Assembly (NCBI RefSeq): GCF_004751985.1
Contig: NZ_CP038492.1
Coordinates: 2,852,001-2,916,000 of the forward strand
DNA from: Rhodophyticola sp. CCM32
Lineage (GTDB): Bacteria; Pseudomonadota; Alphaproteobacteria; Rhodobacterales; Rhodobacteraceae
DNA: 64,000 nucleotides
Direction of reading: 5' to 3'
A program made the position numbers and the translations under genes. Shown in pieces: positions 1-64,000 of the stretch. The stretch's first letter is position 1; each line of letters begins with the position of its first letter. Under the pieces are notes generated by a model. The model did not search any database. It worked only from the letters and a program-made list of their open reading frames with translations, and was not told where the DNA came from.

Positions 1-153
1 TCCCAGGCCTCGCAACACAATCGCAACAGTGGCTCAGTGGCAGAAGCGGCAGCTCTGGCGGCTGCGGGTCCGGGCGCACGATTATTGGCCGCGCGCGTGG
101 TGTCCGCTGACCGAATGGCAACCTGCGCATTGGCCCAGGGAGACCAGACATGA
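1..153 (+). CDS. cobE: CobE-like cobalamin biosynthesis protein, C-terminal end (partial)
   Basis: The window opens inside an open frame that ends with TGA at 151-153. The last 50 residues include [15 protein letters not shown], an alanine-rich stretch and an S-A-D-R-M-A-T-C-A segment, which match the C-terminal core of CobE/CbiG-C proteins as I know them. CobE is a small protein of the aerobic cobalamin pathway. The stop overlaps the cobM start (ATGA), so the two are translationally coupled. The 5' part lies outside the window, so length and start cannot be judged. Confidence 0.7.
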
Positions 154-944
154 CAGTCCATTTCATCGGCGCAGGCCCCGGTGCGCCGGATCTTCTGACG
201 TTGCGCGGACGGGACCTGATCGCCGCCTGCCCGGTGTGCCTTTACGCGGGGTCCTTGGTGCCGGAAGCGATTCTGGATCATTGTCCTGAAGGCGCGCAGA
301 TCGTGAACACCGCGCCTTTGTCGCTGGAGGATATCATCGGCTCCATCGCGGTGGCCCATGACGCGGGCAAAGACGTGGCGCGACTGCATTCGGGCGACCT
401 GTCCGTGTGGTCCGCAATGGGGGAGCAGATCCGAAGGCTTGAAGCCTTGGGCATCCCGTATACCGTCACCCCCGGTGTGCCGTCCTTCGCCGCCGCCGCC
501 GCAAGTTTGGGGCAAGAACTGACCTTGCCGGGTGTCGGGCAATCCTTGATCCTGACACGGATACCGGGCCGCGCGTCTTCAATGCCCGAGGGTGAAAGCC
601 TTGCAAATTTTGGCGCAACCGGTGCAACACTTGCACTCCATCTGTCGATTGGAAATCTGGCACAGGTGGTAACCGAATTGGTGCCCCATTACGGGGCCGA
701 TTGCCCGGTGGCCGTGGTCTACCGCGCCTCTTGGCCGGATGAGAAAATCATCCGCGCCAAACTTGGCGGGTTGGAAAGCGCCATGGATCCCGGCATCGCG
801 CGCACCGCGTTGATCCTTGTGGGCCCCGCGATCGGCGCCAGTGACTTCACCGAAAGCCGCCTTTACGCCGCTGATTACGATCGCCGTTACAGACCACAAT
901 CGGCTGATAGCCCGTGGTCGGAATGGCAACATGGGGATGACTGA
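150..944 (+). CDS. cobM: Precorrin-4 C11-methyltransferase
   Basis: A 264-residue SAM-dependent tetrapyrrole methylase that methylates C11 of precorrin-4 in aerobic cobalamin synthesis, in the cytoplasm. The N-terminus [18 protein letters not shown] is the glycine-rich SAM-binding loop of the family. The segment around residues 85-95 ([17 protein letters not shown]) and the [11 protein letters not shown] motif near residue 108 are characteristic of CobM/CbiF. Length is normal for the family. The start overlaps the cobE stop and the gene is followed almost directly by cobB, so it is an internal operon gene. Confidence 0.95.
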
Positions 945-945
945 A

Positions 946-2263
946 ATGACTGCATTTCCTCCGGGGTTGTTGGTGTCAGCGCCATCGTCAGGCACCGGAA
1001 AAACGACCGTAATGCTGGGTCTGCTGCGGGCCCTGCGTGACGATGGGCTTGCGGTGCAACCCTATAAATCGGGACCGGATTACATTGATCCGGCATTTCA
1101 TCACGCGGCCTCTGGTCGGATGTCGTTCAACATCGACACCTGGGCGATGGATGAAGGGCTTTTGCAGGCGATTGGCGGACAGGCTGCGGGCGCGGATATC
1201 TGCATCGCAGAAGGCTCCATGGGGCTTTACGACGGGGTCGCGACACGCGGGCAGACAGGGTTTGGATCATCGGCGGAAACCGCGCGACACATGGGCTGGC
1301 CCGTTGTGTTGGTGATCGACGCGGGCGGGCAGGCACAATCGGCCGCGGCCACGGCGCTGGGGTTCCAGGCCTATATGCCGGATTTGCCCATCGCGGGTGT
1401 GATCTTGAACCGCGTGGCGTCGCCCCGGCACGAGCGGTTGATCCGGCGCGGCATGGATCACGCGGGCCTTAACGTTTTCGGCGTTTTGCCACGTCGCGGT
1501 GATTTGGCGTTGCCAGAGCGGCATCTGGGGCTGATCCAAGCGATTGAACACCCCGATCTTGAGGCTGCAATTACAGGCTATGCTGCATTTCTGCGGGAGA
1601 ATGTTGATCTTTCTGCTCTCCGTTCGGCGGCGCAGGCGGGGGGGTGACCGGACCGGGTGGCACATTGCCGAAACCGCCCGCTCAACGCATCGCGCTGGCC
1701 CGCGACGCGGCGTTTTCGTTCACCTATCCGCATTTGCTGAAAGGCTGGCGCGAGGCAGGGGCGGAGATCCTGCCATTCTCTCCTTTGGCCGATGAGGTCC
1801 CGGATCCGGACGCTGATCTCGTGTGGCTTCCGGGGGGCTACCCAGAGCTACACGCTGGTGCCCTAGCGGCGGCCTCACGGTTCCGCAATACCCTGCATAC
1901 CCATGCCGAAACACGGCCGGTCCACGGCGAGTGCGGCGGCTACATGGCGCTGGGGCAGGCTTGATCGACAAGGACGGAACCCGACACCAGATGGCGGGTC
2001 TGCTGGGGCTTGAGACATCGTATGAGAAACGAAAATTCAACCTTGGGTATCGCCGTGCTGTGCTGTCGAAAGCCATGCCTGGATTTGCGGCAGGCACGGC
2101 CTTGCGCGGACATGAGTTTCACTATTCCAGCATCTTACACCAGCCGGATGCGCCCCTCGCAGATGTTGCAGATGCCGACGGACACCCGGTTGCGCAGTCT
2201 GGCTCCGTGCGTGGAAATGTCACCGGTACTTTCTTCCATATGATCTGCGAGGATCTGGGATGA
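946..2263 (+). pseudogene. cobB: Cobyrinic acid a,c-diamide synthase, interrupted by two frameshifts
   Basis: CobB amidates the a and c side chains of (hydrogeno)byrinate using glutamine and ATP. Three consecutive frames together give about 439 residues, the normal length. Frame 1 (946 to about 1640) carries the P-loop SAPSSGTGKTTVMLGLL and the YKSGPDYIDP motif. A second frame (about 1644-1955) carries the amidotransferase catalytic Cys in HGECGGYMALG. A third (about 1956-2263) carries AGLIDKDGTRHQMAGLLGLE and the C-terminus. The breaks fall in a run of seven G (1638-1644) and a run of four G (1952-1955), and one added base at each restores the frame. No other damage is visible. Either an assembly artefact or a recent pseudogene. 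An ATG at 937 is an alternative start. Confidence 0.9.
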
Positions 2264-2982
2264 GCGGTTTCGTCTCTTTCGTCGGCTCAGGCCCCGGAGA
2301 TCCGGAGTTGTTGACATTGAAAGCCGTCGACCGCCTGAAACATGCGGATGCGGTCTTGTTTGATGACTTATCTTCAGGTCCGATCCTGTCCCATGCCCGC
2401 AGCGGCGCCGATCTGGTGGGCGTTGGCAAACGCGCCGGGCGGCGGTCACCGAAGCAGAACCATGTAAGCCGTCTGTTGGTCGATTATGCGAAGACAGGCC
2501 AGCGCATCGTCCGGCTGAAATCCGGTGACTGCGGCTTGTTCGGGCGGCTGGAGGAGGAGCTTGTTGCGCTGCGCGCGGCAGGAATTTCGTATGAAATCAT
2601 TCCCGGCGTGCCCTCCGCGATTGCCGCCGCCGCCGCTGCTGGCATCCCGTTGACGCGCCGCCTGACCGCACGTCGGGTGCAGTTCGTGACCGGCCATGAT
2701 GCCTCGGGCGCATTGCCGGACGATATCGACCTGAACGCTTTGGCGGATCCCACGGCAAGCACCGTTGTTTTCATGGGCAAACGGACATTCCCCAAACTCG
2801 CCGCCGCGTTGATGGAGCGTGGCCTGCCCGCCGCAACGCCTGCTCTTCTGGCGGAGGCCGTCAGCACGCCGGAGCAAGCACTGCACCGGATGACGTTGGC
2901 GGAATTGATGGACCGCCTGAACGCGGAGATCGGCACGACGCCTGCGCTTATTCTGTATGGTCCGCTGGCGGATGGGGCCTAG
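2260..2982 (+). CDS. cobA: Uroporphyrinogen-III C-methyltransferase (SUMT)
   Basis: A 240-residue SAM-dependent methylase making precorrin-2 from uroporphyrinogen III, the entry step to the corrin ring. The N-terminus FVSFVGSGPGDPELLTLKA is the family glycine loop, VGKRAGRRSPKQ is the SUMT basic motif, RLKSGDCGLFGR is the RLKGGDP-type loop with a few substitutions, and YEIIPGVPSAIAAAAAAGIPLTRR is diagnostic. The start overlaps the cobB stop (ATGA). The SUMT core is shorter than siroheme synthase CysG, in keeping with a dedicated cobalamin enzyme. Confidence 0.93.
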   Translation: MSGFVSFVGSGPGDPELLTLKAVDRLKHADAVLFDDLSSGPILSHARSGADLVGVGKRAGRRSPKQNHVSRLLVDYAKTGQRIVRLKSGDCGLFGRLEEELVALRAAGISYEIIPGVPSAIAAAAAAGIPLTRRLTARRVQFVTGHDASGALPDDIDLNALADPTASTVVFMGKRTFPKLAAALMERGLPAATPALLAEAVSTPEQALHRMTLAELMDRLNAEIGTTPALILYGPLADGA

Positions 2983-2985
2983 GCG

Positions 2986-3726
2986 ATGGATCTGTGGCTT
3001 ATCGGGATCGGGACCGGCAATCCAGAGCATGTGACACTGGAGGCGCAGCGTGCATTGCGCGACGCAGCGCTGATCCTTATTCCGCATAAAGGGCCCGATA
3101 AATCCGATCTGGCGGAGCTGAGGCACAGGATCATTGCCGATGCACGGACAACCGCCCCTGTTGTGGCATTCGACTATCCCACGCGCGACCCTTCCATCCC
3201 GTATAAGGACCGGGTTCGGGCCTGGCATGATGAAATCGCGCGGCGTTGGCAGGCAACGATCGCCGAAGCAAAGCCCGGTGGCCCGGTGGCCCTGTTGGTG
3301 TGGGGCGATCCCTCGCTTTACGATAGCACTTTGCGGATCGCATCGCGGCTTGCCCCCGCGCCGACATTGCGGATTCTGCCGGGGATCACCGCGCTCCAGG
3401 CGCTGACGGCGGCCCATGGCATCACATTCAACACGCTGGCAGGAGCAGTCACCGTGACAACCGGACGGCGCCTGCGGGACCACGGCTGGCCTGAAGGGGC
3501 AGAGACCGTGGCCGTCATGCTGGATGGCGAATGCAGCTTCCAAACCCTTGCCCACCGGGACCTGGTGATCTGGTGGGGGGCGTATTTGGGTATGGAGGAA
3601 CAAATCCTCGATCACGGCCCCCTGGCGGAAGCAGGGCCTCGGATCATCGCGGCACGTGCCGCGGCGCGGGCGGATCACGGATGGATCATGGATACGTATA
3701 TCCTCCGACCAAGGGGGCTTTCGTGA
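2986..3726 (+). CDS. cobF: Precorrin-6A synthase (deacetylating)
   Basis: A 246-residue tetrapyrrole methylase that methylates C1 of precorrin-5 with loss of the acetyl fragment. CobF is specific to the aerobic pathway. The start MDLWLIGIGTGNPEHVTLEAQRAL is the characteristic CobF N-terminus, DRVRAWHDEIARRW lies near residue 75, and WGDPSLYDSTLRI with LPGITALQAL follow. It begins 3 bp after cobA and its TGA overlaps the next ATG, so it is a tightly packed operon gene. Confidence 0.94.
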   Translation: MDLWLIGIGTGNPEHVTLEAQRALRDAALILIPHKGPDKSDLAELRHRIIADARTTAPVVAFDYPTRDPSIPYKDRVRAWHDEIARRWQATIAEAKPGGPVALLVWGDPSLYDSTLRIASRLAPAPTLRILPGITALQALTAAHGITFNTLAGAVTVTTGRRLRDHGWPEGAETVAVMLDGECSFQTLAHRDLVIWWGAYLGMEEQILDHGPLAEAGPRIIAARAAARADHGWIMDTYILRPRGLS

Positions 3727-4031
3727 TGGCGGAGGTGGGTTTACACCTTTGCGCGACCTGCAACCCAGAAGGGTTCTCGGATGCGTACGACAGCCTGCAA
3801 GCTGCGCTGGATGCCTGCGCTGAACCGATTGGCCTGGCCCTGAAATCGCAGGGGCGGGCGACGTATCTCTTCGCCGCGCGCAACCCGATGGCGGACCGTA
3901 CGGACATTGTGGCGCCCTTGGTGGCCTATAGCGGTCATAGACGGTCAGACCATACCACCATTTGCCCGCAAAGTTTGCCCATTGGCGTAAACGCGCGTGA
4001 TCGTCTCAAACTGCGTGTCGAGATTCGTTGA
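3726..4031 (+). CDS. DUF1636-like small metal-associated protein
   Basis: A 101-residue protein whose ATG overlaps the cobF stop, so it is coupled to the cobalamin operon. It begins with VGLHLCATCNPEG (two Cys in a C-x-x-C arrangement) and contains the segment SQGRATYLFAARNP, both typical of DUF1636 proteins, which are common beside cobalamin genes in alphaproteobacteria and are thought to handle a metal. The C-terminal RDRLKLRVEIR resembles the family end. The segment before it (about residues 68-88) fits the family poorly, so an undetected frameshift there is possible. No biochemical function can be stated from sequence. Confidence 0.6.
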   Translation: MAEVGLHLCATCNPEGFSDAYDSLQAALDACAEPIGLALKSQGRATYLFAARNPMADRTDIVAPLVAYSGHRRSDHTTICPQSLPIGVNARDRLKLRVEIR

Positions 4032-4343
4032 AATGCCAGATCATCAGACTCGTCTGACATCGCTCCTGTGCTCCGATCAAAAGAGACCTGCAAGTTCCCC
4101 GGCTGCGCCTGCGGGTCGCACCACCCCTGTTGAATTGCATTGCCCCCTCCCGCGTTCGCCACATGGCAGATTTGCAGAAACTGGCGCCTGCGGCGTCTGA
4201 CCTTCAAATCGCCCCTGATTTCCCGGTTGGATGGTCAGGGCAAACGCAACAAACCGACAAGTCAGAATAACGCAATGGATAGGTAAAGAGGAAAGGTTTT
4301 GGCGCAAAAGGCAAAACCATATGTCGCCTCACACCTTATCATC
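4032..4343. other. Intergenic stretch without a supported gene
   Basis: About 310 bases between the cobalamin operon and the tRNA. A short frame at 4164-4271 (+, 35 codons, beginning MADLQKLAPAASDLQ) has no recognised family and no clear ribosome binding site, so it is not called. A GAGACCTGC string near 4085 recalls part of the B12 box of cobalamin riboswitches, but no downstream B12 gene or surrounding riboswitch structure is evident. Confidence 0.4.
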
Positions 4344-4420
4344 TGGTCGGGCTGAGAGGATTCGAACCTCCGACCCCCTGCTCCCGAAGCAGGTGCGCTA
4401 CCAGGCTGCGCCACAGCCCG
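4344..4420 (-). tRNA. tRNA-Pro (anticodon CGG)
   Basis: Read on the minus strand, a 77-nt cloverleaf runs from CGGGCTG (acceptor) through the D arm (GCGCAGCCTGGTAGCGC), the anticodon arm CCTGC-TTCGGGA-GCAGG, the T arm with GGTTCGAATCC, and CAGCCCG plus discriminator A and encoded CCA at 4344-4346. The anticodon is CGG, so it reads CCG proline codons. All stems pair. Confidence 0.97.
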
Positions 4421-4615
4421 ACCGTGAGGCGCGGGATAGCCGGGGTGGCGGGGCAATGCAAGGGGGCTGGCACGAGCAGAGGGCGGTGAGAGTGGAGAAG
4501 GGTCGCCAGACCTATAGCTTTTCGGGTTTACCCTGAAACAGACGGTCTCGAAAACCGCGTTCGGGCCAAAGGCGAGAGGCCGCTTTTTTCGATCCAAGGC
4601 TTGCCCGAAACGCTT

Positions 4616-4720
4616 TACAGCATGCTGCCTTAAACCTGAGACATCGCGCATCACAAATGTCCCGGGAACGCGAAGCGTGGCAGGGTATTTGTGAGTCAAG
4701 TTTAAGGCAGGGTGCTTTAG
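4616..4720. repeat. 105-bp palindromic repeat, copy 1
   Basis: Nearly identical to 20056-20160 (about 102 of 105 positions by eye; differences at 4646, 4665 and 4713). The outer arms CTGCCTTAAAC (4625-4635) and GTTTAAGGCAG (4700-4710) are exact complements, and the inner arms CACAAAT (4652-4658) and ATTTGTG (4687-4693) also pair, so the transcript can fold into one long hairpin. Its right end includes the TAA stop (4717-4719, minus) of the adjacent transporter gene, as in the other copy. There is no coding capacity of its own. It may be a MITE-like element and/or a terminator. Confidence 0.85.
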
Positions 4721-5718
4721 CCTGTTGTGTTATCTTCCGGTGGCTGTGATCTTAGGCCGCGTTGTTCCTCACTCAGAAACTGCCCGACCCGGGGGGCGAC
4801 CGGCGTGCCGCTGCGCGACCGGGTGCGCAGAACCGGGGTGGTGCGCGAGGTGCCGCCCTGACCTTCGCGCAGCACGATATAGAGACCCGAGGCGATGATG
4901 ATGCCGGTGCCGATCAGCGTGGACCGGCTGAGCGTTTCGTCAAACAGCAAGATGCCATAAAGGCTTGCCCAGATGATCTGTGAATACTGCATCGGGGCGA
5001 CGATCACGGCCTGGGCATGGCGATAGGCCAGGATCAGGCATGTGCTGGCAACCAGGGCCATTGTGGCAATGATGGCCGAGGCGCCGATATCTATAATCGG
5101 CATCGGTTCATAGACAAAAGGCAGGGCGGCGCCCATCAGCACGAAATTCGCCATCATCGGATAGAGGATCAGAACAACACTGCGTTCCTCGCGCCCGATC
5201 TTTCGCACGATGACCGAGGCAAAGGCCCCGGTTGCAGCGGCGGTGAGGGCCGCGAAATGGCCCAGTTGCAATTCAGTGCTGCCGGGTTGCAGCACAACCA
5301 TCACACCGCCCAGCCCGACCAGAACCGCAATGCCCCGGCGCCAGCCCACCTTTTCCCCCAGCATCGGGATCGCAAGGACCGTGATCAGCAGGGGTGCGGC
5401 AAAGAGGATCGCATAGACCTGCGCCAGCGGCAGGGCCGAGAAGGCGAAGAACGCACCAACCCCGGTCAGAACAGAGGCGCATGTGCGCGCAGCGGTCCAC
5501 CAGGGGTGGCGCGGGCGCAGATGCCCGCCGGATGCATCGCGCATCAGCAGGAAGGTGATGATGGGAAAGCCGAACAGAACGCTGAAAAACACGATCTGAA
5601 ACGGCGAATAGGATGCGCCCAGATATTTGATGACCACGTCATGGGTCGCAAAGACCCCAAAGGCCACAAGCGCGAATAACGCGCCGCGAAGATTTGTGTT
5701 GGCGGTCTGCTCGGTCAT
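4717..5718 (-). CDS. EamA/DMT-family transporter
   Basis: A 333-residue inner-membrane protein with about ten hydrophobic segments arranged as two EamA repeats, for example ALFALVAFGVFATHDVVIKYLG at the N-terminus and the LPLAQVYAILFAAPLLITVLAIPMLGEKVGWRR segment that recurs in this family. It probably exports a small metabolite; the substrate cannot be read from sequence. The hydrophilic tail after about residue 300 (rich in R, T and S) is longer than usual. The stop lies within the 105-bp palindromic repeat. Divergence from leuB is small (76 bp). Confidence 0.88.
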   Translation of the reverse strand: MTEQTANTNLRGALFALVAFGVFATHDVVIKYLGASYSPFQIVFFSVLFGFPIITFLLMRDASGGHLRPRHPWWTAARTCASVLTGVGAFFAFSALPLAQVYAILFAAPLLITVLAIPMLGEKVGWRRGIAVLVGLGGVMVVLQPGSTELQLGHFAALTAAATGAFASVIVRKIGREERSVVLILYPMMANFVLMGAALPFVYEPMPIIDIGASAIIATMALVASTCLILAYRHAQAVIVAPMQYSQIIWASLYGILLFDETLSRSTLIGTGIIIASGLYIVLREGQGGTSRTTPVLRTRSRSGTPVAPRVGQFLSEEQRGLRSQPPEDNTTG

Positions 5719-5794
5719 CCTGCATGTACGGATACGCGATCAGACGCGTATCTCAAGGGCCGAGCGTGCCAAAGGGTCAACTATCTGCGTCGGG

Positions 5795-6898
5795 TCAGAC
5801 AGATGATGCCAATTTCGTCACAATCGCATCGCCCATTTCACTGGTGCTGACCGGGGTCACACCCTCTTCGCCCAGCAAATCAGCCGTGCGCAACCCATCG
5901 GCCAGCACATCTTCGATGGCTTTTTCCAGCCGGTCGGCCTCCCCCCCCTGATCGAAGCTGTAGCGCAGGGCCATGGCAAAGCTGAGGATGCAGGCGATCG
6001 GATTGGCCTTGCCCTGACCCGCGATATCGGGGGCAGAGCCGTGAACCGGTTCATACATCGCCTTGGGCCGCCCGTTTTCCATCGGCGCGCCCAGCGAGGC
6101 CGAGGGCAACATGCCAAGCGAACCGGTCAGCATCGCGGCCAGATCAGACAGAAGATCACCGAACAGATTATCGGTCACGATCACGTCGAACTGTTTGGGC
6201 CAGCGGGTCAATTGCATCGCGCCCGCATCGGCATACATGTGGCTCAGCTCCACATCCGGGTAATCCTTGTCGCCCACCTCCTGCACGACCTCGCGCCAGA
6301 GGATACCGCTTTCCATCACATTGGCCTTCTCCATCGAGCACAGCTTGTTGCCCCGCTTCCGGGCCAGTTCAAACGCCGATCGCGCCACCCTTTCGATCTC
6401 GGATTCCGTGTAACGCTGGGTGTTGATCCCGACCCGTTCATTGCCTTCGGTGTGAATGCCGCGCGGTTCGCCGAAATAGACGCCCGAGGTCAGTTCGCGC
6501 ACGATCATGATGTCGAGACCGGCAACCACATCTTTCTTGAGACTGCTGAAATCCGCCAGCGCGTCGAAACACTGCGCCGGGCGCAGGTTTGCGTAAAGGT
6601 CCATCTCCTTGCGCAGACGCAGAAGCCCGCGTTCCGGTTTCACGCTGAAATCAAGCGTATCGTATTTCGGCCCGCCAACGGCGCCCAGCAGAACCGCATC
6701 CACCTCTTGCGCGCGGGCCATGGTATCGTCGTGCAACGGGGTGCCATGGGCATCATAGGCGGCCCCGCCCACCAGATCCTCGGACACATCGAAGGCCAGA
6801 CCGCGACTGCCGAACCAGTCGATGATTTTGCGCACCTCGGTCATCACTTCGGGGCCGATGCCGTCGCCGGGCAGGATCAGGAGAGAGTGGTTGGTCAT
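5795..6898 (-). CDS. leuB: 3-isopropylmalate dehydrogenase
   Basis: A 367-residue NAD-dependent enzyme that oxidises and decarboxylates 3-isopropylmalate in leucine synthesis. [19 protein letters not shown] is the canonical N-terminus, which sets the start at 6898 rather than at an upstream in-frame codon. [11 protein letters not shown], the [15 protein letters not shown] substrate loop, [15 protein letters not shown] and the [29 protein letters not shown] metal/NAD region are all present, with [18 protein letters not shown] near the C-terminus. leuD and leuC lie further along on the same strand but are not contiguous. Confidence 0.97.
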
Positions 6899-6956
6899 TG
6901 CTGCGAAATCCTTCGAAAATATGTTGCCCCTGCGGTACAAGCTGCGCCTTCGGGGG

Positions 6957-7853
6957 TCAAGAAACCACGCGGGCCAGACCATGGGCCAGCGCATCCCAGG
7001 CCGCTGCAACCCTGGGCGTATGGCGCAGGCTTTCATGGCAGGTCAGCCAGACAGGCAGGGTCGGAACGGGCGTATCGGGCAGAACCTGCACCAGATCCGG
7101 GTCGGTGGCGGCCACGGCGGCCTGGCCCAGCCCGATGCCAAGACCCGCGCGCAGCAGCGCCCAGTTGGTGATCTGGTCATCGCAGCGCAGCGCAAAGAAA
7201 GACCGGTCGATATCAAGGCCCGCATCGCGGAAACCGCGCAGGATCCGGTCATCCCGATCATAGCCAAGCACATCATGGTCAAACAGGTCTTCGATGCGCT
7301 CCGGCATCGGGCGCTTGGCGAAATAGCGGCGATGGGCATAAAGACCGAGCGGCAGATCGCCCAGATGACGGGTGATCATGTCAAGCTGTTCCGGGCGATA
7401 CATCCGCAGCGCGATATCGGCCTCGTGAAACAGCAGGTTTTCCGTCTGGTCCGACGCGGTGAGGTCAATGTCGATCTCGGGGTGTCTTTGGCGCAGATCG
7501 GCCAGTATCGGCGGCAACAGAAAGCAGGACACAAAGGTGGAGGCCGTGATCCGCACCGATCCGGCAAGCTGGCTGTCATGGCCAGCGGCGATCAGGCCGA
7601 TCTGACCGGCAGCCTCGGCCATGGCGCGGGCGGCGGGGCGCAGGGCCTGACCGAATGCGGTCAGGTGCAGGCCTTTCGGGTGACGTTCAAACACCGCGCT
7701 GCCCAGGGCCTGATCCAGCGCGCGGATCTGGCGGCCAAGCGTGGGCTGGCTGAGCCCGAGCTGGCGCGCGGCAGCAGAAAGCGACCCGGTGTCCGCCACG
7801 CTGAGAAAGGCGCGGATCAGGGACCAGTCGAGCGAGGTGATCGGATTATCCAT
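6957..7853 (-). CDS. LysR-family transcriptional regulator
   Basis: A 298-residue LysR protein: N-terminal winged HTH (residues 8-65, with [20 protein letters not shown]) followed by a periplasmic-binding-like effector domain beginning near residue 90. It is transcribed divergently from the NAD(P)-binding protein gene at 7950, which is the likely target by the usual LysR arrangement. The 96-bp gap between the two starts contains palindromic A/T-rich sites. The inducer is unknown. Confidence 0.92.
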
Positions 7854-7925
7854 TCATATATGAATATCAGAAAGACGGTTTTTGGGAATATCGTAAAATT
7901 CATGAATGCATATATCCGGGTCAGG
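7850..7925. promoter_or_regulatory. Divergent promoter region with candidate LysR sites
   Basis: Between the LysR start (7853) and the divergent gene (7950) lie ATTCATATATGAAT (about 7853-7866, a perfect palindrome overlapping the LysR start codon) and ATTCATGAAT (about 7897-7906), followed by GCATATAT. Repeated ATTCAT half-sites are plausible operators. The assignment is inference from position and symmetry. Confidence 0.45.
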
Positions 7926-7949
7926 CATGGATAATCAGGGAGAGCCACC

Positions 7950-8807
7950 ATGGCAAAGACAGTGTTGATACTGGGACCGACGGGCCGGTTCGGGCGCCAT
8001 GCGATGGCGGCATTTCGGGCCGCAGGCTGGGATGTTACCGCCTATGACCGCAAGACCGGTGACCTTACGGGGGCCGCGCAGGGCATGGATGTCATCGTGA
8101 ATGGCTGGAACCCGCCCTACAGCAAATGGGCGGCGCTGTTGCCCGGGCTGACCGCACAGGTGATCGCCGCGGCACGGGCCAGCGGGGCCACCGTGATGCA
8201 GGCGGGCAATATCTATACCTACGGGTTTGGTCAGACGATGCCCGCGATTGTCGGCCCCGATATGCCACAACGGGCCACAAACCCGCTTGGGAGGTTGCGG
8301 ATCGAAATGGAGCAGAGCTATCACGATGCGGATATTCAGGTGATCCTGCTCAGGGGCGGGGATTTTCTGGATGACCGGGCCTCGGCCGGGTGGTTCGACA
8401 GGATCATCGCCAAACAGGCACATCGCGGAAAGCTCAGCTATCCCGGCGCGCTGGACCAGTCCCATGCCTGGGCCTATCTGCCCGATATGGCCGCCACCCT
8501 GCCACGGCTGGCCGAGATGCGCGGGGATTTGGGCGGGGTCACCGATCTTGCCTTTGGCGGCTATACGCTGAGCGCAAGGCAACTGGCCCGGGCCTGTGGC
8601 GCAGCCCTCGGACGCGACATGGCGGTTTCGCGGATGTCATGGTTTCCGATCCATCTTGCCCGGCCGGTCTGGGCCCAGGCGAAACACCTGCTTGAAATGC
8701 GCTATCTCTGGGATCAGCCGCATCAGGTGGATGGCAGCGCGCTGAACGCCCTGTTGCCCGATCTGGTGGACACCCCGGTGGAGGATGCCCTGCGGAGTGC
8801 CTTATAA
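7950..8807 (+). CDS. NAD(P)-binding epimerase/dehydratase-like protein
   Basis: A 285-residue Rossmann-fold protein. The N-terminal ILGPTGRFGRHAMAAFRAAG is a G-x-x-G-x-x-G dinucleotide loop of atypical SDR/NmrA type. The rest follows the extended-SDR layout (nucleotide domain, variable C-terminal substrate domain with SYPGALDQSHAWAYLPDMA). The classical Y-x-x-x-K pair is not obvious, as in NmrA-like members, so it may act as a redox sensor or reductase. A purine-rich site (AGGGAGAG) precedes the ATG. It is divergent from a LysR gene, suggesting substrate-induced expression. Confidence 0.8.
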   Translation: MAKTVLILGPTGRFGRHAMAAFRAAGWDVTAYDRKTGDLTGAAQGMDVIVNGWNPPYSKWAALLPGLTAQVIAAARASGATVMQAGNIYTYGFGQTMPAIVGPDMPQRATNPLGRLRIEMEQSYHDADIQVILLRGGDFLDDRASAGWFDRIIAKQAHRGKLSYPGALDQSHAWAYLPDMAATLPRLAEMRGDLGGVTDLAFGGYTLSARQLARACGAALGRDMAVSRMSWFPIHLARPVWAQAKHLLEMRYLWDQPHQVDGSALNALLPDLVDTPVEDALRSAL

Positions 8808-8841
8808 CGTCAGGTTGGATTTACAGCAAAATCCGGGCACC

Positions 8842-8881
8842 GGAATTCTCGAGAATTCCATATGGAAAACTGGAGTTTTCC
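8842..8881. repeat. Paired-hairpin repeat, copy 1 (inverted)
   Basis: GGAATTCTCGAGAATTCC (8842-8859) and GGAAAACTGGAGTTTTCC (8864-8881) are two adjacent palindromes with 8-bp arms. The same pair occurs in the opposite order at 31204-31243 and 51795-51834. It sits in the convergent gap between 8807 (+) and 8892 (-), where a bidirectional terminator would be expected. Confidence 0.8.
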
Positions 8882-8891
8882 ACCTGCGGCT

Positions 8892-9954
8892 CTAGAATTC
8901 CAGATCGACCCAGACCAGCCGATGGTCTGAGGCGGCAGCCACAACAGACAGGGGCGGGGTTGCGGTGTCATCTTCCGGCCAGATCACCCCGCTTGCGCTG
9001 ACCTGCAAACCTGCGGCGGGCAGGATGTAATCCACCCGCAGATCGCCGGGGCTTGGCTCGTCCCAATCGGCGGTAGCGGTGCCACCCATTGCACTGGTTG
9101 GCACCGGGTCTTGCAGGGCGGCATGGTTCAGCAGGGCGCGCAATGGCCCGGGGCGGCCTTCCCCCCTGTCCGGGTCGATATTCAATGTGCCCATCAGGGC
9201 GAAGCGGGGGGCGGTGAAACCGGCGCCCCCGGGAACCATCCGTCAAGATATAATTGCCAGAAGCGCAGCTCATCGGCGTTGCGCAGACCGTTGCGATCTT
9301 CCGGGCCGTCGAAGACCGGGGGCGTGGCATGGAGTGCGAGAATATGGAAAGCCGCGCCATCGGGCAGGCGCAGGGGCACATCCCAGGCCGCGACCGATGC
9401 CAGACGTTGCAGCGCCAGCGCCTCGGGTTGCAGAACCTGTGCCGAGGTACTGTCAGGCAGATCGGCCCAGAGAAAGTTTGAGAAATCACGCAGCGCGCCG
9501 GTATCAACTGGCCAGCGTGACAACAGCGCCATACCCCCCTGGCCGTTGAACCGGCCATAGCCCTGCGCATCGCGCGCGTCTCCCACCCTGCCATTGCCGT
9601 CGATATCCAGCCCGGTCGGCCGCCCCGTATTGGGCCGCAGCATCAGCCGGTAAGGATAGGGATGCCCATGCGTGCCAAGCGCCTCTGCCAGTGCTGTCAG
9701 CCCATGGCCGTTTGCATCGTAATCCACATCCTGAAGCAGCAGAATATCCGCATCGGCTGCCGCGATCACATCAAGCGTGGCCCGGATCCGGGGGTCAGGC
9801 TCGGGATCGGTCAGGTCTGACAACATCAGACCGGGGCCGTCGCGGGACAGGCGGGTGTGGAAATTGGCAAGGCGCAGACTGTCTGCCAGCGCGGGGAGGG
9901 ACAGCACCAGGCCGAGGGCAAGGAACAGGCGCGGGATCAGGCTGGCATAAACCG
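8892..9954 (-). pseudogene. Endonuclease/exonuclease/phosphatase-family protein, one frameshift
   Basis: Two overlapping minus frames make one EEP-family protein. The upstream frame starts with a hydrophobic signal-like segment (LFLALGLVLSLPALADS), then LRLANFHTRL, a DADILLLQDVDYD motif (catalytic Asp-rich EEP block) and HILALHATPPV. The downstream frame (from about 9230) continues GAGFTAPRFALMGTLNIDP and ends with RVDYILPAAGL and SDHRLVWVDLEF, the C-terminal D-H pair of the family. The break is at a run of five C (9226-9230) and one added base rejoins the frames. The start is uncertain: no good in-frame ATG precedes the signal segment except one at 10066, far inside the neighbouring gene. 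Confidence 0.75.
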
Positions 9955-10779
9955 GTCTTCGGGCTCGAAATAGGCGACCAGACGTTTGCGCCGGGCAATG
10001 ATCATATCGGCGACGCGTGCCATCGCCATGCCGCGCATGAACAAGGTAAGCGGCAGAAACATCCATAACGCGACCACCCAGACCATGGTTTGCGGCGAGG
10101 TTACAATCGACACGTCCAGCTGCGCCGTGCCGATCCGCAGCAGAACCGGAATGAAGTAGGTCAGCAAGAACCCTAACAAAATGTTAATCCGGGAGTCCCG
10201 GATCAGACGTGTCACCACATCGCCGCCGGTGGTCGGGTCGAATGTGGGCAGGTTGACCCAGACATTGAAGGCCGATTGCCGGTTCGGCCATTGCTGCATC
10301 CGCACCAGAATGGCAAAGGCCGACAGGGTGACCAGACCGATCAGGGCGGCCAGCCCGGTCATGATCTGCAAATCTACGATCTGTCGCGCACCGGCATCTG
10401 CCGATATCTCAGCGATGAACAGGTTCAGCGGGCTGAACGGAAAGTCCAGCGCCTGACTGATCACCAGACCCGTGGCATTGATCACCAGCGACAGGGTGGA
10501 GACCTGGCTATCCGTATCGACAACGACGCTGAGCGCGAAAAGCGCGATGAACAAAGAGACCACGCGGACCCTGTTGAATGGCGGGGCGTCACGAAATTCA
10601 ATCAGGCCCGGATAGGTGGAGGCATATTCAGAGAATACGAAAGCCCCGGCAAAGAGCCCGATCAGTGTGACGATCTGTGTCGTCTCCGGGCTGGTGCCCG
10701 GTATCAGCAAAGATGGCGTGGATATGACGATCAAAACGACAACCGCCCGAACCACAGCACCTGATAGCTGTGCGATCAC
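9937..10779 (-). CDS. Multi-pass membrane protein of unknown function
   Basis: A 280-residue protein with about six hydrophobic segments (near residues 7-28, 35-52, 72-90, 140-160, 198-215 and 230-250) and a short basic tail (ARRKRLVAYFEPEDRFMPA). I do not recognise a named family. It begins with GTG. Its 3' end overlaps the probable start region of the EEP gene, so the two are probably co-transcribed. Confidence 0.65.
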   Translation of the reverse strand: MIAQLSGAVVRAVVVLIVISTPSLLIPGTSPETTQIVTLIGLFAGAFVFSEYASTYPGLIEFRDAPPFNRVRVVSLFIALFALSVVVDTDSQVSTLSLVINATGLVISQALDFPFSPLNLFIAEISADAGARQIVDLQIMTGLAALIGLVTLSAFAILVRMQQWPNRQSAFNVWVNLPTFDPTTGGDVVTRLIRDSRINILLGFLLTYFIPVLLRIGTAQLDVSIVTSPQTMVWVVALWMFLPLTLFMRGMAMARVADMIIARRKRLVAYFEPEDRFMPA

Positions 10780-11032
10780 TGACTTTCATCCTCAACCCGG
10801 ACGGACCCGGTTCATGCCGGCCCCTTATTCCATATGTTCACCCCAACCTGCCCGTTGGAATGCCTCAACACCGATAATCTTGCCGATATTCATATCACGA
10901 GGCAAGGCTATGATTTCCTGCATGGAATCGAAACGGCGCTTTTGGTCTGCAAACTGTCCCCCGATTGCATCACCTGTGTGCCGGGTTAGGTGTTGCCAAA
11001 AGAGTATACGCTAAATGTGGTACCCGCGCGGG
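10780..11032. other. Intergenic region with opposing short ORFs
   Basis: A 51-codon plus-strand frame (10834-10989) with five Cys and a 32-codon minus-strand frame (MQEIIALPRDMNIGKIIGVE..., about 10837-10935) overlap each other. The minus frame, co-directional with leuD, reads more like protein but is cut by a stop upstream and lacks a clear start and ribosome site. Neither is recognised. Just after the leuD stop there is a CCCGCGCGGG palindrome without a T-run. Confidence 0.3.
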
Positions 11033-11638
11033 TCAGACCCACGGACGTTCCGCGCCTGCTTTGGCCTCAAAGCTGGCAATTGCCCCTGACTTTTCCATCG
11101 TCAGGCCGATATCGTCGAGCCCGTTCAGCAGACAATGTTTCTTATGGGCATCCACCTCGAACGCAAACACCTCCCCGTCGGACGAGGTGATGGTCTGGGC
11201 CTCCAGATCAACGGTCATCCGCGCGTTGGCACCTTTCTCGGCATCTTTCATCAACAGATCCACCTGCTCCTGCGGAAGGGTGATCGGCAGAATGCCGTTC
11301 TTGAAGCAGTTGTTGAAAAAGATATCGGCAAAACCGGGGGAAATGACGCAGCGGATACCGAAATCCTTGATCGCCCAGGGCGCATGCTCGCGAGAGGAGC
11401 CGCAGCCGAAATTGTCGCCGGCCACCAGAATTTCGGCGGTGCGATAGGCGGGCTGGTTCAGCACGAATCCGGGAATTTCCCTGCCGTCATCATCAAACCG
11501 CATCTCGTCAAAGAGATTTGCGCCAAGACCAGAGCGTTTGATGGTTTTCAGGAACTGTTTCGGGATGATCATATCGGTGTCGATATTGATCATCGGCATG
11601 GGGGCGGCGATGCCCGTCAGCGTGGTGAACTTGTCCAT
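11033..11638 (-). CDS. leuD: 3-isopropylmalate dehydratase small subunit
   Basis: A 201-residue subunit, the usual length, that forms isopropylmalate isomerase with LeuC. The N-terminus [31 protein letters not shown] is canonical and fixes the start at 11638. [27 protein letters not shown] is the signature block, and [13 protein letters not shown] follows. leuC is about 3.3 kb upstream on the same strand, so the two subunits of one enzyme are not in one compact operon here. Confidence 0.97.
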
Positions 11639-11712
11639 CTGGCGTCTCCTTCGGCTAGGGCCACGGGATAGCGCGTTGCCCGGGCGGGAGCAAGCGGCGC
11701 TCAACACCCAGA

Positions 11713-12522
11713 TCAGGGCACCTGAAATGTCAAAGAGGCCCATCGGGTCAACCACACTGCATCATCGGGGCCAGATGGCTCAACCGGTTCCAGAACCACG
11801 GCATCCGCAAGATATGTATGGCCCCGGGTGACCGGCAGGGTGACGATGCCCGAATTGTCGGTGCGATGCAGGGTGTTCTCCACCGCGCCATCGGGCGCGC
11901 GGTCAAAAAGCTCCACCTGCGCATCGGCGCGCGGCGTGCCGTTCAGAAAGACCTGCACGGGCATCCCGGCGGCAAGATCCTCCATATAGGGATTGGCCAG
12001 CGCCACAATCTCGGTCGCCAAACCAACCTGCCGGTCCGCGCCAGCCCCGTCACCGATTGCCACAAGACTTTTGGCATAGCGGATATAGACCTCGCGGAAC
12101 CCTTCCCGCGGCAGGGCGCGGGCGTCGTGCAGTGCGGCCACATCCCCGAAATCCTTATGCGCGGCGAAACGCAGAAACCTGTCCCAGTCCGTATAGGTCA
12201 GGTGGCTGGCGGTGGTTTCATGGGTGATGATGGCCAGCCCATCCCCCAAACCATCCATGACCAGGGCAGGATTATCGCCAAGGCGACCCTCAACCGCGGT
12301 CACGGTTTCCCGCTGAATGACATCAAACCGTTCAAAATTTTGCGGCAGATAGGACAGGCTGACACCCGAAAACGCCTGCCCGACGCGCAATTGCGCTGTT
12401 AAAGAGGCCATGGGCGCCATCCTGAACGCAGCAGGTTCGATCCAGAATTCATGGGCAAGGCCCTTGCCCGCGTTAAAATTCAGGACAAAGGTAAAGGTGA
12501 GGGCGAGAAGGAGAAATCGCAT
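11713..12522 (-). CDS. DUF4198-type exported protein
   Basis: About 269 residues with a signal peptide ([16 protein letters not shown]...[10 protein letters not shown]). The mature N-terminus HEFWIEP and the C-terminal [22 protein letters not shown], followed by a W-rich end, are typical of DUF4198, a family found with nickel/cobalt uptake systems. It is divergent from a HupE/UreJ-type membrane protein, which supports a role in metal acquisition. An ATG at 12534 is an alternative start. The metal is inference. Confidence 0.72.
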
Positions 12523-12556
12523 GATATCCGCCATTGTAAAGTCTGAGTATAGCTTG

Positions 12557-13672
12557 GTGCGTTGTCTGGTACTGTCAATGGCATGGCTTCTGACCTCAAT
12601 CAGCGGCGGGGCCGCGCATGAGATTCGCGCCGCGGTGGCCGATGTGGAGGTCACGACAGAGGATGTGAGGATAAGCATCCGGTTGTCGCTGGAGCCATTG
12701 ATCGCCGGGATCAACCTGGACGGGCTGGTGAATACCAACGAGTCGCCCGAGGCCGCGTTTCACGACCAGTTGCGCGCCGAGGAACCAGCCGAGCTTGAGG
12801 ATGCCCTGCGGGAGAACTGGGACCGGATTTCTGACGGGATTGTGATTGAAACCGGCGGTGAACTGCTGCACCCCGAGATTGTTGGCGTGACTATTCACGA
12901 GGTGGGGAATGTCGAGCTGCCAAGGGATTCGGTGCTGGTCTTGCAGGCTCATCTGCCCAGGGGAATGGACCCGGTGCAGATCGGCTGGGATGCAAGTTAC
13001 GGAGAACTGGTGCTGCGTCAGGTCGGTGGCGGCGATGCGGCCTATACCGGGTTTCTGATTGGCGGCGCCATGTCAGAGCCCCTGCCGCGTGCCGAGATTC
13101 TGACCGAAGATGCAGGCGCGGTTTTCCTGCGATACATCCTGGCCGGGTTCGAACACATCATCCCGCTTGGCCTTGATCATATTCTGTTTGTGCTGGGGCT
13201 GTTCTTCTTTTCCCTGCATATCCGTCCGTTGCTCTATCAGGTCACGGCCTTCACAATTGCCCATACGATCACCCTGGCCCTGGCCAGTCTTGGGATTGTC
13301 AGTATCCCGCCCGGCGTGGTGGAGCCCCTGATCGCGGCCTCGATTGTCTATGTCGGGGTCGAAAATGCCCTTGGCTGGGGCAATGTGGGGGGCAGAACCG
13401 CATTGGTCTTTGGCTTCGGCCTGCTGCACGGGCTGGGCTTTGCCAGCGTGCTGGGCGATTTCGGCATTGCCTCGGGCCGGTTTGGCGTGGCTTTGCTCGG
13501 CTTCAATGTCGGGGTCGAACTGGGGCAATTGGCGGTGATCGCGATCGCGTTCCTGATTGTCGGGCTGTGGTTCGGCAAAAAGGATTTCTATCGGCCTTTC
13601 ATTGCCGTTCCTGCCTCTGTCGCGATTGCGGCCATCGGCGCCTATTGGGTGGTGGAACGCACATTGCTCTGA
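12557..13672 (+). CDS. HupE/UreJ-family membrane protein
   Basis: About 371 residues. A signal peptide (VRCLVLSMAWLLTSISGGAAHE) leads into an extracytoplasmic domain of roughly 170 residues, then a C-terminal HupE/UreJ_2 domain with about six membrane segments. That domain contains HIIPLGLDHILFVLGLFFFS, a TAFTIAHTITLALASLG helix and FGFGLLHGLGFASVLGDFG. The conserved His and Asp in these helices are typical of a putative Ni2+ permease. The start is uncertain: GTG 12557 gives a normal signal peptide, while ATG 12521 would overlap the divergent gene's start. The opposite-strand neighbour is the DUF4198 protein. Confidence 0.8.
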   Translation: MRCLVLSMAWLLTSISGGAAHEIRAAVADVEVTTEDVRISIRLSLEPLIAGINLDGLVNTNESPEAAFHDQLRAEEPAELEDALRENWDRISDGIVIETGGELLHPEIVGVTIHEVGNVELPRDSVLVLQAHLPRGMDPVQIGWDASYGELVLRQVGGGDAAYTGFLIGGAMSEPLPRAEILTEDAGAVFLRYILAGFEHIIPLGLDHILFVLGLFFFSLHIRPLLYQVTAFTIAHTITLALASLGIVSIPPGVVEPLIAASIVYVGVENALGWGNVGGRTALVFGFGLLHGLGFASVLGDFGIASGRFGVALLGFNVGVELGQLAVIAIAFLIVGLWFGKKDFYRPFIAVPASVAIAAIGAYWVVERTLL

Positions 13673-13698
13673 CCGCGCGACAGGGATAAGGCCCCTCC

Positions 13699-14910
13699 AT
13701 GGGCCGATTTTTCAGTGAAAACCGCCGCTGGCTGGTTACGGGTCTGCTGCTGACCTTCGGCTCTTCCTTCGGGCAGACCTGGTTCATCTCGCTGTTTGCA
13801 GGTGAGATCCGTGCGGAATACGGGTTGAGTGACGGGCAATGGGGCGCGCTTTATACATTTGCCACGCTCAGTTCGGCCCTGCTGCTGCTCAGCCGGGGAT
13901 CGCTGGCCGACACAATGGCCTTTTCCCGGCTGGTGCCTCTGGTGGCGGGGATGTTCGCACTGGCGGCTGTGGCGATGGCCTTTGGCAATACGATCTGGGT
14001 TCTGGGGATCGCCGTGTTTCTGCTCAGGTTCTGTGGGCAGGGCATGTTCGGCCATATTGCGGCGACGGCCATGGGGCGCTGGTTTGTGGCCACACGCGGG
14101 CGCGCCGTTGCGATCACCAATCTGGGCTATCCCATGGGCGAGATGGTGTTGCCGCTGGCGGTGGTTCTGCTGATCGGCGGGATCGGCTGGCGCGAAACCT
14201 GGGCTGTGACCGCCGGGGGGATTGTGCTGGTGCTGTTGCCTGCGCTGATCCTGCTGCTGGCGGAGGATCGCACGCCTTCGGGCATGACGGTCACGACGGA
14301 CGAGACCGCAGGGCTTGAGGGGCGCCACTGGACGCGGGGCCAGGTGTTGCGGCATGGGCTGTTTCTGGCGCTGATCCCGCTGATCCTGACGCCCGGTTTC
14401 ATCGGCACGGTGGTGTTCTTCCATCAGGTTCATGTGGCCGGGATCAAAGGCTGGACCCTGACACAGATGGCCCCTGCCTATCCGGTCTTTGCAAGCGTGA
14501 CCGTTGTGACATCGCTGGTGTCCGGGTGGGCGATGGACCGGTTCGGCGCCGACCGGTTCCTGCCCGTCACCCTGATCCCCATGGGGGTGGCGATGTTTCT
14601 GATCGGCCCGGCGGAAAGCCCGTGGCACTGGGTTTCCGCGCTTGGGATCATGGCGCTGACCCAGGGCATGACCGGCACGTTATGGGGTGCGTTCCTGCCG
14701 ATGATCTACGGCACCGCCCATCTGGGGTCGGTGCGGGCGATTGTGACCGCGCTGATGGTGTTTGCCACCGCGATCGGGCCGGGGCTGACCGGGCTGCTGA
14801 TCGACTGGGGCATCCCGTTCCCCGATCAGGGGATGGCGATGGGGCTGTGGTGTCTGGCGCTGGCCGCAGTGATGCTGCCTGTAAGCCTGCGCCTGCGATC
14901 TGCGCTGTAG
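13699..14910 (+). CDS. MFS transporter
   Basis: A 403-residue major-facilitator protein with about twelve hydrophobic helices. GQTWFISLFAGEIRAEYGLSDGQWG at the N-terminus and RFCGQGMFGHIAATAMGRWFVATRGRAVAITNLGYPMGEMVLPL in the first half are typical of the MFS_1/monocarboxylate-like branch. The substrate is unknown. It lies 26 bp after the HupE-like gene in the same direction and may be co-transcribed. A perfect double palindrome begins immediately after the stop. Confidence 0.9.
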   Translation: MGRFFSENRRWLVTGLLLTFGSSFGQTWFISLFAGEIRAEYGLSDGQWGALYTFATLSSALLLLSRGSLADTMAFSRLVPLVAGMFALAAVAMAFGNTIWVLGIAVFLLRFCGQGMFGHIAATAMGRWFVATRGRAVAITNLGYPMGEMVLPLAVVLLIGGIGWRETWAVTAGGIVLVLLPALILLLAEDRTPSGMTVTTDETAGLEGRHWTRGQVLRHGLFLALIPLILTPGFIGTVVFFHQVHVAGIKGWTLTQMAPAYPVFASVTVVTSLVSGWAMDRFGADRFLPVTLIPMGVAMFLIGPAESPWHWVSALGIMALTQGMTGTLWGAFLPMIYGTAHLGSVRAIVTALMVFATAIGPGLTGLLIDWGIPFPDQGMAMGLWCLALAAVMLPVSLRLRSAL

Positions 14911-14957
14911 CCGGAAAACGCGCGTTTTCCGGCCCGGATTGCACGTGCAATCCGGGC
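14911..14957. terminator. Paired perfect palindromes between convergent genes
   Basis: CCGGAAAACGC plus its exact complement (14911-14932, 22 nt) is followed without gap by GCCCGGATTGCAC plus its complement (14932-14957, 26 nt). They fill the 53-bp gap between the MFS stop and the leuC stop. The architecture, two adjacent hairpins with the first containing GGAAAAC/GTTTTCC, mirrors the repeat at 8842, 31204 and 51795 but the second hairpin differs. A bidirectional terminator is the likeliest role, though T-runs are short. Confidence 0.65.
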
Positions 14958-14963
14958 TGGTGC

Positions 14964-16370
14964 TCACATCATTTCACGCACATCTGTCAGCCGCCCGGTC
15001 ACGGCCGCAGCCGCAGCCATCGCCGGTGACATCAGATGGGTGCGCCCGCCCCGGCCCTGCCGCCCCTCGAAATTCCGGTTCGAGGTCGCGGCGCAGCGTT
15101 CCCCCGGGGACAGTTGATCGGGGTTCATCGCCAGACACATGGAACAGCCCGCAAGCCGCCATTCAAACCCGGCCTCTTTAAAGATATCCGCCAGACCCTC
15201 TTCCTCGGCCTGGGCACGCACAAGGCCGGAGCCCGGGACAACCATCGCCCGCAACCCGTCTTTGATCTTCTTGCCTTTCAGGATCGCGGCCGCGGCCCGC
15301 AAATCCTCGATCCGGCCATTGGTGCAGGAGCCGATGAAAACCGTATCAACCTTGATCGCGGCCAAGGGGGTGCCCGGTGTCAGAGCCATGTAATCAAGGC
15401 TGCGCTGCGCGGCGTCCACTTTGCCGCCGTTGAAATCCTCTGCCGCGGGCACGGTGCTGGTGATTGGCAGCACGTCTTCGGGGGAGGTGCCCCAGGTCAC
15501 CACCGGCGCGATGTCTTCGCCCCGGATTGTCACGATCTTGTCCCAATGGGCATCCTCGTCGGAATAGAGCGTTTTCCACCAGGCAAGCGCCGCTTCCCAC
15601 TGGGCGCCTTTCGGCGCGTGGGGCCGACCTTTGACATAGTCGAATGTGGTTTCATCCGGCGCGATCAGACCCGCCCTTGCGCCGCCTTCAATCGCCATGT
15701 TGCAGACCGTCATCCGGCCTTCCATCGACAATGCGCGGATCGCCTCACCGCAATATTCGATCACATACCCGGTGCCGCCGGCGGTGCCGGTCTCGCCGAT
15801 CACCGACAGGGTGATATCCTTGGCGGTGACGCCGGGGGCCAGTTTGCCGGTGATCTCCACCTTCATGTTCTTGCCCTTGCGCTGGATCAGCGTTTGCGTG
15901 GCCAGCACATGTTCCACCTCGGATGTGCCGATACCATGGGCCAGCGCGCCAAAAGCCCCGTGGGTGGCGGTGTGGCTGTCGCCGCAGACCACGGTCATAC
16001 CCGGCAGGGTCCAGCCCTGTTCCGGCCCGACGATATGCACGATGCCCTGACGGATATCACTGACCGGGTAGTAATGGATGCCGAAATCGCGCGCGTTCCT
16101 GTCCAGCGCCTCGACCTGAATGCGGCTGTCTTCATTGTCGATATGGGTGTCGCGGCCATCGGTCGTGGGCACGTTATGGTCCGGCACGGCGATGGTCTTG
16201 TCCGGTGCATGCACATCCCGGCCTGCCATCCGCAGCCCTTCAAAGGCCTGTGGGCTGGTGACCTCATGCACCAGATGGCGGTCGATATACAGCAGGCAGG
16301 TGCCATCCTCGGCCTCATGGGCCAGATGGGCATCCCAGATTTTGTCATAGAGCGTTTTGGAGGCGGTCAT
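14964..16370 (-). CDS. leuC: 3-isopropylmalate dehydratase large subunit
   Basis: A 468-residue aconitase-family [4Fe-4S] enzyme that interconverts 2- and 3-isopropylmalate with Leu[17 protein letters not shown] is the normal N-terminus and sets the start at 16370. Signature blocks are present: [52 protein letters not shown] (first cluster Cys) and [32 protein letters not shown] (the other two Cys). A GAGGA ribosome site lies just upstream. Confidence 0.97.
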
Positions 16371-16655
16371 GTTGCGCGGTCCTCGGGGCTGAGGGGTATC
16401 TGAAAAGGCGGAAACGGGATCAGACGGTGCGCCGTCGCCCCCGTATCGCGCCGAGCTGGCCAAAGAACCGCCAGGGCAGGCGGGCGCGGTCACCGATGTT
16501 GAAAACCCGTATCATGACAGGGCAGATACACCTGCATAGGGCCTCTCGCAAGGGCTGCGCCTGTCCGATACCGGCCGGGAGCCGGGCAGGCGTTGTCATT
16601 ATGCGCTTATGCAATAAGCTGACCCGGGTGGGGAATCTTCGAAAAAGGGGCTGTG
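16371..16655. other. leuC / FMN-reductase divergent region
   Basis: This 285-bp gap must hold the promoters of both divergent genes. A minus-strand frame (16420-16596, ending [26 protein letters not shown]) looks mildly protein-like but has no recognised family. I see no leader peptide rich in leucine codons and no clear terminator, so attenuation is not supported. Confidence 0.35.
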
Positions 16656-17204
16656 ATGGCATCGGGGACATTATTGGGTATCTCGGGGTCGCTGCGCGCG
16701 GCCTCGTTCAATCGCAAACTGTTGCGGGAAGCGGCGCGTCTGTTCGAGCCGGAGCAGTTTATCGAGGCCGATCTGCGGCTGCCGCTTTATGATGGCGATC
16801 TTGAGGAGGCGACAGGCATCCCGGCAAAGGTTCAGGTGCTGGCCGACCAGATCGCGGCGTCGGATGCGGTTGTGATCTCGGGCCCGGAATATAACAGCGC
16901 CATTTCAGGGGTTCTGAAAAACGCGCTGGATTGGGTGAGCCGGACAAAAAACAAACCCTGGGCAGGCAAGCCGCTGGCGATCATGTCGGCGGCGGCTGGC
17001 CGTACCGGAGGCGCGCGGTCGCAGTTTGCACTGCGCCATTGTCTGGTGGCCTTTCGCCCCAATCTGATACCCGGGCCGGAACTGATGGTGGCCGATGCCA
17101 GCGGGCAGTTTCAGGAGGATCGGCTGATCAATGAGGCTAATCTCGGCGCGTTGACAGAACTGATGGCGGAATTGCGTGTGGCTGCCGATTTGCCGGAAAT
17201 CTGA
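16656..17204 (+). CDS. NADPH-dependent FMN reductase family protein
   Basis: A 182-residue flavodoxin-like reductase. The FMN phosphate loop GISGSLRAASFNRKLLR near the N-terminus and the SGPEYNSAISGVLKNALDWVSR block around residue 70 are diagnostic of the ArsH/chromate-quinone reductase family. The usual activity is NAD(P)H-dependent reduction of FMN, quinones or chromate; the physiological substrate cannot be deduced. The start ATG 16656 follows an AAAAGGGG ribosome site. Confidence 0.9.
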   Translation: MASGTLLGISGSLRAASFNRKLLREAARLFEPEQFIEADLRLPLYDGDLEEATGIPAKVQVLADQIAASDAVVISGPEYNSAISGVLKNALDWVSRTKNKPWAGKPLAIMSAAAGRTGGARSQFALRHCLVAFRPNLIPGPELMVADASGQFQEDRLINEANLGALTELMAELRVAADLPEI

Positions 17205-17229
17205 ACCCCGGCTTTTGCGGGGCGGTCGG

Positions 17230-17252
17230 AAGCCTCCGGCGGGGATATTTAC
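17230..17252. repeat. GCCTCCGGCGG element, copy 1
   Basis: GCCTCCGGCGGGGATATTT at 17232-17250 lies in the convergent gap between the FMN reductase and the FAD oxidoreductase. The same core, GCCTCCGGCGGG followed by a TATTT, occurs twice more, as an inverted pair at 60762-60867. CCTCCGGCGG-type hairpins followed by an A/T tract resemble weak terminators. Confidence 0.6.
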
Positions 17253-17286
17253 CAAGCAGAGAAACCGGGACACAGATATCCGGGGA

Positions 17287-18327
17287 TCAGGGTTTTGGCA
17301 GGCTCGCCTCGGGGCGGAAGCTGTCGGGGATATGGTCGTGGGCGTCGAGGATCAGATCGGCCATAAGCTCGCCAATCACCGGGGCCATGCCAAAGCCGAT
17401 CTTGAAGCCGCCATTGGCGATGAACTGCCCCGGTTTTGTCGGGTGAGGACCCAGCATTGGTGCACGTGATCGGGCCCGGGGGCGCAACCCGGCCCAACGG
17501 GTGAGGACGGGGGCCTTGGCCAGCGGCGGGCAAAGCTGGCGGGCCTTGGTGATCAGGGTTTCCAGCCTGGCATCGGTGCCGTCGGGGGTGTCATAGACCC
17601 GCTCAGACGTGGAGCCGATGGCGGTGGTGCCATCCGCATGGGGGATGATGTGCAGCCCATCCGCGAAAAGCTGCGGCAGGCTGCGCCCGTCGAAACCAAG
17701 CAGGGCGGCCTGGCCTTTGACGCCAGTGCCCACGGGAGTGTTGAGCGTTTCCGACAGTTCCAGCAGGCCCGCCGCACCGGTGGCCCAGACCTGATGACCA
17801 GTGGCAATCCCGTCTGTCGTGATTCTGGCGCCGTTCCTGTCGAGGGCTTTGGCCAGAGCCATGGTTGCCCGACGCGGGTGCAGCCGCGCGGAGAGCGTGT
17901 CATGGATCAGCAGCCCGGTTGCGGAGCAGGCATAGGGGGCATAGGCCTCCTGCGGCACGATCTGCCAGTCAAAGCGGCCCTGCCAGAGGGTCCGCGCGGT
18001 TGCGGCGCGGGCTTCGGCCAGACGCAGCGCGGCGTCATCGGCAATCGGCTGCACCCGGCCAAACCGCGCATAACCGGGGTTTTCGCCGGACAGGTCGGCC
18101 ACGCTGGCCCACACGGTTTCCGCCATGACCAGACTGTCGAACTGCATCTGTTTCTTGTCATTCCAGTTTTCCGGCGTGTGGGGGGCCAATGCCCCGACCA
18201 GCCCGCCGCTGGCCCCGGCCCCCGGCCCGTTCGGGTCGATGATCTGTACCGAAGCCCCCCGGCGGGCGCAGGCCCAGGCGATGGACAGGCCGAAAATTCC
18301 GGCGCCATGTATCGTCACATCGGCCAT
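17287..18327 (-). CDS. FAD-dependent oxidoreductase, DAO family (MnmC oxidase-like)
   Basis: A 346-residue D-amino-acid-oxidase-fold protein. VTIHGAGIFGLSIAWACARRG is the FAD-binding GxGxxG loop, GAGASGGLVGALAPHTPENWND follows the flavin loop as in MnmC/ThiO proteins, and GLRPRARSRAPMLGP with NGGFKIGFGMAPVIGELMADLI is the C-terminal FAD block. It is divergent from mnmD, encoding the methyltransferase half of bifunctional MnmC, so it is probably the detached oxidase half that processes cmnm5 at tRNA U34. It could alternatively be an amino-acid oxidase. Confidence 0.8.
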   Translation of the reverse strand: MADVTIHGAGIFGLSIAWACARRGASVQIIDPNGPGAGASGGLVGALAPHTPENWNDKKQMQFDSLVMAETVWASVADLSGENPGYARFGRVQPIADDAALRLAEARAATARTLWQGRFDWQIVPQEAYAPYACSATGLLIHDTLSARLHPRRATMALAKALDRNGARITTDGIATGHQVWATGAAGLLELSETLNTPVGTGVKGQAALLGFDGRSLPQLFADGLHIIPHADGTTAIGSTSERVYDTPDGTDARLETLITKARQLCPPLAKAPVLTRWAGLRPRARSRAPMLGPHPTKPGQFIANGGFKIGFGMAPVIGELMADLILDAHDHIPDSFRPEASLPKP

Positions 18328-18376
18328 TGCCAATCCCCTGTCGCTTGTCCAAAGTCGCGCGCGATTTCACTGTAGA

Positions 18377-18482
18377 GCAGAACTCGTTTAATCTGTATCA
18401 AAATTCTCTGCCTCCGGGTCAGCAAGCTGCTGATCTCGAACGCGAATTTTGATGATCGATGGTGCAGAATAAAGCGATTTCG
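18377..18482. repeat. Inverted intergenic repeat (CGTTTAATCTGTATCA type)
   Basis: Between the divergent FAD oxidoreductase and mnmD starts, GAACTCGTTTAATCTGTATCA (from about 18379) faces an inverted relative at 18438-18482. The complement of 18438-18482 matches 43188-43234 over about 45 nt with few differences (shared core TCTGCACCATC...AAATTCGC). It is a dispersed intergenic repeat. Whether it is a promoter or operator or a mobile remnant is unknown. Confidence 0.55.
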
Positions 18483-18500
18483 TTCTCATTAAGGCAGGCT

Positions 18501-19172
18501 ATGACAAAGGGCCAGACAGAGCGTATTGACTGGCGCCCGGGGGATGTTCCGGTCTCGACCCTGTTTGATGACCCGTATTATTCGCTGGATAATGGATTGG
18601 CCGAAACCCGGCATGTGTTTCTGGCGGGCAATGATCTGCCGGGTCGGTTTCGCCCGGGGTTTCAGATTGCCGAACTTGGCTTTGGCACCGGGCTGAATTT
18701 TCTGACCGCCTTGCAGGCGTTTCGGGATGCGGGTCTGGGCGGGGTGTTGCGGTTTACCAGTTTTGAGGCCTATCCGATGCCGGTTGCCGCGATGACCCGC
18801 GCGTTGGCCCGGTTCCCCGATCTGCCGGGCGAATGCCTGATGGCAGGAGATGCATCTGCCCTGCCCACCCGAATCACCGGCGCGGATTTTGAGTTGCATG
18901 TGATCAAAGGCGATGCACGGGAGACCCTGCCGCAGTGGCAGGGCTGCGCCGATGCCTGGTTTCTGGACGGGTTTTCACCGGCAAGGAACCCGGAATTATG
19001 GGGTGGCGCATTGATGGATGCCGTGGCGCGGCACACAGTGCCGGGGGGGACATTTGCGACCTATACGGCGGCGGGGGATGTGCGCCGGGCGCTGGACGCG
19101 GCGGGGTTTGATGTCAGCCGCGTGCCGGGTTTCGGGCGCAAGCGGCATATGTCTTTGGGGCGGCGCAGATGA
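18501..19172 (+). CDS. mnmD: tRNA (mnm5s2U34) methyltransferase, stand-alone MnmD
   Basis: A 223-residue SAM methyltransferase (Methyltransf_30) that makes mnm5(s2)U34 in tRNA wobble positions. TLFDDPYYSLDNGLAETRHVFLAGN is the MnmC N-terminal signature, ELGFGTGLNFLTAL the SAM loop, and WFLDGFSPARNPELW the catalytic block. ATG 18501 follows an AAGGCAGG ribosome site. The stop overlaps the next gene's ATG. The bifunctional MnmC of enterobacteria is split here, with the likely oxidase half divergent. Confidence 0.92.
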   Translation: MTKGQTERIDWRPGDVPVSTLFDDPYYSLDNGLAETRHVFLAGNDLPGRFRPGFQIAELGFGTGLNFLTALQAFRDAGLGGVLRFTSFEAYPMPVAAMTRALARFPDLPGECLMAGDASALPTRITGADFELHVIKGDARETLPQWQGCADAWFLDGFSPARNPELWGGALMDAVARHTVPGGTFATYTAAGDVRRALDAAGFDVSRVPGFGRKRHMSLGRRR

Positions 19173-20044
19173 CCGAGCAGAATACCCGGCTTGGCATCTG
19201 GCTGATGATCGCCACGACCTTCGTGTTTTCCATACAGGACGGGATCAGCCGGCATCTGGCGGCGGATTACAACGTGCTGATGGTGGTCATGATCCGCTAT
19301 TGGTTCTTTGCCCTGTTTGTCATCACCATGGCCGCGCGGCAGGCCGGTGGCCTGCGCCGGGCGGCGGCAACGCGGCAACCGGTGTTGCAGATATTTCGCG
19401 GCGCCCTTCTGTCGCTTGAGATCTGCGTGATGATTGCCGGTTTCGTGCTGCTTGGGCTGGTGGAAAGCCATGCGGTTTTCGCCTGTTACCCGCTTTTGAT
19501 CGCCGGTTTGTCAGGCGTGGTGCTGGGCGAAAACGTGGGCTGGCGCCGATGGGTGGCAATCGGTGTGGGGTTCATCGGTGTGCTGATCATCCTGCAACCG
19601 GGCCTGCGGGTGTTCGAGGCGGCAGCGCTGGTGCCGCTTGCCGCCGCTGTCATGTTCGCGCTTTACGGGCTGCTGACACGCTATGCCGCGCGCAGGGATG
19701 ATGCGGCCACCAGCTTTTTCTGGACCGGGACGGTGGGCGCGGTGACGATGACGGTGATCGGCCTGTGGTTCTGGGAACCGATGAGCCTGCCGGACTGGGG
19801 CTGGATGGGGGCGCTTTGTGTTGTTGGCGCGCTTGGTCACTGGCTTCTGATCAGGGTCTATGAGGTGGCCGAGGCAAGTGCGGTGCAGCCTTTTGCCTAT
19901 CTGCATCTGGTTTTTGTCTCAGCCATCGGGTTGACCGTGTTCGGAGAGACATTGCAGGCAAATGTCGTGATCGGCGCGGGGCTTGTGGTTGCTGCCGGGT
20001 TGTTCACCCTGTGGCGGGCGCGGACCCGGGCCAGAAACCTGTAG
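19169..20044 (+). CDS. EamA/DMT-family transporter
   Basis: A 291-residue inner-membrane protein with about ten helices in two EamA repeats, for example TTFVFSIQDGISRHLAADYNVLMVVMIRYWFF and the CYPLLIAGLSGVVLGENVGWRRW turn. The ATG overlaps the mnmD stop, so it is coupled to a tRNA-modification gene. A functional link is not obvious and the substrate is unknown. The 105-bp palindromic repeat follows 11 bp after the stop. Confidence 0.88.
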   Translation: MTEQNTRLGIWLMIATTFVFSIQDGISRHLAADYNVLMVVMIRYWFFALFVITMAARQAGGLRRAAATRQPVLQIFRGALLSLEICVMIAGFVLLGLVESHAVFACYPLLIAGLSGVVLGENVGWRRWVAIGVGFIGVLIILQPGLRVFEAAALVPLAAAVMFALYGLLTRYAARRDDAATSFFWTGTVGAVTMTVIGLWFWEPMSLPDWGWMGALCVVGALGHWLLIRVYEVAEASAVQPFAYLHLVFVSAIGLTVFGETLQANVVIGAGLVVAAGLFTLWRARTRARNL

Positions 20045-20055
20045 AGGAGTGCCCC

Positions 20056-20160
20056 TACAGCATGCTGCCTTAAACCTGAGACATCTCGCATCACAAATGT
20101 CCCGAGAACGCGAAGCGTGGCAGGGTATTTGTGAGTCAAGTTTAAGGCAGGGGGCTTTAG
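20056..20160. repeat. 105-bp palindromic repeat, copy 2
   Basis: Second copy of the element at 4616-4720, in the same orientation, again covering the TAA stop (20157-20159, minus strand) of the gene to its right. The CTGCCTTAAAC / GTTTAAGGCAG and CACAAAT / ATTTGTG arms are unchanged, and the three differences from copy 1 lie outside these arms. It fills the convergent gap between the EamA gene and the Hint protein. Confidence 0.85.
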
Positions 20161-21281
20161 GCCGCAACCCGGCGATGTTCGGCAATCAGGGACAGCAATG
20201 TCTGCGCCGCCGCCCGGTCCAGTGTCGGGTAATCGGGCAGCGCATCGGCTTTGGACAATTGCCCGGTATTGCGGCCATCGGCGGCAAGCATATCGCCCAG
20301 AAGCAATGTTTCCATCCGGCAGCGGCCAACCGTGACGCAATCATGATCATCCAGCAGGAAATGATGAAAGACCCGTGTGGGTTTTGTATAATCCCGTCTG
20401 GCGGAGATCCCGTTCACCAGATCACCGGCGCGGATATAAACCCGTTCCTCGCCAAACAGGTATTCCACATCCGTCCCGTCCATCAGTATCCGGTGCCGGG
20501 GGGAGACCCGGCAATCCTGGGTCAGGCCGAAATAGGGCGCGCGCAACAAAACCGGTGCCATGGAGCCGAGGCAAAGCAGTTCTCTCTGGCCTGTCCAGCG
20601 CACGGGTTGAGGGCCATTATTCAAGGTGTTCACCACCATGCCGGGGCGCAGGTCTTCCACCCGCACGGGACCTGACGGTGTGTTGATCGGCGTGCCGGTC
20701 TCGAAACAGGGGGCATGGCCAACCGGCAACTCATGGGTGGCCAGGGCCGCAAGGGTCAACTGCTCCATATAGCGTGGGGTTTTGGGCAGGAAATCGGTCA
20801 GTGCCGGGGCGGAAGGCACCCGGGGGCGCAACAACAGGCGCAGCCCGCGATCAATATTCTGGATATCAATCAGGGCATCGCGCCCGTTGGCATCGGCCCG
20901 GTAATGCAAAAGAAAGGTCTCGCCGGGGGAAAGCGTCCCCGGTTCCGTGGTCATTTCCACATCGCGGTGGCTGATGCGCATTGCCCCGTCGGGCATCCGG
21001 TAAAGCGTGAAATCACCCGACGCGTCGCCTATACCGGCCCAAAGCCGGACCGGGCGCGGCCCACCGCGTGACAGCCGCCCTTCAAGGATCAGCGTGACAT
21101 GGTCGCTTTTCGGCATGGATACAGCACAAGACGCGTGCGTCTGCGGGCCCTTTACCTGCCCGCTTGTATCCCAGATTGCCGTCCAGCCCATATCACCTAC
21201 CTGCAAAAACTTCGCGCAAACGCAGTCTTGCTGATGATTATGGGGCCATTGCACCGGAACTGAGGCAATTTCAGGGCTCAT
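20157..21281 (-). CDS. Hint-domain protein
   Basis: A 374-residue protein. The C-terminal half is a Hint_2 (hedgehog/intein-like) domain beginning near residue 193 (PCFETGTPINTPSGPVRVEDLRPGMVVNT), with QPVRWTGQRELLC and the DCRVSPRHRILMDG block that holds the conserved His. These domains can self-process at the N-terminal Cys, but no downstream extein with an HN terminus is present. The N-terminal half (about residues 30-190) is not recognised. The ATG overlaps the upstream gene's stop (ATGA), so the pair is coupled. Start 21281 is likely; 21191 is an alternative. Confidence 0.8.
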   Translation of the reverse strand: MSPEIASVPVQWPHNHQQDCVCAKFLQVGDMGWTAIWDTSGQVKGPQTHASCAVSMPKSDHVTLILEGRLSRGGPRPVRLWAGIGDASGDFTLYRMPDGAMRISHRDVEMTTEPGTLSPGETFLLHYRADANGRDALIDIQNIDRGLRLLLRPRVPSAPALTDFLPKTPRYMEQLTLAALATHELPVGHAPCFETGTPINTPSGPVRVEDLRPGMVVNTLNNGPQPVRWTGQRELLCLGSMAPVLLRAPYFGLTQDCRVSPRHRILMDGTDVEYLFGEERVYIRAGDLVNGISARRDYTKPTRVFHHFLLDDHDCVTVGRCRMETLLLGDMLAADGRNTGQLSKADALPDYPTLDRAAAQTLLSLIAEHRRVAA

Positions 21282-22861
21282 GCAAGAAGCGCCCGTGCTT
21301 CATAGGCTTTCAGACCCGGACGAGCCGACATGCCATACCCGTAACCGGTGTCCGGGTCGAGTTCAGGGAACAGTGCAAACAGTTCCTCGCGGACCCCGTC
21401 ATCGAAGCCGCCAAGGGTTTGCGGTCCGGGCAGGAAGCTTTCACTCAACAACCCCTCGGACCAGATGATCTGATGGCTGTCGAAAAGCAGATGATAATAT
21501 TCAACCTGCCCCCCGGTTTCGATCCGCACGCTGCAATCATTGACCAGATCACCGGCGGCAATCAGAACCTCATCTTCGCCGAACATCAATTCGGCCATGT
21601 AATGGGTCACCATCACCCGGTGCCGGGGTGACAGGCGCAGCGTGCCATGGCCGCCGAAAGTGCCGGCCTCGATCACCACCGGGGCAAATCTGCCCTCGGC
21701 GGCGACCCGGCGCGTGCCGACCCAGCGGATCGGCTGTGCCCCGTGGTCGCGGGTTTCCACAAGATCGCCGGTTTGCAGATCCTCGACCGGAACATCCCCG
21801 CGCGGGGTGCGTATTTTCGTGCCGCGCACGAAACAGGGAATGGTGGTGATGGTGACAAAGGCGCTGTCGGTGATCCCGTCTTCATCCGCAGCGGTATAGC
21901 TGAAATTCAGCGTCTCAGGCCCGGTCAGACCGACCAGATCGGCGGGGGGCTCCACCGACAGGTTGCCATCGGGCATCAGGGTGACCTTATGGCCCGAACC
22001 CAGCGTGATACTGTCTTCGACACCGACCTGCTGGCCATTGATATGGGTGACGATCATCACCCCGTTGCTCAGATCACCGTCATTGGCCAGCACATCAACA
22101 ATCGCGGTCTGGCTTTCAAACACGGTTTCGGCGTCATCACTGGCGATAAAATCGCCCTGAATACTGTCGCCGGCGATCAGCAGTGCGGAATCATAGCTGC
22201 TGTCCTGCACATCGGCGATGCCGATCCTGATATTGTTCTCCTCCCCTTCATTGACGGGGATCAGCAGGCGCAGCGTCACCGTAAACCCGTCCATCTCGGT
22301 GTTGTACTCATCATCGGTATTGTCGATGAACAGCGTCTCGTTTTCCGTCTGGTTGACCGAGTTGATCTGCGTCACCTCGAACACCGGCGATGCCACAAGC
22401 TCACCATTGATCCAGACCGCCACCACATCGTTGAAAACCGACCCGGCATATTCCGGGTATTCTTCGGATGCGAAGGTGAATTGCATCGACAACAAATCGC
22501 TGTCGGGGATGAAATCCACGTCCAGAAACGATGCGTCATAAGTGTTGTTTCCGGCCACATCGTTGAAATCGGACCGGTTGTTGTCACCGCGTGTGTTGCT
22601 GCTGGTGTTGGTGCGCGTATTGGGGTCGCCGCCGCCATCCCGGGTGACATCCCGCACCCGGCCGGTGGACAGGATCACCCCGGTATCCGACGGGGTCAGA
22701 CCCGGCGCGATGCTGTCGCCGTTTTCCCAGATGCCCGAGGAATTCCGGTCTCCGTCATAATCGGCGTCAATAATGGTGATGTTGTCGCCAAAAATCGCCT
22801 CGGCCATCTCTCTGTCAGAGGCCCGGGTGTCAATGTTCAGTTCGTCTGCTGCCGCTGGCAT
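21278..22861 (-). CDS. Choice-of-anchor L and Hint-domain protein
   Basis: A 527-residue protein. Residues about 1-200 form a choice-of-anchor L domain (IIDADYDGDRNSSGIWENGD, VILSTGRVRDVTRDGGGDPNTR, FTFASEEYPEYAGSVFNDVVAVWING). A cadherin-like/Ig-like segment (DVLANDGDLSNG...) spans about 245-335, and a Hint_2 domain starts at Cys about 342 (PCFVRGTKIRTPRGDVPVEDL). The acidic, Asn-rich composition suits a secreted, Ca2+-binding protein. No classical signal peptide is seen, so a type I route is possible. It lies upstream of a second Hint gene in a two-gene operon. Confidence 0.85.
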   Translation of the reverse strand: MPAAADELNIDTRASDREMAEAIFGDNITIIDADYDGDRNSSGIWENGDSIAPGLTPSDTGVILSTGRVRDVTRDGGGDPNTRTNTSSNTRGDNNRSDFNDVAGNNTYDASFLDVDFIPDSDLLSMQFTFASEEYPEYAGSVFNDVVAVWINGELVASPVFEVTQINSVNQTENETLFIDNTDDEYNTEMDGFTVTLRLLIPVNEGEENNIRIGIADVQDSSYDSALLIAGDSIQGDFIASDDAETVFESQTAIVDVLANDGDLSNGVMIVTHINGQQVGVEDSITLGSGHKVTLMPDGNLSVEPPADLVGLTGPETLNFSYTAADEDGITDSAFVTITTIPCFVRGTKIRTPRGDVPVEDLQTGDLVETRDHGAQPIRWVGTRRVAAEGRFAPVVIEAGTFGGHGTLRLSPRHRVMVTHYMAELMFGEDEVLIAAGDLVNDCSVRIETGGQVEYYHLLFDSHQIIWSEGLLSESFLPGPQTLGGFDDGVREELFALFPELDPDTGYGYGMSARPGLKAYEARALLA

Positions 22862-23133
22862 CTTGCCCCATCCACGTCTTGTTTGACGCCTGGGGCACAC
22901 CTGAAAACACGCACCTCGATGACCCCACGCATGGATGCGCGGGGGTGGTCCATGTGATCAAAACGCGGTCGTTGCCGCTCGCCTGCTTCAGGCCTTCGTG
23001 AGAGCTTTAGACAAAAATTAGGCAAAAATTAGGCACAGCGGATTTTGCCCCATATGGACCGTGCCGCTTGTGCCTGCCTGCACCCCCCGGTATCGCTGGA
23101 ATGCCCCCTGAAAATGCCGGAGCACCCGCGCCA

Positions 23134-24282
23134 ATGACCCAGCCCGTTGATCCCGCCGAACTGACCGCCGATCTGGTCCGCTGCCCCACAGTCACCCCCG
23201 CCGAAGGCGGCGCGCTGGACCTGTTGCAGGCCGCGCTGGCCGATGCGGGTTTTCTGAGCATCCGGGTGGACCGGAACGGCACCCCCAACCTCTTTGCCCG
23301 CTGGGGCACCAAGGGTCATGCCAGGACCTTTGGGTTCAACGGCCATACGGATGTTGTGCCTGTGGGCGATGAAGCGGCCTGGACCCACCCGCCCTTTGGC
23401 GCCGATCTGGAAGAGGGCTGGCTTTATGGCCGGGGCGCCACCGATATGAAATCAGGCGTGGCCGCCTTTGTTGCCGCGGCGATTGATTTTACCCGCACCA
23501 CACCGCCGGAAGGGTCGATTATTCTGGCCATCACCGGGGATGAGGAAGGCCCCTCGACCGATGGCACCACGGCGATCCTCGACTGGATGGCGGCAGAGGG
23601 CGAACAGATGGATATCTGCATCGTGGGCGAACCCACCTGCCCCGAGACGATCGGCGACATGATCAAGATCGGCCGCCGGGGGGCGATGACCGCCCATTTC
23701 ACCGTCAAAGGCAAACAGGGCCATTCCGCCTATCTGCACAAGGCGCTGAACCCGATGCCCGCCGTGGCGCTTCTGGCCCATCGCCTGTCCACCCATGTGC
23801 TGGACACAGGCACCGATCATTTCGACCCGACCACCTGTTCGGTCACAACCATCGACACCGGCAATCCCGCCTCCAATGTCATCCCCGCGCAAACGAAAAT
23901 GACCGTGAACCTGCGCTTCAACGACACCCATACCGGCGCATCCCTGATCGCCTGGCTACAGGACCAGGCCGATACGGTCGCGGATGAGACCGGCACAAGG
24001 ATCACCATGGAAACCCGCATTTCGGGGGAACCGTTCCTGACCCCGCCCGGCGGTCTGTCAGATCTGGTGGCAAAGGCGATCCACAAGGAAACCAACCAGA
24101 ACCCGGTGCTGTCAACCACCGGCGGCACCTCGGATGCGCGGTTCATGAAAACACATTGCCCGGTTGTGGAATTCGGGCTTGTCGGGCACCGCATGCACCA
24201 GGTGGATGAACGGGTCTGGGTGCAGGATATCCATGATCTCAAACGCATCTACAGCCGCATCCTGACGGATTATTTCAGCTGA
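23134..24282 (+). CDS. dapE: Succinyl-diaminopimelate desuccinylase
   Basis: A 382-residue M20 metallohydrolase releasing LL-diaminopimelate for lysine and peptidoglycan synthesis. [14 protein letters not shown] (first Zn His and catalytic Asp), [18 protein letters not shown] (bridging Asp), [13 protein letters not shown] (general-base Glu and Zn Glu) and [22 protein letters not shown] near the C-terminus are all intact. [22 protein letters not shown] fits the family start; ATG 23101 is an alternative. The 272-bp gap before it holds nothing I recognise. Confidence 0.96.
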
Positions 24283-24349
24283 CCTGCCAACGACCGCGGC
24301 GTCTCGGCGGCAACATGTTGCGGCATGCCTGCCGCATCGTCATACTCGG

Positions 24350-24889
24350 ATGATGGCACCGCTTCTCCTACCCCATGATCCGGCATGGAAACCGGCTTTT
24401 GACCGCGAAGCCAAAGCCATTCGTCTCGCCCTTGGCGAAGGCGCAATCATACTGCACCACATCGGAAGTACGGCTATTCCCGGCATCCTTGCCAAACCGA
24501 TCATTGATATGCTCGGCATTGTGGACAGGCTGGTTGAGATGGACTGTCATAATCCGATCATGCAGGGGCTGGGATATGAGGTCATGGGGGAGTATGGCAT
24601 CGAAACCCGGCGCTATTTCCGAAAATCCGATGAGGTGGGCCAAAGAACGCATCATCTGCATGTATTCGAGCAGGGATCACATCATACCGAACGGCATCTG
24701 GCTTTCCGTGACTATCTTCGGAACAACACCCGGGAAGCCGCAGAATATTCTGACCTGAAATCGCAGGTGGCCTCGGAATGCCCATCAGCGGAGGCATATG
24801 GGCATGCCAAGGCCCCTTTCATCGCACATACGGAGAAACGCGCACTGGAATGGTATCGCCGAAACCAAACAAGGGATCAGACACAGTAA
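24350..24889 (+). CDS. GrpB-family protein (UPF0157)
   Basis: A 179-residue protein of the GrpB/UPF0157 family, which has a nucleotidyltransferase-like fold. LPHDPAWKPAFDREAKAIRLALGE, the HHIGSTAIPGILAKPIIDMLGIV core (residues about 37-60) and HLHVFEQGSHHTERHLAFRDYLR are strongly characteristic. The molecular function of the family is not established. Codon use is less GC-biased than in dapE, suggesting later acquisition. Confidence 0.9.
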   Translation: MMAPLLLPHDPAWKPAFDREAKAIRLALGEGAIILHHIGSTAIPGILAKPIIDMLGIVDRLVEMDCHNPIMQGLGYEVMGEYGIETRRYFRKSDEVGQRTHHLHVFEQGSHHTERHLAFRDYLRNNTREAAEYSDLKSQVASECPSAEAYGHAKAPFIAHTEKRALEWYRRNQTRDQTQ

Positions 24890-25036
24890 GGGCACACTCC
24901 TGCCCGTGCTGTGCCGCCGCGCCTTCTCTGCTTCCCAAATATCATCGCCGTCACGCGCAAACTGCTCACCATCCTAAACGCAATGATCCGAGAAAACAGA
25001 CCATATCAGCATACTTCATAAACACACTTGCCCGGG

Positions 25037-25062
25037 GGGGTCCGGGGGGCAGCGCCCCGGAA
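25037..25062. terminator. Candidate hairpin terminator between convergent genes
   Basis: Just downstream of both the GrpB-like gene (+) and the coiled-coil gene (-), TCCGGGG and CCCCGGA (about 25041-25061) can pair around GGCAGCG. There is no strong T-run on either side, so termination efficiency is uncertain. Confidence 0.45.
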
Positions 25063-25065
25063 AGA

Positions 25066-25398
25066 TCAGCCCTGACCCTGATGGATCTGTTCCACATAGG
25101 TCCGCAACTCCTCGGCCTCCTGCCGGGCCTCGCGCAGGCCTTCCATCGCCGCACGCAGTTCCGCTTCGGTCTGGTTCAGCTGATTGGTCAGTTCCGCCTC
25201 GCGCTGCTGCACATAGGTGATTGCCTGATCGCGGGTGTCCTCGGCATCATGCAGCGCCTTGGCCATGGCATCCATCTCGCTGAGATCCGAACTGGTCACC
25301 CGGCTGAAACGATGGACCAGCCAATTGGCGAACCAGCCAAAGACAAAGGCCACAAACAGGATGATGGCAATGGCTACAATAAACTCAGTTCTGTTCAT
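25066..25398 (-). CDS. Small membrane-anchored coiled-coil protein
   Basis: A 110-residue protein: one N-terminal membrane helix (FIVAIAIILFVAFVFGWFANWL, residues 6-27), then a charged, heptad-like region rich in E, A and Q (about 45-108). The start overlaps the 3' end of the upstream OmpA-family gene by 14 bp, indicating coupled expression and a likely shared role in the cell envelope. No named family is recognised. Confidence 0.75.
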   Translation of the reverse strand: MNRTEFIVAIAIILFVAFVFGWFANWLVHRFSRVTSSDLSEMDAMAKALHDAEDTRDQAITYVQQREAELTNQLNQTEAELRAAMEGLREARQEAEELRTYVEQIHQGQG

Positions 25399-27301
25399 CC
25401 GTGTCCTCTTGGGCGGGCGGGTCCTCCTCCGCCGGGGGCTCAGTTTCCTCGGCGGGGTCCCGTGCCACCTCCCTCTGGCTAGACGGCACGCCGCTTGCAA
25501 GCAACCGGAATTCGATGCGGCGATTGCGCTCACGCCCCTCTTCACTGTCATTATCGGCAATCGGCTGGGTCTCGCCATAGCCCTGCGCGGTCAGGTTTGA
25601 AACCAGAACACTGCGCGCCAGCAACCCGTTCAGCACCGCATCCGCCCGTGACTGGCTGAGATTGAGGTTCATCACCTCACGGCCCTGGCTGTCCGTATGC
25701 CCGCCGATTTCCATCCGGGCATGGCGGCAGTCCGGCAGGATTTCGGCGATCCGGTCCAGTATCTCCCCCGACTCCTCGTTGATCTCCACCGATCCGGGAT
25801 CAAAGGTGATCTTGCGCTCTGACAGAAGCGCTGTGATCCGTGCCACGCATTCCTCGGGCGTGGGGATATTCGCGGTCGGGTCCAGCGCTTCCTGATAGGC
25901 AATGTCGATCTCGAAATTCTCGGCTTCGCCCAGTTTCTCCGACAATAGGCGCGAGATATCGGAAACCGCCCGCTGGCTGCCGGTATTCCCGCGGATTGTC
26001 ACCAGCCCCGGTTCCACCGCGACGCTGCCGCTATGCAGAAGCGCCAAGGCCTCCAGCCCGGCCAGAACCCGGACCGGCCAGCCATCGGGCAGCGTGTCAT
26101 CGGTGCGGGTGGCCAGATAGGTCTCGTCCCGGCCCAGCATGGCGCGGGCATAGGCATAGACCGCATGTTCCACCCGCGCATCCGGCAGCAGCCCGCGCAG
26201 TTGCACATATCCTTCGGGGCTGCGGGTGGCGATAAAGCTTGGCGGGCCGTCATCGGCACCGCCGGTGCTGGTTTCGGGCAATACACTGTGCAGCGAGAAG
26301 ACATCGGGCAGATCGGCATTCAGTTCTCCCACCACCAGGTCGAACAGGCCCTGTGCTGTGCCTTCGGCGGCGATCAGGGTAACATCGGCATCCGAGAAGG
26401 TCAGTGTTCCGGCCCCCAGGGTGGTCAATGCCTGCATGCCGGTTTCCACCGCCTGCGCCCATTGCGGCGATGGCACGCCGATGCCGATCTCGCAGGTCTC
26501 GGGCCCGGTCAGACCTGCCGCGCGTGCGGCTTCAAAAATCAGATCCCGTGCGGCCAGCGTATCGGCCGAGCAGGCCTCGAACCGGGCTTCGTCCAGCGTG
26601 CGGACGAAACGCAGGGTGAACGGTGTGATCACCGGGCGCGGGGCCGAGATGTCCAAAATCACCTCAACGCCATCGGGTTGGCCGCGGTTCAGGGCGCGCA
26701 GAAACCCGGCGCGTTCCTCAATGCTTTCACTGACCGCCGTGACCTCAACCCGCCCGTCCGAGACCGAGATCTGCGACCGGGGCAGCAGGTTGAGCGCCCG
26801 CAGCCCGAAACGCATCGCCGCCTGCCAGTTTTCCGGGACCGGGAAGCGGGCGGTTTCGACCATATTGGCCACCTCCACACCCTGGCGGATATCGGCAATC
26901 TCTTCGGCCACGGCCTCGCGCCCGATTGCTTCGGGGATCAGACCGATCAGCGAAATGCCATCGCCGTTGCGCAGCATTTCCAGGGAAAAGCGCGGCGGGG
27001 TCTGGCTGTCGGCCTCGGTCACGACAAGCCTGTCGATGATCCGGTCGGCATCGACCACCGCGCCTGCCCGGCTGAGTGCGCGGAACCGCGCGGCCTCATC
27101 CGGGGCGGTGCCGGTCAGTTCCACCTGAAGCCCGTCGGCATTGACCGAAACCCAGTCCAGACTTTGTTCGCGCATGGCGAAGGCCACGGCTTCGATCGAC
27201 CGGTCCTCTATCCGGACAGCCGCGATCACGGCCATCATAACGCAGAGAAACCCGGCAAGCAGAAAGGCCAGTGCCGCAACAAGGGTGGAGGTTTTGATCA
27301 T
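25385..27301 (-). CDS. OmpA-family envelope protein
   Basis: A 638-residue protein. An N-terminal membrane helix (LVAALAFLLAGFLCVMMAVIAAV) is followed by repeated BON-like modules of roughly 70-90 residues over about 50-480. A C-terminal OmpA domain (about 500-610) has ITFDPGSVEINEESGEILDRIAEIL, MEIGGHTDSQG and SQSRADAVLNGLL, the peptidoglycan-binding signature with its Asp and Arg. The tail is very acidic and Pro/Glu-rich. It probably tethers the inner membrane to peptidoglycan. It overlaps the next small coiled-coil gene. Confidence 0.88.
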   Translation of the reverse strand: MIKTSTLVAALAFLLAGFLCVMMAVIAAVRIEDRSIEAVAFAMREQSLDWVSVNADGLQVELTGTAPDEAARFRALSRAGAVVDADRIIDRLVVTEADSQTPPRFSLEMLRNGDGISLIGLIPEAIGREAVAEEIADIRQGVEVANMVETARFPVPENWQAAMRFGLRALNLLPRSQISVSDGRVEVTAVSESIEERAGFLRALNRGQPDGVEVILDISAPRPVITPFTLRFVRTLDEARFEACSADTLAARDLIFEAARAAGLTGPETCEIGIGVPSPQWAQAVETGMQALTTLGAGTLTFSDADVTLIAAEGTAQGLFDLVVGELNADLPDVFSLHSVLPETSTGGADDGPPSFIATRSPEGYVQLRGLLPDARVEHAVYAYARAMLGRDETYLATRTDDTLPDGWPVRVLAGLEALALLHSGSVAVEPGLVTIRGNTGSQRAVSDISRLLSEKLGEAENFEIDIAYQEALDPTANIPTPEECVARITALLSERKITFDPGSVEINEESGEILDRIAEILPDCRHARMEIGGHTDSQGREVMNLNLSQSRADAVLNGLLARSVLVSNLTAQGYGETQPIADNDSEEGRERNRRIEFRLLASGVPSSQREVARDPAEETEPPAEEDPPAQEDTDEQN

Positions 27302-27365
27302 CTCTCAGGGTCCAGCATGGCTTATGGGTGGGCTTGGCCATACCGCGTTGCCGGTTTGCGTTCAA

Positions 27366-28331
27366 TCAAACCAGCGCGGCGAAGGCAAAAAACAGCGCAA
27401 CGATCAGCCCGGTGTCGCGGTTGGTGCGGAACAGGCGCAGGCAGCAATCGGGGTCGCCCGTGTCCAGCCGGGTCAGTTGCCAGACCATATGCCAGCCAAA
27501 GCCCCATGCGCCCGCAAGCGCCAGGATCATCGCCAGCAGATTGCCCCCCGGCGCCAGCGCCAGGATGATGGTCACCGCCAGCAGCAGAACCGAGATTACC
27601 AGAAACCCGCGCAGCCAGATTTTGCTGTTTTCACCAAACAGACGCGCGGTGGATTTCACCCCGATCAGCGCGTCATCTTCCGTGTCCTGATGGGCATAGA
27701 TCGTGTCGTAGAACAACGTCCAGGCAATGCCCGAAAGGTACAGCATGACAGGGGGCCAGCCCAGTTGCCCGGAATGGGCGGTCCAGGCCAGAAGCACACC
27801 CCAGTTGAAGGCGAGGCCCAGAAACACCTGCGGCCACCAGGTGAACCGTTTGGCAAACGGGTAGACCACCACAGGGACAAGGGCCAGAAGACCCAGCAGG
27901 ATGGCGTTCAGATTGAAGGTCAGCAGAATAGCAAAGGCCAGCAGCGACTGGATCACCAGCCAGATGAGGGCTTGTGTCACGCTGACCTGGCCGGACGGGA
28001 TCGGCCGCGATCTGGTGCGCGCCACGGCGGCATCGAAGTTGCGGTCGGTGATGTCGTTCCAGGTGCAGCCCGCGCCACGCATCAGAAAGGCGCCGATGCC
28101 ACAGCCCAGCACGATCCACAGGTCGAAAAGGCGCAGGCCGTTCGGGTCTGCCGCGGCGGCCAGCAGCACGCCCCACCAGCAGGGCAGCATCAGCAGCCAG
28201 GTGCCAATGGGCCGGTCTGCCCGGCTCAACCGCAGATAAGGCCGCGACCATTCCGGCGCGGTCATGTCCACCCAATTGCCGGTGACCGCATCGGCCACCT
28301 GCCCCTCTGGCGTTTTGTCAATCTCAGCCAT
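27366..28331 (-). CDS. ubiA: 4-hydroxybenzoate octaprenyltransferase
   Basis: A 321-residue integral membrane prenyltransferase that adds the polyprenyl tail to 4-hydroxybenzoate in ubiquinone synthesis. The two Mg2+-binding Asp motifs are present: GCTWNDITDRNFDAAVARTRSRPIPSG (NDxxDxxxD) and FYDTIYAHQDTEDDALIGVKSTA (DxxxD). About eight to nine helices are visible. MAEIDKTPEGQVADAVTGNWVD is the expected N-terminus. It is divergent from rsmE with only 12 bp between starts. Confidence 0.95.
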   Translation of the reverse strand: MAEIDKTPEGQVADAVTGNWVDMTAPEWSRPYLRLSRADRPIGTWLLMLPCWWGVLLAAAADPNGLRLFDLWIVLGCGIGAFLMRGAGCTWNDITDRNFDAAVARTRSRPIPSGQVSVTQALIWLVIQSLLAFAILLTFNLNAILLGLLALVPVVVYPFAKRFTWWPQVFLGLAFNWGVLLAWTAHSGQLGWPPVMLYLSGIAWTLFYDTIYAHQDTEDDALIGVKSTARLFGENSKIWLRGFLVISVLLLAVTIILALAPGGNLLAMILALAGAWGFGWHMVWQLTRLDTGDPDCCLRLFRTNRDTGLIVALFFAFAALV

Positions 28332-28343
28332 AGGTATTGCCCC

Positions 28344-29075
28344 ATGTCGGTGCGTGCGAAAATCAGGCTCTATGTAGAGCAGTCTCTGGGGCCGGGGCAA
28401 TCGGTTCCCCTGTCGCGGGAGCAGGCGCATTATCTGTTTGGCGTCATGCGGCAGGTGGTTGGCGGTGCGGTCTTGCTGTTCAACGGGCGCGACGGTGAAT
28501 GGCAGGCGGGGATTGCCGAGGCTGGCAAACGCGGTGGGCTGTTGATCTGTGAGGCGCAGACCGCGCCGTTGCAGATGCCCCCGGATCTGTGGCTGCTCTT
28601 TGCGCCGATCAAAAAGACGCGGACGGATTTCATTGTTGAGAAGGCTGCTGAACTGGGCGCGGCGCGTATTTGCCCGGTACAGACCGCCTTTACCAATGCC
28701 GAACGGATTCGCCAGGACCGGTTGCAGGCCCATGCGGTGGAGGCGGCGGAGCAATGCGGCGGCACTTTCGTGCCCGAGGTGGCCGGGTTGCAGCGGCTGG
28801 ACACGCTCTTGTCAGACTGGCCCGAGGACCGGCATCTGATCTTTGCCGATGAAGCGCTGGTGGGGGCGAAAGCCGCGTTGGAGGCCGCACCGAAGGCGGA
28901 TGAATGGGCGATCCTGATCGGCCCGGAAGGCGGTTTTGACCCGTCTGAGCGCGCGCGGCTTCACGACCTGCCCTTCGTCACCCCGATCAGCCTTGGGCCG
29001 CGTATCCTGCGCGCCGATACCGCCGCCGTCGCCGCCCTGACACTGTTTCAGGCCACACGGGGGGATTGGGAATGA
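28344..29075 (+). CDS. rsmE: 16S rRNA m3U1498 methyltransferase
   Basis: A 243-residue SPOUT methyltransferase acting on U1498 of 16S rRNA. An N-terminal PUA-like part (RAKIRLYVEQSLGPGQSVPLSREQAHYLFGVMR) is followed by the C-terminal knot with LLFAPIKKTRTDFIVEKAAELGA, EAAEQCGG, LIGPEGGFDPSERARL and SLGPRILRADTAAVAAL, which form the SAM-binding trefoil. ATG 28344 is set by the N-terminal match. Expression probably shares a short divergent promoter region with ubiA. Confidence 0.95.
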   Translation: MSVRAKIRLYVEQSLGPGQSVPLSREQAHYLFGVMRQVVGGAVLLFNGRDGEWQAGIAEAGKRGGLLICEAQTAPLQMPPDLWLLFAPIKKTRTDFIVEKAAELGAARICPVQTAFTNAERIRQDRLQAHAVEAAEQCGGTFVPEVAGLQRLDTLLSDWPEDRHLIFADEALVGAKAALEAAPKADEWAILIGPEGGFDPSERARLHDLPFVTPISLGPRILRADTAAVAALTLFQATRGDWE

Positions 29076-29147
29076 CCGCTTTTGCCTGCCCGCTTGCGGG
29101 TCACCGGGGTGCAGTCGCCGGGCTCTGCTTTTGGCCGGGCCGGGCGG

Positions 29148-29660
29148 ATGTCTGAGTTTCTGCGCCCTGAGGTGCGCCTTATGCTCTGGCGCTGGCGCGA
29201 GGTGCTGGCGGCCGCCGCGCTGGCCCTTCTGGGTCTGTGGATCGTGCTGGACCGGGGCCGTGTTCTGCCCGCCTTTGGCTGGGTCCTGATCGGGGTCGCG
29301 GTGCTGATGGCCGCCCTTGCCCTGCGCCGGATGCGCTTTGCGGGCACCGGAGACGGGCCGGGGGTGGTAGAACTGATCGAGGGGAAGATCACCTATCTGG
29401 GCCCCTATTACGGCGGTGCTGTGTCACTGGATGACCTTCGCAGCCTGTCACGCCGCTGCGCCGCCGATGGCAGGATGTACTGGGTTCTGGCCGAGATGGA
29501 ACAGATCCTGGTGATCCCCACAGATGCCCATGGCGCCGATGTTCTGTTCGATGCGTTCACCCGGCTTGACGGTCTGTCGACCGCGCATCTGCTGAACAGT
29601 TTGCGCGACACTGCGCCGGGCACGATCACGCTTTGGCGAGGGACGCCCGGCCAGCCTTGA
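29148..29660 (+). CDS. Small membrane protein of unknown function
   Basis: A 170-residue protein with two adjacent membrane helices (VLAAAALALLGLWIVL and AFGWVLIGVAVLMAALAL) near residues 18-58 and a soluble C-terminal domain (GPGVVELIEGKITYLGPYYGGAVSLDDLRSL...). No recognised family. It lies between rsmE and gshA in the same direction, and such placement next to gshA suggests co-expression only. Start ATG 29148 follows a GGGCGG ribosome site; an in-frame start at 29082 is possible. Confidence 0.7.
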   Translation: MSEFLRPEVRLMLWRWREVLAAAALALLGLWIVLDRGRVLPAFGWVLIGVAVLMAALALRRMRFAGTGDGPGVVELIEGKITYLGPYYGGAVSLDDLRSLSRRCAADGRMYWVLAEMEQILVIPTDAHGADVLFDAFTRLDGLSTAHLLNSLRDTAPGTITLWRGTPGQP

Positions 29661-29726
29661 CTTGACCTTGCGACCGGGTCAGTCGTAACCCCCCAACGAT
29701 CAGCCACAAGACCGGAGCGAACGCAA

Positions 29727-31097
29727 ATGTCCATTCCCCAATCCGGCGGCGGCCCGATCGAGCGGCACGAGCAACTGGCCGAATATCTTGCCGATGGCTG
29801 CAAGCCGAAAGATGCCTGGCGGATCGGCACCGAGCATGAGAAATTCGGCTATTGCCGCGATACGCTGAAACCGCTGCCTTATGAGGGCGACCGTTCGATC
29901 CGGGCGATGCTGGAAGGGATGCGCGACCGGTTTGGCTGGTCCCCGGTTCTGGAAGGCGGCCATCTGATCGGGCTGGAAAAGGACGGCGCGAATGTCAGCC
30001 TGGAACCGGGCGGTGCGCTGGAACTGTCCGGTGTCCCGCTGGAAACCATCCACCAGACCTGTGACGAGGTGAATGACCATCTGCGCGAGGTGCGCGAGGT
30101 CGCCCGCGAGATCGGGGTGCGGTTCATCGGTCTGGGCGCGGCGCCGATCTGGACCCATGAACAGATGCCCCTGATGCCCAAGGGCCGCTACAAGCTGATG
30201 GATGGCTATATGCAGCGTGTCGGCACCATGGGCACCACGATGATGCGCCGGACCTGCACGGTGCAGGTCAATCTCGATTTCGGGTCCGAGGCGGATATGG
30301 TGCAGAAACTGCGCGTGGCGCTGGCCCTGCAACCGGTGGCAACCGCGCTTTTTGCCAATTCCCCGTTTTTCGAGGGCAAGGTGAATGGCCATAAAAGCTG
30401 GCGCTCCCGTGTCTGGCGCGATCTGGATGCGGACCGCACGGGTACGTTGCCATTTGTCTTTGAAGACGGGTTCGGGTTCGAAGCCTATGCGGAACATGCG
30501 CTCGATGTGCCGATGTATTTTGTCTATCGCGACGGGGTTTATATTGATGCGCTGGGGCAATCCTTCCGCGACTTCATGAAGGGGGAATTGCCTGCCCTGC
30601 CGGGGGAAAAACCCACCCTGTCGGATTGGGCGGATCATCTGACCACATTGTTCCCCGAGGCGCGGTTGAAGAAATTCATCGAAATGCGCGGGGCCGATGG
30701 GGGGCCCTGGCGCCGGTTATGCGCCTTGCCGGCCTTCTGGGTCGGGCTGACCTATGATCAGGGCGCGCTGGATGCGGCCTGGGATCTGGCGAAAGACTGG
30801 GATGGGGAGACCCGGGATGCGATGCGGGTCGCGGCCTCGGTCGATGGGTTGCAGGCCGAGGTCAACGGCATTCAGATGCATGATCTGGCCCGGGAGGTGC
30901 TGAATATTGCCGAGGCCGGTCTGGCGGCCCGCGCCATGCCCGGCGCAGGCGGGTTGATCCCTGATGAGACGCATTTTCTGAATGCGCTGAAAGAAAGCGT
31001 TGAAAGCGGCCAGGTGCCCGCCGATGAGCTTTTGGCCCAGTATCACGGGGATTGGGGGGGTGACCTGACCCGGATTTACGAAAACTACAGTTACTGA
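29727..31097 (+). CDS. gshA: Glutamate-cysteine ligase
   Basis: A 456-residue enzyme of the plant/alphaproteobacterial GCL type, joining Glu and Cys to gamma-glutamylcysteine, the first step of glutathione synthesis. RIGTEHEKFGY near residue 33, LEKDGANVSLEPGGALELSGVPLETIHQTC, LGAAPIWTHEQMPLMPKGRYKLMDGYM and TCTVQVNLDFGSEADMV are the ATP/Glu-binding blocks. ALPAFWVGLTYDQGALDAAWD and the C-terminal tail are normal. The cysteines of the plant redox switch are not evident. A paired-hairpin repeat follows. Confidence 0.96.
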   Translation: MSIPQSGGGPIERHEQLAEYLADGCKPKDAWRIGTEHEKFGYCRDTLKPLPYEGDRSIRAMLEGMRDRFGWSPVLEGGHLIGLEKDGANVSLEPGGALELSGVPLETIHQTCDEVNDHLREVREVAREIGVRFIGLGAAPIWTHEQMPLMPKGRYKLMDGYMQRVGTMGTTMMRRTCTVQVNLDFGSEADMVQKLRVALALQPVATALFANSPFFEGKVNGHKSWRSRVWRDLDADRTGTLPFVFEDGFGFEAYAEHALDVPMYFVYRDGVYIDALGQSFRDFMKGELPALPGEKPTLSDWADHLTTLFPEARLKKFIEMRGADGGPWRRLCALPAFWVGLTYDQGALDAAWDLAKDWDGETRDAMRVAASVDGLQAEVNGIQMHDLAREVLNIAEAGLAARAMPGAGGLIPDETHFLNALKESVESGQVPADELLAQYHGDWGGDLTRIYENYSY

Positions 31098-31160
31098 AGC
31101 ACGTCTCGAAAAACCGCTCTCCTCAATACCCTGCCCCGCCTTTGGCGTTCCGGGGGGCAT

Positions 31161-31243
31161 TGGCGAAACGCCATAGGCCGGATGCAAATGCGCCGGGAGG
31201 GATGGAAAACTCCAGTTTTCCACAGGGAATTCTGGAGAATTCC
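31161..31243. repeat. Paired-hairpin repeat, copy 2
   Basis: The core is GGAAAACTCCAGTTTTCC (31204-31221) plus GGAATTCTGGAGAATTCC (31226-31243). The 5' flank (GGCGAAACGCC, then GCCGGATGCA and CCGGGAGG, from about 31163) is also shared with the copy at 51758-51837, so the full element is about 80 bp with three hairpins. It occupies the convergent gap between gshA and plsY. Confidence 0.85.
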
Positions 31244-31352
31244 GGCGCTCTGGCTTTATGCCGGGCTAGCCCGTTGTCATTGGGGGAGAGCCCAAAGTGT
31301 TCCTCTTCAGAGCAATTGCAAACAGTTTCGGGTGCCGGTGATCAACCCGTGG

Positions 31353-31958
31353 TCACTTGCCGATCCGGGGCTCGCTGCCATCAAGGATACGCTGAATATT
31401 CGTCTGATGCCGCAGGAATATCAGCGCTGCGAGCGCTACAGTCACCAGCCCGGCCCCCGGCATCCCCAGCACAGCAATCCACACGGGGCTGAGAAGGGCC
31501 GCAACCAGCGCCGAAAGCGATGAGATCCGGCTGAGCGCGGCGGTGACCAGCCAGGTCAGGCAGGCGGCAATGCCAGCGGGCCAGAACAGGACCAGAAGCG
31601 TGCCCAGAAAGGTGGCCATGCCCTTGCCGCCCCTGAAACCCAGAAAGACCGGGAAGCAATGGCCCAGAAAAGCCGCGAGGCCTGCGATCTGGGCGGCATC
31701 CTCTGCAAAAAGAAGTCGCGCCAGCAAGACCGCAAACCCGCCTTTGCCCGCATCCAGGATCAGGGTCAGTGCCGCCGCCGGTTTGCTGCCCGTGCGCAGC
31801 ACATTCGTGGCCCCGATATTGCCCGAGCCGATCTGCCGGATATCGCCCAGCCCGAACAGCCGCGCCATGACCAGCCCGAAGGGGATCGAGCCCAGAAGAT
31901 ACCCCACAAGCCCGACCAGCCCCAGAAGCGTAAAAGGCGTCTCAAATTCCGGGATCAT
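31353..31958 (-). CDS. plsY: Glycerol-3-phosphate acyltransferase
   Basis: A 201-residue inner-membrane enzyme that acylates glycerol-3-phosphate from acyl-phosphate, the first step of phospholipid synthesis. GYLLGSIPFGLVMARLFGLGDIRQIGSGNIGATNVLRTG holds motif 1, GKGGFAVLLA and the FLGFRGGKGMATFLGTLL loop hold motifs 2 and 3. About five helices. It overlaps the upstream pyrC-like gene by 4 bp, so it is the last gene of a pyrB-orf-pyrC-plsY operon. Confidence 0.95.
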   Translation of the reverse strand: MIPEFETPFTLLGLVGLVGYLLGSIPFGLVMARLFGLGDIRQIGSGNIGATNVLRTGSKPAAALTLILDAGKGGFAVLLARLLFAEDAAQIAGLAAFLGHCFPVFLGFRGGKGMATFLGTLLVLFWPAGIAACLTWLVTAALSRISSLSALVAALLSPVWIAVLGMPGAGLVTVALAALIFLRHQTNIQRILDGSEPRIGK

Positions 31959-33229
31959 GACCGCCGCCTTTCATAAACCGGCACGCCGCCGACAATGGTG
32001 GTGTCAACGCGCCCCTGCATCCGCTGCCCGTCAAACGGCGTGTTCTTTGATTTCGAGTGCAGTTTGAACCGGTCGAGGACAAAAGGCGCATCCGGGTCGA
32101 ACAGCACCAGATCCGCCGGGGCGCCCGGGGTCAGCCGCCCGCCGGGCAGGCCCAGCCGGCGCGCCGGGTTCAGCGACATCGCCCGAAACAGATCGGTCAG
32201 TTGCAATTGCCCCGCGTGATAAAGGCGAAGTGCTGCGGGCAGCAGGGTTTCAAGCCCCACCGCACCGCTGGCGGCGGCCTCAAACGGCAGGCGTTTGCTT
32301 TCCTCATCCTGCGGGGTGTGCATGGAACAGATCACGTCGATCACACCTGTGCGCACCGCCTCGACCATCGCCATCCGGTCCTCCTCCGCCCTGAGCGGTG
32401 GCTTGACCTTGAAGAAGGTCCGGTAATCGGCCACATCCAGTTCGTTCAGCGTCAGATGGTGGATCGAGACACCGGCGGTCACATCCAGACCGGCCTCTTT
32501 CGCCCGGATCAGGGCGGGCAGGGCGGCGGCGGTGCTGATCTGATCGGCGTGATAGCGGGCGCCGGTCATCTCCACCAGCGCCAGATCCCGTTCCAGCCCG
32601 ATGCGTTCGGCCATGGGCGGCGCGGCGGGCAGGCCGCGCAGGGCGGCGAATTTCCCCGAGGTCACGGCAGCCCCGGCGCTGAGCACCGGTTCCTGCGGAT
32701 GCGCCACGATCAGCGCGCCAAGAGACCGGGCATAGGTCATGCAGCGGCTGAGAACCTTGGTATCGTTCACCACATGATCGCCATCGGTGAAGGCCACGGC
32801 GCCCGCATCCAGCAGAAACCCAAGCTCGGTCATCTCGCGACCCGCGCGCGCCTTGGTCAGTGCGGCCATGGGGCGGAAATGCACCGGGGCGGCCTCCTGC
32901 CCCCGGCGGCGTACGAAATCCAGCACTTCCGGCGTGTCGATCGGTGTTGTTGTGTCGGGCCGGGTCACGATGGTTGTCACCCCGCCCGCGGCGGCGGCGG
33001 CACCTGCGGTGCGAAAGCTTTCCTTATGCCGTTCGCCCGGTTCCCCCACTTTCACGCCCAGATCAATGATCCCCGGCGCCAGACAGAGCCCCCGGCAGTC
33101 AACACCCCCGGCCCGCGCACCGGCGCCGATCTCGGCAATATGGTCGCCCTCAATCCGCAACCAGCCGGGGGTTTCGGTGCCTGCCTCGGGGTCAATCAGA
33201 CGGGCGTTGTGCAAAAGCGCGTTGGTCAT
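31955..33229 (-). CDS. pyrC: Dihydroorotase-like protein lacking catalytic residues
   Basis: A 424-residue protein with the amidohydrolase layout of class I dihydroorotase. At residues 54-65 it reads IIDLGVKVGEPG, so the metal-binding His-x-His after the first strand is Gly-x-Lys (58 and 60). The usual D-H-A-P-H block near the C-terminal third reads SMHTPQDEES. It is probably inactive, like the pseudo-dihydroorotases that support aspartate transcarbamoylase assembly in Pseudomonas. It follows pyrB and a small ORF and overlaps plsY by 4 bp. The true dihydroorotase should be elsewhere. Confidence 0.88.
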   Translation of the reverse strand: MTNALLHNARLIDPEAGTETPGWLRIEGDHIAEIGAGARAGGVDCRGLCLAPGIIDLGVKVGEPGERHKESFRTAGAAAAAGGVTTIVTRPDTTTPIDTPEVLDFVRRRGQEAAPVHFRPMAALTKARAGREMTELGFLLDAGAVAFTDGDHVVNDTKVLSRCMTYARSLGALIVAHPQEPVLSAGAAVTSGKFAALRGLPAAPPMAERIGLERDLALVEMTGARYHADQISTAAALPALIRAKEAGLDVTAGVSIHHLTLNELDVADYRTFFKVKPPLRAEEDRMAMVEAVRTGVIDVICSMHTPQDEESKRLPFEAAASGAVGLETLLPAALRLYHAGQLQLTDLFRAMSLNPARRLGLPGGRLTPGAPADLVLFDPDAPFVLDRFKLHSKSKNTPFDGQRMQGRVDTTIVGGVPVYERRRS

Positions 33230-33468
33230 CGGGCCTCTTCCTGCCGCGCGGCGTCCATGCGGGTGATCACACCGGCCGGATCGGCCTGGTATTTCAGCAG
33301 ATGCTTGTCGCCGGTCTTGCTTACGATCTGCACCGCGCCGAACAGGCTGCGGATCAGGGTGATCCGGTGCAGGGGGGTGGCAAGGGTGAACCGGGCCGTC
33401 ACCTCTTTGCCCGGATCAAGGGGCGATGAGGGGGTCAGGGGCGTATGGGTCTGCATCGGGGTGCTCAT
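33226..33468 (-). CDS. Small protein between pyrB and the pyrC-like gene
   Basis: About 80 residues from MSTPMQTHTPLTPSSPLDPGKEV, with a probable beta-rich core (VTARFTLATPLHRITLIRSLFGAVQIVSKTG). It overlaps the next gene by 4 bp and lies about 60 bp from pyrB, so it is a member of the pyrimidine operon. I recognise no family. An upstream start at 33492 is possible. Confidence 0.6.
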   Translation of the reverse strand: MSTPMQTHTPLTPSSPLDPGKEVTARFTLATPLHRITLIRSLFGAVQIVSKTGDKHLLKYQADPAGVITRMDAARQEEAR

Positions 33469-33526
33469 GCAAGGGGCCGGAATACGGGGCATGGCCTGCC
33501 CGGGGGGGTGTCGTGACGGCTGCGGC

Positions 33527-34483
33527 TCATGCTATCACCCCATGCGGTTCCCGGCTGGCGCGCAGATTTCGGGCCAGAAGGTCCATTGCGGCCATCCGCA
33601 CGGCGACGCCCATCTCGACCTGTTCCTGAATGACAGACCGGTTGATGTCATCGGCCAGGGTTCCGTCAATCTCCACCCCCCGGTTCATCGGGCCCGGATG
33701 CATGACGATGGCATCCTCCTTCGCCGCGCCCAGCTTGTCGGCATCCAGCCCGAACCGGTGGTAATATTCGCGTTCCGAGGGGATGAAGGCGCCATCCATC
33801 CGCTCTTTCTGCAAGCGCAGCATCATCACCACATCGCAGCCTGCCAGCCCCTTGGCCATATCGTCATACACCTCGACCCCCCAATCGGCGAGGCCCGAGG
33901 GCATCAGTGTCGGCGGCCCGATCAGGCGGATGCGGTTTTCCAGCTTTCCAAGCAGCAGGATATTGGACCGGGCCACCCGGCTATGGGCGATATCGCCGCA
34001 GATCGCGATGGTCAGCCGATGCAGCCGCCCCTTGGCCCGGCGGATTGTCAAGGCGTCCAGAAGCGCCTGCGTCGGGTGTTCGTGCCGCCCGTCGCCCGCA
34101 TTCAGAACCGCACAATTCACCTTTTCGGCCAGCAGGTTCACCGCGCCCGAATGGGGGTGGCGCACAACCAGAAGGTCGGGATGCATCGCATTCAGCGTCA
34201 GGGCGGTGTCGATCAGCGTCTCGCCCTTTTTCAGGGAGGATGCGGCCATCGCCATATTCATCACATCCGCGCCAAGGCGTTTGCCCGCGATTTCAAAACT
34301 GGCCTGGGTGCGGGTCGAGGCCTCGAAAAACATGTTGACCTGGGTCAGTCCTTGCAGGGCATCGCCATGTTTCCGGGTGCCACGTTCCATCTCGGCATAG
34401 CGGTCGGCAAGGTCGAGAAGGGTGTGAATCTCATCGGGGGCCAGATGCTCGATGCCCAGAAGATGGCGTGCGCGGAAGGTCAT
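33527..34483 (-). CDS. pyrB: Aspartate carbamoyltransferase catalytic subunit
   Basis: A 318-residue enzyme that condenses carbamoyl phosphate and aspartate in pyrimidine synthesis. [26 protein letters not shown] holds the S-T-R-T carbamoyl-phosphate loop (near residue 56), [17 protein letters not shown] and [18 protein letters not shown] hold the H-P-T-Q block, and [13 protein letters not shown] the C-terminal P-G-P-x-x-R-G. It has no PyrI in view. It fits the proteobacterial class that assembles with a dead dihydroorotase. Confidence 0.96.
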
Positions 34484-34570
34484 GGTAGCTCCGGTTCCGT
34501 TTGGGGGGTTATAGAAACCGGGGGCCGTGCGGGCAACGGGGCATTTACCCCTGACGCTTCTGCGCCAAAA

Positions 34571-34638
34571 GCGTTTCGCCTTTGGCTCAAACGCGAAAGC
34601 CGTTCTACTACTTCAATGCAAAGTCGAAACGCTATAGG
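34571..34638. repeat. TTTCGC...GCGAAA intergenic element, copy 1
   Basis: CGTTTCGCCTTTGGCTCAAA (from about 34572) is followed by CGCGAAAGC, giving a TTTCGC/GCGAAA inverted pair. CGAAACGCTATAG (34625-34637) comes just before the uracil-DNA glycosylase start. A related unit with the CTATAGCG part on the other side lies at 43231-43299. Position suggests a promoter-proximal repeat; function unknown. Confidence 0.5.
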
Positions 34639-34647
34639 TTGACGGGT

Positions 34648-35445
34648 ATGGAGCTGGATTTTCACACCGCCAGGGCGCTTCTGGACTGGCAGATCGAACT
34701 GGGCGCGGATGAGGCGATCGGGGATGTGTCCGTGAACCGCTATGATCTGCCGGAAAGCGCGCCGAAACCGGTGGCCAGACGCGCGGCTGCGGCAGCGCCC
34801 GCACCTGTGGCCGCCCCGCCTGTGGTGGAAGCGGTGGATGCGGTGGCCGAGGCCCGGCATATGGCCGGGGCCGCGACAGATCTGGCCGGGTTGCAGGAGG
34901 CCATGGCGGCATTCCCCCATTGCGACCTGAAACGCGGTGCGCGCCGTCTGGTCTTTTCCGATGGCGACCCGGCCGCGCGGGTGATGATCATCGGCGAGGC
35001 CCCGGGCCGGGACGAGGATATTCAGGGCAAGCCTTTCGTGGGCCGGGCCGGGCAGTTGCTGGACCGGATGTTCGATGCCATCGGGATGGGGCGGGACCGG
35101 GAGGGCGGTGCCGCGCTTTACATCACCAATATCCTGCCCTGGCGCCCGCCCCAGAACCGGGACCCGAACCCGAAGGAAATGGCGATGATGCTGCCCTTCG
35201 TGACCCGCCATGTGGCGCTTGCCGCCCCTGATATTCTGGTGCTGATGGGCAATATCTCGTGCCAGGGCATTCTGGGCCGCAAGGGCATCACCCGGATGCG
35301 CGGGCAATGGACGGAAGGATTGGACAAACCGGTTCTGCCGATGTTCCACCCGGCCTATCTGCTGCGCAACCCGGTCATGAAACGGGAGAGCTGGGCCGAT
35401 CTGCTGACCCTCAAGGTACGGTTGGGTGAGAGGGAGCACATATGA
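34648..35445 (+). CDS. Uracil-DNA glycosylase, family 4
   Basis: A 265-residue base-excision repair glycosylase. After a variable Ala-rich N-terminal region (about 1-85), it has VMIIGEAPGRDEDIQGKPFVGRAGQLLDRMF (active-site GEAPG motif), ITNILPWRPPQNRDPNPKE and LPMFHPAYLLRNPVMKRESWAD (the H-P-A-Y-L loop). The family-4 layout implies an Fe-S cluster, although only part of the usual Cys set is obvious. ATG 34648 follows the intergenic repeat. It overlaps moaB by 4 bp. Confidence 0.9.
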   Translation: MELDFHTARALLDWQIELGADEAIGDVSVNRYDLPESAPKPVARRAAAAAPAPVAAPPVVEAVDAVAEARHMAGAATDLAGLQEAMAAFPHCDLKRGARRLVFSDGDPAARVMIIGEAPGRDEDIQGKPFVGRAGQLLDRMFDAIGMGRDREGGAALYITNILPWRPPQNRDPNPKEMAMMLPFVTRHVALAAPDILVLMGNISCQGILGRKGITRMRGQWTEGLDKPVLPMFHPAYLLRNPVMKRESWADLLTLKVRLGEREHI

Positions 35446-35983
35446 GCCGGATTGACGACAGCAAGGCGTTTATCCCCGTCCGCATCGCGGTTCTGGCGGT
35501 GTCGGATACGCGGGGCCTGTCTGAGGATACATCCGGTGACCTGCTGGCGCAGCGCCTCACCGATGCGGGCCACAGGCTGGCCGCGCGCCATATCCTGCCC
35601 GATGAACGGGGGCAGATCGCGGATCAGCTGCGCCTCTGGTGCGCGGACCCGGATATTGACGTGATCCTGACCACGGGCGGCACGGGCCTGACCGGCCGTG
35701 ATGTGACCGTGGAGGCCCATCGCGATGTCTATGAAAAAGAGATCGAGGCGTTCGGCACCGTCTTCACCATGATCTCGATGCAGAAGATCGGCACCTCAGC
35801 CGTGCAATCCCGCGCCACGGGGGGGGTGGCCAATGGCACCTATCTGTTTGCCCTGCCCGGCAGCCGGGGGCCTGCAAGGATGCCTGGGATGAGATTCTGC
35901 GCTGGCAGCTCGATTATCGCCATCGACCCTGCAATTTTGTCGAGATTTTCCCGCGTCTGGACGAACATCAGCGACGGAAATGA
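35442..35983 (+). pseudogene. moaB: Molybdenum cofactor protein MoaB, one frameshift
   Basis: MoaB/MogA-fold protein of molybdopterin synthesis or adenylation. VRIAVLAVSDTRGLSEDTSGD, VILTTGGTGLTGRDVTVEA and [19 protein letters not shown] are intact. At about 35864-35870 (CC followed by five G) the frame breaks. One added base restores [34 protein letters not shown] and a stop at 35983, giving about 180 residues, the normal length. As read, the frame runs instead into an unrelated tail ending at 36044. The gene is coupled to the glycosylase by an ATGA overlap. Confidence 0.85.
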
Positions 35984-36090
35984 CCGCTGGCCTCGTGAAA
36001 CCCGTATCAGACCCCATATTAAACATAGACTTGGACTGTGCTGACCCGGACACTACCTTTCTGAAGATGAGGACCATCATAGGCATCTGA

Positions 36091-37551
36091 ATGCGTTTTT
36101 TTCGCCGCTCCGTTGTGGGCTTGTTCCTGATTTCGCTGACCATCGGCCTGCTGACGCTGGCCGGAAACACGGTCTATTCCGCGTTGCAGACCCGCTGGGC
36201 GGATGAGGGGCGGCCGGGCACGGCGCGCGAGCGGGTGTTCACCGCTGAGGTCCGCACAGTTTTGCCGGAAACCGTCAGCCCGGTTCTGACCGCCTTTGGC
36301 GAGGTGCGCAGCCGCCGCACGCTGGAACTGCGCGCGCCGGCAGAGGGGCTGGTGATCGAACTGTCCGAGGGGTTTGAAGATGGCGGCGCGGTTGAGGCCG
36401 GGCAGCTTTTGCTGCGCATCGACCCGGCCGAGGCACAATCGGCCCGTGATACTGCCGCGGCCGATCTGCGCGAGGCCGAAGCCGAGTTGCGCGATGCCAG
36501 CCGCGCGCTGGCCCTGGCGGTCGAGGATGTTCTTGCGGCCCGGACCCAGGCCGATCTCAGGGCCCGGTCCCTGACCCGGCAGCAGGATCTGGCGGATCGC
36601 GGGGTCGGCAGTGCCGCCGCCGTGGAAACCGCCGAACTGGCCGCCGCCACGGCGGATCAGGCGGTGTTGTCCCGTCGTCAGGCCCTGGCCCAGGCCGAAG
36701 CGCGGGAGGATCAGGCGGGCAGTGCAATTGACCGCCGGCAGATCGCCCTGGCCGAGGCCGAGCGGGTTCTGGGACAGACCGAACTGACCGCAGGTTTCTC
36801 GGGTGTGCTGGCCGAGGTCAATGTGGTTGCGGGCCGTCTGGTCAACCGCAACGAACAGATTGCCCGGCTGATCGACCCGGACGCGCTTGAGGTCGCTTTC
36901 CGGGTATCCACCACGCAATATTCCCGTCTTCTGGACGAGGATGGCACCCTTCCGGGCCTGCCCGTGACCGTGGTGCTGGATGTGTTCGGCCTTGACGTGA
37001 CCGCCCCGGCGGTCCTGACCCGGGAAAGCGGCGCGGTGGAAGAGGGGCAGTCGGGCCGTCTGCTTTTTGCGCAATTGCAGGGGGTGCGGGGCTTTCGTAC
37101 CGGGGATTTTGTGACCGTGCGGCTGGAGGAAACCCCGCTGGACGATGTCGCGCTTCTGCCTGCCACGGCGGTGGATGCGGATAACCGGGTGCTGGTTCTG
37201 GGGGCGGAGGACCGGCTGGAAGAGGCCGGGGTGAGTCTTCTGCGCCGTCAGGGGGATAATATCATCATCCGCGCGCCACCGCTTTACGGGCGCGAGGTTG
37301 TGCTGGCCCGCACCCCGGTTCTGGGCGCGGGTATCCGTATCAATCCGCTGCGGCCCGCTGACGGGGACATGCCGGAGATTGCCGCCGACACCGTCGCGCT
37401 GGACCCGGATCGCCGCGCCCGGCTGATCGCCTTTGTCGAGGGCAATGCCTTCATCCCGGCGGATGTGAAGGACCGGATGCTGCGGCAGCTCAACCAGGAT
37501 GAAGTGCCCGCGCGCATGGTTGCCCGGATCGAAGCGCGGATGGGAAGCTGA
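36091..37551 (+). CDS. RND efflux periplasmic adaptor (membrane fusion protein)
   Basis: A 486-residue HlyD/AcrA-type adaptor. It has an N-terminal membrane anchor (VVGLFLISLTIGLLTLAGNTVYS) and a lipoyl half (RAPAEGLVIELSEGFEDGGAVEAGQLLLRID). A long Ala/Glu-rich coiled-coil hairpin spans about 110-225, followed by the second lipoyl half (LTAGFSGVLAEVNVVAGRLVNRNEQIARLID) and beta-barrel domains. It overlaps the RND pump start by one base, so pump and adaptor are one operon. No outer-membrane channel gene is in view. Confidence 0.93.
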   Translation: MRFFRRSVVGLFLISLTIGLLTLAGNTVYSALQTRWADEGRPGTARERVFTAEVRTVLPETVSPVLTAFGEVRSRRTLELRAPAEGLVIELSEGFEDGGAVEAGQLLLRIDPAEAQSARDTAAADLREAEAELRDASRALALAVEDVLAARTQADLRARSLTRQQDLADRGVGSAAAVETAELAAATADQAVLSRRQALAQAEAREDQAGSAIDRRQIALAEAERVLGQTELTAGFSGVLAEVNVVAGRLVNRNEQIARLIDPDALEVAFRVSTTQYSRLLDEDGTLPGLPVTVVLDVFGLDVTAPAVLTRESGAVEEGQSGRLLFAQLQGVRGFRTGDFVTVRLEETPLDDVALLPATAVDADNRVLVLGAEDRLEEAGVSLLRRQGDNIIIRAPPLYGREVVLARTPVLGAGIRINPLRPADGDMPEIAADTVALDPDRRARLIAFVEGNAFIPADVKDRMLRQLNQDEVPARMVARIEARMGS

Positions 37552-40500
37552 TGGCGATGCGGCGGCTTCCCCTCCGGGCGGGCGGTGTTCTGTCTTATTT
37601 CACCCGGCATCGGACCGCTGCCAATCTGCTGCTGGTCATGCTGATCATTCTGGGCCTTGCGGCATTTCCGAATATGCGGGCGCAGTTCTTTCCCGATGTG
37701 GTGGTTGATGAGGTTTCGGTCACCGTCACCTGGGAGGGCGCCGGGGCCGAAGATGTGGATGAGGTGATCATCGCGGTGATGGAGCCGCGGCTTCTGGTGG
37801 TCGAAGGGGTGACGGAATCAAGCTCGACAGCGCGCGAGGGCCGCGCCTTGATCGAACTGGAGTTTGAACCGGGCTGGGATATGGGCCGCGCCGCCGATGA
37901 TGTGCAGGCCACCGTCGACACGATTTCCGACCTGCCGGAAGATGCCGATGACCCAAGCGTGCGGCGCGGGGCCTGGCGCGACCGGGTCACGGATGTGGTG
38001 ATCAGCGGCCCGGTCAGTGTCGATCAGATCGGGCGGTTTGCGGATGAATTCGTGGCGCGCCTGTTTGTCAGCGGCGTCACACGCGCCACGATCCGGGGTG
38101 TTGCCGCGCCCGAGACGATTGTCGAGGTGCCCTCGGCCGCGCTGATCCGCCATGACATCTCCATGTCCGAGATTGCCGAGGCCATTGCCGCAGAGGCCGA
38201 TACCGCCCCGGCGGGCGATGTGGACAGTGCCAATGCCCGTGTGCGCACCGGCACCGCCCGGCGGAGTGCCGAGCAGATCGCGGGGATTGTGCTGCGCAAC
38301 GATGCGGATGGCTCCACCCTGACCATCGGGCAGATCGCCACGATCACCAGCGAAGGGGTGGACCGTGAGCGGGCCTATTTCGTGGGCGATAACCCGGCGA
38401 TTTCGATCCGCGTGGACCGGACCGATCAGGGCGATGCCATCGGCATTCAGGAAACCGTGCAATCGGTCGCTGACGAAATGCAGCTGACCCTGCCCCGGGG
38501 GGTTTCGATTGATCTGATCCGCACCCGGGCGGAAGCGATCTCTGCGCGCCTGAACATCCTGCTTGATAACGGGTTGCTGGGGCTTGGTCTGGTGGTTCTG
38601 CTGCTGTTTCTGTTTCTGAATGCGCGCACCGCCTTCTGGGTCGCGGCGGGGATTCCCGTGGCCATGCTGGCGGCGATTGCGCTGATGTATGTGGCGGGCC
38701 TGACCTTCAACATGATCTCGCTTTTCGCGTTGATCATCACGCTTGGGATCGTTGTGGATGACGCGATTGTCGTGGGCGAGCATGCGGATTTCCGGGCGCG
38801 CACCCTGGGGGAGGACCCGGTGGTTGCCGCGGAAACCGCCGCCAACCGGATGGCGGCCCCGGTCTTCTCGGCGACGCTGACCACCATTCTGGCATTCGCC
38901 GGGCTGGTGGCGGTTGGCGGGCGGTTCGGAGAACTGATTGCCGATATCCCGTTCACGGTGATCGTGGTGCTGACCGCAAGTCTGGTGGAATGTTTCATCA
39001 TCCTGCCCAATCACATGGCCCATGCCCTGGCCCATTCGGCCCGGGATCATTGGTATGACTGGCCCTCGCGGCAGGTGAATAAAGGGTTTGAATGGGTGCG
39101 CGAACATCTGTTCCGGCCCCTGATGCGGCTTGTGATCCGGGCGCGATATCCGGTTCTGGCGGCGGTGATCCTGCTGCTGGCGACACAGATTGCGGTGTTT
39201 GTGCGGGGCGATGTGACCTGGCGGTTTTTCAACGCGCCGGAACTGTCCAGCGTTTCGGGCAATTTCGCGATGCTGGACGGGGCCACACGCGATGACAGCC
39301 GGGCGATGATGCGCGAGATGCAGCGCGCCACCGATACGGTCGCGGCCCGCTACGAGGCGGAATACGGCACCAACCCGCTGCACTATGTGCTGGCCGAGGT
39401 CGGGGGCAGCACGGGCCGGGGGCTGACCGCAGCGGATAACAAGGAGGCGGATCTTCTGGGCTCCATCGCGATTGAGCTGATCGACGCCGATCTGCGCCCC
39501 TATTCCTCGTTCCAGTTTGTGGCGGATTTGCAGGATGAGGTCCGGCAATTGCCCCTGACCGAGGCGGTCAGTTTTCGTGGCTGGCGCGGCGGGCCCGGTG
39601 GTGACGCGCTGGATGTGCAGTTGTTCGGCGCGGAAACCGATGTTCTGAAAGCCGCCGCCGAGGCGGTCAAAACCGCGCTGATCGGGTTCCCCGAGATTTC
39701 CGCGCTGGAAGACAGTCTGGCCTATGACCGGGAGGAGTTGAGCCTTGAGCTGACCCCGCAGGGCCGGGCGCTTGGGTTCGAAATCGGCGATCTGGGCCGG
39801 GTGTTGCGCCATCGGCTTGGCGGGATCGAGGCGGCGACCTACCCTTCGGGCATCCGCACCGGTGCCATTCGGGTCGAACTGCCCCGGGGGGAACTGACCG
39901 CCGATTTCCTCGACCGGACATTGTTGAGGGCGCAAAGCGGGGAATATGTGCCCCTGGCCGATATTGTCACTGTGTCGGCCCGCACCGGATTTTCCACCAT
40001 CAACCGGGAAAACGGCCTGCGCATCGTGTCGGTGACCGGGGATGTCTCTGAAGATGACCCGACCCGCGCCGAGGCGATCATGACAGACCTGCGCGAACGC
40101 ATCCTGCCGGGGGTCGAGGCCGATTACGGGGTTTCCTCGACCCTTGCCGGTCTGGCGGAACAGGAACGGGCTTTCCTGGATGATGCCGCGGTTGGGTTCG
40201 CCTTGTGTCTGATCGGGATTTATCTGGTTCTGGCCTGGATTTTCGCCAGCTGGACCCGGCCCGTGGTGGTGATGGCGGTCATCCCTTTCGGCCTGATCGG
40301 CACGATTTACGGCCATGCGGTCTGGGACGTGCCGTTGAGCATGTTCACGGTGGTGGGGCTGATCGGGATGACCGGTATCATCATCAATGATTCCATCGTG
40401 CTGGTGACGACAGTGGATGAATATGCGGAAGACCGGGGGCTGATCCCGGCAATTCTGGATGGCACGGCGGATCGGTTGAGACCGGTCTTGCTGACCACGC

Positions 40501-40970
40501 TGACCACGGTTCTGGGTCTTGCCCCGCTGTTGTTCGAAGGGTCGCAACAGGCGCAGTTCCTGAAACCCACGGTGATCACGCTGGTCTATGGTCTGGGCTT
40601 CGGGCTGGGTGTGGTGCTGCTGGTTGTGCCGGCGATCCTGGCGATGCAGCAGGATGTGGGCAAACAGATCCGCGCGTTTTACCGGGCGGTCACGATCACG
40701 GTCACGGGCCGGGCCCGGGCGCCGGGTCTGGGCGCTGCGATTGCCGGACTCAGCCTTGCGGTTGCGGCGCTGTTCGCGGCAACTCTGGGGGCGGTTCTGG
40801 TGAACGGAGAGATTGCGGCGCCCCTGGCCGGGCTGATGCCGTTTGCGGCAAGCTCTGCCACCGGCGCGCTGGTCGGGTTTGTGACCGGAACGGCGGGTTT
40901 GTGCGGTCTTGCATGGCTGACCGGGGCGCTGGCCCATGGGCTGGCACAGCGCAGACACCGGCACGCCTGA
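37551..40970 (+). CDS. RND efflux pump with C-terminal membrane extension
   Basis: A 1139-residue AcrB/MexB-like proton antiporter. RTAANLLLVMLIILGLAAFP is TM1 and LRAQFFPDV-type sequence follows. The TM4 proton-relay pair is in LGIVVDDAIVVGEHADFR, and the second half has VVGLIGMTGIIINDSIVLVTTVDE and LTTLTTVLGLAPLLFEGSQQAQFLKP. The normal fold ends near residue 1035, and about 100 further residues add two or three hydrophobic segments. The substrate is unknown; the branch resembles HAE-type pumps of marine alphaproteobacteria. It converges on the next gene with 3 bp spacing. Confidence 0.92.
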   Translation: MAMRRLPLRAGGVLSYFTRHRTAANLLLVMLIILGLAAFPNMRAQFFPDVVVDEVSVTVTWEGAGAEDVDEVIIAVMEPRLLVVEGVTESSSTAREGRALIELEFEPGWDMGRAADDVQATVDTISDLPEDADDPSVRRGAWRDRVTDVVISGPVSVDQIGRFADEFVARLFVSGVTRATIRGVAAPETIVEVPSAALIRHDISMSEIAEAIAAEADTAPAGDVDSANARVRTGTARRSAEQIAGIVLRNDADGSTLTIGQIATITSEGVDRERAYFVGDNPAISIRVDRTDQGDAIGIQETVQSVADEMQLTLPRGVSIDLIRTRAEAISARLNILLDNGLLGLGLVVLLLFLFLNARTAFWVAAGIPVAMLAAIALMYVAGLTFNMISLFALIITLGIVVDDAIVVGEHADFRARTLGEDPVVAAETAANRMAAPVFSATLTTILAFAGLVAVGGRFGELIADIPFTVIVVLTASLVECFIILPNHMAHALAHSARDHWYDWPSRQVNKGFEWVREHLFRPLMRLVIRARYPVLAAVILLLATQIAVFVRGDVTWRFFNAPELSSVSGNFAMLDGATRDDSRAMMREMQRATDTVAARYEAEYGTNPLHYVLAEVGGSTGRGLTAADNKEADLLGSIAIELIDADLRPYSSFQFVADLQDEVRQLPLTEAVSFRGWRGGPGGDALDVQLFGAETDVLKAAAEAVKTALIGFPEISALEDSLAYDREELSLELTPQGRALGFEIGDLGRVLRHRLGGIEAATYPSGIRTGAIRVELPRGELTADFLDRTLLRAQSGEYVPLADIVTVSARTGFSTINRENGLRIVSVTGDVSEDDPTRAEAIMTDLRERILPGVEADYGVSSTLAGLAEQERAFLDDAAVGFALCLIGIYLVLAWIFASWTRPVVVMAVIPFGLIGTIYGHAVWDVPLSMFTVVGLIGMTGIIINDSIVLVTTVDEYAEDRGLIPAILDGTADRLRPVLLTTLTTVLGLAPLLFEGSQQAQFLKPTVITLVYGLGFGLGVVLLVVPAILAMQQDVGKQIRAFYRAVTITVTGRARAPGLGAAIAGLSLAVAALFAATLGAVLVNGEIAAPLAGLMPFAASSATGALVGFVTGTAGLCGLAWLTGALAHGLAQRRHRHA

Positions 40971-40973
40971 GCC

Positions 40974-41798
40974 TCAGCCGTGGCAGCCTTGCAGTTCGAT
41001 TGCCATATGACTGCCCAGAACCGTAATCTTCAGGTCGGACCGGTTCATCGCAAAGGGCCCTGCATCCGCAGGCACAACATCTGCGGCGGCGGTAATGATA
41101 TCCCCGTCGCGCTCTGCGGTTGTCTCGGAAATCCAGATGCCGGGGTCAGGCAATTCGAAAACCACGGTTTCATTCTCGCCCACCGATGGCGCGCGCACCC
41201 GGACTTCAACCCTCAACCCGTCTGAAATGGGTGTCACTGCGCAGGTGGCATGACCTGCCCCGGATTCTGCCCCGCTGAGAGGCCGGTCGGACAGCGCGGC
41301 GGCAATCAGAGGATCCCGGCGCCCACCCGGTGACAAAACCCCCTCCAGATCGACGGTGACCGGCATGCAGACATCCTGACACACGCCCAGATCAATCTGG
41401 CCTTCAATCAGGAAGGTTCCATTTTCCGAAACCATGAATTCGAGCGGCAGGATCACATCTCCGTGATATCCGATGCTGCGCATGCCGTTGTTGAAGAACA
41501 CCTCCGGTCTTGGCCAGTGGATCGACATGCCATCGACCCCCTCGACCGGGTCCAGCCGAAGCCGCGGGGGGATGCCCCCCTGACCCGGCGCGCGCCAATA
41601 GGTTTTCCAGCCCGGGGCCATGGTTATATGTATCGCGGCCATATGATGATTGGCTTCACTGCGCCAGCCTTCCAGCAGGCGCACCTGAACCACTTCATCC
41701 AGTGATTGCCCGGCAAACTGGGCAGAGACCGGCGCTATGGCCGACAGAGCCAGCAGAATTGCGGCGGCACAGGCGGGGAGAGAGACATATTTCAACAT
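40974..41798 (-). CDS. DsbD N-terminal-domain-like exported protein
   Basis: A 274-residue protein with a signal peptide (MLKYVSLPACAAAILLALSAIAPVSAQF) and a DsbD-alpha/thiol-disulfide interchange-like immunoglobulin fold. WKTYWRAPGQGGIPPRLRLDP and IDLGVCQDVCMPVTVDLEGVLSP carry the C-x-x-x-C pair (near residue 145-150) that accepts electrons in DsbD. There is no membrane core or thioredoxin domain, so it is a stand-alone periplasmic piece. The start is set by the signal peptide. It is divergent from the YqgE/AlgH gene. Confidence 0.85.
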   Translation of the reverse strand: MLKYVSLPACAAAILLALSAIAPVSAQFAGQSLDEVVQVRLLEGWRSEANHHMAAIHITMAPGWKTYWRAPGQGGIPPRLRLDPVEGVDGMSIHWPRPEVFFNNGMRSIGYHGDVILPLEFMVSENGTFLIEGQIDLGVCQDVCMPVTVDLEGVLSPGGRRDPLIAAALSDRPLSGAESGAGHATCAVTPISDGLRVEVRVRAPSVGENETVVFELPDPGIWISETTAERDGDIITAAADVVPADAGPFAMNRSDLKITVLGSHMAIELQGCHG

Positions 41799-41914
41799 GG
41801 CGATTTCTCTAGAGGCCTGTGGGCGAAAAGGAAAATCACGTTTTCGGCGGAACATCGCTGTTCTCAGCGAAACCCGGCCTTGTACCGCAGCGATATCGGT
41901 CACATGCTTGGGTC

Positions 41915-42505
41915 ATGAGCCCCGAAACCGTCCCCAGTGATCTGACCGGCCAGTTGTTGATTGCGATGCCCGGCATGGGCGATCCGCGATTTCACGGCAG
42001 CGTGGTGTTCCTGTGCGCCCATTCCGAAGATGGCGCCATGGGGCTGATCGTGAACAAGGCGATCACCGAACTGACCTTTGCCGAGATACTGGAGCAACTG
42101 GATATTCCCGCCCGGTCCGCGCCGATGCTTCCGATCTGCTTTGGTGGCCCGGTCGAGACCGGGCGTGGCTTTGTTCTGCATTCCGCGGAATATGCCCCGC
42201 GCACCCGCGATGCGGCCGAAGACGGAACCCTGCGGGTCGATACCCGGTTCTCGATGACCGCCACGCTGGATATCCTGCGCTATCTGGCCGATGGAACCGG
42301 CCCGGAACAGGCATTGCTGACGCTTGGCTATGCCGGATGGGGGCCGGGGCAGCTGGAACGTGAAATCCGCGACAATGGCTGGCTGACCTGCGCGGCCTCC
42401 CCCACGCTGGTCTTCGGCCATCGGATGCAAGGCAAATGGGAGGCCGCCCTGGCCAGCCTTGGCGTGGACCCGCTGATGCTGTCGCCGGTGGCCGGGCATG
42501 CCTGA
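41915..42505 (+). CDS. YqgE/AlgH family protein (DUF179)
   Basis: A 196-residue DUF179 protein of normal length. DLTGQLLIAMPGMGDPRFHGSVVFLCAHSEDGAMGLIVNK (first 40 residues), FGGPVETGRGFVLHS, TATLDILRYLADGTGPEQALLTLGYAGWGPGQLEREI and the final segment are all canonical. The biochemical function of the family is not settled. ATG 41915 fits the family start. Confidence 0.95.
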   Translation: MSPETVPSDLTGQLLIAMPGMGDPRFHGSVVFLCAHSEDGAMGLIVNKAITELTFAEILEQLDIPARSAPMLPICFGGPVETGRGFVLHSAEYAPRTRDAAEDGTLRVDTRFSMTATLDILRYLADGTGPEQALLTLGYAGWGPGQLEREIRDNGWLTCAASPTLVFGHRMQGKWEAALASLGVDPLMLSPVAGHA

Positions 42506-42538
42506 GCGGTCTGGCTGATTGCGTGCGGCAGAGGCGGC

Positions 42539-42823
42539 TTAGACGCGCAGCGGCTCGATATGGCTGACATCCACCTGCGTATGCGTGATGTCATGATTGA
42601 TCTGCATATTCATCCAGAATTGCGGTGTGGTTCCGAAGAAACGCGCCAGCCGAAAGGCGGTGTCCGGGGTCATTGAGGTGGTGCCCTTCGTCAACCGTTC
42701 GATACGGGTGCGTGGTACGCCGAGGCGTTTGGCAAGCTGACCCTCGCTCAGGCAGAGCGGCAGCAGGAATTCATGTTTGAGAATTGCACCGGGATGCACC
42801 GGATTTTTCAATGTCGCATGCAA
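42539..42823 (-). CDS. higA: HigA-family antitoxin (XRE)
   Basis: A 94-residue helix-turn-helix antitoxin. NPVHPGAILKHEFLLPLCLSEGQLAKRLGVPRTRIERLTKGTTSMTPDTAFRLARFFGTTPQFWMNMQINHDI is the classic HigA arrangement with the HTH at about residues 25-50. The reading frame begins with TTG at 42823 because an in-frame stop lies just upstream and no ATG fits; a GGGGA site precedes it. It follows the HigB toxin gene with 23 bp between, and HigA probably represses the operon. Confidence 0.93.
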   Translation of the reverse strand: MHATLKNPVHPGAILKHEFLLPLCLSEGQLAKRLGVPRTRIERLTKGTTSMTPDTAFRLARFFGTTPQFWMNMQINHDITHTQVDVSHIEPLRV

Positions 42824-42840
42824 GGATCAATCCCCAATCT

Positions 42841-42856
42841 CTACCATCAATGGTAG
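42841..42856. promoter_or_regulatory. Palindrome at the higB stop / higA leader
   Basis: CTACCAT and ATGGTAG (42841-42847 and 42850-42856) pair around a CA spacer. They overlap the higB stop and lie about 18 bp before higA. This could be an mRNA hairpin tuning toxin and antitoxin output, or an internal operator. Function is inferred. Confidence 0.4.
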
Positions 42857-43127
42857 TCTGTCAGTTCAACATCAGCAGGACCGGCCCGGGTCCAGATAAA
42901 GCAGATCCGCCACTGGTCATTGATGCGGATCGAATGCTGCCCCGCGCGATTGCCTTTTAACGCTTCAAGCCGGTTGGCGGGCGGGACGCGCAAGTCGTTC
43001 AGGGTGTCCGCAGCATCAAGCATTGTTATTTTCCGCGTTGCGGCTTCGAAAATTTCCGCCGGGAAGCCTTTCGTGGACGTCCGTCAAGAACGGACAGGAT
43101 CAGCTTGCCTTTGGTGCTTTGGATCAT
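42847..43127 (-). pseudogene. higB: HigB-type RelE-family toxin, one frameshift
   Basis: Two frames join into a 93-residue HigB mRNA interferase. The first, from ATG at 43127, reads [18 protein letters not shown]. The second reads [20 protein letters not shown], then [40 protein letters not shown], and ends DYH with a stop at 42847. The break is near 43066-43076 and one added base restores the frame. The C-terminal [10 protein letters not shown] core is intact. If the lesion is real, the toxin is dead while the antitoxin is kept. Confidence 0.85.
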
Positions 43128-43187
43128 GGCGGAATGTATCTCGGCGTGATACTTTTATCAAGCTGGGATACGCAGGCTAGCTGTGAG

Positions 43188-43299
43188 CGAAATCGTTTTA
43201 ATCTGCACCATCACTCATCGAAATTCGCATTCTATAGCGTGTCGACTTACTGTTGAAACGCCTTTCGCTGCCTTTCGCCTTCGGCTCAAACGCGAAAAT
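43188..43299. repeat. Composite intergenic repeat upstream of higB
   Basis: The first part, 43188-43234 (core TCTGCACCATC, with CGAAATCGTTTTAATCTG before it), matches the complement of 18438-18482. The second part (CTATAGCG at 43232-43239, then TTTCGCCTTCGGCTCAAA and CGCGAAA ending near 43297) matches the element at 34571-34638 with its inner palindrome inverted. Two dispersed repeat families are therefore fused here, between higB and ettA. Confidence 0.55.
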
Positions 43300-43301
43300 A
43301 T

Positions 43302-44957
43302 TCACCGCACAAATTTCTTATACTTCACGCGTTTCGGTTCCAGCGCATCCGGCCCCAACCGCCGTTTCTTGTCTTCTTCATAAGCCGAGAAATCGCCCTC
43401 GAACCATTCCACATGGGCTTCGCCCTCAAAGGCCAGGATATGGGTGCAGATCCGGTCAAGGAAAAACCGGTCATGCGAGATGACCACGGCGCAGCCCGCG
43501 AAATCACTCAGGGCGTCTTCCAGTGCGCGCAGGGTTTCCACATCCAGATCATTGGTGGGTTCGTCCAGCAGCAGGACATTCCCGCCCGAGCGGAGCAGTT
43601 TCGCCATATGCACCCGGTTGCGTTCCCCGCCCGACAGCTGGCCGACCTTTTTCTGCTGGTCGCCGCCCTTGAAGTTGAAGGCCGAGCAATAGGCGCGGGA
43701 GTTCATCTGGGCGTCGCCCAGTTCGATGATCTCGGCCCCGCCCGAGATTTCCTCCCACACGGTGGATTCACCTGTCAGCGCGTCGCGGGACTGGTCCACA
43801 TAGGCCAGATCCACCGTATCGCCATATTCCAGCGTACCGGCATCGGGGTCTTCCTGCCCGGTCAGCATGCGGAAAAGCGTCGATTTTCCGGCGCCGTTGG
43901 GGCCGATCACGCCGACAATGCCACCCGGGGGCAGGGCAAAGCTCAACCCCTCGATCAGCTGCTTTTCACCGTAATGCTTGGCCAGCCCCTCCACCTCGAT
44001 CACCTTGCCCCCAAGGCGCGGGCCGTTCGGGATGATGATCTGCGCCCGCGAAAGCTTCTCGCGTTCCGACTGGCCGGCGAGGTCTTCATAGGCGTTGATC
44101 CGGGCTTTCTGCTTGGCCTGGCGGGCCTTGGCGCCCTGCCTGATCCAGTCCAGCTCACGTTCCAGCGTTTTCTGGCGCGATTTGTCTTCGCGGGCTTCCT
44201 GGGCCAGGCGTTTGGCCTTCTGTTCCAGCCAGGCAGAGTAATTGCCCTCATAAGGGATGCCCCGGCCCCGATCCAGTTCAAGGATCCAGCCGGTGATATC
44301 GTCCAGGAAATACCGGTCATGGGTGACGATCAGGATCGTGCCCTTATAGTCGATCAGATGCTGTTGCAGCCAGGCAATGGTTTCCGCGTCCAGATGGTTG
44401 GTGGGCTCATCCAGCAGCAGCATGTCAGGCGCTTCCAGCAGCAGCTTGCACAGCGCCACGCGGCGACGTTCCCCGCCGGACAGATGTTCGGGCATCGCCT
44501 CATCGGGGGGGCAGCGCAGGGCCTCCATCGCGACGTCGATCTGGCTGTCGAGATCCCACAGGTTGTTGCTGTCGATCTCATCCTGCAATTCCGCCATTTC
44601 ATCGGCGGTCTCATCGGAATAATTCATCGCCAGCTCATTGAACCGGTCCAGCTTGGCCTTTTTTTCGGCCACACCCAGCATGACATTGTCACGGACCGAC
44701 AGGGTTTCATCCAGGGCCGGTTCCTGCGGCAGATAGCCGACCCGCGCCCCTTCTGCCGCCCAGGCCTCGCCCGAGAAATCCTTGTCGAGACCGGCCATGA
44801 TTTTCATCAGCGTGGATTTCCCCGCGCCATTCACACCGACAACGCCGATCTTCACACCGGGCAGAAAGCTCAACCGGACATTTTCAAAACATTTCTTGCC
44901 ACCCGGATAGGTCTTCGAGACGCCGTCCATGTGATACACATATTGATAGCTGGCCAT
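43302..44957 (-). CDS. ettA: Energy-dependent translational throttle protein EttA (ABC-F)
   Basis: A 551-residue ABC-F ATPase that binds the ribosomal E site and gates the first elongation step according to ATP/ADP. Two nucleotide-binding domains are clear: Walker A GVNGAGKSTLMKIMAG and GPNGAGKSTLFRMLTG, signatures LSGGERRRVALCKLLL and LSGGERNRVHMAKLLR, Walker B DMLLLDEPTNHLD and NVLLLDEPTNDLD. The arm (about 100-125) and the charged linker (LDWIRQGAKARQAKQKARINAYE) are EttA-like. It is cytoplasmic and has no membrane segments. Confidence 0.96.
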   Translation of the reverse strand: MASYQYVYHMDGVSKTYPGGKKCFENVRLSFLPGVKIGVVGVNGAGKSTLMKIMAGLDKDFSGEAWAAEGARVGYLPQEPALDETLSVRDNVMLGVAEKKAKLDRFNELAMNYSDETADEMAELQDEIDSNNLWDLDSQIDVAMEALRCPPDEAMPEHLSGGERRRVALCKLLLEAPDMLLLDEPTNHLDAETIAWLQQHLIDYKGTILIVTHDRYFLDDITGWILELDRGRGIPYEGNYSAWLEQKAKRLAQEAREDKSRQKTLERELDWIRQGAKARQAKQKARINAYEDLAGQSEREKLSRAQIIIPNGPRLGGKVIEVEGLAKHYGEKQLIEGLSFALPPGGIVGVIGPNGAGKSTLFRMLTGQEDPDAGTLEYGDTVDLAYVDQSRDALTGESTVWEEISGGAEIIELGDAQMNSRAYCSAFNFKGGDQQKKVGQLSGGERNRVHMAKLLRSGGNVLLLDEPTNDLDVETLRALEDALSDFAGCAVVISHDRFFLDRICTHILAFEGEAHVEWFEGDFSAYEEDKKRRLGPDALEPKRVKYKKFVR

Positions 44958-45248
44958 GGGGGATGCTCCACTCGGGGGTCAGGGTTCCGGCTGTCTTACT
45001 GGGGTGTCGCGCGATGGGCAATCGGGTGCAGGGGATTTCGGCTGATTTGGAATGTCGCACAGGTTTGGCACAATGCGGGCGATTTTCTGTGTCAGATCAA
45101 AGAGCCACGCCATGCAATTCCGACCCGGACCGGACTTTTGTTATGCGTGGTACGGGGTGCGCTGTGGGGGACTTTGCGATCGTTGCACGGAAACGTGGTT
45201 GTAGCTATTCGGGGCCACATAAGCATTGGTTCGTCCGGGGTATTTGTC

Positions 45249-45782
45249 ATGTCTGAGAAATTTGAGATGCCAGACTTCCAACCTAACGAACTTGATAGAA
45301 CCGTTATCATTGGCAACACCGCATCAGGCAAAAGCTGGCTTTCAAAACGTCTGGGCGAAAAGCTGTCATTGAGTGTTGTCGACCTTGACCAAATACGTTG
45401 GGTTGATGGAGATTACAGCCGCAAAGAATCCGTCTCTGTCGCTATCGCGAAGACATCAGAAAAGGCGCAACAGGAACAATGGATTATCGAAGGTGTCTAT
45501 GGATGGTTAGTCAGCCCAATCATTGATCGCGTTACGTGTCTAATCTGGACTGACATTCCTTGGTCCGAAAGCCGGAGGAACCTGTTCGCGAGGGAGACGG
45601 CGCGCGGATCAATCGGTAACTTCAAAGAACTAGAGGCGTGGTCAGGGGATTACTGGAACAGGAAGTCAGCTTCATCCTACCATGCTCATCTTGCTATTTA
45701 TGAGGGTTTCAAAGGCTCTAAATATCGTTTGAATAACATGAACGAAACTTCAGGTTTTGTCGACCGCATAGAGCAAAGCTGA
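45249..45782 (+). CDS. P-loop kinase-like protein (adenylate kinase/FlaR type)
   Basis: A 177-residue small NTPase. VIIGNTASGKSWLSKRLGEKLSL is a Walker A loop near residue 20, VVDLDQIRWVDGDYSR the following acidic motif, and RRNLFARETARG a lid-like Arg region. This is the layout of topology-modulation/FlaR and shikimate-kinase-like proteins. The substrate is unknown. Codons are clearly AT-richer than those of flanking ettA and nadD, and the gene stands alone between two poor-coding gaps, suggesting recent transfer. Confidence 0.75.
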   Translation: MSEKFEMPDFQPNELDRTVIIGNTASGKSWLSKRLGEKLSLSVVDLDQIRWVDGDYSRKESVSVAIAKTSEKAQQEQWIIEGVYGWLVSPIIDRVTCLIWTDIPWSESRRNLFARETARGSIGNFKELEAWSGDYWNRKSASSYHAHLAIYEGFKGSKYRLNNMNETSGFVDRIEQS

Positions 45783-46021
45783 AGAACATCGGTTGGTAGG
45801 TCTGGCCTCTCCTGAGACATTCGCCGCATCTCCGCCCCGAGCTCCGTTTCCCGATTTTGCTTCAGTTGATGACCTGAAGGTCAAAACCATCTGACGCTTA
45901 ACAGATGGTGAAAAAGCAACGGTTTTCCGCCGATCCCGGCGGCGGGCGCTATTCTGTGTTGCGCAGGTTCGGGGCCTGCGGGTATCCAGCGCGCACTGAA
46001 ACCCCTCAATGAGGAAAACCC
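45783..46021. other. Non-coding gap with hairpin
   Basis: This stretch has no credible gene. CCATCTG (45887-45893) and CAGATGG (45902-45908) form a 7-bp hairpin near its centre. The 3' part (from about 45940) probably is the promoter and leader of the small transcript containing the 16-codon ORF at 46022. Confidence 0.35.
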
Positions 46022-46072
46022 ATGGAATTCATCATCGCCCCCCGTGTGGCCCTTGGCGGCCTGACACCGTAG
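46022..46072 (+). CDS. Candidate 16-residue leader peptide
   Basis: ATG 46022 opens MEFIIAPRVALGGLTP and closes with TAG at 46070. A GAGGA site lies at ideal spacing before the ATG (around 46010). An intrinsic terminator follows 30 bp after the stop and a small gene follows that, a layout typical of a leader peptide or a small-protein transcript. There is no run of one amino acid that would point to a known attenuation signal. This is a candidate only. Confidence 0.4.
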   Translation: MEFIIAPRVALGGLTP

Positions 46073-46101
46073 ACGCGGCGCGATCAGTATTCCTGTTCGA
46101 A

Positions 46102-46127
46102 GGCCGCCCATGACGCGGCCTTTTTTT
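46102..46127 (+). terminator. Intrinsic terminator
   Basis: GGCCGC (46102-46107) pairs with GCGGCC (46115-46120) around CCATGAC and is followed by seven T (46121-46127). This is the clearest Rho-independent terminator in the window. It would end the transcript that carries the 16-codon ORF and sits 50 bp before the next gene. Confidence 0.8.
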
Positions 46128-46176
46128 ATGTTCCGACCTCATGCGGCGGCTTTCCATCATGATTGGAGAGCACGAC

Positions 46177-46392
46177 ATGTCACCCCTACAGATCAAGACC
46201 CGGATTTTGCCTTTTGGCCGTTTGCTGAGACTGCTGGCCAAACCGTTCACCCGATCCAAAACCAGCAGGCGGCGCTTGCCGCCACCGGTCGATATCCCGG
46301 ATTATTTGCGCAGCGATGTGGGCCTGCTGCCGCGGACCCGGCGCCCGCGGGTTGCTGATCCGCCCCGGATCAATCCGCTGAACCTGCGGTAA
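46177..46392 (+). CDS. Small basic protein of unknown function
   Basis: A 71-residue, strongly basic protein (MSPLQIKTRILPFGRLLRLLAKPFTRSKTSRRRLPPPVDIP...) with an amphipathic N-terminal helix and a Pro/Arg-rich tail ending PPRINPLNLR. A GGAGAG ribosome site precedes ATG 46177. No family is recognised. Its position just after an intrinsic terminator and a mini-ORF raises the possibility of attenuation control. It could bind nucleic acid or membrane. Confidence 0.6.
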   Translation: MSPLQIKTRILPFGRLLRLLAKPFTRSKTSRRRLPPPVDIPDYLRSDVGLLPRTRRPRVADPPRINPLNLR

Positions 46393-46506
46393 GCTTTGCG
46401 TCCGGTCCGGCACATGTCGGGCCGGAACACGCAGTTTTGCTTTGCGTTCAAGGGTTTGGCCTGCTACCAGAACGGCCTGTTTCATTCGGTTGCAAGGTCA
46501 CCCCTG

Positions 46507-47109
46507 ATGGTCGCTGGCTTTCCGACAGCTTTGCCCGGCCTGCGCGTGGGTCTGTTTGGCGGGTCTTTTGACCCGCCCCATGCGGGGCATGTGCATATCA
46601 GCCGCGAAGCGTTGAAGCGTTTCGGGCTGGATCGGGTCTGGTGGCTTGTCTCCCCCGGCAATCCGCTGAAACCGGAAGGCCCGGCGCGGCTGGACCGGCG
46701 GATGGAGGCCGCGCGCGCCCTGGTGCGCCACCCCCGTGTTGTGGTGACGGATATCGAGGCGCAGCTTGGCACCCGGTACACGGCCGAGACATTGGCGCGG
46801 CTTTTCGCGCTTTATCCCGGTGTGCGCTTTGTCTGGCTGATGGGCGCCGACAATCTGGCCGAATTCCACCATTGGCAGCGGTGGGAATGGATCATGCGAC
46901 ATGTGCCGGTTGGCGTGATGGCCCGGCCCGGACAGCGGATTTCGGCCCGGACCTCAAAGGCGGCGCAGATGTTTCGCCACTATAAACTGCCCGCCGCCGC
47001 AGCCCCGCGGCTGGCGCTGTCCGCGCCGCCTGCCTGGTGCTTTCTGAATGTGCCGATGGTGGATGTCTCCTCCAGCGAGATCCGGGCGCGGGGGGATTGG
47101 GTGCGCTGA
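46507..47109 (+). CDS. nadD: Nicotinate-nucleotide adenylyltransferase
   Basis: A 200-residue enzyme adenylating nicotinate mononucleotide in NAD synthesis. [44 protein letters not shown] carries the GSFDPPHxGH nucleotidyltransferase motif, [22 protein letters not shown] the central block, and [14 protein letters not shown] the ISSTxIR-type C-terminal motif. ATG 46507 fits the family start. Upstream in-frame starts are possible but would add an unconserved stretch. Confidence 0.95.
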
Positions 47110-47142
47110 CGGTATGGATTTAAAGGGGGCCTGACCCTAGGA

Positions 47143-47997
47143 TCATTGCGGTCTGGATATGGGCAATGCCAGCGAGGCGAAGCCCGAGATCAGCAGCAGC
47201 GCAAGGCCGGTCAGTGCCAGCGCATCGGGGAAATCACCGAAGATCAGCCAGCCAAGCGCCGTTGCGGCCAGCAACTGGGTATAGACAAAGGGCGCAAGAG
47301 TTGAGGCCGGGGCCATGCGCAGCGCAAGGATCAAAAGCAGGTTGCCCAGCATCGACCCAAGCGCCGAAAGGCCGGTCAGCCCTGCGACAGGGAGGGTCAC
47401 GGGCGGCAGGTTGGTCAGGCCGAACGGGGCCAGAACCAGCGCCCCGATCACCAGTTGCGAGAACAGGAGCGCACGGGGCCGGGCCACGCCCGATAACCAG
47501 CGCGAGGCTGTCATGTAAGCGCCATAGAACAGCCCGGCCAGAACCGCAAACCCGATACCGGGTGTCATGCCGGGCCCGGGTTTCACCACCAGAAGAACAC
47601 CTGCAAAGCCGATGAAAAGCAAAAGCGTGCGGGCCAGGGTAATGGGTTCTCGCAGCAGCCAGGCCGACAAGAGATACCCAAGGATCGGGCCGATAAAAAA
47701 CGCGCCGAAAACATTGGCAATCGGTTCCGTCTTCAGCGCGGTCAGGATCGAGGTGATGCCAAGCGCAATCAACAGGGCCCGAAGCCAGATGCGCCAGTCA
47801 AGAAACAGGCGCCGCGGCGTCAGGTGCAGCACGAAAGGCGCCAGCAGCAGCGCGCCAAGGGCAAAGCGGCTCCACGCCACAAAAAACGGCGCGGTGTCGT
47901 GACCGGCAGTGAGAAGTTTCCCGGCACTGTCGCCGATCGGGATCAGGGTCATTGCCAGAAGTATCAGGGGCAGCGCGCGCAGCGTGTCGGATTGCAT
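47143..47997 (-). CDS. EamA/DMT-family transporter
   Basis: A 284-residue ten-helix transporter (start MQSDTLRALPLILLAMTLIPIGDSAGKLL at 47997). SWSRFALGALLLAPF-type and LGYLLSAWLLREPITLARTLLLFIGFAGVLLVVKPG segments mark the two EamA repeats, and TQLLAATALGWLIFGDFPDALALTG the second. It is probably an exporter of unknown substrate, the third EamA protein in the window. It converges on nadD (34-bp gap) and is divergent from dacB. Confidence 0.88.
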   Translation of the reverse strand: MQSDTLRALPLILLAMTLIPIGDSAGKLLTAGHDTAPFFVAWSRFALGALLLAPFVLHLTPRRLFLDWRIWLRALLIALGITSILTALKTEPIANVFGAFFIGPILGYLLSAWLLREPITLARTLLLFIGFAGVLLVVKPGPGMTPGIGFAVLAGLFYGAYMTASRWLSGVARPRALLFSQLVIGALVLAPFGLTNLPPVTLPVAGLTGLSALGSMLGNLLLILALRMAPASTLAPFVYTQLLAATALGWLIFGDFPDALALTGLALLLISGFASLALPISRPQ

Positions 47998-48092
47998 ACC
48001 CCCGCATATGAGGTTTTTGTGAAGGCCGAAAGGCTTGAGCCTTGCCGCGTGCTGCGGTTTAGTTGCGGGGAACGACAAGGTCATTTGTTAAA

Positions 48093-49574
48093 ATGCTTTC
48101 ACGGCGTGTATTTTTAGTGGGTGGGGCTTTTGCGGGATTATCGCAACCGGGATGGGCGCAGCCACCGGAGGTCTCCCTGCGGCCCTGGGTCCGGCCTGAA
48201 GGTCTGTGGCGCCGGTCGATCCCGTCGCCTGCCGCGCTGATTGCCGAGGCCGGTCTGGGCGGGCGTGTGGGGTTTGCCGTTGCCGATGCCCGAAGCGGCG
48301 AGATGCTGGAAACGGAAAGCCCGCTTTACGGCATGCCGCCTGCCAGCGTTGCCAAGGCGATCACATGCGCCTACGGGCTGGACCGGCTGGGCCCGGGCTA
48401 TCGGTTCCGAACGCGGCTGATGGCGGCCGGCCCGGTGACAAACGGGCGGCTTGACGGTGATCTCTGGCTGGTGGGCGGCGGTGACCCCTTGCTTGACACG
48501 GATCAGTTGAACGCAATGGCGCGCAGATTGCGGGAAACCGGTCTGCGCGAGGTGACCGGGCGCCTGATGCTGGCCGCCGATGCGCTGCCCTATATTCGCC
48601 AGATCGACGCGGAACAGCCGGATCATGTGGGCTACAACCCGGCAATCTCCGGGCTGAACCTGAATTTCAACCGGGTGCATTTCGAATGGGCGCGCGCGGG
48701 CAACGGTTATAGCGTGCAGCTGGATGCCCGGTCGGAAACCCTGCGCCCGCCGGTGGCGCGGATGCGGATGCGCGTGGCGGATCGTAACATCCCGGTTTAC
48801 ACCTATGAGGAACGTGACGGGCGCGAGAACTGGACCGTGGCGCGGGGTGCGCTGGGCAATGGCGGCAGCCGCTGGTTGCCGGTGCGCCGCCCGCCTCTGT
48901 ATGCCGCCGAGGTGTTTCAGGTTCTGGCGCGGTCGAACGGGATTGTGCTGGAGGGACCGGGGCAGGGTGCGTTGCCCGCAGGCGCCAGCGTTCTGGTGGA
49001 GAATGTCAGCGATCCGCTGGAGGATATCCTGCGCGGCATGATGCGCTGGTCCACCAATATCACGGCCGAGACGGTCGGGTTGAGCGCCAGTATCGCAGGC
49101 GGGGCAGCGCCGGGCTCGCTGAGCGCCTCGGCGGCAGAGATGAACGGCTGGATGCAGACCCGGCTTGGCGCGCGGCACACGGCCTTTGTGGACCATTCCG
49201 GTCTGGGAGAGGCCAGCCGGGTCCGCCCGCAGGACATGACCCATGCGCTGGTGGCCGCCGGGGCCGATGGCATGCTGCGCCGGTTGATGAAACACATTGC
49301 AATGCGTGACGCCGATGGCAATCTGATGCCCGATCATCCGGTTGCTGTGGTGGCCAAGACCGGCACGCTGAATTTCGTAAGCTCGCTGGCGGGTTATGCC
49401 CGGGCGCCCACGGGGCGGGATTTCGCCTTTACGATTTTCTGCGCCGATCTGGACCGGCGCGGGGCGCTTGGCCCGGCAGAGGTGGAACGCCCCGATGGCG
49501 GGCGCAGCTATACCCGCCGGGCCAAGCGGTTGCAGCAGCAGCTGATTGAACGCTGGGCGGCGATCTATGGGTAA
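48093..49574 (+). CDS. dacB: D-alanyl-D-alanine carboxypeptidase/endopeptidase (PBP4 type)
   Basis: A 493-residue class C penicillin-binding protein that trims peptidoglycan in the periplasm. The N-terminus MLSRRVFLVGGAFAGLSQPGWAQ looks like a Tat-type signal with twin Arg. Catalytic motifs: S85-V-A-K88 in PPASVAKAITCAYGL, S-T-N in RWSTNITAETVGLS, and K-T-G in VVAKTGTLNFVSSLAGY. The insert domain of PBP4 lies between the first two. ATG 48093 fits the signal peptide. Confidence 0.95.
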   Translation: MLSRRVFLVGGAFAGLSQPGWAQPPEVSLRPWVRPEGLWRRSIPSPAALIAEAGLGGRVGFAVADARSGEMLETESPLYGMPPASVAKAITCAYGLDRLGPGYRFRTRLMAAGPVTNGRLDGDLWLVGGGDPLLDTDQLNAMARRLRETGLREVTGRLMLAADALPYIRQIDAEQPDHVGYNPAISGLNLNFNRVHFEWARAGNGYSVQLDARSETLRPPVARMRMRVADRNIPVYTYEERDGRENWTVARGALGNGGSRWLPVRRPPLYAAEVFQVLARSNGIVLEGPGQGALPAGASVLVENVSDPLEDILRGMMRWSTNITAETVGLSASIAGGAAPGSLSASAAEMNGWMQTRLGARHTAFVDHSGLGEASRVRPQDMTHALVAAGADGMLRRLMKHIAMRDADGNLMPDHPVAVVAKTGTLNFVSSLAGYARAPTGRDFAFTIFCADLDRRGALGPAEVERPDGGRSYTRRAKRLQQQLIERWAAIYG

Positions 49575-49595
49575 GGCGATGGAAGACGGTAGCTG

Positions 49596-50015
49596 TCAGA
49601 GCACCATGTGCCGGGCCCGCGCACCGCGTTCGATGGCGGCTGCATGCAACCGGTCAATATCGAACTGATAGCGAATCTCCATCAGGAATTCCAACTCGGT
49701 CTGGCGCAGTTTCCCGTCAGCGGCAGCCACATCACAGGCCAGCGCATAGGCGGTTTCATAAAGACGTTCGGGCAGGGCGTTCTTGATCAGGCCGAACAGG
49801 GCATCAAGCCCGTCTTCCTCTTCAAACAGGTCAAACACGGTTTGTGAGACCTGTTTCATCCGATCCGCGTCATATTTGGCGAATACCGGCAAATGGTTGA
49901 CCAGTTCCTGGATCGTCACAAGCTCGGCCGTGCGGATGTTTTCGTCGGACACAGAGACCGCAACCATGACGGCAACCAATGCATCCTGGGCGGAAAGGGC
50001 GGTATCATCGGTCAT
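49596..50015 (-). CDS. TerB-family (tellurite resistance-like) protein
   Basis: A 139-residue all-helical protein of the TerB/DUF533 fold: [32 protein letters not shown] and [31 protein letters not shown] are the paired metal-binding-like EF-type helices seen in this family. The family has diverse, mostly unproven roles; tellurite resistance should not be assumed from this gene alone. Start MTDD at 50015. Confidence 0.82.
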
Positions 50016-50134
50016 CTTTGGTCTCTCCTGTCGGCGATATGCATCACTGGAATTTATTGACCCGCGCGGCCCGGGGCAATAGGTGCAGGCGACGCGCGGC
50101 AAGGTGGCGCGGCAGTGAACAGGAAAACCCCGAT

Positions 50135-51724
50135 ATGACCGATTTGCGTGATGCAGCCCTCAATTCCAGGGCCTGGCCCTTTGAAGAGGCGCGGCGCCTG
50201 GTCAAACGGTACGAAAAAGCGCCGCCCGAAAAGGGGTATGTGCTGTTTGAAACCGGCTATGGGCCGTCGGGCCTGCCGCATATCGGCACGTTCGGTGAAG
50301 TGCTGCGCACAACCATGGTGCGCCGCGCCTTTGAAAACCTGTCGGACATCCCCACCAAGCTGATCTGCTTTTCCGATGATATGGACGGAATGCGGAAAGT
50401 GCCGGACAATGTGCCGAACCCCGGGATGCTGGCCGAGTATCTGCAAATGCCGCTGACCTCGGTCCCCGATCCGTTTGATGAATATGAAAGTTTTGGCCAT
50501 CACAACAACGCCATGCTGCGGCGGTTTCTGGACACGTTCGGGTTTCAGTACGAGTTTTATTCCGCGCGTGAGTTTTATCGCTCGGGCCAGTTTGATGCGA
50601 CGCTGCTGCGCGCGGCTGAGCGTTATGACGATCTGATGGCGGTGATGCTGAAATCGCTGCGTGAGGAACGGCAGCAGACCTATTCGATCTTTCTGCCGAT
50701 CCATCCCGAAACCGGCCGGGTGCTGTATGTGCCGATCAAACATGTGGATGCGGCGGAGGGCACGGTGACGTTCGATGATGACACCGGACGGGAATGGACG
50801 CTGCCGGTCACCGGCGGGCATGTGAAGCTGCAATGGAAGCCGGATTTCGGGGCGCGCTGGGCCGCGCTGGGCGTGGATTGGGAAAGCTATGGCAAGGAAC
50901 ATGCCCCCAATACGGCGATCTATTCGGCGATCTGTTCCAGACTGGGCGGCACCCCGCCGCAGGTTTTCACCTATGAGCTGTTTCTGGACGAGAACGGGCA
51001 GAAAATCTCGAAATCCACGGGCAACGGGATCAGCATTGATGAATGGCTCAGCTATGCCTCGACCGAAAGCCTCAGCTATTTCATGTATCAAAAACCCAAA
51101 ACCGCGAAACGGATGCATTTCGATGTGATCCCCAGGGCGGTGGATGAATACCACCAGCAGTTGCGCGCCTATGCGGGGCAGGACACAGCCGCCCGACTGA
51201 ACAACCCTGTGTTCCATATCCATGGGCATAATGTGCCGGCCTCGAATATGGTGGTCAGCTTTTCGATGCTGCTTAATCTGGCCTCTGTGGCGCATGCCAA
51301 GGATAAAGAGGCGCTTTGGGGGTTCATCCGGCGCTATGCGCCCGATGCCAGCCCCGAAACCCATCCCGATCTGGATCAGGCGGCGGGGTTTGCGCTGCGC
51401 TATTACGATGATTTCGTGAAGCCGCATAAGGCGTTCCGTCTGGCCGATGAGAAAGAGGCCGCGGCAATGCGCGATCTGACCGACCGGCTTGGCGCCTATG
51501 ACGGGCCGCTGGAGGATGAGGCATTGCAGACCATCGTTTTCGCCGTCGGTAAGGCGCATGGGTTCGAACCGCTGCGCGACTGGTTCAAGGCGCTTTACGA
51601 GGTGTTGCTGGGGGCCAGCCAGGGCCCGCGCTTTGGCGGGTTCGTGGCGCTTTATGGCGTGTCCGAAACCGTGCAGCTGATCGAGGATGGTCTGGCAGGC
51701 AAACTGGTGGGGCTGAACACCTGA
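50135..51724 (+). CDS. lysS: Lysyl-tRNA synthetase, class I
   Basis: A 529-residue class I (archaeal-type, LysK) enzyme. [23 protein letters not shown] holds the HIGH-like HIGT (49-52), [18 protein letters not shown] follows, and [11 protein letters not shown] holds the KMSKS-like KISKS (near residue 290). The C-terminal helical domain starts about residue 350. Class I LysRS replaces the bacterial class II enzyme in alphaproteobacteria, which supports the taxonomic reading. The start overlaps no neighbour. A paired-hairpin repeat follows. Confidence 0.97.
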
Positions 51725-51757
51725 AGCCTTTTCCGATGTGGTCTGTTCCGGGTTTCA

Positions 51758-51837
51758 GGCGAAACGCCGTGGTGCCAGATGCACCGGGAGGCTTGGAAAA
51801 CTCCAGTTTTCCACGCGGAATTCTGGAGAATTCCGCG
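51758..51837. repeat. Paired-hairpin repeat, copy 3
   Basis: GGAAAACTCCAGTTTTCC (51795-51812) and GGAATTCTGGAGAATTCC (51817-51834; arms extend to CGCG on both sides, 51814-51837) are the same two palindromes as at 31204. The shared flank GGCGAAACGCC ... CCGGGAGG starts near 51759. It lies in the convergent gap between lysS and the first sulfatase. Confidence 0.85.
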
Positions 51838-51978
51838 TGAGAGCGGTTTGCGATCAGGCAGCCTCATATACAGGGCAAGCCGCTTATTTTATAATTTTTC
51901 CGGTTTGCTCCGGCGGTGGTCGGATCGTCATAGGCTTGGTCACGAGGACCGCTTTATAGTGGGGTTATGGCATGTCGT

Positions 51979-53538
51979 TCATGGCGTGAGGTTCAATCGC
52001 GCGAATTGTTCCAACGGCGCATCTACGGCGTGCATCAACTCAACCATTTTCAGTTTTAGCCCGCGTTCGATATCCGCGTCATCAAGCATAATCTCCTGAT
52101 TTGGATCGGCCTGCGTATCCCAGAGCATTGTGTCAAATTGCCCATCACGAGCGACCCAGGTTATGTTCTCGATCTTCATCGTGCACGCCCCTTTTTGAAA
52201 TGAGAACGGCTCTGCAATCTGAAGATCGGCAAAATCCTCAACAGCAAATGAGGCGCGCATATGCGTGGGCATCAGTGTATATTGATAGAGCGGTTTGTTG
52301 TCCGGGTTTTGCGGCGCGCGCATATAGACATAGTGCCCATCCGTGATGTTCACATGGGCTCCGTGCATACCAAAGATTGCGGCATCGCGAACGGGCGTGT
52401 CATCAGCAATCACCCCCGACAGGTCATGACCTGTCATATCCTTGGTTGGTGTAACTCCAAAGAAGGTCAGCAGGGTTGGCGCCAGGTCAATCGACGGTTG
52501 AACAAGAGATTTGCGGCGTTCGCCCTTGTTCCCAACGCGCGGATCCCAGATGAAAAAGGGCGTGTTGGCGATTTCCTGATACATCGGCATCGACATCTTG
52601 CCCCACCAGTCGTGTTCGCCCAGCAGAAAACCATGATCCGTCCAGACGATCAGCATTGTGTCGTCCCAAAGCCCCTTGTCGTCCATCATGTCCATGACCT
52701 TGCCAAGGTATTCGTCACACATGCTGACAAGGGCCGCGTATTCGACGCGCAGGTGTTTGCTTTCCTCAGGATGCTCATTTGTCCGCGCATACATGGGCCA
52801 GTCGAACATCGGGCCATCGTAGTTTTTATGATGTTCTGCGTAGAGCTCTTTATAGCGGTCCAGCGTGTAGAAGGGTTCATGCGGATCGAAGGTCTCGATA
52901 TGCAGCATCCAGTTGTCGTGACCCGCATTTTTCTCGATGAAATCAAGACCGGCCTTGAATGTGCGCGCCTGGGGCTGGTTTTCCTCGATATTCATAAAGC
53001 CGCGGTTGACCCAATCCTGCCGCGTCAGATACCGAAGCCGCTCCATCGAGGCATCGCTTTCTTCTGGGAAGGCCTTTCGGTAATCGTCAAAGACTTTGCT
53101 TTCAGTGTAGATTCCGTTCTTGCCAAAGGCACCCTTGGGGATGTCCGGCTCGTTGAGGTCTCCGATCCACGGGTCGCCCTCCTGTCCGCGCCAGTACTGC
53201 CATGTTGTGTAATGCGTATGATAATTCAGTCCACCATCTTCGAAATAGTGGTTGTGATCGGTTGTCAGATGCGTGTGGATGCCAGCATCGCTTAGCATCT
53301 TTGGCATGCTGTCATCGAAAGGTTCCAGCGGCCCCCAACTGCGGTGAAGGAAATTCGGTCGGCCCGTGTGCAAGTCGCGCCGTGCCGGCATACAGGGCAT
53401 GGAACAGACATAAGAGGTGTCAAACGTCACCGCCCTGTCGGACAGGCGTTTGAAATTGGGCGCGTGGACCCAGTCATTGCCATAGCTCGGCAGGAAGTGT
53501 CGGCTCAGCGTATCAAACATCACGACGATGGCTTTCAT
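51979..53538 (-). CDS. Sulfatase, type I (formylglycine), cytoplasmic
   Basis: A 519-residue alkaline-phosphatase-superfamily sulfatase. AIVVMFDTLSRHFLPSYG supplies an early metal-binding Asp, C49-M-P-A-R53 fits the CxPxR site for formylglycine formation, and LIVWTDHGFLLGEHDWWGK the later metal D-H pair. The C-terminal HVNITDGHYVYMRAP is typical. There is no signal peptide, so it should act in the cytoplasm on an imported sulfate ester. It lies beside a LysR gene and opposite a family-5 ABC system. The substrate is unknown. Confidence 0.9.
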   Translation of the reverse strand: MKAIVVMFDTLSRHFLPSYGNDWVHAPNFKRLSDRAVTFDTSYVCSMPCMPARRDLHTGRPNFLHRSWGPLEPFDDSMPKMLSDAGIHTHLTTDHNHYFEDGGLNYHTHYTTWQYWRGQEGDPWIGDLNEPDIPKGAFGKNGIYTESKVFDDYRKAFPEESDASMERLRYLTRQDWVNRGFMNIEENQPQARTFKAGLDFIEKNAGHDNWMLHIETFDPHEPFYTLDRYKELYAEHHKNYDGPMFDWPMYARTNEHPEESKHLRVEYAALVSMCDEYLGKVMDMMDDKGLWDDTMLIVWTDHGFLLGEHDWWGKMSMPMYQEIANTPFFIWDPRVGNKGERRKSLVQPSIDLAPTLLTFFGVTPTKDMTGHDLSGVIADDTPVRDAAIFGMHGAHVNITDGHYVYMRAPQNPDNKPLYQYTLMPTHMRASFAVEDFADLQIAEPFSFQKGACTMKIENITWVARDGQFDTMLWDTQADPNQEIMLDDADIERGLKLKMVELMHAVDAPLEQFARLNLTP

Positions 53539-53649
53539 TGGGTCGTTTCCTTCGGGTCATATGCCACGCGAAAGCCGATATGGCCGCATCCCAAGCTTGT
53601 AGCATTGCCCGGAGATGTCATCTATCTGACAAATAATTGGGGATTGCCC

Positions 53650-54588
53650 TCACTTGAGGTTATTAAGCCTAGCCTGTGCCAACAGGAACTCTGCCAAATT
53701 CCAGACATTGTCACTCACTGGAATATTTCTGGGAAATCCCACATAATAGCTGAATCCCCGGTTCAGAACTGTCGAACCCAGCTCGACCAGTTGCTTGCGT
53801 TTCAAATACCCGGAGATCATGTTTCTGCACCCCAGCACAACACCATCGCCCCGAGCCGCAGAGGCGACGGCCAATGCATAATTTGTGTAGACAAACTTTG
53901 GTCTGACAATCAGATCTTTCCTGCCGATCTGCTGAAACCACTCCTTGAGCGAAATCGAGTTTATGTTGCTTCTCTCGTAGTCAAAGAGATCAAGCTGCAC
54001 CACGTCATCCGGGCCGAGTTGATCCCAGTTGCTGCGCAGACCAGCTTTTTCCAGATAGCCTGGTGCCGCAACCGGGATCAGTTCTTCCGTGAACAAGATA
54101 GACATGTTCCAGTCAGGCAACAGATCAGGGGCGAACAGGATGGAAATTCCATTCTCCGAGTTCGACAGCTCTTTGGCCTTCCTTGATGTTAAGAGCCGAA
54201 CGGATGCGTCCGCGTGTGAACAGCAATAATCCTTGAGCTTTTCACTTAACCAAAGGTCAGAAATCGCCGGAGCTGCGGAGACCTGAATGGGTTTTTCGTA
54301 AGTGTTGCCGTCATGGCTGAGCTCCTCAATCTCATGGGACAGGTAGTCCAAGGCCACTTGCACATGACGGAACAGCCTGTTTCCACTTGGCGTCAGCTTC
54401 AGTTTCTTTCCGTGGCGCTGAAACAACTCGATTCCCAGAAGGTTTTCCAGGTTCTTGATGCGCCGGCTCACAGCCGCTTGCGTGACGGATAATTCATTTG
54501 CCGCCGCCGTGAAACTCATCTGCCGCGCGCAGGCTTCAAAGACACGCAATGCGTCAAGCGGTATGATATCAATGAGACGCCGTGCCAT
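53650..54588 (-). CDS. LysR-family regulator (GcvA-like)
   Basis: A 312-residue LysR protein. The N-terminal HTH covers about 10-70 (ALRVFEACARQMSFTAAANELSVTQAAVSRRIKNLENLLGIELFQRHGKK). The rest is an effector-binding domain of the GcvA/AmpR type. It lies between a sulfatase (same strand) and a divergent ABC substrate-binding gene, so it is the likely regulator of this island. Codon use is less GC-rich than in the core genes. Confidence 0.9.
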   Translation of the reverse strand: MARRLIDIIPLDALRVFEACARQMSFTAAANELSVTQAAVSRRIKNLENLLGIELFQRHGKKLKLTPSGNRLFRHVQVALDYLSHEIEELSHDGNTYEKPIQVSAAPAISDLWLSEKLKDYCCSHADASVRLLTSRKAKELSNSENGISILFAPDLLPDWNMSILFTEELIPVAAPGYLEKAGLRSNWDQLGPDDVVQLDLFDYERSNINSISLKEWFQQIGRKDLIVRPKFVYTNYALAVASAARGDGVVLGCRNMISGYLKRKQLVELGSTVLNRGFSYYVGFPRNIPVSDNVWNLAEFLLAQARLNNLK

Positions 54589-55008
54589 TGGTTGAATCCC
54601 TTCATGCCTGCTGCATGACTTTTATTGATCCAAGAGCGCTTTTAAAGCCCCGTTGAGTTTTCGGTGCTTGTCAAACTTCTCGCGAGTTTCAGGCGGTGGA
54701 ACAGCAGGCCGGATTGGTTGGTACACTTCTGAATTCTTCCAGGCCCATGCGCGGTGTCCGATCTGTCCCAGGGCATGATAGATAACATTAGATCATGCAT
54801 TTGCCAGATTTTTTTGTAGGTGGTGCGCGATGGAGCCCCCGATATCATGAAGGTCACAATTTTCGGAGGGTAAGAGAGCCTCTTGCGAGGGTAAGGGCCT
54901 CTGGCGTTTTCAGGCGAAAAGCATGCTTGCGGGCAGCCTGAATAACCACCTCGTCCAAGCAGTCTGATTTTGATTGCCTGATCAATGTGACAAAACAGGG
55001 AGAGACAG
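54589..55008. promoter_or_regulatory. Divergent control region of the sulfatase/ABC island
   Basis: This is a 420-bp gap with no credible gene. TTGATTGCCTGATCAA (54970-54985) is a dyad with TTGAT/ATCAA arms about 25 bp before the ABC gene start. TTGATCCAA near 54625 is a related half. The first fits a LysR T-N11-A operator. A GGGAGAGACAG ribosome site precedes 55009. Confidence 0.45.
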
Positions 55009-56658
55009 ATGATCAAAATGAAAAAACCCGCAGACCCTAACCTAGCGGATTATCTGCGCGAAAATGCAGATTATGCAAAAAATGGAACAGACGTTGACCG
55101 CCGCGAATTTTTGGCGCTGGCGACTGCGTTCGGCGCAACGACTGCCGCAGCTTACGGAATGCTCGGGCTTGCTTCACCGGCCATAGCTCAGGGTGAACCG
55201 CAACAGGGCGGCACACTGAAGTTGGCCATGCTTGTTCGTGAACAGAAAGATCCACGCACATATGACTGGGGCCAACAGGCCGGGGTTGCCCGGCAGGTCA
55301 ACGAATACCTCGTGCGCTACACCAAGGATTTCACCTTCGAGGGCCAGTTGCTTGAAAGCTGGACGGTCAATGATGCTGCAACCGAATACACGCTGAACGT
55401 TCGCAGAGGTGTGTTGTGGAACAACGGTGACACATTCAATGCCGATGATGTGGTGTTCAACCTGACGCGCTGGTGTGAAAAAGACGTCGAAGGCAATACA
55501 ATGGCCAACCGCATGAAACCGCTGGTTGATCCTGAGACCAACAGGGCCGCTGACGGCGCGATTGTTAAGGTTGACGACTACACAGTTGTCCTGAATTTGC
55601 GCGACCCGGACATTACCATCATCCCGGCGATGGCTGATTACCCGGCAATGATCGTGCACCGTGATTTCGAAGAAATGGGGTCCGACTGGCTGGCCAATCC
55701 GATTGGGACCGGAGCCTTTGAACTCGTATCCTACGAGGTTGGGAACCGCGTTGTGCTTCGGCGGCGTGAAACAGGCTGGTGGAAAGGTGCGGCACATCTG
55801 GATGGCGTCGAATTCATTGATTACGGCACCAGAACCGACGCGCTCATTTCCGCGTTCGAATCCGGTGAAATTGATGCCAACCATGAAAGCAACGGGCAGG
55901 TAAACCTGATCCTCGACTCGTTGGGTCTGGAGAAAAGCGAAGTTGTCACCGCTGCCACAGTGGTGGCTCGTATGAATGCGGACAATCCGCCCTATGATGA
56001 CCAACGGGTGCGCAATGCAATTCAGTTGTCGGTAGACAACAACGCGCCACTTCAACTGGGCATCGACGGGCTGGGCACCATAGCCGAGAACCACCATGTC
56101 TGCCCGATCCACCCCGAATATGTCGAATTGCCGCCGATTGCGCGGGATCTCGAACGTGCCGCAGAATTGATGGCTGAGGCGGGACAGACCGATTTTGAAC
56201 ACGAGCTGATCTCGGTCGATGATGACTATCGCCGTCTTACGGCGGACGCGATCGCCGCGCAGATGCGGGATGCCGGGTTCAACGTCACGCGGACAGTGAT
56301 CCCCGGGTCGACATTTTGGACAGACTGGACAAAATACCCCTTCTCGATCACCAACTGGAACATGAGACCGCTTGGTGTTCAGGTTTATGCTTTGACCTAT
56401 CGCACGGGCGTAAACTGGAACGAATCCGCCTTTTCTGATGCTGAATTCGATATGCTGATCGATGAGGCTATCGCGACACCGGGCATTGAGCGACGTAAAG
56501 AATTGATGGGCCGCGCCGAAGCGATCTTGCAAGATAGTGGGGCCATTGTTCAGCCCTACTGGCGCTCGCTGTTCTGTCATTATTCACCCAGGGTGCACGG
56601 CTACTACAAACACCAGACCGGTGAAGTGCATCTGGATGATGTCTGGATGTCAGCCTGA
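55009..56658 (+). CDS. ABC transporter substrate-binding protein, family 5 (peptide/opine type)
   Basis: A 549-residue periplasmic receptor of the DppA/OppA class. [21 protein letters not shown] is a twin-arginine (RR-x-F-L) signal after an unusually long 30-residue leader, with cleavage probably after [38 protein letters not shown] is the family-5 signature. It starts an operon with two permease genes. Neighbouring sulfatases suggest that the cargo is a sulfated compound rather than a peptide; that is inference. Confidence 0.92.
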
Positions 56659-56770
56659 GCCAGAAATTTGCTTCCGCGGCGTTCGTTTTGTCTCTCTGCG
56701 GGAGCAACCAGATCACCGACGAGCTGCGTTTATTGATCAAAGCAGGCCTCAAGTGGCAAGAGCGGCATAA

Positions 56771-57808
56771 ATGATACGATTCATCATCAGGCGGCTGTGC
56801 GTAATGGCGCTATCAGCATTTTGCCTGTCGTTGATTATTTTCCTGATCACCAATCTGGAGCCAAACCTGCGCAATCTGGCAATTACTCAGACCAACATGC
56901 GCGCAGATGAAGCCGCCCTGGAAAGTTGGCTGGAAAAAAACGGGTATCGGGAAAATACTTTCATCCGCTACGGTATGTGGCTGGGGATCGTTGCAAAACA
57001 ACCGATAATTGACGAGGAGGCGGGCCTGCCCATATCCCGCTTCGGGTATTGCGACGAAGTTACCGAGCCACGGTTTTCTGGTGTGCTGCAGGGCGACTGG
57101 GGTTGTTCAACAAAATTCAACCAGAATGTCAGCGAAAGACTTGGGCCAGCGCTGATTTCCACCGGTATTCTGATGTTCTGGGTGATGATTGTCATGGTGC
57201 CGTTGGCGCTCACCATGGGGGTGCTGTCTGGGATGCGTGAAGGCTCCCGTCTGGATCGGGTCTTGTCGGTTATTTCCATTATCGGCACTGCCACACCCGA
57301 ATATGTTTCCGGCGTGGTCTTTACGGTTGTGTTTGCATCCTGGCTTGGGGTGTTGAACGGGTCGGCTGCCACAGCGACATCCAGTGGCGTAACGTTTCAC
57401 AATTTCACCTTGCCGGTGATGACGATGGTGTTTTTCGGGATGGGTTATATTGCCCGTATGACACGTGCGTCGATGGCAGAGGTGATGACCCAGCAATATA
57501 TTCGCACAGCAAGACTGAAGGGCGTCAGTTTTACCTCCATTGTCCTGAAGCATGCGCTGCGCAATGCCTTGGTCACACCGTTTACCATCGTCATGTTACA
57601 ATTTCCGTGGCTGTTGAATGGCGTCGTCATCGTTGAAGTCATTTTCCGGTATCAAGGTTTCGGATATGTTTTGGTCGAAGGCGCTACCAATAATGACATT
57701 GACCTGCTCCTGGCCTGTGGAACGATCTCGGTTGTCCTGGTTCTGACCACGCAACTCATCTCGGACATTGGGTATGTGTTCCTGAACCCACGTATCAGGG
57801 TGAGTTAG
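56771..57808 (+). CDS. ABC transporter permease, DppB type
   Basis: A 345-residue inner-membrane permease. MIRFIIRRLCVMALSAFCLSLIIFLI is the first helix, and the conserved cytoplasmic loop with EYIRTARLKGVS-like sequence (QQYIRTARLKGVSFTSIVLKHALRNALV) is the EAA motif that contacts the ATPase. A long periplasmic insert (about 40-110) is typical of DppB. It is 112 bp after the binding-protein gene and 4 bp before the second permease. Confidence 0.92.
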   Translation: MIRFIIRRLCVMALSAFCLSLIIFLITNLEPNLRNLAITQTNMRADEAALESWLEKNGYRENTFIRYGMWLGIVAKQPIIDEEAGLPISRFGYCDEVTEPRFSGVLQGDWGCSTKFNQNVSERLGPALISTGILMFWVMIVMVPLALTMGVLSGMREGSRLDRVLSVISIIGTATPEYVSGVVFTVVFASWLGVLNGSAATATSSGVTFHNFTLPVMTMVFFGMGYIARMTRASMAEVMTQQYIRTARLKGVSFTSIVLKHALRNALVTPFTIVMLQFPWLLNGVVIVEVIFRYQGFGYVLVEGATNNDIDLLLACGTISVVLVLTTQLISDIGYVFLNPRIRVS

Positions 57809-57812
57809 ACAC

Positions 57813-58964
57813 ATGAACACCGCTCTGGTCTTTGAAATCCTCTTTGGCATCACCGCCAGACTTTGGCCTGCGCTGATTGCTTTGCTGGGCATTGCGGTTG
57901 TCAGCGTTACCCTGCGAGACCGGCTTGGAGCATATGGCCGTCTTTGGACGCATGGTTCAGGCACGGTTGGGCTTGTCCTGGTCCTTATATGGGTGCTGAT
58001 CGCGGTTTTTGCGTCCCAAATCGCCGCGTTTGACCCCCTTCAACAGTATCTCGTGATGCAAAATCGACCGCCAGGGGCGATTGAGCCAGAGACAGGTGAG
58101 ATGTTTCTGCTTGGCGCTGACCGTTTGGCGCGGGATGTCTTCAGCAGGATTGTCTATGGCAGCCAATTTGTTCTTTCTATTGCGCCGACAGCAAGCGCTC
58201 TGGCGCTTGTCACCGGTTTGCTTCTCGGTTTGCCTGCCGGATATCATGGCGGAAAGATCGACACAGCGCTGTCGTTTCTTGCCAATCTGATTTTGGCGTT
58301 TCCGGTCATTCTGATTTTCTATCTTCTGGTCTCTCCAGGCGTCAGCGCTTCAAACCTGCCAAGAGCTCTGGGAGGGATTATTCTGTTTTTCCCTCTGGTT
58401 TTTATCGTGATACTGCTTTTCACCAGATTTTCGACACGTCCTTTGGTTGCATTGGGCTATGTGGGTTTATCCATTGTGATTGGTCTCTGGCTGTTTGTCG
58501 GATTTGTCTTTGATGTGGATCCGACCGGTCTGATATCGATTTCTCCCGGCGTCCTGAATATTTTCGTTGCCGTCGTTCTGGTCGCCTGTCCGGGATTGTT
58601 CCGGGTTGTGCGTGGTTTGACGCTGGATGTGTGCTCAAGGGATTATGTCGCTGCGGCCCAGACACGCGGAGAGTCATCCTGGTACATCATGTTGTGGGAG
58701 ATACTGCCGAACGTACGCGGCCCGCTGATCGTCGACTTTTGTCTGCGCATTGGCTTCACAACGATCCTTCTCGGCACGCTGGGGTTCTTTGGACTGGGCC
58801 TGGAGCCGGAAAGCCCTGACTGGGGGACCTCGATCAAGGACGGAAGTGCATTATTGCGCCTTTTTGTCTGGCCCGCGCTGTTTCCTGCGCTGGCGCTCAT
58901 GTCCCTTGTCCTGGGATTGAACCTGCTGGCGGACGCAATCCGAGAGATATCGCTTGAAGACTAG
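57813..58964 (+). CDS. ABC transporter permease, DppC type
   Basis: A 383-residue inner-membrane permease with about six to seven helices. EMFLLGADRLARDVFSRIVYGSQ is the DppC signature (normally GTDxxGRDxxSR). The EAA loop is in VCSRDYVAAAQTRGESSWYIMLWEILPNVRGPL, and the C-terminus NLLADAIREISLED is normal. It is somewhat longer than usual because of extra hydrophobic sequence around residues 160-230. Neither DppD nor DppF ATPase genes follow. Confidence 0.9.
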   Translation: MNTALVFEILFGITARLWPALIALLGIAVVSVTLRDRLGAYGRLWTHGSGTVGLVLVLIWVLIAVFASQIAAFDPLQQYLVMQNRPPGAIEPETGEMFLLGADRLARDVFSRIVYGSQFVLSIAPTASALALVTGLLLGLPAGYHGGKIDTALSFLANLILAFPVILIFYLLVSPGVSASNLPRALGGIILFFPLVFIVILLFTRFSTRPLVALGYVGLSIVIGLWLFVGFVFDVDPTGLISISPGVLNIFVAVVLVACPGLFRVVRGLTLDVCSRDYVAAAQTRGESSWYIMLWEILPNVRGPLIVDFCLRIGFTTILLGTLGFFGLGLEPESPDWGTSIKDGSALLRLFVWPALFPALALMSLVLGLNLLADAIREISLED

Positions 58965-58989
58965 GGGCACCAAATTTGATCAATCAAAA

Positions 58990-60632
58990 ATGAACGGAAA
59001 GCCGGTCACGATGGATAATGCAGCGCAATCTACAGATAACCCCAACATCTTTCTGATCCTTGTCGATGATATGGGGTATTCAGACATCGGATGCTATGGC
59101 GGTGAGATCAAGACACCCAATCTGGACCGGCTGGCGCGCGAAGGAATGCGATTTTCCAGCATGTATAATGCCGCACGATGCTGCCCGACACGTGCGTCAC
59201 TGTTGACCGGTTGCTATCCACACCGGGCCGGTATCGGACATATGATCGGTGACCTTGGGCCAAAATCCTATCGCGGCAGATTGCTTGATGAATCCGTCAC
59301 AATTGCCGAAGCGCTGAAGCAGGCTGGCTACAATACGATGATGTCTGGCAAATGGCATGTGGGCGGTGATTATGACAGCCGCGACGCGGACCACTGGTCG
59401 CCCGGTGATCCCTCACACCCCACGCCACTTCAGCGCGGATTTGACAGATTCTATGGTACACTCGACGGTGCATCGAGTTTCTTCAATCCGCACTACCTTA
59501 TGGAAGACACAAAGAGGGTCTTTCCCGACTGCGATGATTATTACATCACCGATGCGTTTTCGCGAAAAGCGATCTCTATGATCCAGGATCAGCAAAGCAG
59601 CGAAAACCCGTTCTTCCTCTACCTCGCCTATACCGCCCCCATTGGCCACTCCACGCGCCCGAAGAGGCCATTTCCAAATATGAAGGGATGTTTCAACGGG
59701 GCTGGGATTACTACCGGGGCGCACGGTTTGAAGAACTCAAAGCCACCGGCATTTTGAAAGACGGTTGGAACATCTCACCACGGGACCCTCACGTCGAGGC
59801 GTGGGATATAGTATCGGACAAAAGCTGGGAAGATCGCCGCATGGCTGTCTATGCGGCTCAGGTTGAACTGTTGGATAAGGGCGTGGGCGACGTGCTGGAT
59901 GAGCTGGACCGCCTTGAGATTGCGGACAACACCATCGTCATGTTCCTGTCAGACAATGGAGGCTGCGCCGAATACCTGGCCGAGGATGGCTGGGCCCGGT
60001 TCTACGGCGGCACCTCCCTTGACGGTCGTGAGGTCGTGCTGGGAAACCGCAAGGATATGATACCGGGCGACGCCACGACCTTCATGAGCTACGAACGCGG
60101 ATGGAGCAATCTTTCGAACGCGCCATTTAGGATGCACAAACGCTATGTTCATGAAGGGGGCATTTCGACCCCGTTCATTGTCCGGTGGCCGGGGGTCGTG
60201 CAACCTAATTCCATCACACATTCCGAGTGCCACGTTATGGATGTCATGCCGACCTGCCTCGACCTGGCCGCCGCGAAGGCTCCAAAGGAGCGCGCTGAAA
60301 TGGGCGCGCCTGTCATGGATGGCGAGAGTTTTCTGGATTGTCTGCGCGGTGCCGGGAAATCGCGCGAGACCCCCATATGCTGGGAACATCAGGGCAATGC
60401 TGCCATTCGTCTGGGTAAATGGAAACTCGTCAAGCAGTTCGGGGCTGATTGGGAACTGTACAATATGGACGATGACAGGCCCGAATTGAACAACCTCATG
60501 TCCGGTAATGAAGTCATCCGCGACAGACTCCTCAATGAATACAATGGTTGGGCGACCTATTGTGATGTGCGCGATTGGAGCGAAATGGCGAAGAAGTTTC
60601 AGAAGCTCTATGCAGGTGGCAAGCTAACGTGA
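58990..60632 (+). pseudogene. Arylsulfatase-type sulfatase, one frameshift
   Basis: Two frames make one 547-residue sulfatase. NIFLILVDDMGYSDIGCYGGEIKTPNLDRLAREG carries the metal-binding D-D, C64-C-P-T-R68 (with ASLLTGCYPHRAG after it) is the canonical formylglycine site, and TMMSGKWHVGG the Lys/His block. The frame breaks at a run of five C (59636-59640). One more base gives TAPHWPLHAPEEAISKYEGM and joins the second frame, which has NTIVMFLSDNGGCAEY (second metal D-N). There is no signal peptide. Starts at 59011 or 58954 are possible. It is co-directional with the ABC genes. Confidence 0.88.
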
Positions 60633-60761
60633 TCTGTTCTCAATATGATCTGGCACCGCCCCATTTTACAGCAACAGGTCAGGATTACCGACTTACTGAT
60701 ATGAAATGGACTCCGAGCCCCTGAAATCAGGGTGCTGACCCTAAGCCGGGTTTTGAGAGCC

Positions 60762-60867
60762 AGGGACGCCTCCGGCGGGCGTATTTGAAACAAGAAGAAG
60801 GCGCGGATAATTTAAATCAAATTGTCGGCTTCTTCATCTCATAAATACTTCCGCCGGAGGCGTCCCT
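60762..60867. repeat. Inverted pair of GCCTCCGGCGG elements
   Basis: AGGGACGCCTCCGGCGG (60762-60778) and its exact complement (60851-60867) face each other 72 bp apart. The similarity extends inward over TATTT and AGAAGAAG to about 40 bp per arm. The core matches 17232-17250. It fills the convergent gap between the second sulfatase and ALDH16, could fold as a long hairpin, and is a candidate bidirectional terminator. Confidence 0.7.
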
Positions 60868-60894
60868 GACTGTCAGGCAGGCGGACAGGCGCGA

Positions 60895-63249
60895 TTATTC
60901 CCCATAGGGTATCCAGATGGTTTTCACTTCGGTGGCGGCCTGCAGGAAATGTTTGCCGACCCCCGCGCTGCTCATCCAGTCGATGCCCTGACCGTCATGG
61001 ACCCAACTGCGTTTGAGGTTGGAGGCCGAGGCGGCTTCCACCAGTTCCGAAGGCGCGCGGGGTGTGAAGGCCCAGATTGCATCAACATCCATATGACCGG
61101 CCAGCGGTTTGGCCAGTTCCGCCGGATTGCCGGTGACGATATTGACCACTCCGGCCGGCACATCCGAGGTGTCGAGTATCTGATAGAGATCGGTTGCGGC
61201 AAGGGGGGCAGGGTAGCTGGGCACCAGCACGATCCGGTTGCCCATGGCGATGGCGGGCGCAATCAGAGAGACGGCGCCCAGAAGCGGTGCCTCATCCGGG
61301 GCCAGCGCACCGATCACACCCATCGGTTCGGTCATCGCCAGCGCCACACCCCGGATCGGGACGGATTTCGCGCTGCCATCGAATTTATCGGCCCAGGCGG
61401 CATAGGTGAACAGCCGGTCAATGGCGGTCTCCACCTCGGCCATCGCGGCTTTGGCATTGGTGCCGGTCAGATCGTGAAGGCGCTGGCTGAATTCCCCGGC
61501 CCGGGCCGAGAGGTTTTCACCGATATAATAGAGGATCTGCGCCCTGAGATGGCCGGTGGTTCTGGACCAGCCCCCGGCATTGCGGGCCGCTTCAACCGCA
61601 TTGCGGATGTCCTTGCGATTGCCAAGGCCCATATGGCCCAGAAGCCTGCCTTTGGGCGACCAGACGGGTGTTGAATAGCCCCCATCCGGGCGGGCCTGTT
61701 TGCCGCCGATATACATTTTCGCGGTCCGGTCGAGGCCCGGGGCCTCGGCTGTGTCGGGGGCGGGCACGGGCGCAACCGGCTTCAGCGGTTTGGTTTTGAC
61801 GACGGGTTTGAGATAAGCCTGCAACCCCTCCCACCCGCCTTCCCGGCCAAAGCCGCTTTCGCGCAGGCCCCCGAACGGGGCGGCGGCATCAAACAGGTTG
61901 GTGGCGTTGACCCAGACCACACCGGCGGCAAGTTTCGGGCCGATATCAAGGGCAAGGTTCAGGTTTTCCGTCCAGAGGCTGGCGGCCAGCCCGTAACGGG
62001 TGTTGTTGGCGATCTCGACCGCTTCGGCAGGGGTGCGGAAGGTGGTGGAGACCAGGACGGGGCCAAAGATCTCCTCCTGCATAAGGGGCGCGGCAGGGGA
62101 GAGGCCGGTGATCAGGGTCGGCGGGTAGAAGCAGCCGGTCTCCGGCAGGGGGATGGCGGCGCGATAGGTGTCGCCTTCTGTATTGTTCCCCACCAGTCGG
62201 GTGATCGTGGCATGCTGGACCGGGTCCACCACCGCGCCCAGATCAATGCATTTGTCGAGCGGGTCGCCGATGCGCAGCTTGTCCATCCGGGCCTTCAGGC
62301 GGGTATGGAAATCTTCGGCAATCCCCTCCTGCACCAGAAGCCGCGATCCGGCGCAGCAGACCTGCCCCTGATTGAACCAGATGGCATCGACCAGCCCCTC
62401 GATGGCTGAATCGATATCGGCATCGTCGAACACGATATAGGGGGATTTCCCGCCCAGCTCCAGCGTCAGGGATTTCCCGCTGCCCGCGGTCGCTTGCCGG
62501 ATATGGCGACCCACCTCGGTAGAGCCGGTGAAGGCGACCTTGTTGACATCTATGTGGGTAGTCAGCGCCTCACCCGTGCGGCCATCGCCGGTGACGATAT
62601 TGACCACGCCCTTGGGCAGGCCCGCCTCGCGGCAGATATCGGCAAACAGCAACGCGGTGAGGGACGTGTATTCCGCAGGTTTCAGGACAAGTGTGTTCCC
62701 GGCAGCCAGTGCGGGTGCGATTTTCCAGGCCAGCATCAGCAGCGGGAAGTTCCAGGGGATCACCTGACCGCAGACGCCAAGCGGTGCGTGACCCGGCAGT
62801 TCCTCTTCCAGCAATTGGGCCAGCCCGGCATGGTAATAGAAATGCCGCTGTGCCAGCGGGATGTCGATATCGCGGGCCTCACGGATCGGTTTGCCATTGT
62901 CGAGGGTTTCCAGCACCGCGAAAAGGCGGCTGTGTTTCTGCAACAGCCGGGCCAGGGCATAGAGATGCCGCGCCCGCTGATGTCCGGTGAGCTTGGCCCA
63001 TTTCGGGAAGGCGCGGCGGGCGGCGGCCACGGCCCTGTCCACATCCCCTGCGGTGCTTTGGGTGATCTGCGCCAGCTCTTCCCCGGTCGCGGGGTTGTTG
63101 CTGGCGAAAGTTTCCCCCGGTTCGGTGAAGGCACCGTCGATAAAGGTGCCGAATGCCGGGCCGTTCCGGGTGATCCAGTCGCGGGCCTCGGCATCGCTTT
63201 CGGGGGCGGGGCCATATTCCATCGTGCCGAAGATTTCGCGGGTGGTCAT
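60895..63249 (-). CDS. Two-domain aldehyde dehydrogenase (ALDH16 family)
   Basis: A 784-residue protein. The first ALDH domain (about 35-490) is complete: GVCGQVIPWNFPLLMLAWKIAPALAAGNT, FTGSTEVGRHI, the Glu block LELGGKSPYIVFDDADID, and the nucleophile in FNQGQVCCAGSRLL near residue 295. After a Pro-rich linker, a second ALDH-like domain (about 515-784) lacks a catalytic Cys block and is shortened. This matches ALDH16, where the second domain is structural. It follows deoC, so oxidation of the acetaldehyde from deoxyribose-phosphate is a plausible role. Confidence 0.9.
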   Translation of the reverse strand: MTTREIFGTMEYGPAPESDAEARDWITRNGPAFGTFIDGAFTEPGETFASNNPATGEELAQITQSTAGDVDRAVAAARRAFPKWAKLTGHQRARHLYALARLLQKHSRLFAVLETLDNGKPIREARDIDIPLAQRHFYYHAGLAQLLEEELPGHAPLGVCGQVIPWNFPLLMLAWKIAPALAAGNTLVLKPAEYTSLTALLFADICREAGLPKGVVNIVTGDGRTGEALTTHIDVNKVAFTGSTEVGRHIRQATAGSGKSLTLELGGKSPYIVFDDADIDSAIEGLVDAIWFNQGQVCCAGSRLLVQEGIAEDFHTRLKARMDKLRIGDPLDKCIDLGAVVDPVQHATITRLVGNNTEGDTYRAAIPLPETGCFYPPTLITGLSPAAPLMQEEIFGPVLVSTTFRTPAEAVEIANNTRYGLAASLWTENLNLALDIGPKLAAGVVWVNATNLFDAAAPFGGLRESGFGREGGWEGLQAYLKPVVKTKPLKPVAPVPAPDTAEAPGLDRTAKMYIGGKQARPDGGYSTPVWSPKGRLLGHMGLGNRKDIRNAVEAARNAGGWSRTTGHLRAQILYYIGENLSARAGEFSQRLHDLTGTNAKAAMAEVETAIDRLFTYAAWADKFDGSAKSVPIRGVALAMTEPMGVIGALAPDEAPLLGAVSLIAPAIAMGNRIVLVPSYPAPLAATDLYQILDTSDVPAGVVNIVTGNPAELAKPLAGHMDVDAIWAFTPRAPSELVEAASASNLKRSWVHDGQGIDWMSSAGVGKHFLQAATEVKTIWIPYGE

Positions 63250-63262
63250 TTCTTATCCATCC

Positions 63263-63607
63263 TTAGTTGCAGGGAAATGCTGCGCCGATAATCGCGCTCG
63301 CTACTTCCAAGCCCGCAGCATCTCCCAGCTCAGACTGAGATACCAAGAGGCGGGCGGCTGAATATTCAAAGATTTCAACGAGGTGTGTGCGTGTCGTTCC
63401 CGCCGGGGTACAAGCCATGCCTAAACGCACAGCATGGTCATTAGATGCTTGGATGAAACCGTTGCAGAAACTGATCCAATCCATATCCGCTCGGGTGCAT
63501 GCGTCAAAAAGATCCCGTGCTGACAGCACGGTCTCTGCGCGGGATTGAAACGGAATAGAGACGTTGATGAGCGACGCAACTATTGCCACAAGCCCGATCA
63601 TCTTCAT
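63263..63607 (-). CDS. Rap1a/Tai-like exported protein
   Basis: A 114-residue protein with a signal peptide (MKMIGLVAIVASLINVSIPFQSRAE). The mature part LSARDLFDACTRADMDWISFCNGFIQASNDHAVRLGMACTPAG with the closing AAFPCN gives four Cys in the spacing of Rap1a/Tai immunity-type proteins. A lone gene of this kind between two metabolic genes need not be an immunity protein; no effector gene is nearby. Start at 63607 is set by the signal peptide. Confidence 0.65.
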   Translation of the reverse strand: MKMIGLVAIVASLINVSIPFQSRAETVLSARDLFDACTRADMDWISFCNGFIQASNDHAVRLGMACTPAGTTRTHLVEIFEYSAARLLVSQSELGDAAGLEVASAIIGAAFPCN

Positions 63608-63627
63608 GGTTCTCAGCTCCACCGGAC

Positions 63628-64000
63628 TCATGCCATCGCATGCCGATAGCTGGCGGAATAGTCGCCGGTGACGTGATGTTCCAACTGCCGCTCGATATCC
63701 CCCAGAAGCGAGGAGGCGCCGAAGCGGAACAGATCGGGTTGAAGCCAGCGGTTGCCCAATTCCTCTTTGAGGAGGCTGAGATAGACCAGCGCGTCTTTCG
63801 CCTTGGAAATCCCGCCCGCCGGTTTATAGCCGATCTTGATGCCGGTTTCGGCCTCATAGGCGCGAATGGCGCGGATCATGGTGAGTGAGACCGGCAGCGT
63901 GGCGTTGACGCTTTCCTTGCCGGTGGAGGTTTTGATGAAATCGGCCCCGGCCATCATGCAGACGAGGCTGGCGCGCGCGACATTGCGGAGCGTTCCAAGC
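63628..64000 (-). CDS. deoC: Deoxyribose-phosphate aldolase, C-terminal part (partial)
   Basis: The frame runs off the window end. It reads ASLVCMMAGADFIKTSTGKESVNATLPVSLTMIRAIRAYEAETGIKIGYKPAGGISKAKDALVYLSLL, which is the class I aldolase core; the Schiff-base Lys is in FIKTSTGK and the second Lys in GYKPAGGI. The enzyme splits deoxyribose-5-phosphate into glyceraldehyde-3-phosphate and acetaldehyde. It is upstream of the Rap1a-like gene and ALDH16 on the same strand. Confidence 0.95.
   Translation of the reverse strand, partial: LGTLRNVARASLVCMMAGADFIKTSTGKESVNATLPVSLTMIRAIRAYEAETGIKIGYKPAGGISKAKDALVYLSLLKEELGNRWLQPDLFRFGASSLLGDIERQLEHHVTGDYSASYRHAMA

What the first reader, a model, noticed from the sequence alone, without database searches (positions are those of the whole stretch)
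51979..60632. Sulfatase island: two cytoplasmic sulfatases, a LysR regulator and a family-5 ABC importer without ATPases
Both sulfatases carry CxPxR formylglycine sites and neither has a signal peptide, so the ester must be imported intact, presumably by the adjacent binding protein and two permeases. The ATPases normally next to such permeases are missing, so they must be borrowed from another locus. The region is lower in GC and lies between repeat-bearing junctions. It is a candidate uptake and desulfation pathway for an undescribed marine sulfated metabolite.
Basis: partly seen in the sequence, partly recalled or inferred. Interest (0 to 1): 0.7.

Follow-up and report, generated by a model that had tools for sequence, protein, structure and literature searches.

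The report
Sulfatase island with ATPase-less importer
A foreign-looking stretch of a bacterial chromosome carries two sulfatases (one of them broken in this sequence), a regulator and an importer that lacks its own engine; a matching engine is encoded elsewhere in the same genome, so the stretch probably imports a small sulfated compound and removes its sulfate inside the cell, a known kind of system in an unusual arrangement.

Summary
The island is real: sulfatase A and LysR on the minus strand; a Tat-type binding protein, two permeases and sulfatase B on the plus strand; 53.4% GC against 62.0% for the rest of the window. The missing ATPase is a local absence. In 12 of 23 loci with a related binding protein the same permeases are followed by a fused ATPase, and its relative sits in a complete paralogous cluster of the same genome, C1:1447323-1453870. 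The island's ATPase-docking loops match that cluster in 27/32 and 29/36 positions, and 24 of 30 diagnostic columns are of that type. A second candidate is an orphan fused ATPase 109 kb away. Sulfatase genes in or touching ABC-importer operons recur in this genome and in rhizobia. The substrate is unknown. Relatives of the binding protein lie near MttB-type methyltransferases in 13 of 23 loci, against 0 of 48 control loci, which hints at methylated amines. A new variant of a known kind.

The parts
51979..53538 (-). Sulfatase A, 519 aa, CMPAR site, no leader
   Evidence: PF00884 3.8e-35 from residue 4; motif
53650..54588 (-). LysR-type regulator, 312 aa
   Evidence: PF00126 and PF03466; nearest NCBIfam models GcvA and choline sulfate regulator, both below cut-off
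54589..55008 (.). 420-base region between the divergent lysR-sulfA and SBP units; presumed control region
   Evidence: ORF coordinates; control inferred, promoter-like sites at chance level
55009..56658 (+). Family-5 solute-binding protein, 549 aa, twin-arginine leader
   Evidence: PF00496 1.4e-61; R31, R32, E33, F34 invariant in 20 aligned sequences; Tat reading by eye
56771..57808 (+). Permease B, 345 aa
   Evidence: PF00528 1.5e-30; EAA loop 27 of 32 identical to set D
57813..58964 (+). Permease C, 383 aa
   Evidence: PF00528 1.9e-14 and PF12911; EAA loop 29 of 36 identical to set D
58954..59757 (+). Sulfatase B, first ORF (CCPTR site); homology ends near 59,640
   Evidence: PF00884 profile positions 1-174; relatives align to residue 229
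59688..60632 (+). Sulfatase B, second ORF, in another frame
   Evidence: PF00884 profile positions 198-299 and PF16347
51779..51840 (.). Left-hand dispersed repeat element
   Evidence: Three further places in 312.5 kb of own DNA
60754..60875 (.). Right-hand inverted repeat, 50-nt arms, 80% complementary

Best explanation
A horizontally acquired module for uptake and cytoplasmic desulfation of a small organic sulfate ester. LysR senses the ester or a product and controls two divergent units. The Tat-exported binding protein captures the ester and permeases B and C admit it, powered by an ATPase encoded elsewhere, most likely the fused two-domain ATPase of the resident paralogous importer 'set D' (C1:1447323-1449410). 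Sulfatase A, and B if its break is an artefact, release sulfate after formylglycine maturation by the one FGE-family protein of the genome. Shown by computation: gene content, foreign composition, families, the complete paralogous cluster, matching docking loops. Inferred: function, ATPase lending, regulation, substrate.
For: In 12 of 23 loci encoding a relative of the SBP, SBP-PermB-PermC is followed by a fused ATPase 65-78% identical to the set D ATPase. Set D is complete in the own genome: SBP 53.8%, PermB 56.8%, PermC 51.2% identical to the island. EAA docking loops match set D in 27/32 and 29/36 against 175/312 and 166/347 elsewhere; 24 of 30 columns that separate set D-type from orphan-type clusters are set D-like. 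The permease tree puts the island among set D-type users (UFBoot 68, within a clade at 88). Island genes have third-position GC 0.59-0.66, set D 0.735-0.777. A second ATPase-less copy (G131) coexists with a complete set D-type cluster. Sulfatase genes lie in or touch ABC-importer operons at four other places in this genome, and complete parallels exist in rhizobia. One FGE-family gene.
Against: No experiment. Sulfatase B is broken in the sequence. The docking loops are conserved across the whole family (orphan-type clusters 23/32 and 25-26/36), so they separate the two lenders only modestly. A second possible lender exists. FastTree put the island at the base of the whole group. Island proteins keep fewer family-invariant columns than any of the other 24 clusters (98/104, 105/114, 96/101). 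In the 41 relative loci screened, none has a sulfatase A- or B-like gene beside the SBP except as told for M382.
Confidence: 0.48

Rival explanations
1. The island's permeases are powered by the orphan fused ATPase at C1:2793268-2795055, not by set D.
For: No BPD_transp_1-type permease was detected within 19 kb of it. Relatives 73-74% identical sit directly behind this kind of permease pair in G063 and G166. The type is rare: 6 of 295 family genomes, own included, with only four candidates scored per genome.
Against: In G017, G209, G093 and at a second place in G166 the same type is also without island-type permeases nearby, so being an orphan is not tied to an island like this. A FecCD permease lies 1.3 kb from the own orphan. 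24 of 30 diagnostic columns and the tree favour set D.
Confidence: 0.2
2. The island is a decaying acquisition: the ATPase was lost, sulfatase B is a pseudogene and the importer no longer works.
For: Sulfatase B is frame-broken, there is no ATPase, and retention of invariant columns is the lowest of 25 clusters.
Against: Five other ORFs are intact, and retention is still 92-95%. The break lies at a G/C run, like most of the five broken genes examined in this assembly. Of ten relatives of sulfatase B opened, nine are uninterrupted.
Confidence: 0.2
3. Importer and sulfatases are neighbours without a common substrate: the importer carries a methylated amine or another non-sulfated compound.
For: MttB-type methyltransferases lie near the SBP relative in 13 of 23 loci and in 0 of 48 control loci; aromatic amino acid lyases lie beside the importer of G131. 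Ten opened relatives of sulfatase B show no family-5 importer beside them.
Against: Sulfatase B starts inside the end of permease C in the same operon. A LysR-sulfatase-SBP order with this type of SBP occurs in M382. 10 of the 13 MttB loci are Mesorhizobium, so they are not independent.
Confidence: 0.2

Closest known systems
Peptide/opine/nickel-type ABC importers with a family-5 binding protein (Dpp, Opp, Gsi, Nik)
   Same: SBP_bac_5 binding protein and two BPD_transp_1 permeases; the SBP model has the DppA/OppA/GbpA/opine-binding fold
   Different: No ATPase gene in the cluster; all NCBIfam models of these systems score below their cut-offs
Rhizobial sulfatase and ABC-importer islands: Neorhizobium petrolearium CP123001, R. 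leguminosarum pRLG203
   Same: LysR, ABC importer and a sulfatase A relative (49-50%) in one stretch; two sulfatases in the first
   Different: Both carry ATPases; pRLG203 has a sugar-type importer and an FGE gene in the cluster
Shared-ATPase sugar importers (MsmK, MsmX)
   Same: An ATPase encoded apart from the permeases that it powers (listing with start of abstract)
   Different: Those are sugar importers; here a fused two-domain ATPase of a peptide/opine-type importer would be shared, untested
Choline sulfate utilisation (betC, choline sulfatase; choline sulfate regulator)
   Same: Leaderless type I sulfatase with a LysR regulator
   Different: Both proteins are far below the family cut-offs; a true family member lies elsewhere in the genome

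Membership tests
Formylglycine-dependent type I sulfatases (PF00884) | Sulfatase domain with CxPxR | tested here: met
   A and both pieces of B match PF00884; motifs present
Formylglycine-dependent type I sulfatases (PF00884) | An FGE to mature them in the genome | tested here: met
   One FGE-family match, 1e-70; its two-cysteine motif is read by eye against a recalled motif
Formylglycine-dependent type I sulfatases (PF00884) | Intact open frame in sulfatase B | tested here: not met
   Two ORFs in different frames
Formylglycine-dependent type I sulfatases (PF00884) | Sulfate ester hydrolysis | not testable with these tools
   Needs enzyme assay
Family-5 (peptide/opine/nickel-type) ABC importer | SBP_bac_5 and two BPD_transp_1 permeases | tested here: met
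Family-5 (peptide/opine/nickel-type) ABC importer | ATPase domains encoded in the cluster | tested here: not met
   None in the island; complete paralogue elsewhere
Choline sulfatase (TIGR03417) and its regulator (TIGR03418) | Score above the family cut-off | tested here: not met
   A 100.9 against 433.45, B pieces 56.4 and 60.4, LysR 162.1 against 324.8
Shared-ATPase importer (MsmK/MsmX-like behaviour) | One ATPase shown to power more than one importer | not testable with these tools
   Only docking-loop and phylogenetic support
Horizontally acquired genomic island | Base composition unlike the host | tested here: met
   0 of 346 windows as low
Horizontally acquired genomic island | Matched end repeats or an adjacent tRNA | tested here: not met
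   Junctions share only one weak 19-nt pair; the only tRNA of the window is at 4344-4420
Horizontally acquired genomic island | Integrase or transposase gene | tested here: inconclusive
   None among the 8 proteins scanned; the rest of the window was not scanned

The most novel reading that the evidence does not exclude
This importer family spreads as plug-in modules: binding proteins alone, or binding protein plus permeases without ATPase, together with an enzyme for their cargo (MttB-type demethylases, aromatic amino acid lyases, sulfatases), all drawing on one resident fused ATPase. The island would then add uptake and cytoplasmic desulfation of a sulfated methylated-amine-type metabolite by acquiring only the specificity parts.
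Probability: 0.2. Interest if true: 0.62.

Novelty: new variant of a known kind. Interest (0 to 1): 0.42.

Why it matters
If right, it names a testable lender for an ATPase-less importer of the peptide/opine type and shows how a bacterium can gain an organic-sulfate route by acquiring only binding protein, permeases and sulfatase. It also warns that judging transporters by neighbouring genes alone can call working ones incomplete. Uptake proteins for organic sulfate esters are little known (general knowledge, not tested here).

Tried and rejected
Choline-O-sulfate as the default cargo: set aside, because sulfatases and regulator fall far below the family cut-offs and one of ten other own sulfatases scanned is a choline sulfatase above cut-off. 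It is not excluded as a ligand of the binding protein.

Empty site: the gene to the right (784-aa double aldehyde dehydrogenase) is found in 7 of 7 genomes of the genus, own included, but lysS was not detected beside it in the stretches opened from the six others (5 to 17 kb each), so no empty site could be shown.

Copy of the island elsewhere: one 65-base match in 72,556 plasmid records by near search; no complete copy among the loci opened. The closest sulfatase A (75%, G030) aligns only to residue 278; beyond it the sequence looks LysR-like and an FGE-like ORF lies next to it (read by eye).

Ligand from structure: the SBP model (pLDDT 85.9, pTM 0.87) matches the general family-5 fold with tied scores, which does not tell the ligand. 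No Rfam family at gathering threshold in 50-64 kb. Promoter- and terminator-like sites are near the shuffled mean. Paper searches (open-access text only) listed no description of this arrangement; passages were read in five papers, the rest seen as listings.
Full report
What is there. Between lysS (49979-51724, named by eye) and a 784-aa protein with two aldehyde dehydrogenase stretches (60895-63249, minus) lie, on the minus strand, lysR 53650-54588 and sulfatase A 51979-53538, and on the plus strand an SBP 55009-56658, permeases 56771-57808 and 57813-58964, and sulfatase B. The stretch has 53.4% GC against 62.0% for the rest of the window; none of 346 overlapping windows of equal length from the rest of 312.5 kb of own DNA is as low (lowest 55.2%), and third-position GC of the island genes is 0.59-0.66. 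It is compositionally foreign.

Sulfatase B is two ORFs in different frames; homology passes from one to the other near 59,640. Of ten relatives opened, nine are uninterrupted; the tenth (G171) has an in-frame stop just past the same residue, which I cannot explain. Other genes of this assembly are split: one more sulfatase among 16 genes (18 matches), two of 18 family-5 binding proteins (20 matches), one of four MttB genes (5 matches); one ATPase match holds a TGA. Of the five frame-split genes, four have a G/C run of five or more within 35 bases of a junction estimate (for one of these it is 21 bases off and only with one of two estimates) and the fifth has a run of four; 11.6% of 4,000 random 70-base windows have a run of five or more and 41.8% a run of four or more. 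The sample is small and was looked at after the fact. Sequence error or slippage is likely, decay not excluded.

Sulfatases. Both bear CxPxR and neither has room for a leader (by eye). Solved relatives are distant for A (best 4UPL, 6.5e-22) and closer for B (7ALL, 1.3e-54, first piece; Pseudomonas-type arylsulfatase entries including 1HDH, 5.1e-31, second piece). The genome has one FGE-family gene. Counts with the own genome included: sulfatase A relatives reach E 1e-60 in 7 of 61 relatives and E 1e-100 in 15 of 394 family genomes; B's second piece reaches E 1e-60 in 18 of 345. In some searches only the top 3 to 6 candidates per genome were scored, so these are lower bounds.

The importer family. 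Of 23 contigs encoding a relative of the SBP (51-63% identical in the best segment, one at 40%), 12 show SBP-PermB-PermC followed by a fused ATPase of 688-991 aa as called, 65-78% identical to the ATPase of own cluster D; one more (L101) shows the same order in fragments; ten show an SBP without these permeases, two of them (L081, L091) on contigs too short to be sure. Own cluster D is complete: SBP 53.8%, PermB 56.8%, PermC 51.2% identical to the island, ATPase C1:1447323-1449410, with third-position GC 0.735-0.777. The SBP type is common: 229 of 295 family genomes at E 1e-120, own included, four candidates scored per genome. G303 and G010 each have an SBP without permeases as well as a complete cluster.

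Which ATPase. Two lenders were found: set D, and an orphan fused ATPase at C1:2793268-2795055 with no BPD_transp_1-type permease detected in 19 kb (a FecCD permease lies 1.3 kb away). Relatives of the orphan follow this same kind of permease pair in G063 and G166, so the permease family has changed ATPase partner at least once; the two ATPases are 41-45% identical. But the orphan type also stands without island-type permeases in G017, G209, G093 and at a second place in G166. Set D is favoured: the EAA docking loops of the island match it in 27/32 and 29/36 positions, against 175/312 and 166/347 in the rest of the permeases; three other own importers reach 12-17 and 13-16. The loops are conserved across the family, orphan-type clusters reaching 23/32 and 25-26/36, so the difference between lenders is modest. 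Of 30 columns that separate the types, 24 are set D-like, 4 orphan-like, 2 neither (the orphan type is defined by only two related clusters). The permease tree puts the island with set D-type users (UFBoot 68, within 88); FastTree put it at the base of the group, so its place is uncertain. G131 has an independent ATPase-less copy, sister at 100 to an ATPase-bearing one, beside aromatic amino acid lyases, and also a complete set D-type cluster.

Against function. At columns invariant in the other 24 clusters the island keeps 98 of 104 (PermB), 105 of 114 (PermC) and 96 of 101 (SBP), the lowest of 25 in each, for the SBP about equal to L099.

What it carries. MttB-type methyltransferases lie within about 10 kb of the SBP relative in 13 of 23 loci; 48 control loci (797 kb: 20 own-genome stretches, the rest fetched from other genomes for other reasons) have none. 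10 of the 13 are Mesorhizobium, so they are not independent, and no control is Mesorhizobium. In L081, L082, L084, L095 and L096 MttB ends within 50 bases of the SBP ORF; among 18 further loci, own set D included, 4 have MttB. The own genome has four MttB genes, none in the window stretch studied. This hints at methylated amines. A sulfatase beside this SBP type was seen once outside the island, on a plasmid of Rhodobacteraceae bacterium M382 (LysR, sulfatase, SBP 53.5%); it is a PF00884 member but about 20% identical to A. Glycine betaine demethylation by MtgBCD in marine Rhodobacteraceae is described in PMC12478193 (passages); a salt-induced mttB without salt phenotype in Mesorhizobium alhagi in PMC4302635 (passages).

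How ordinary. Of the 14 other own sulfatase genes, four lie in or touch an ABC-importer operon: L068, L257, L261 (sugar type) and L072 (family-5 type, convergent). Parallels with the ATPases present are Neorhizobium petrolearium CP123001 and R. leguminosarum pRLG203, which also has an FGE. Uptake by ABC transporter followed by intracellular desulfation is known in kind (Pseudomonas ats/sft systems, recalled; the SftR title was seen in the reference list of PMC3827995). ATPase sharing is known in kind (MsmK, MsmX; listings), and a transporter that recruits several binding proteins for quaternary amines (Cbc) was seen as a cited title.

Junctions. The left element recurs at three more places in 312.5 kb; the right one is a local inverted repeat; they do not match as ends. 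No tRNA is near.

Verdict. Real but partly misread: a foreign module of a known kind, with one sulfatase broken in this sequence and an ATPase absent locally, not from the genome.

Noticed in passing
G000:C1:2363620-2364743, 2674721-2675706, 3741135-3742192, 1131200-1132695, and window near 59,640: Five frame-split genes in a single-contig assembly, most with a G/C run at the junction, which suggests residual indels in the assembly.
   Followed up: partly
L242 (G171:C1:2641001-2660000), about 9600-9650: A relative of sulfatase B has an in-frame stop just past the same residue at which the island's copy is broken; two breaks at one place are unexplained.
   Followed up: no
L067 (G000:C1:2784000-2803000), 14997-17128: RuBisCO-large-like protein next to transketolase-like genes, near the orphan fused ATPase.
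   Followed up: no
L165 (G131:C1:4176001-4195000), 5712-14213: ATPase-less SBP-permease cluster flanked by two aromatic amino acid lyase genes and an epimerase-family gene, a different cargo for the same importer family.
   Followed up: partly
window 51779-51840, 31188-31244, 8841-8882; L066 12561-12603: Short palindromic dispersed repeat, four places in 312.5 kb of own DNA.
   Followed up: no
L113 (G030:C28:1-20000), about 600-2950: Closest relative of sulfatase A (75%) is cut after residue 278; neighbouring ORFs look LysR-like and FGE-like by eye.
   Followed up: no
window 60895-63249: 784-aa protein with two aldehyde dehydrogenase stretches, found in 7 of 7 genomes of the genus, beside a deoC-like gene in the six relatives opened.
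   Followed up: no
L081, L082, L084, L095, L096: MttB-type methyltransferase gene ends within 50 bases of a family-5 SBP that has no permease detected nearby.
   Followed up: partly
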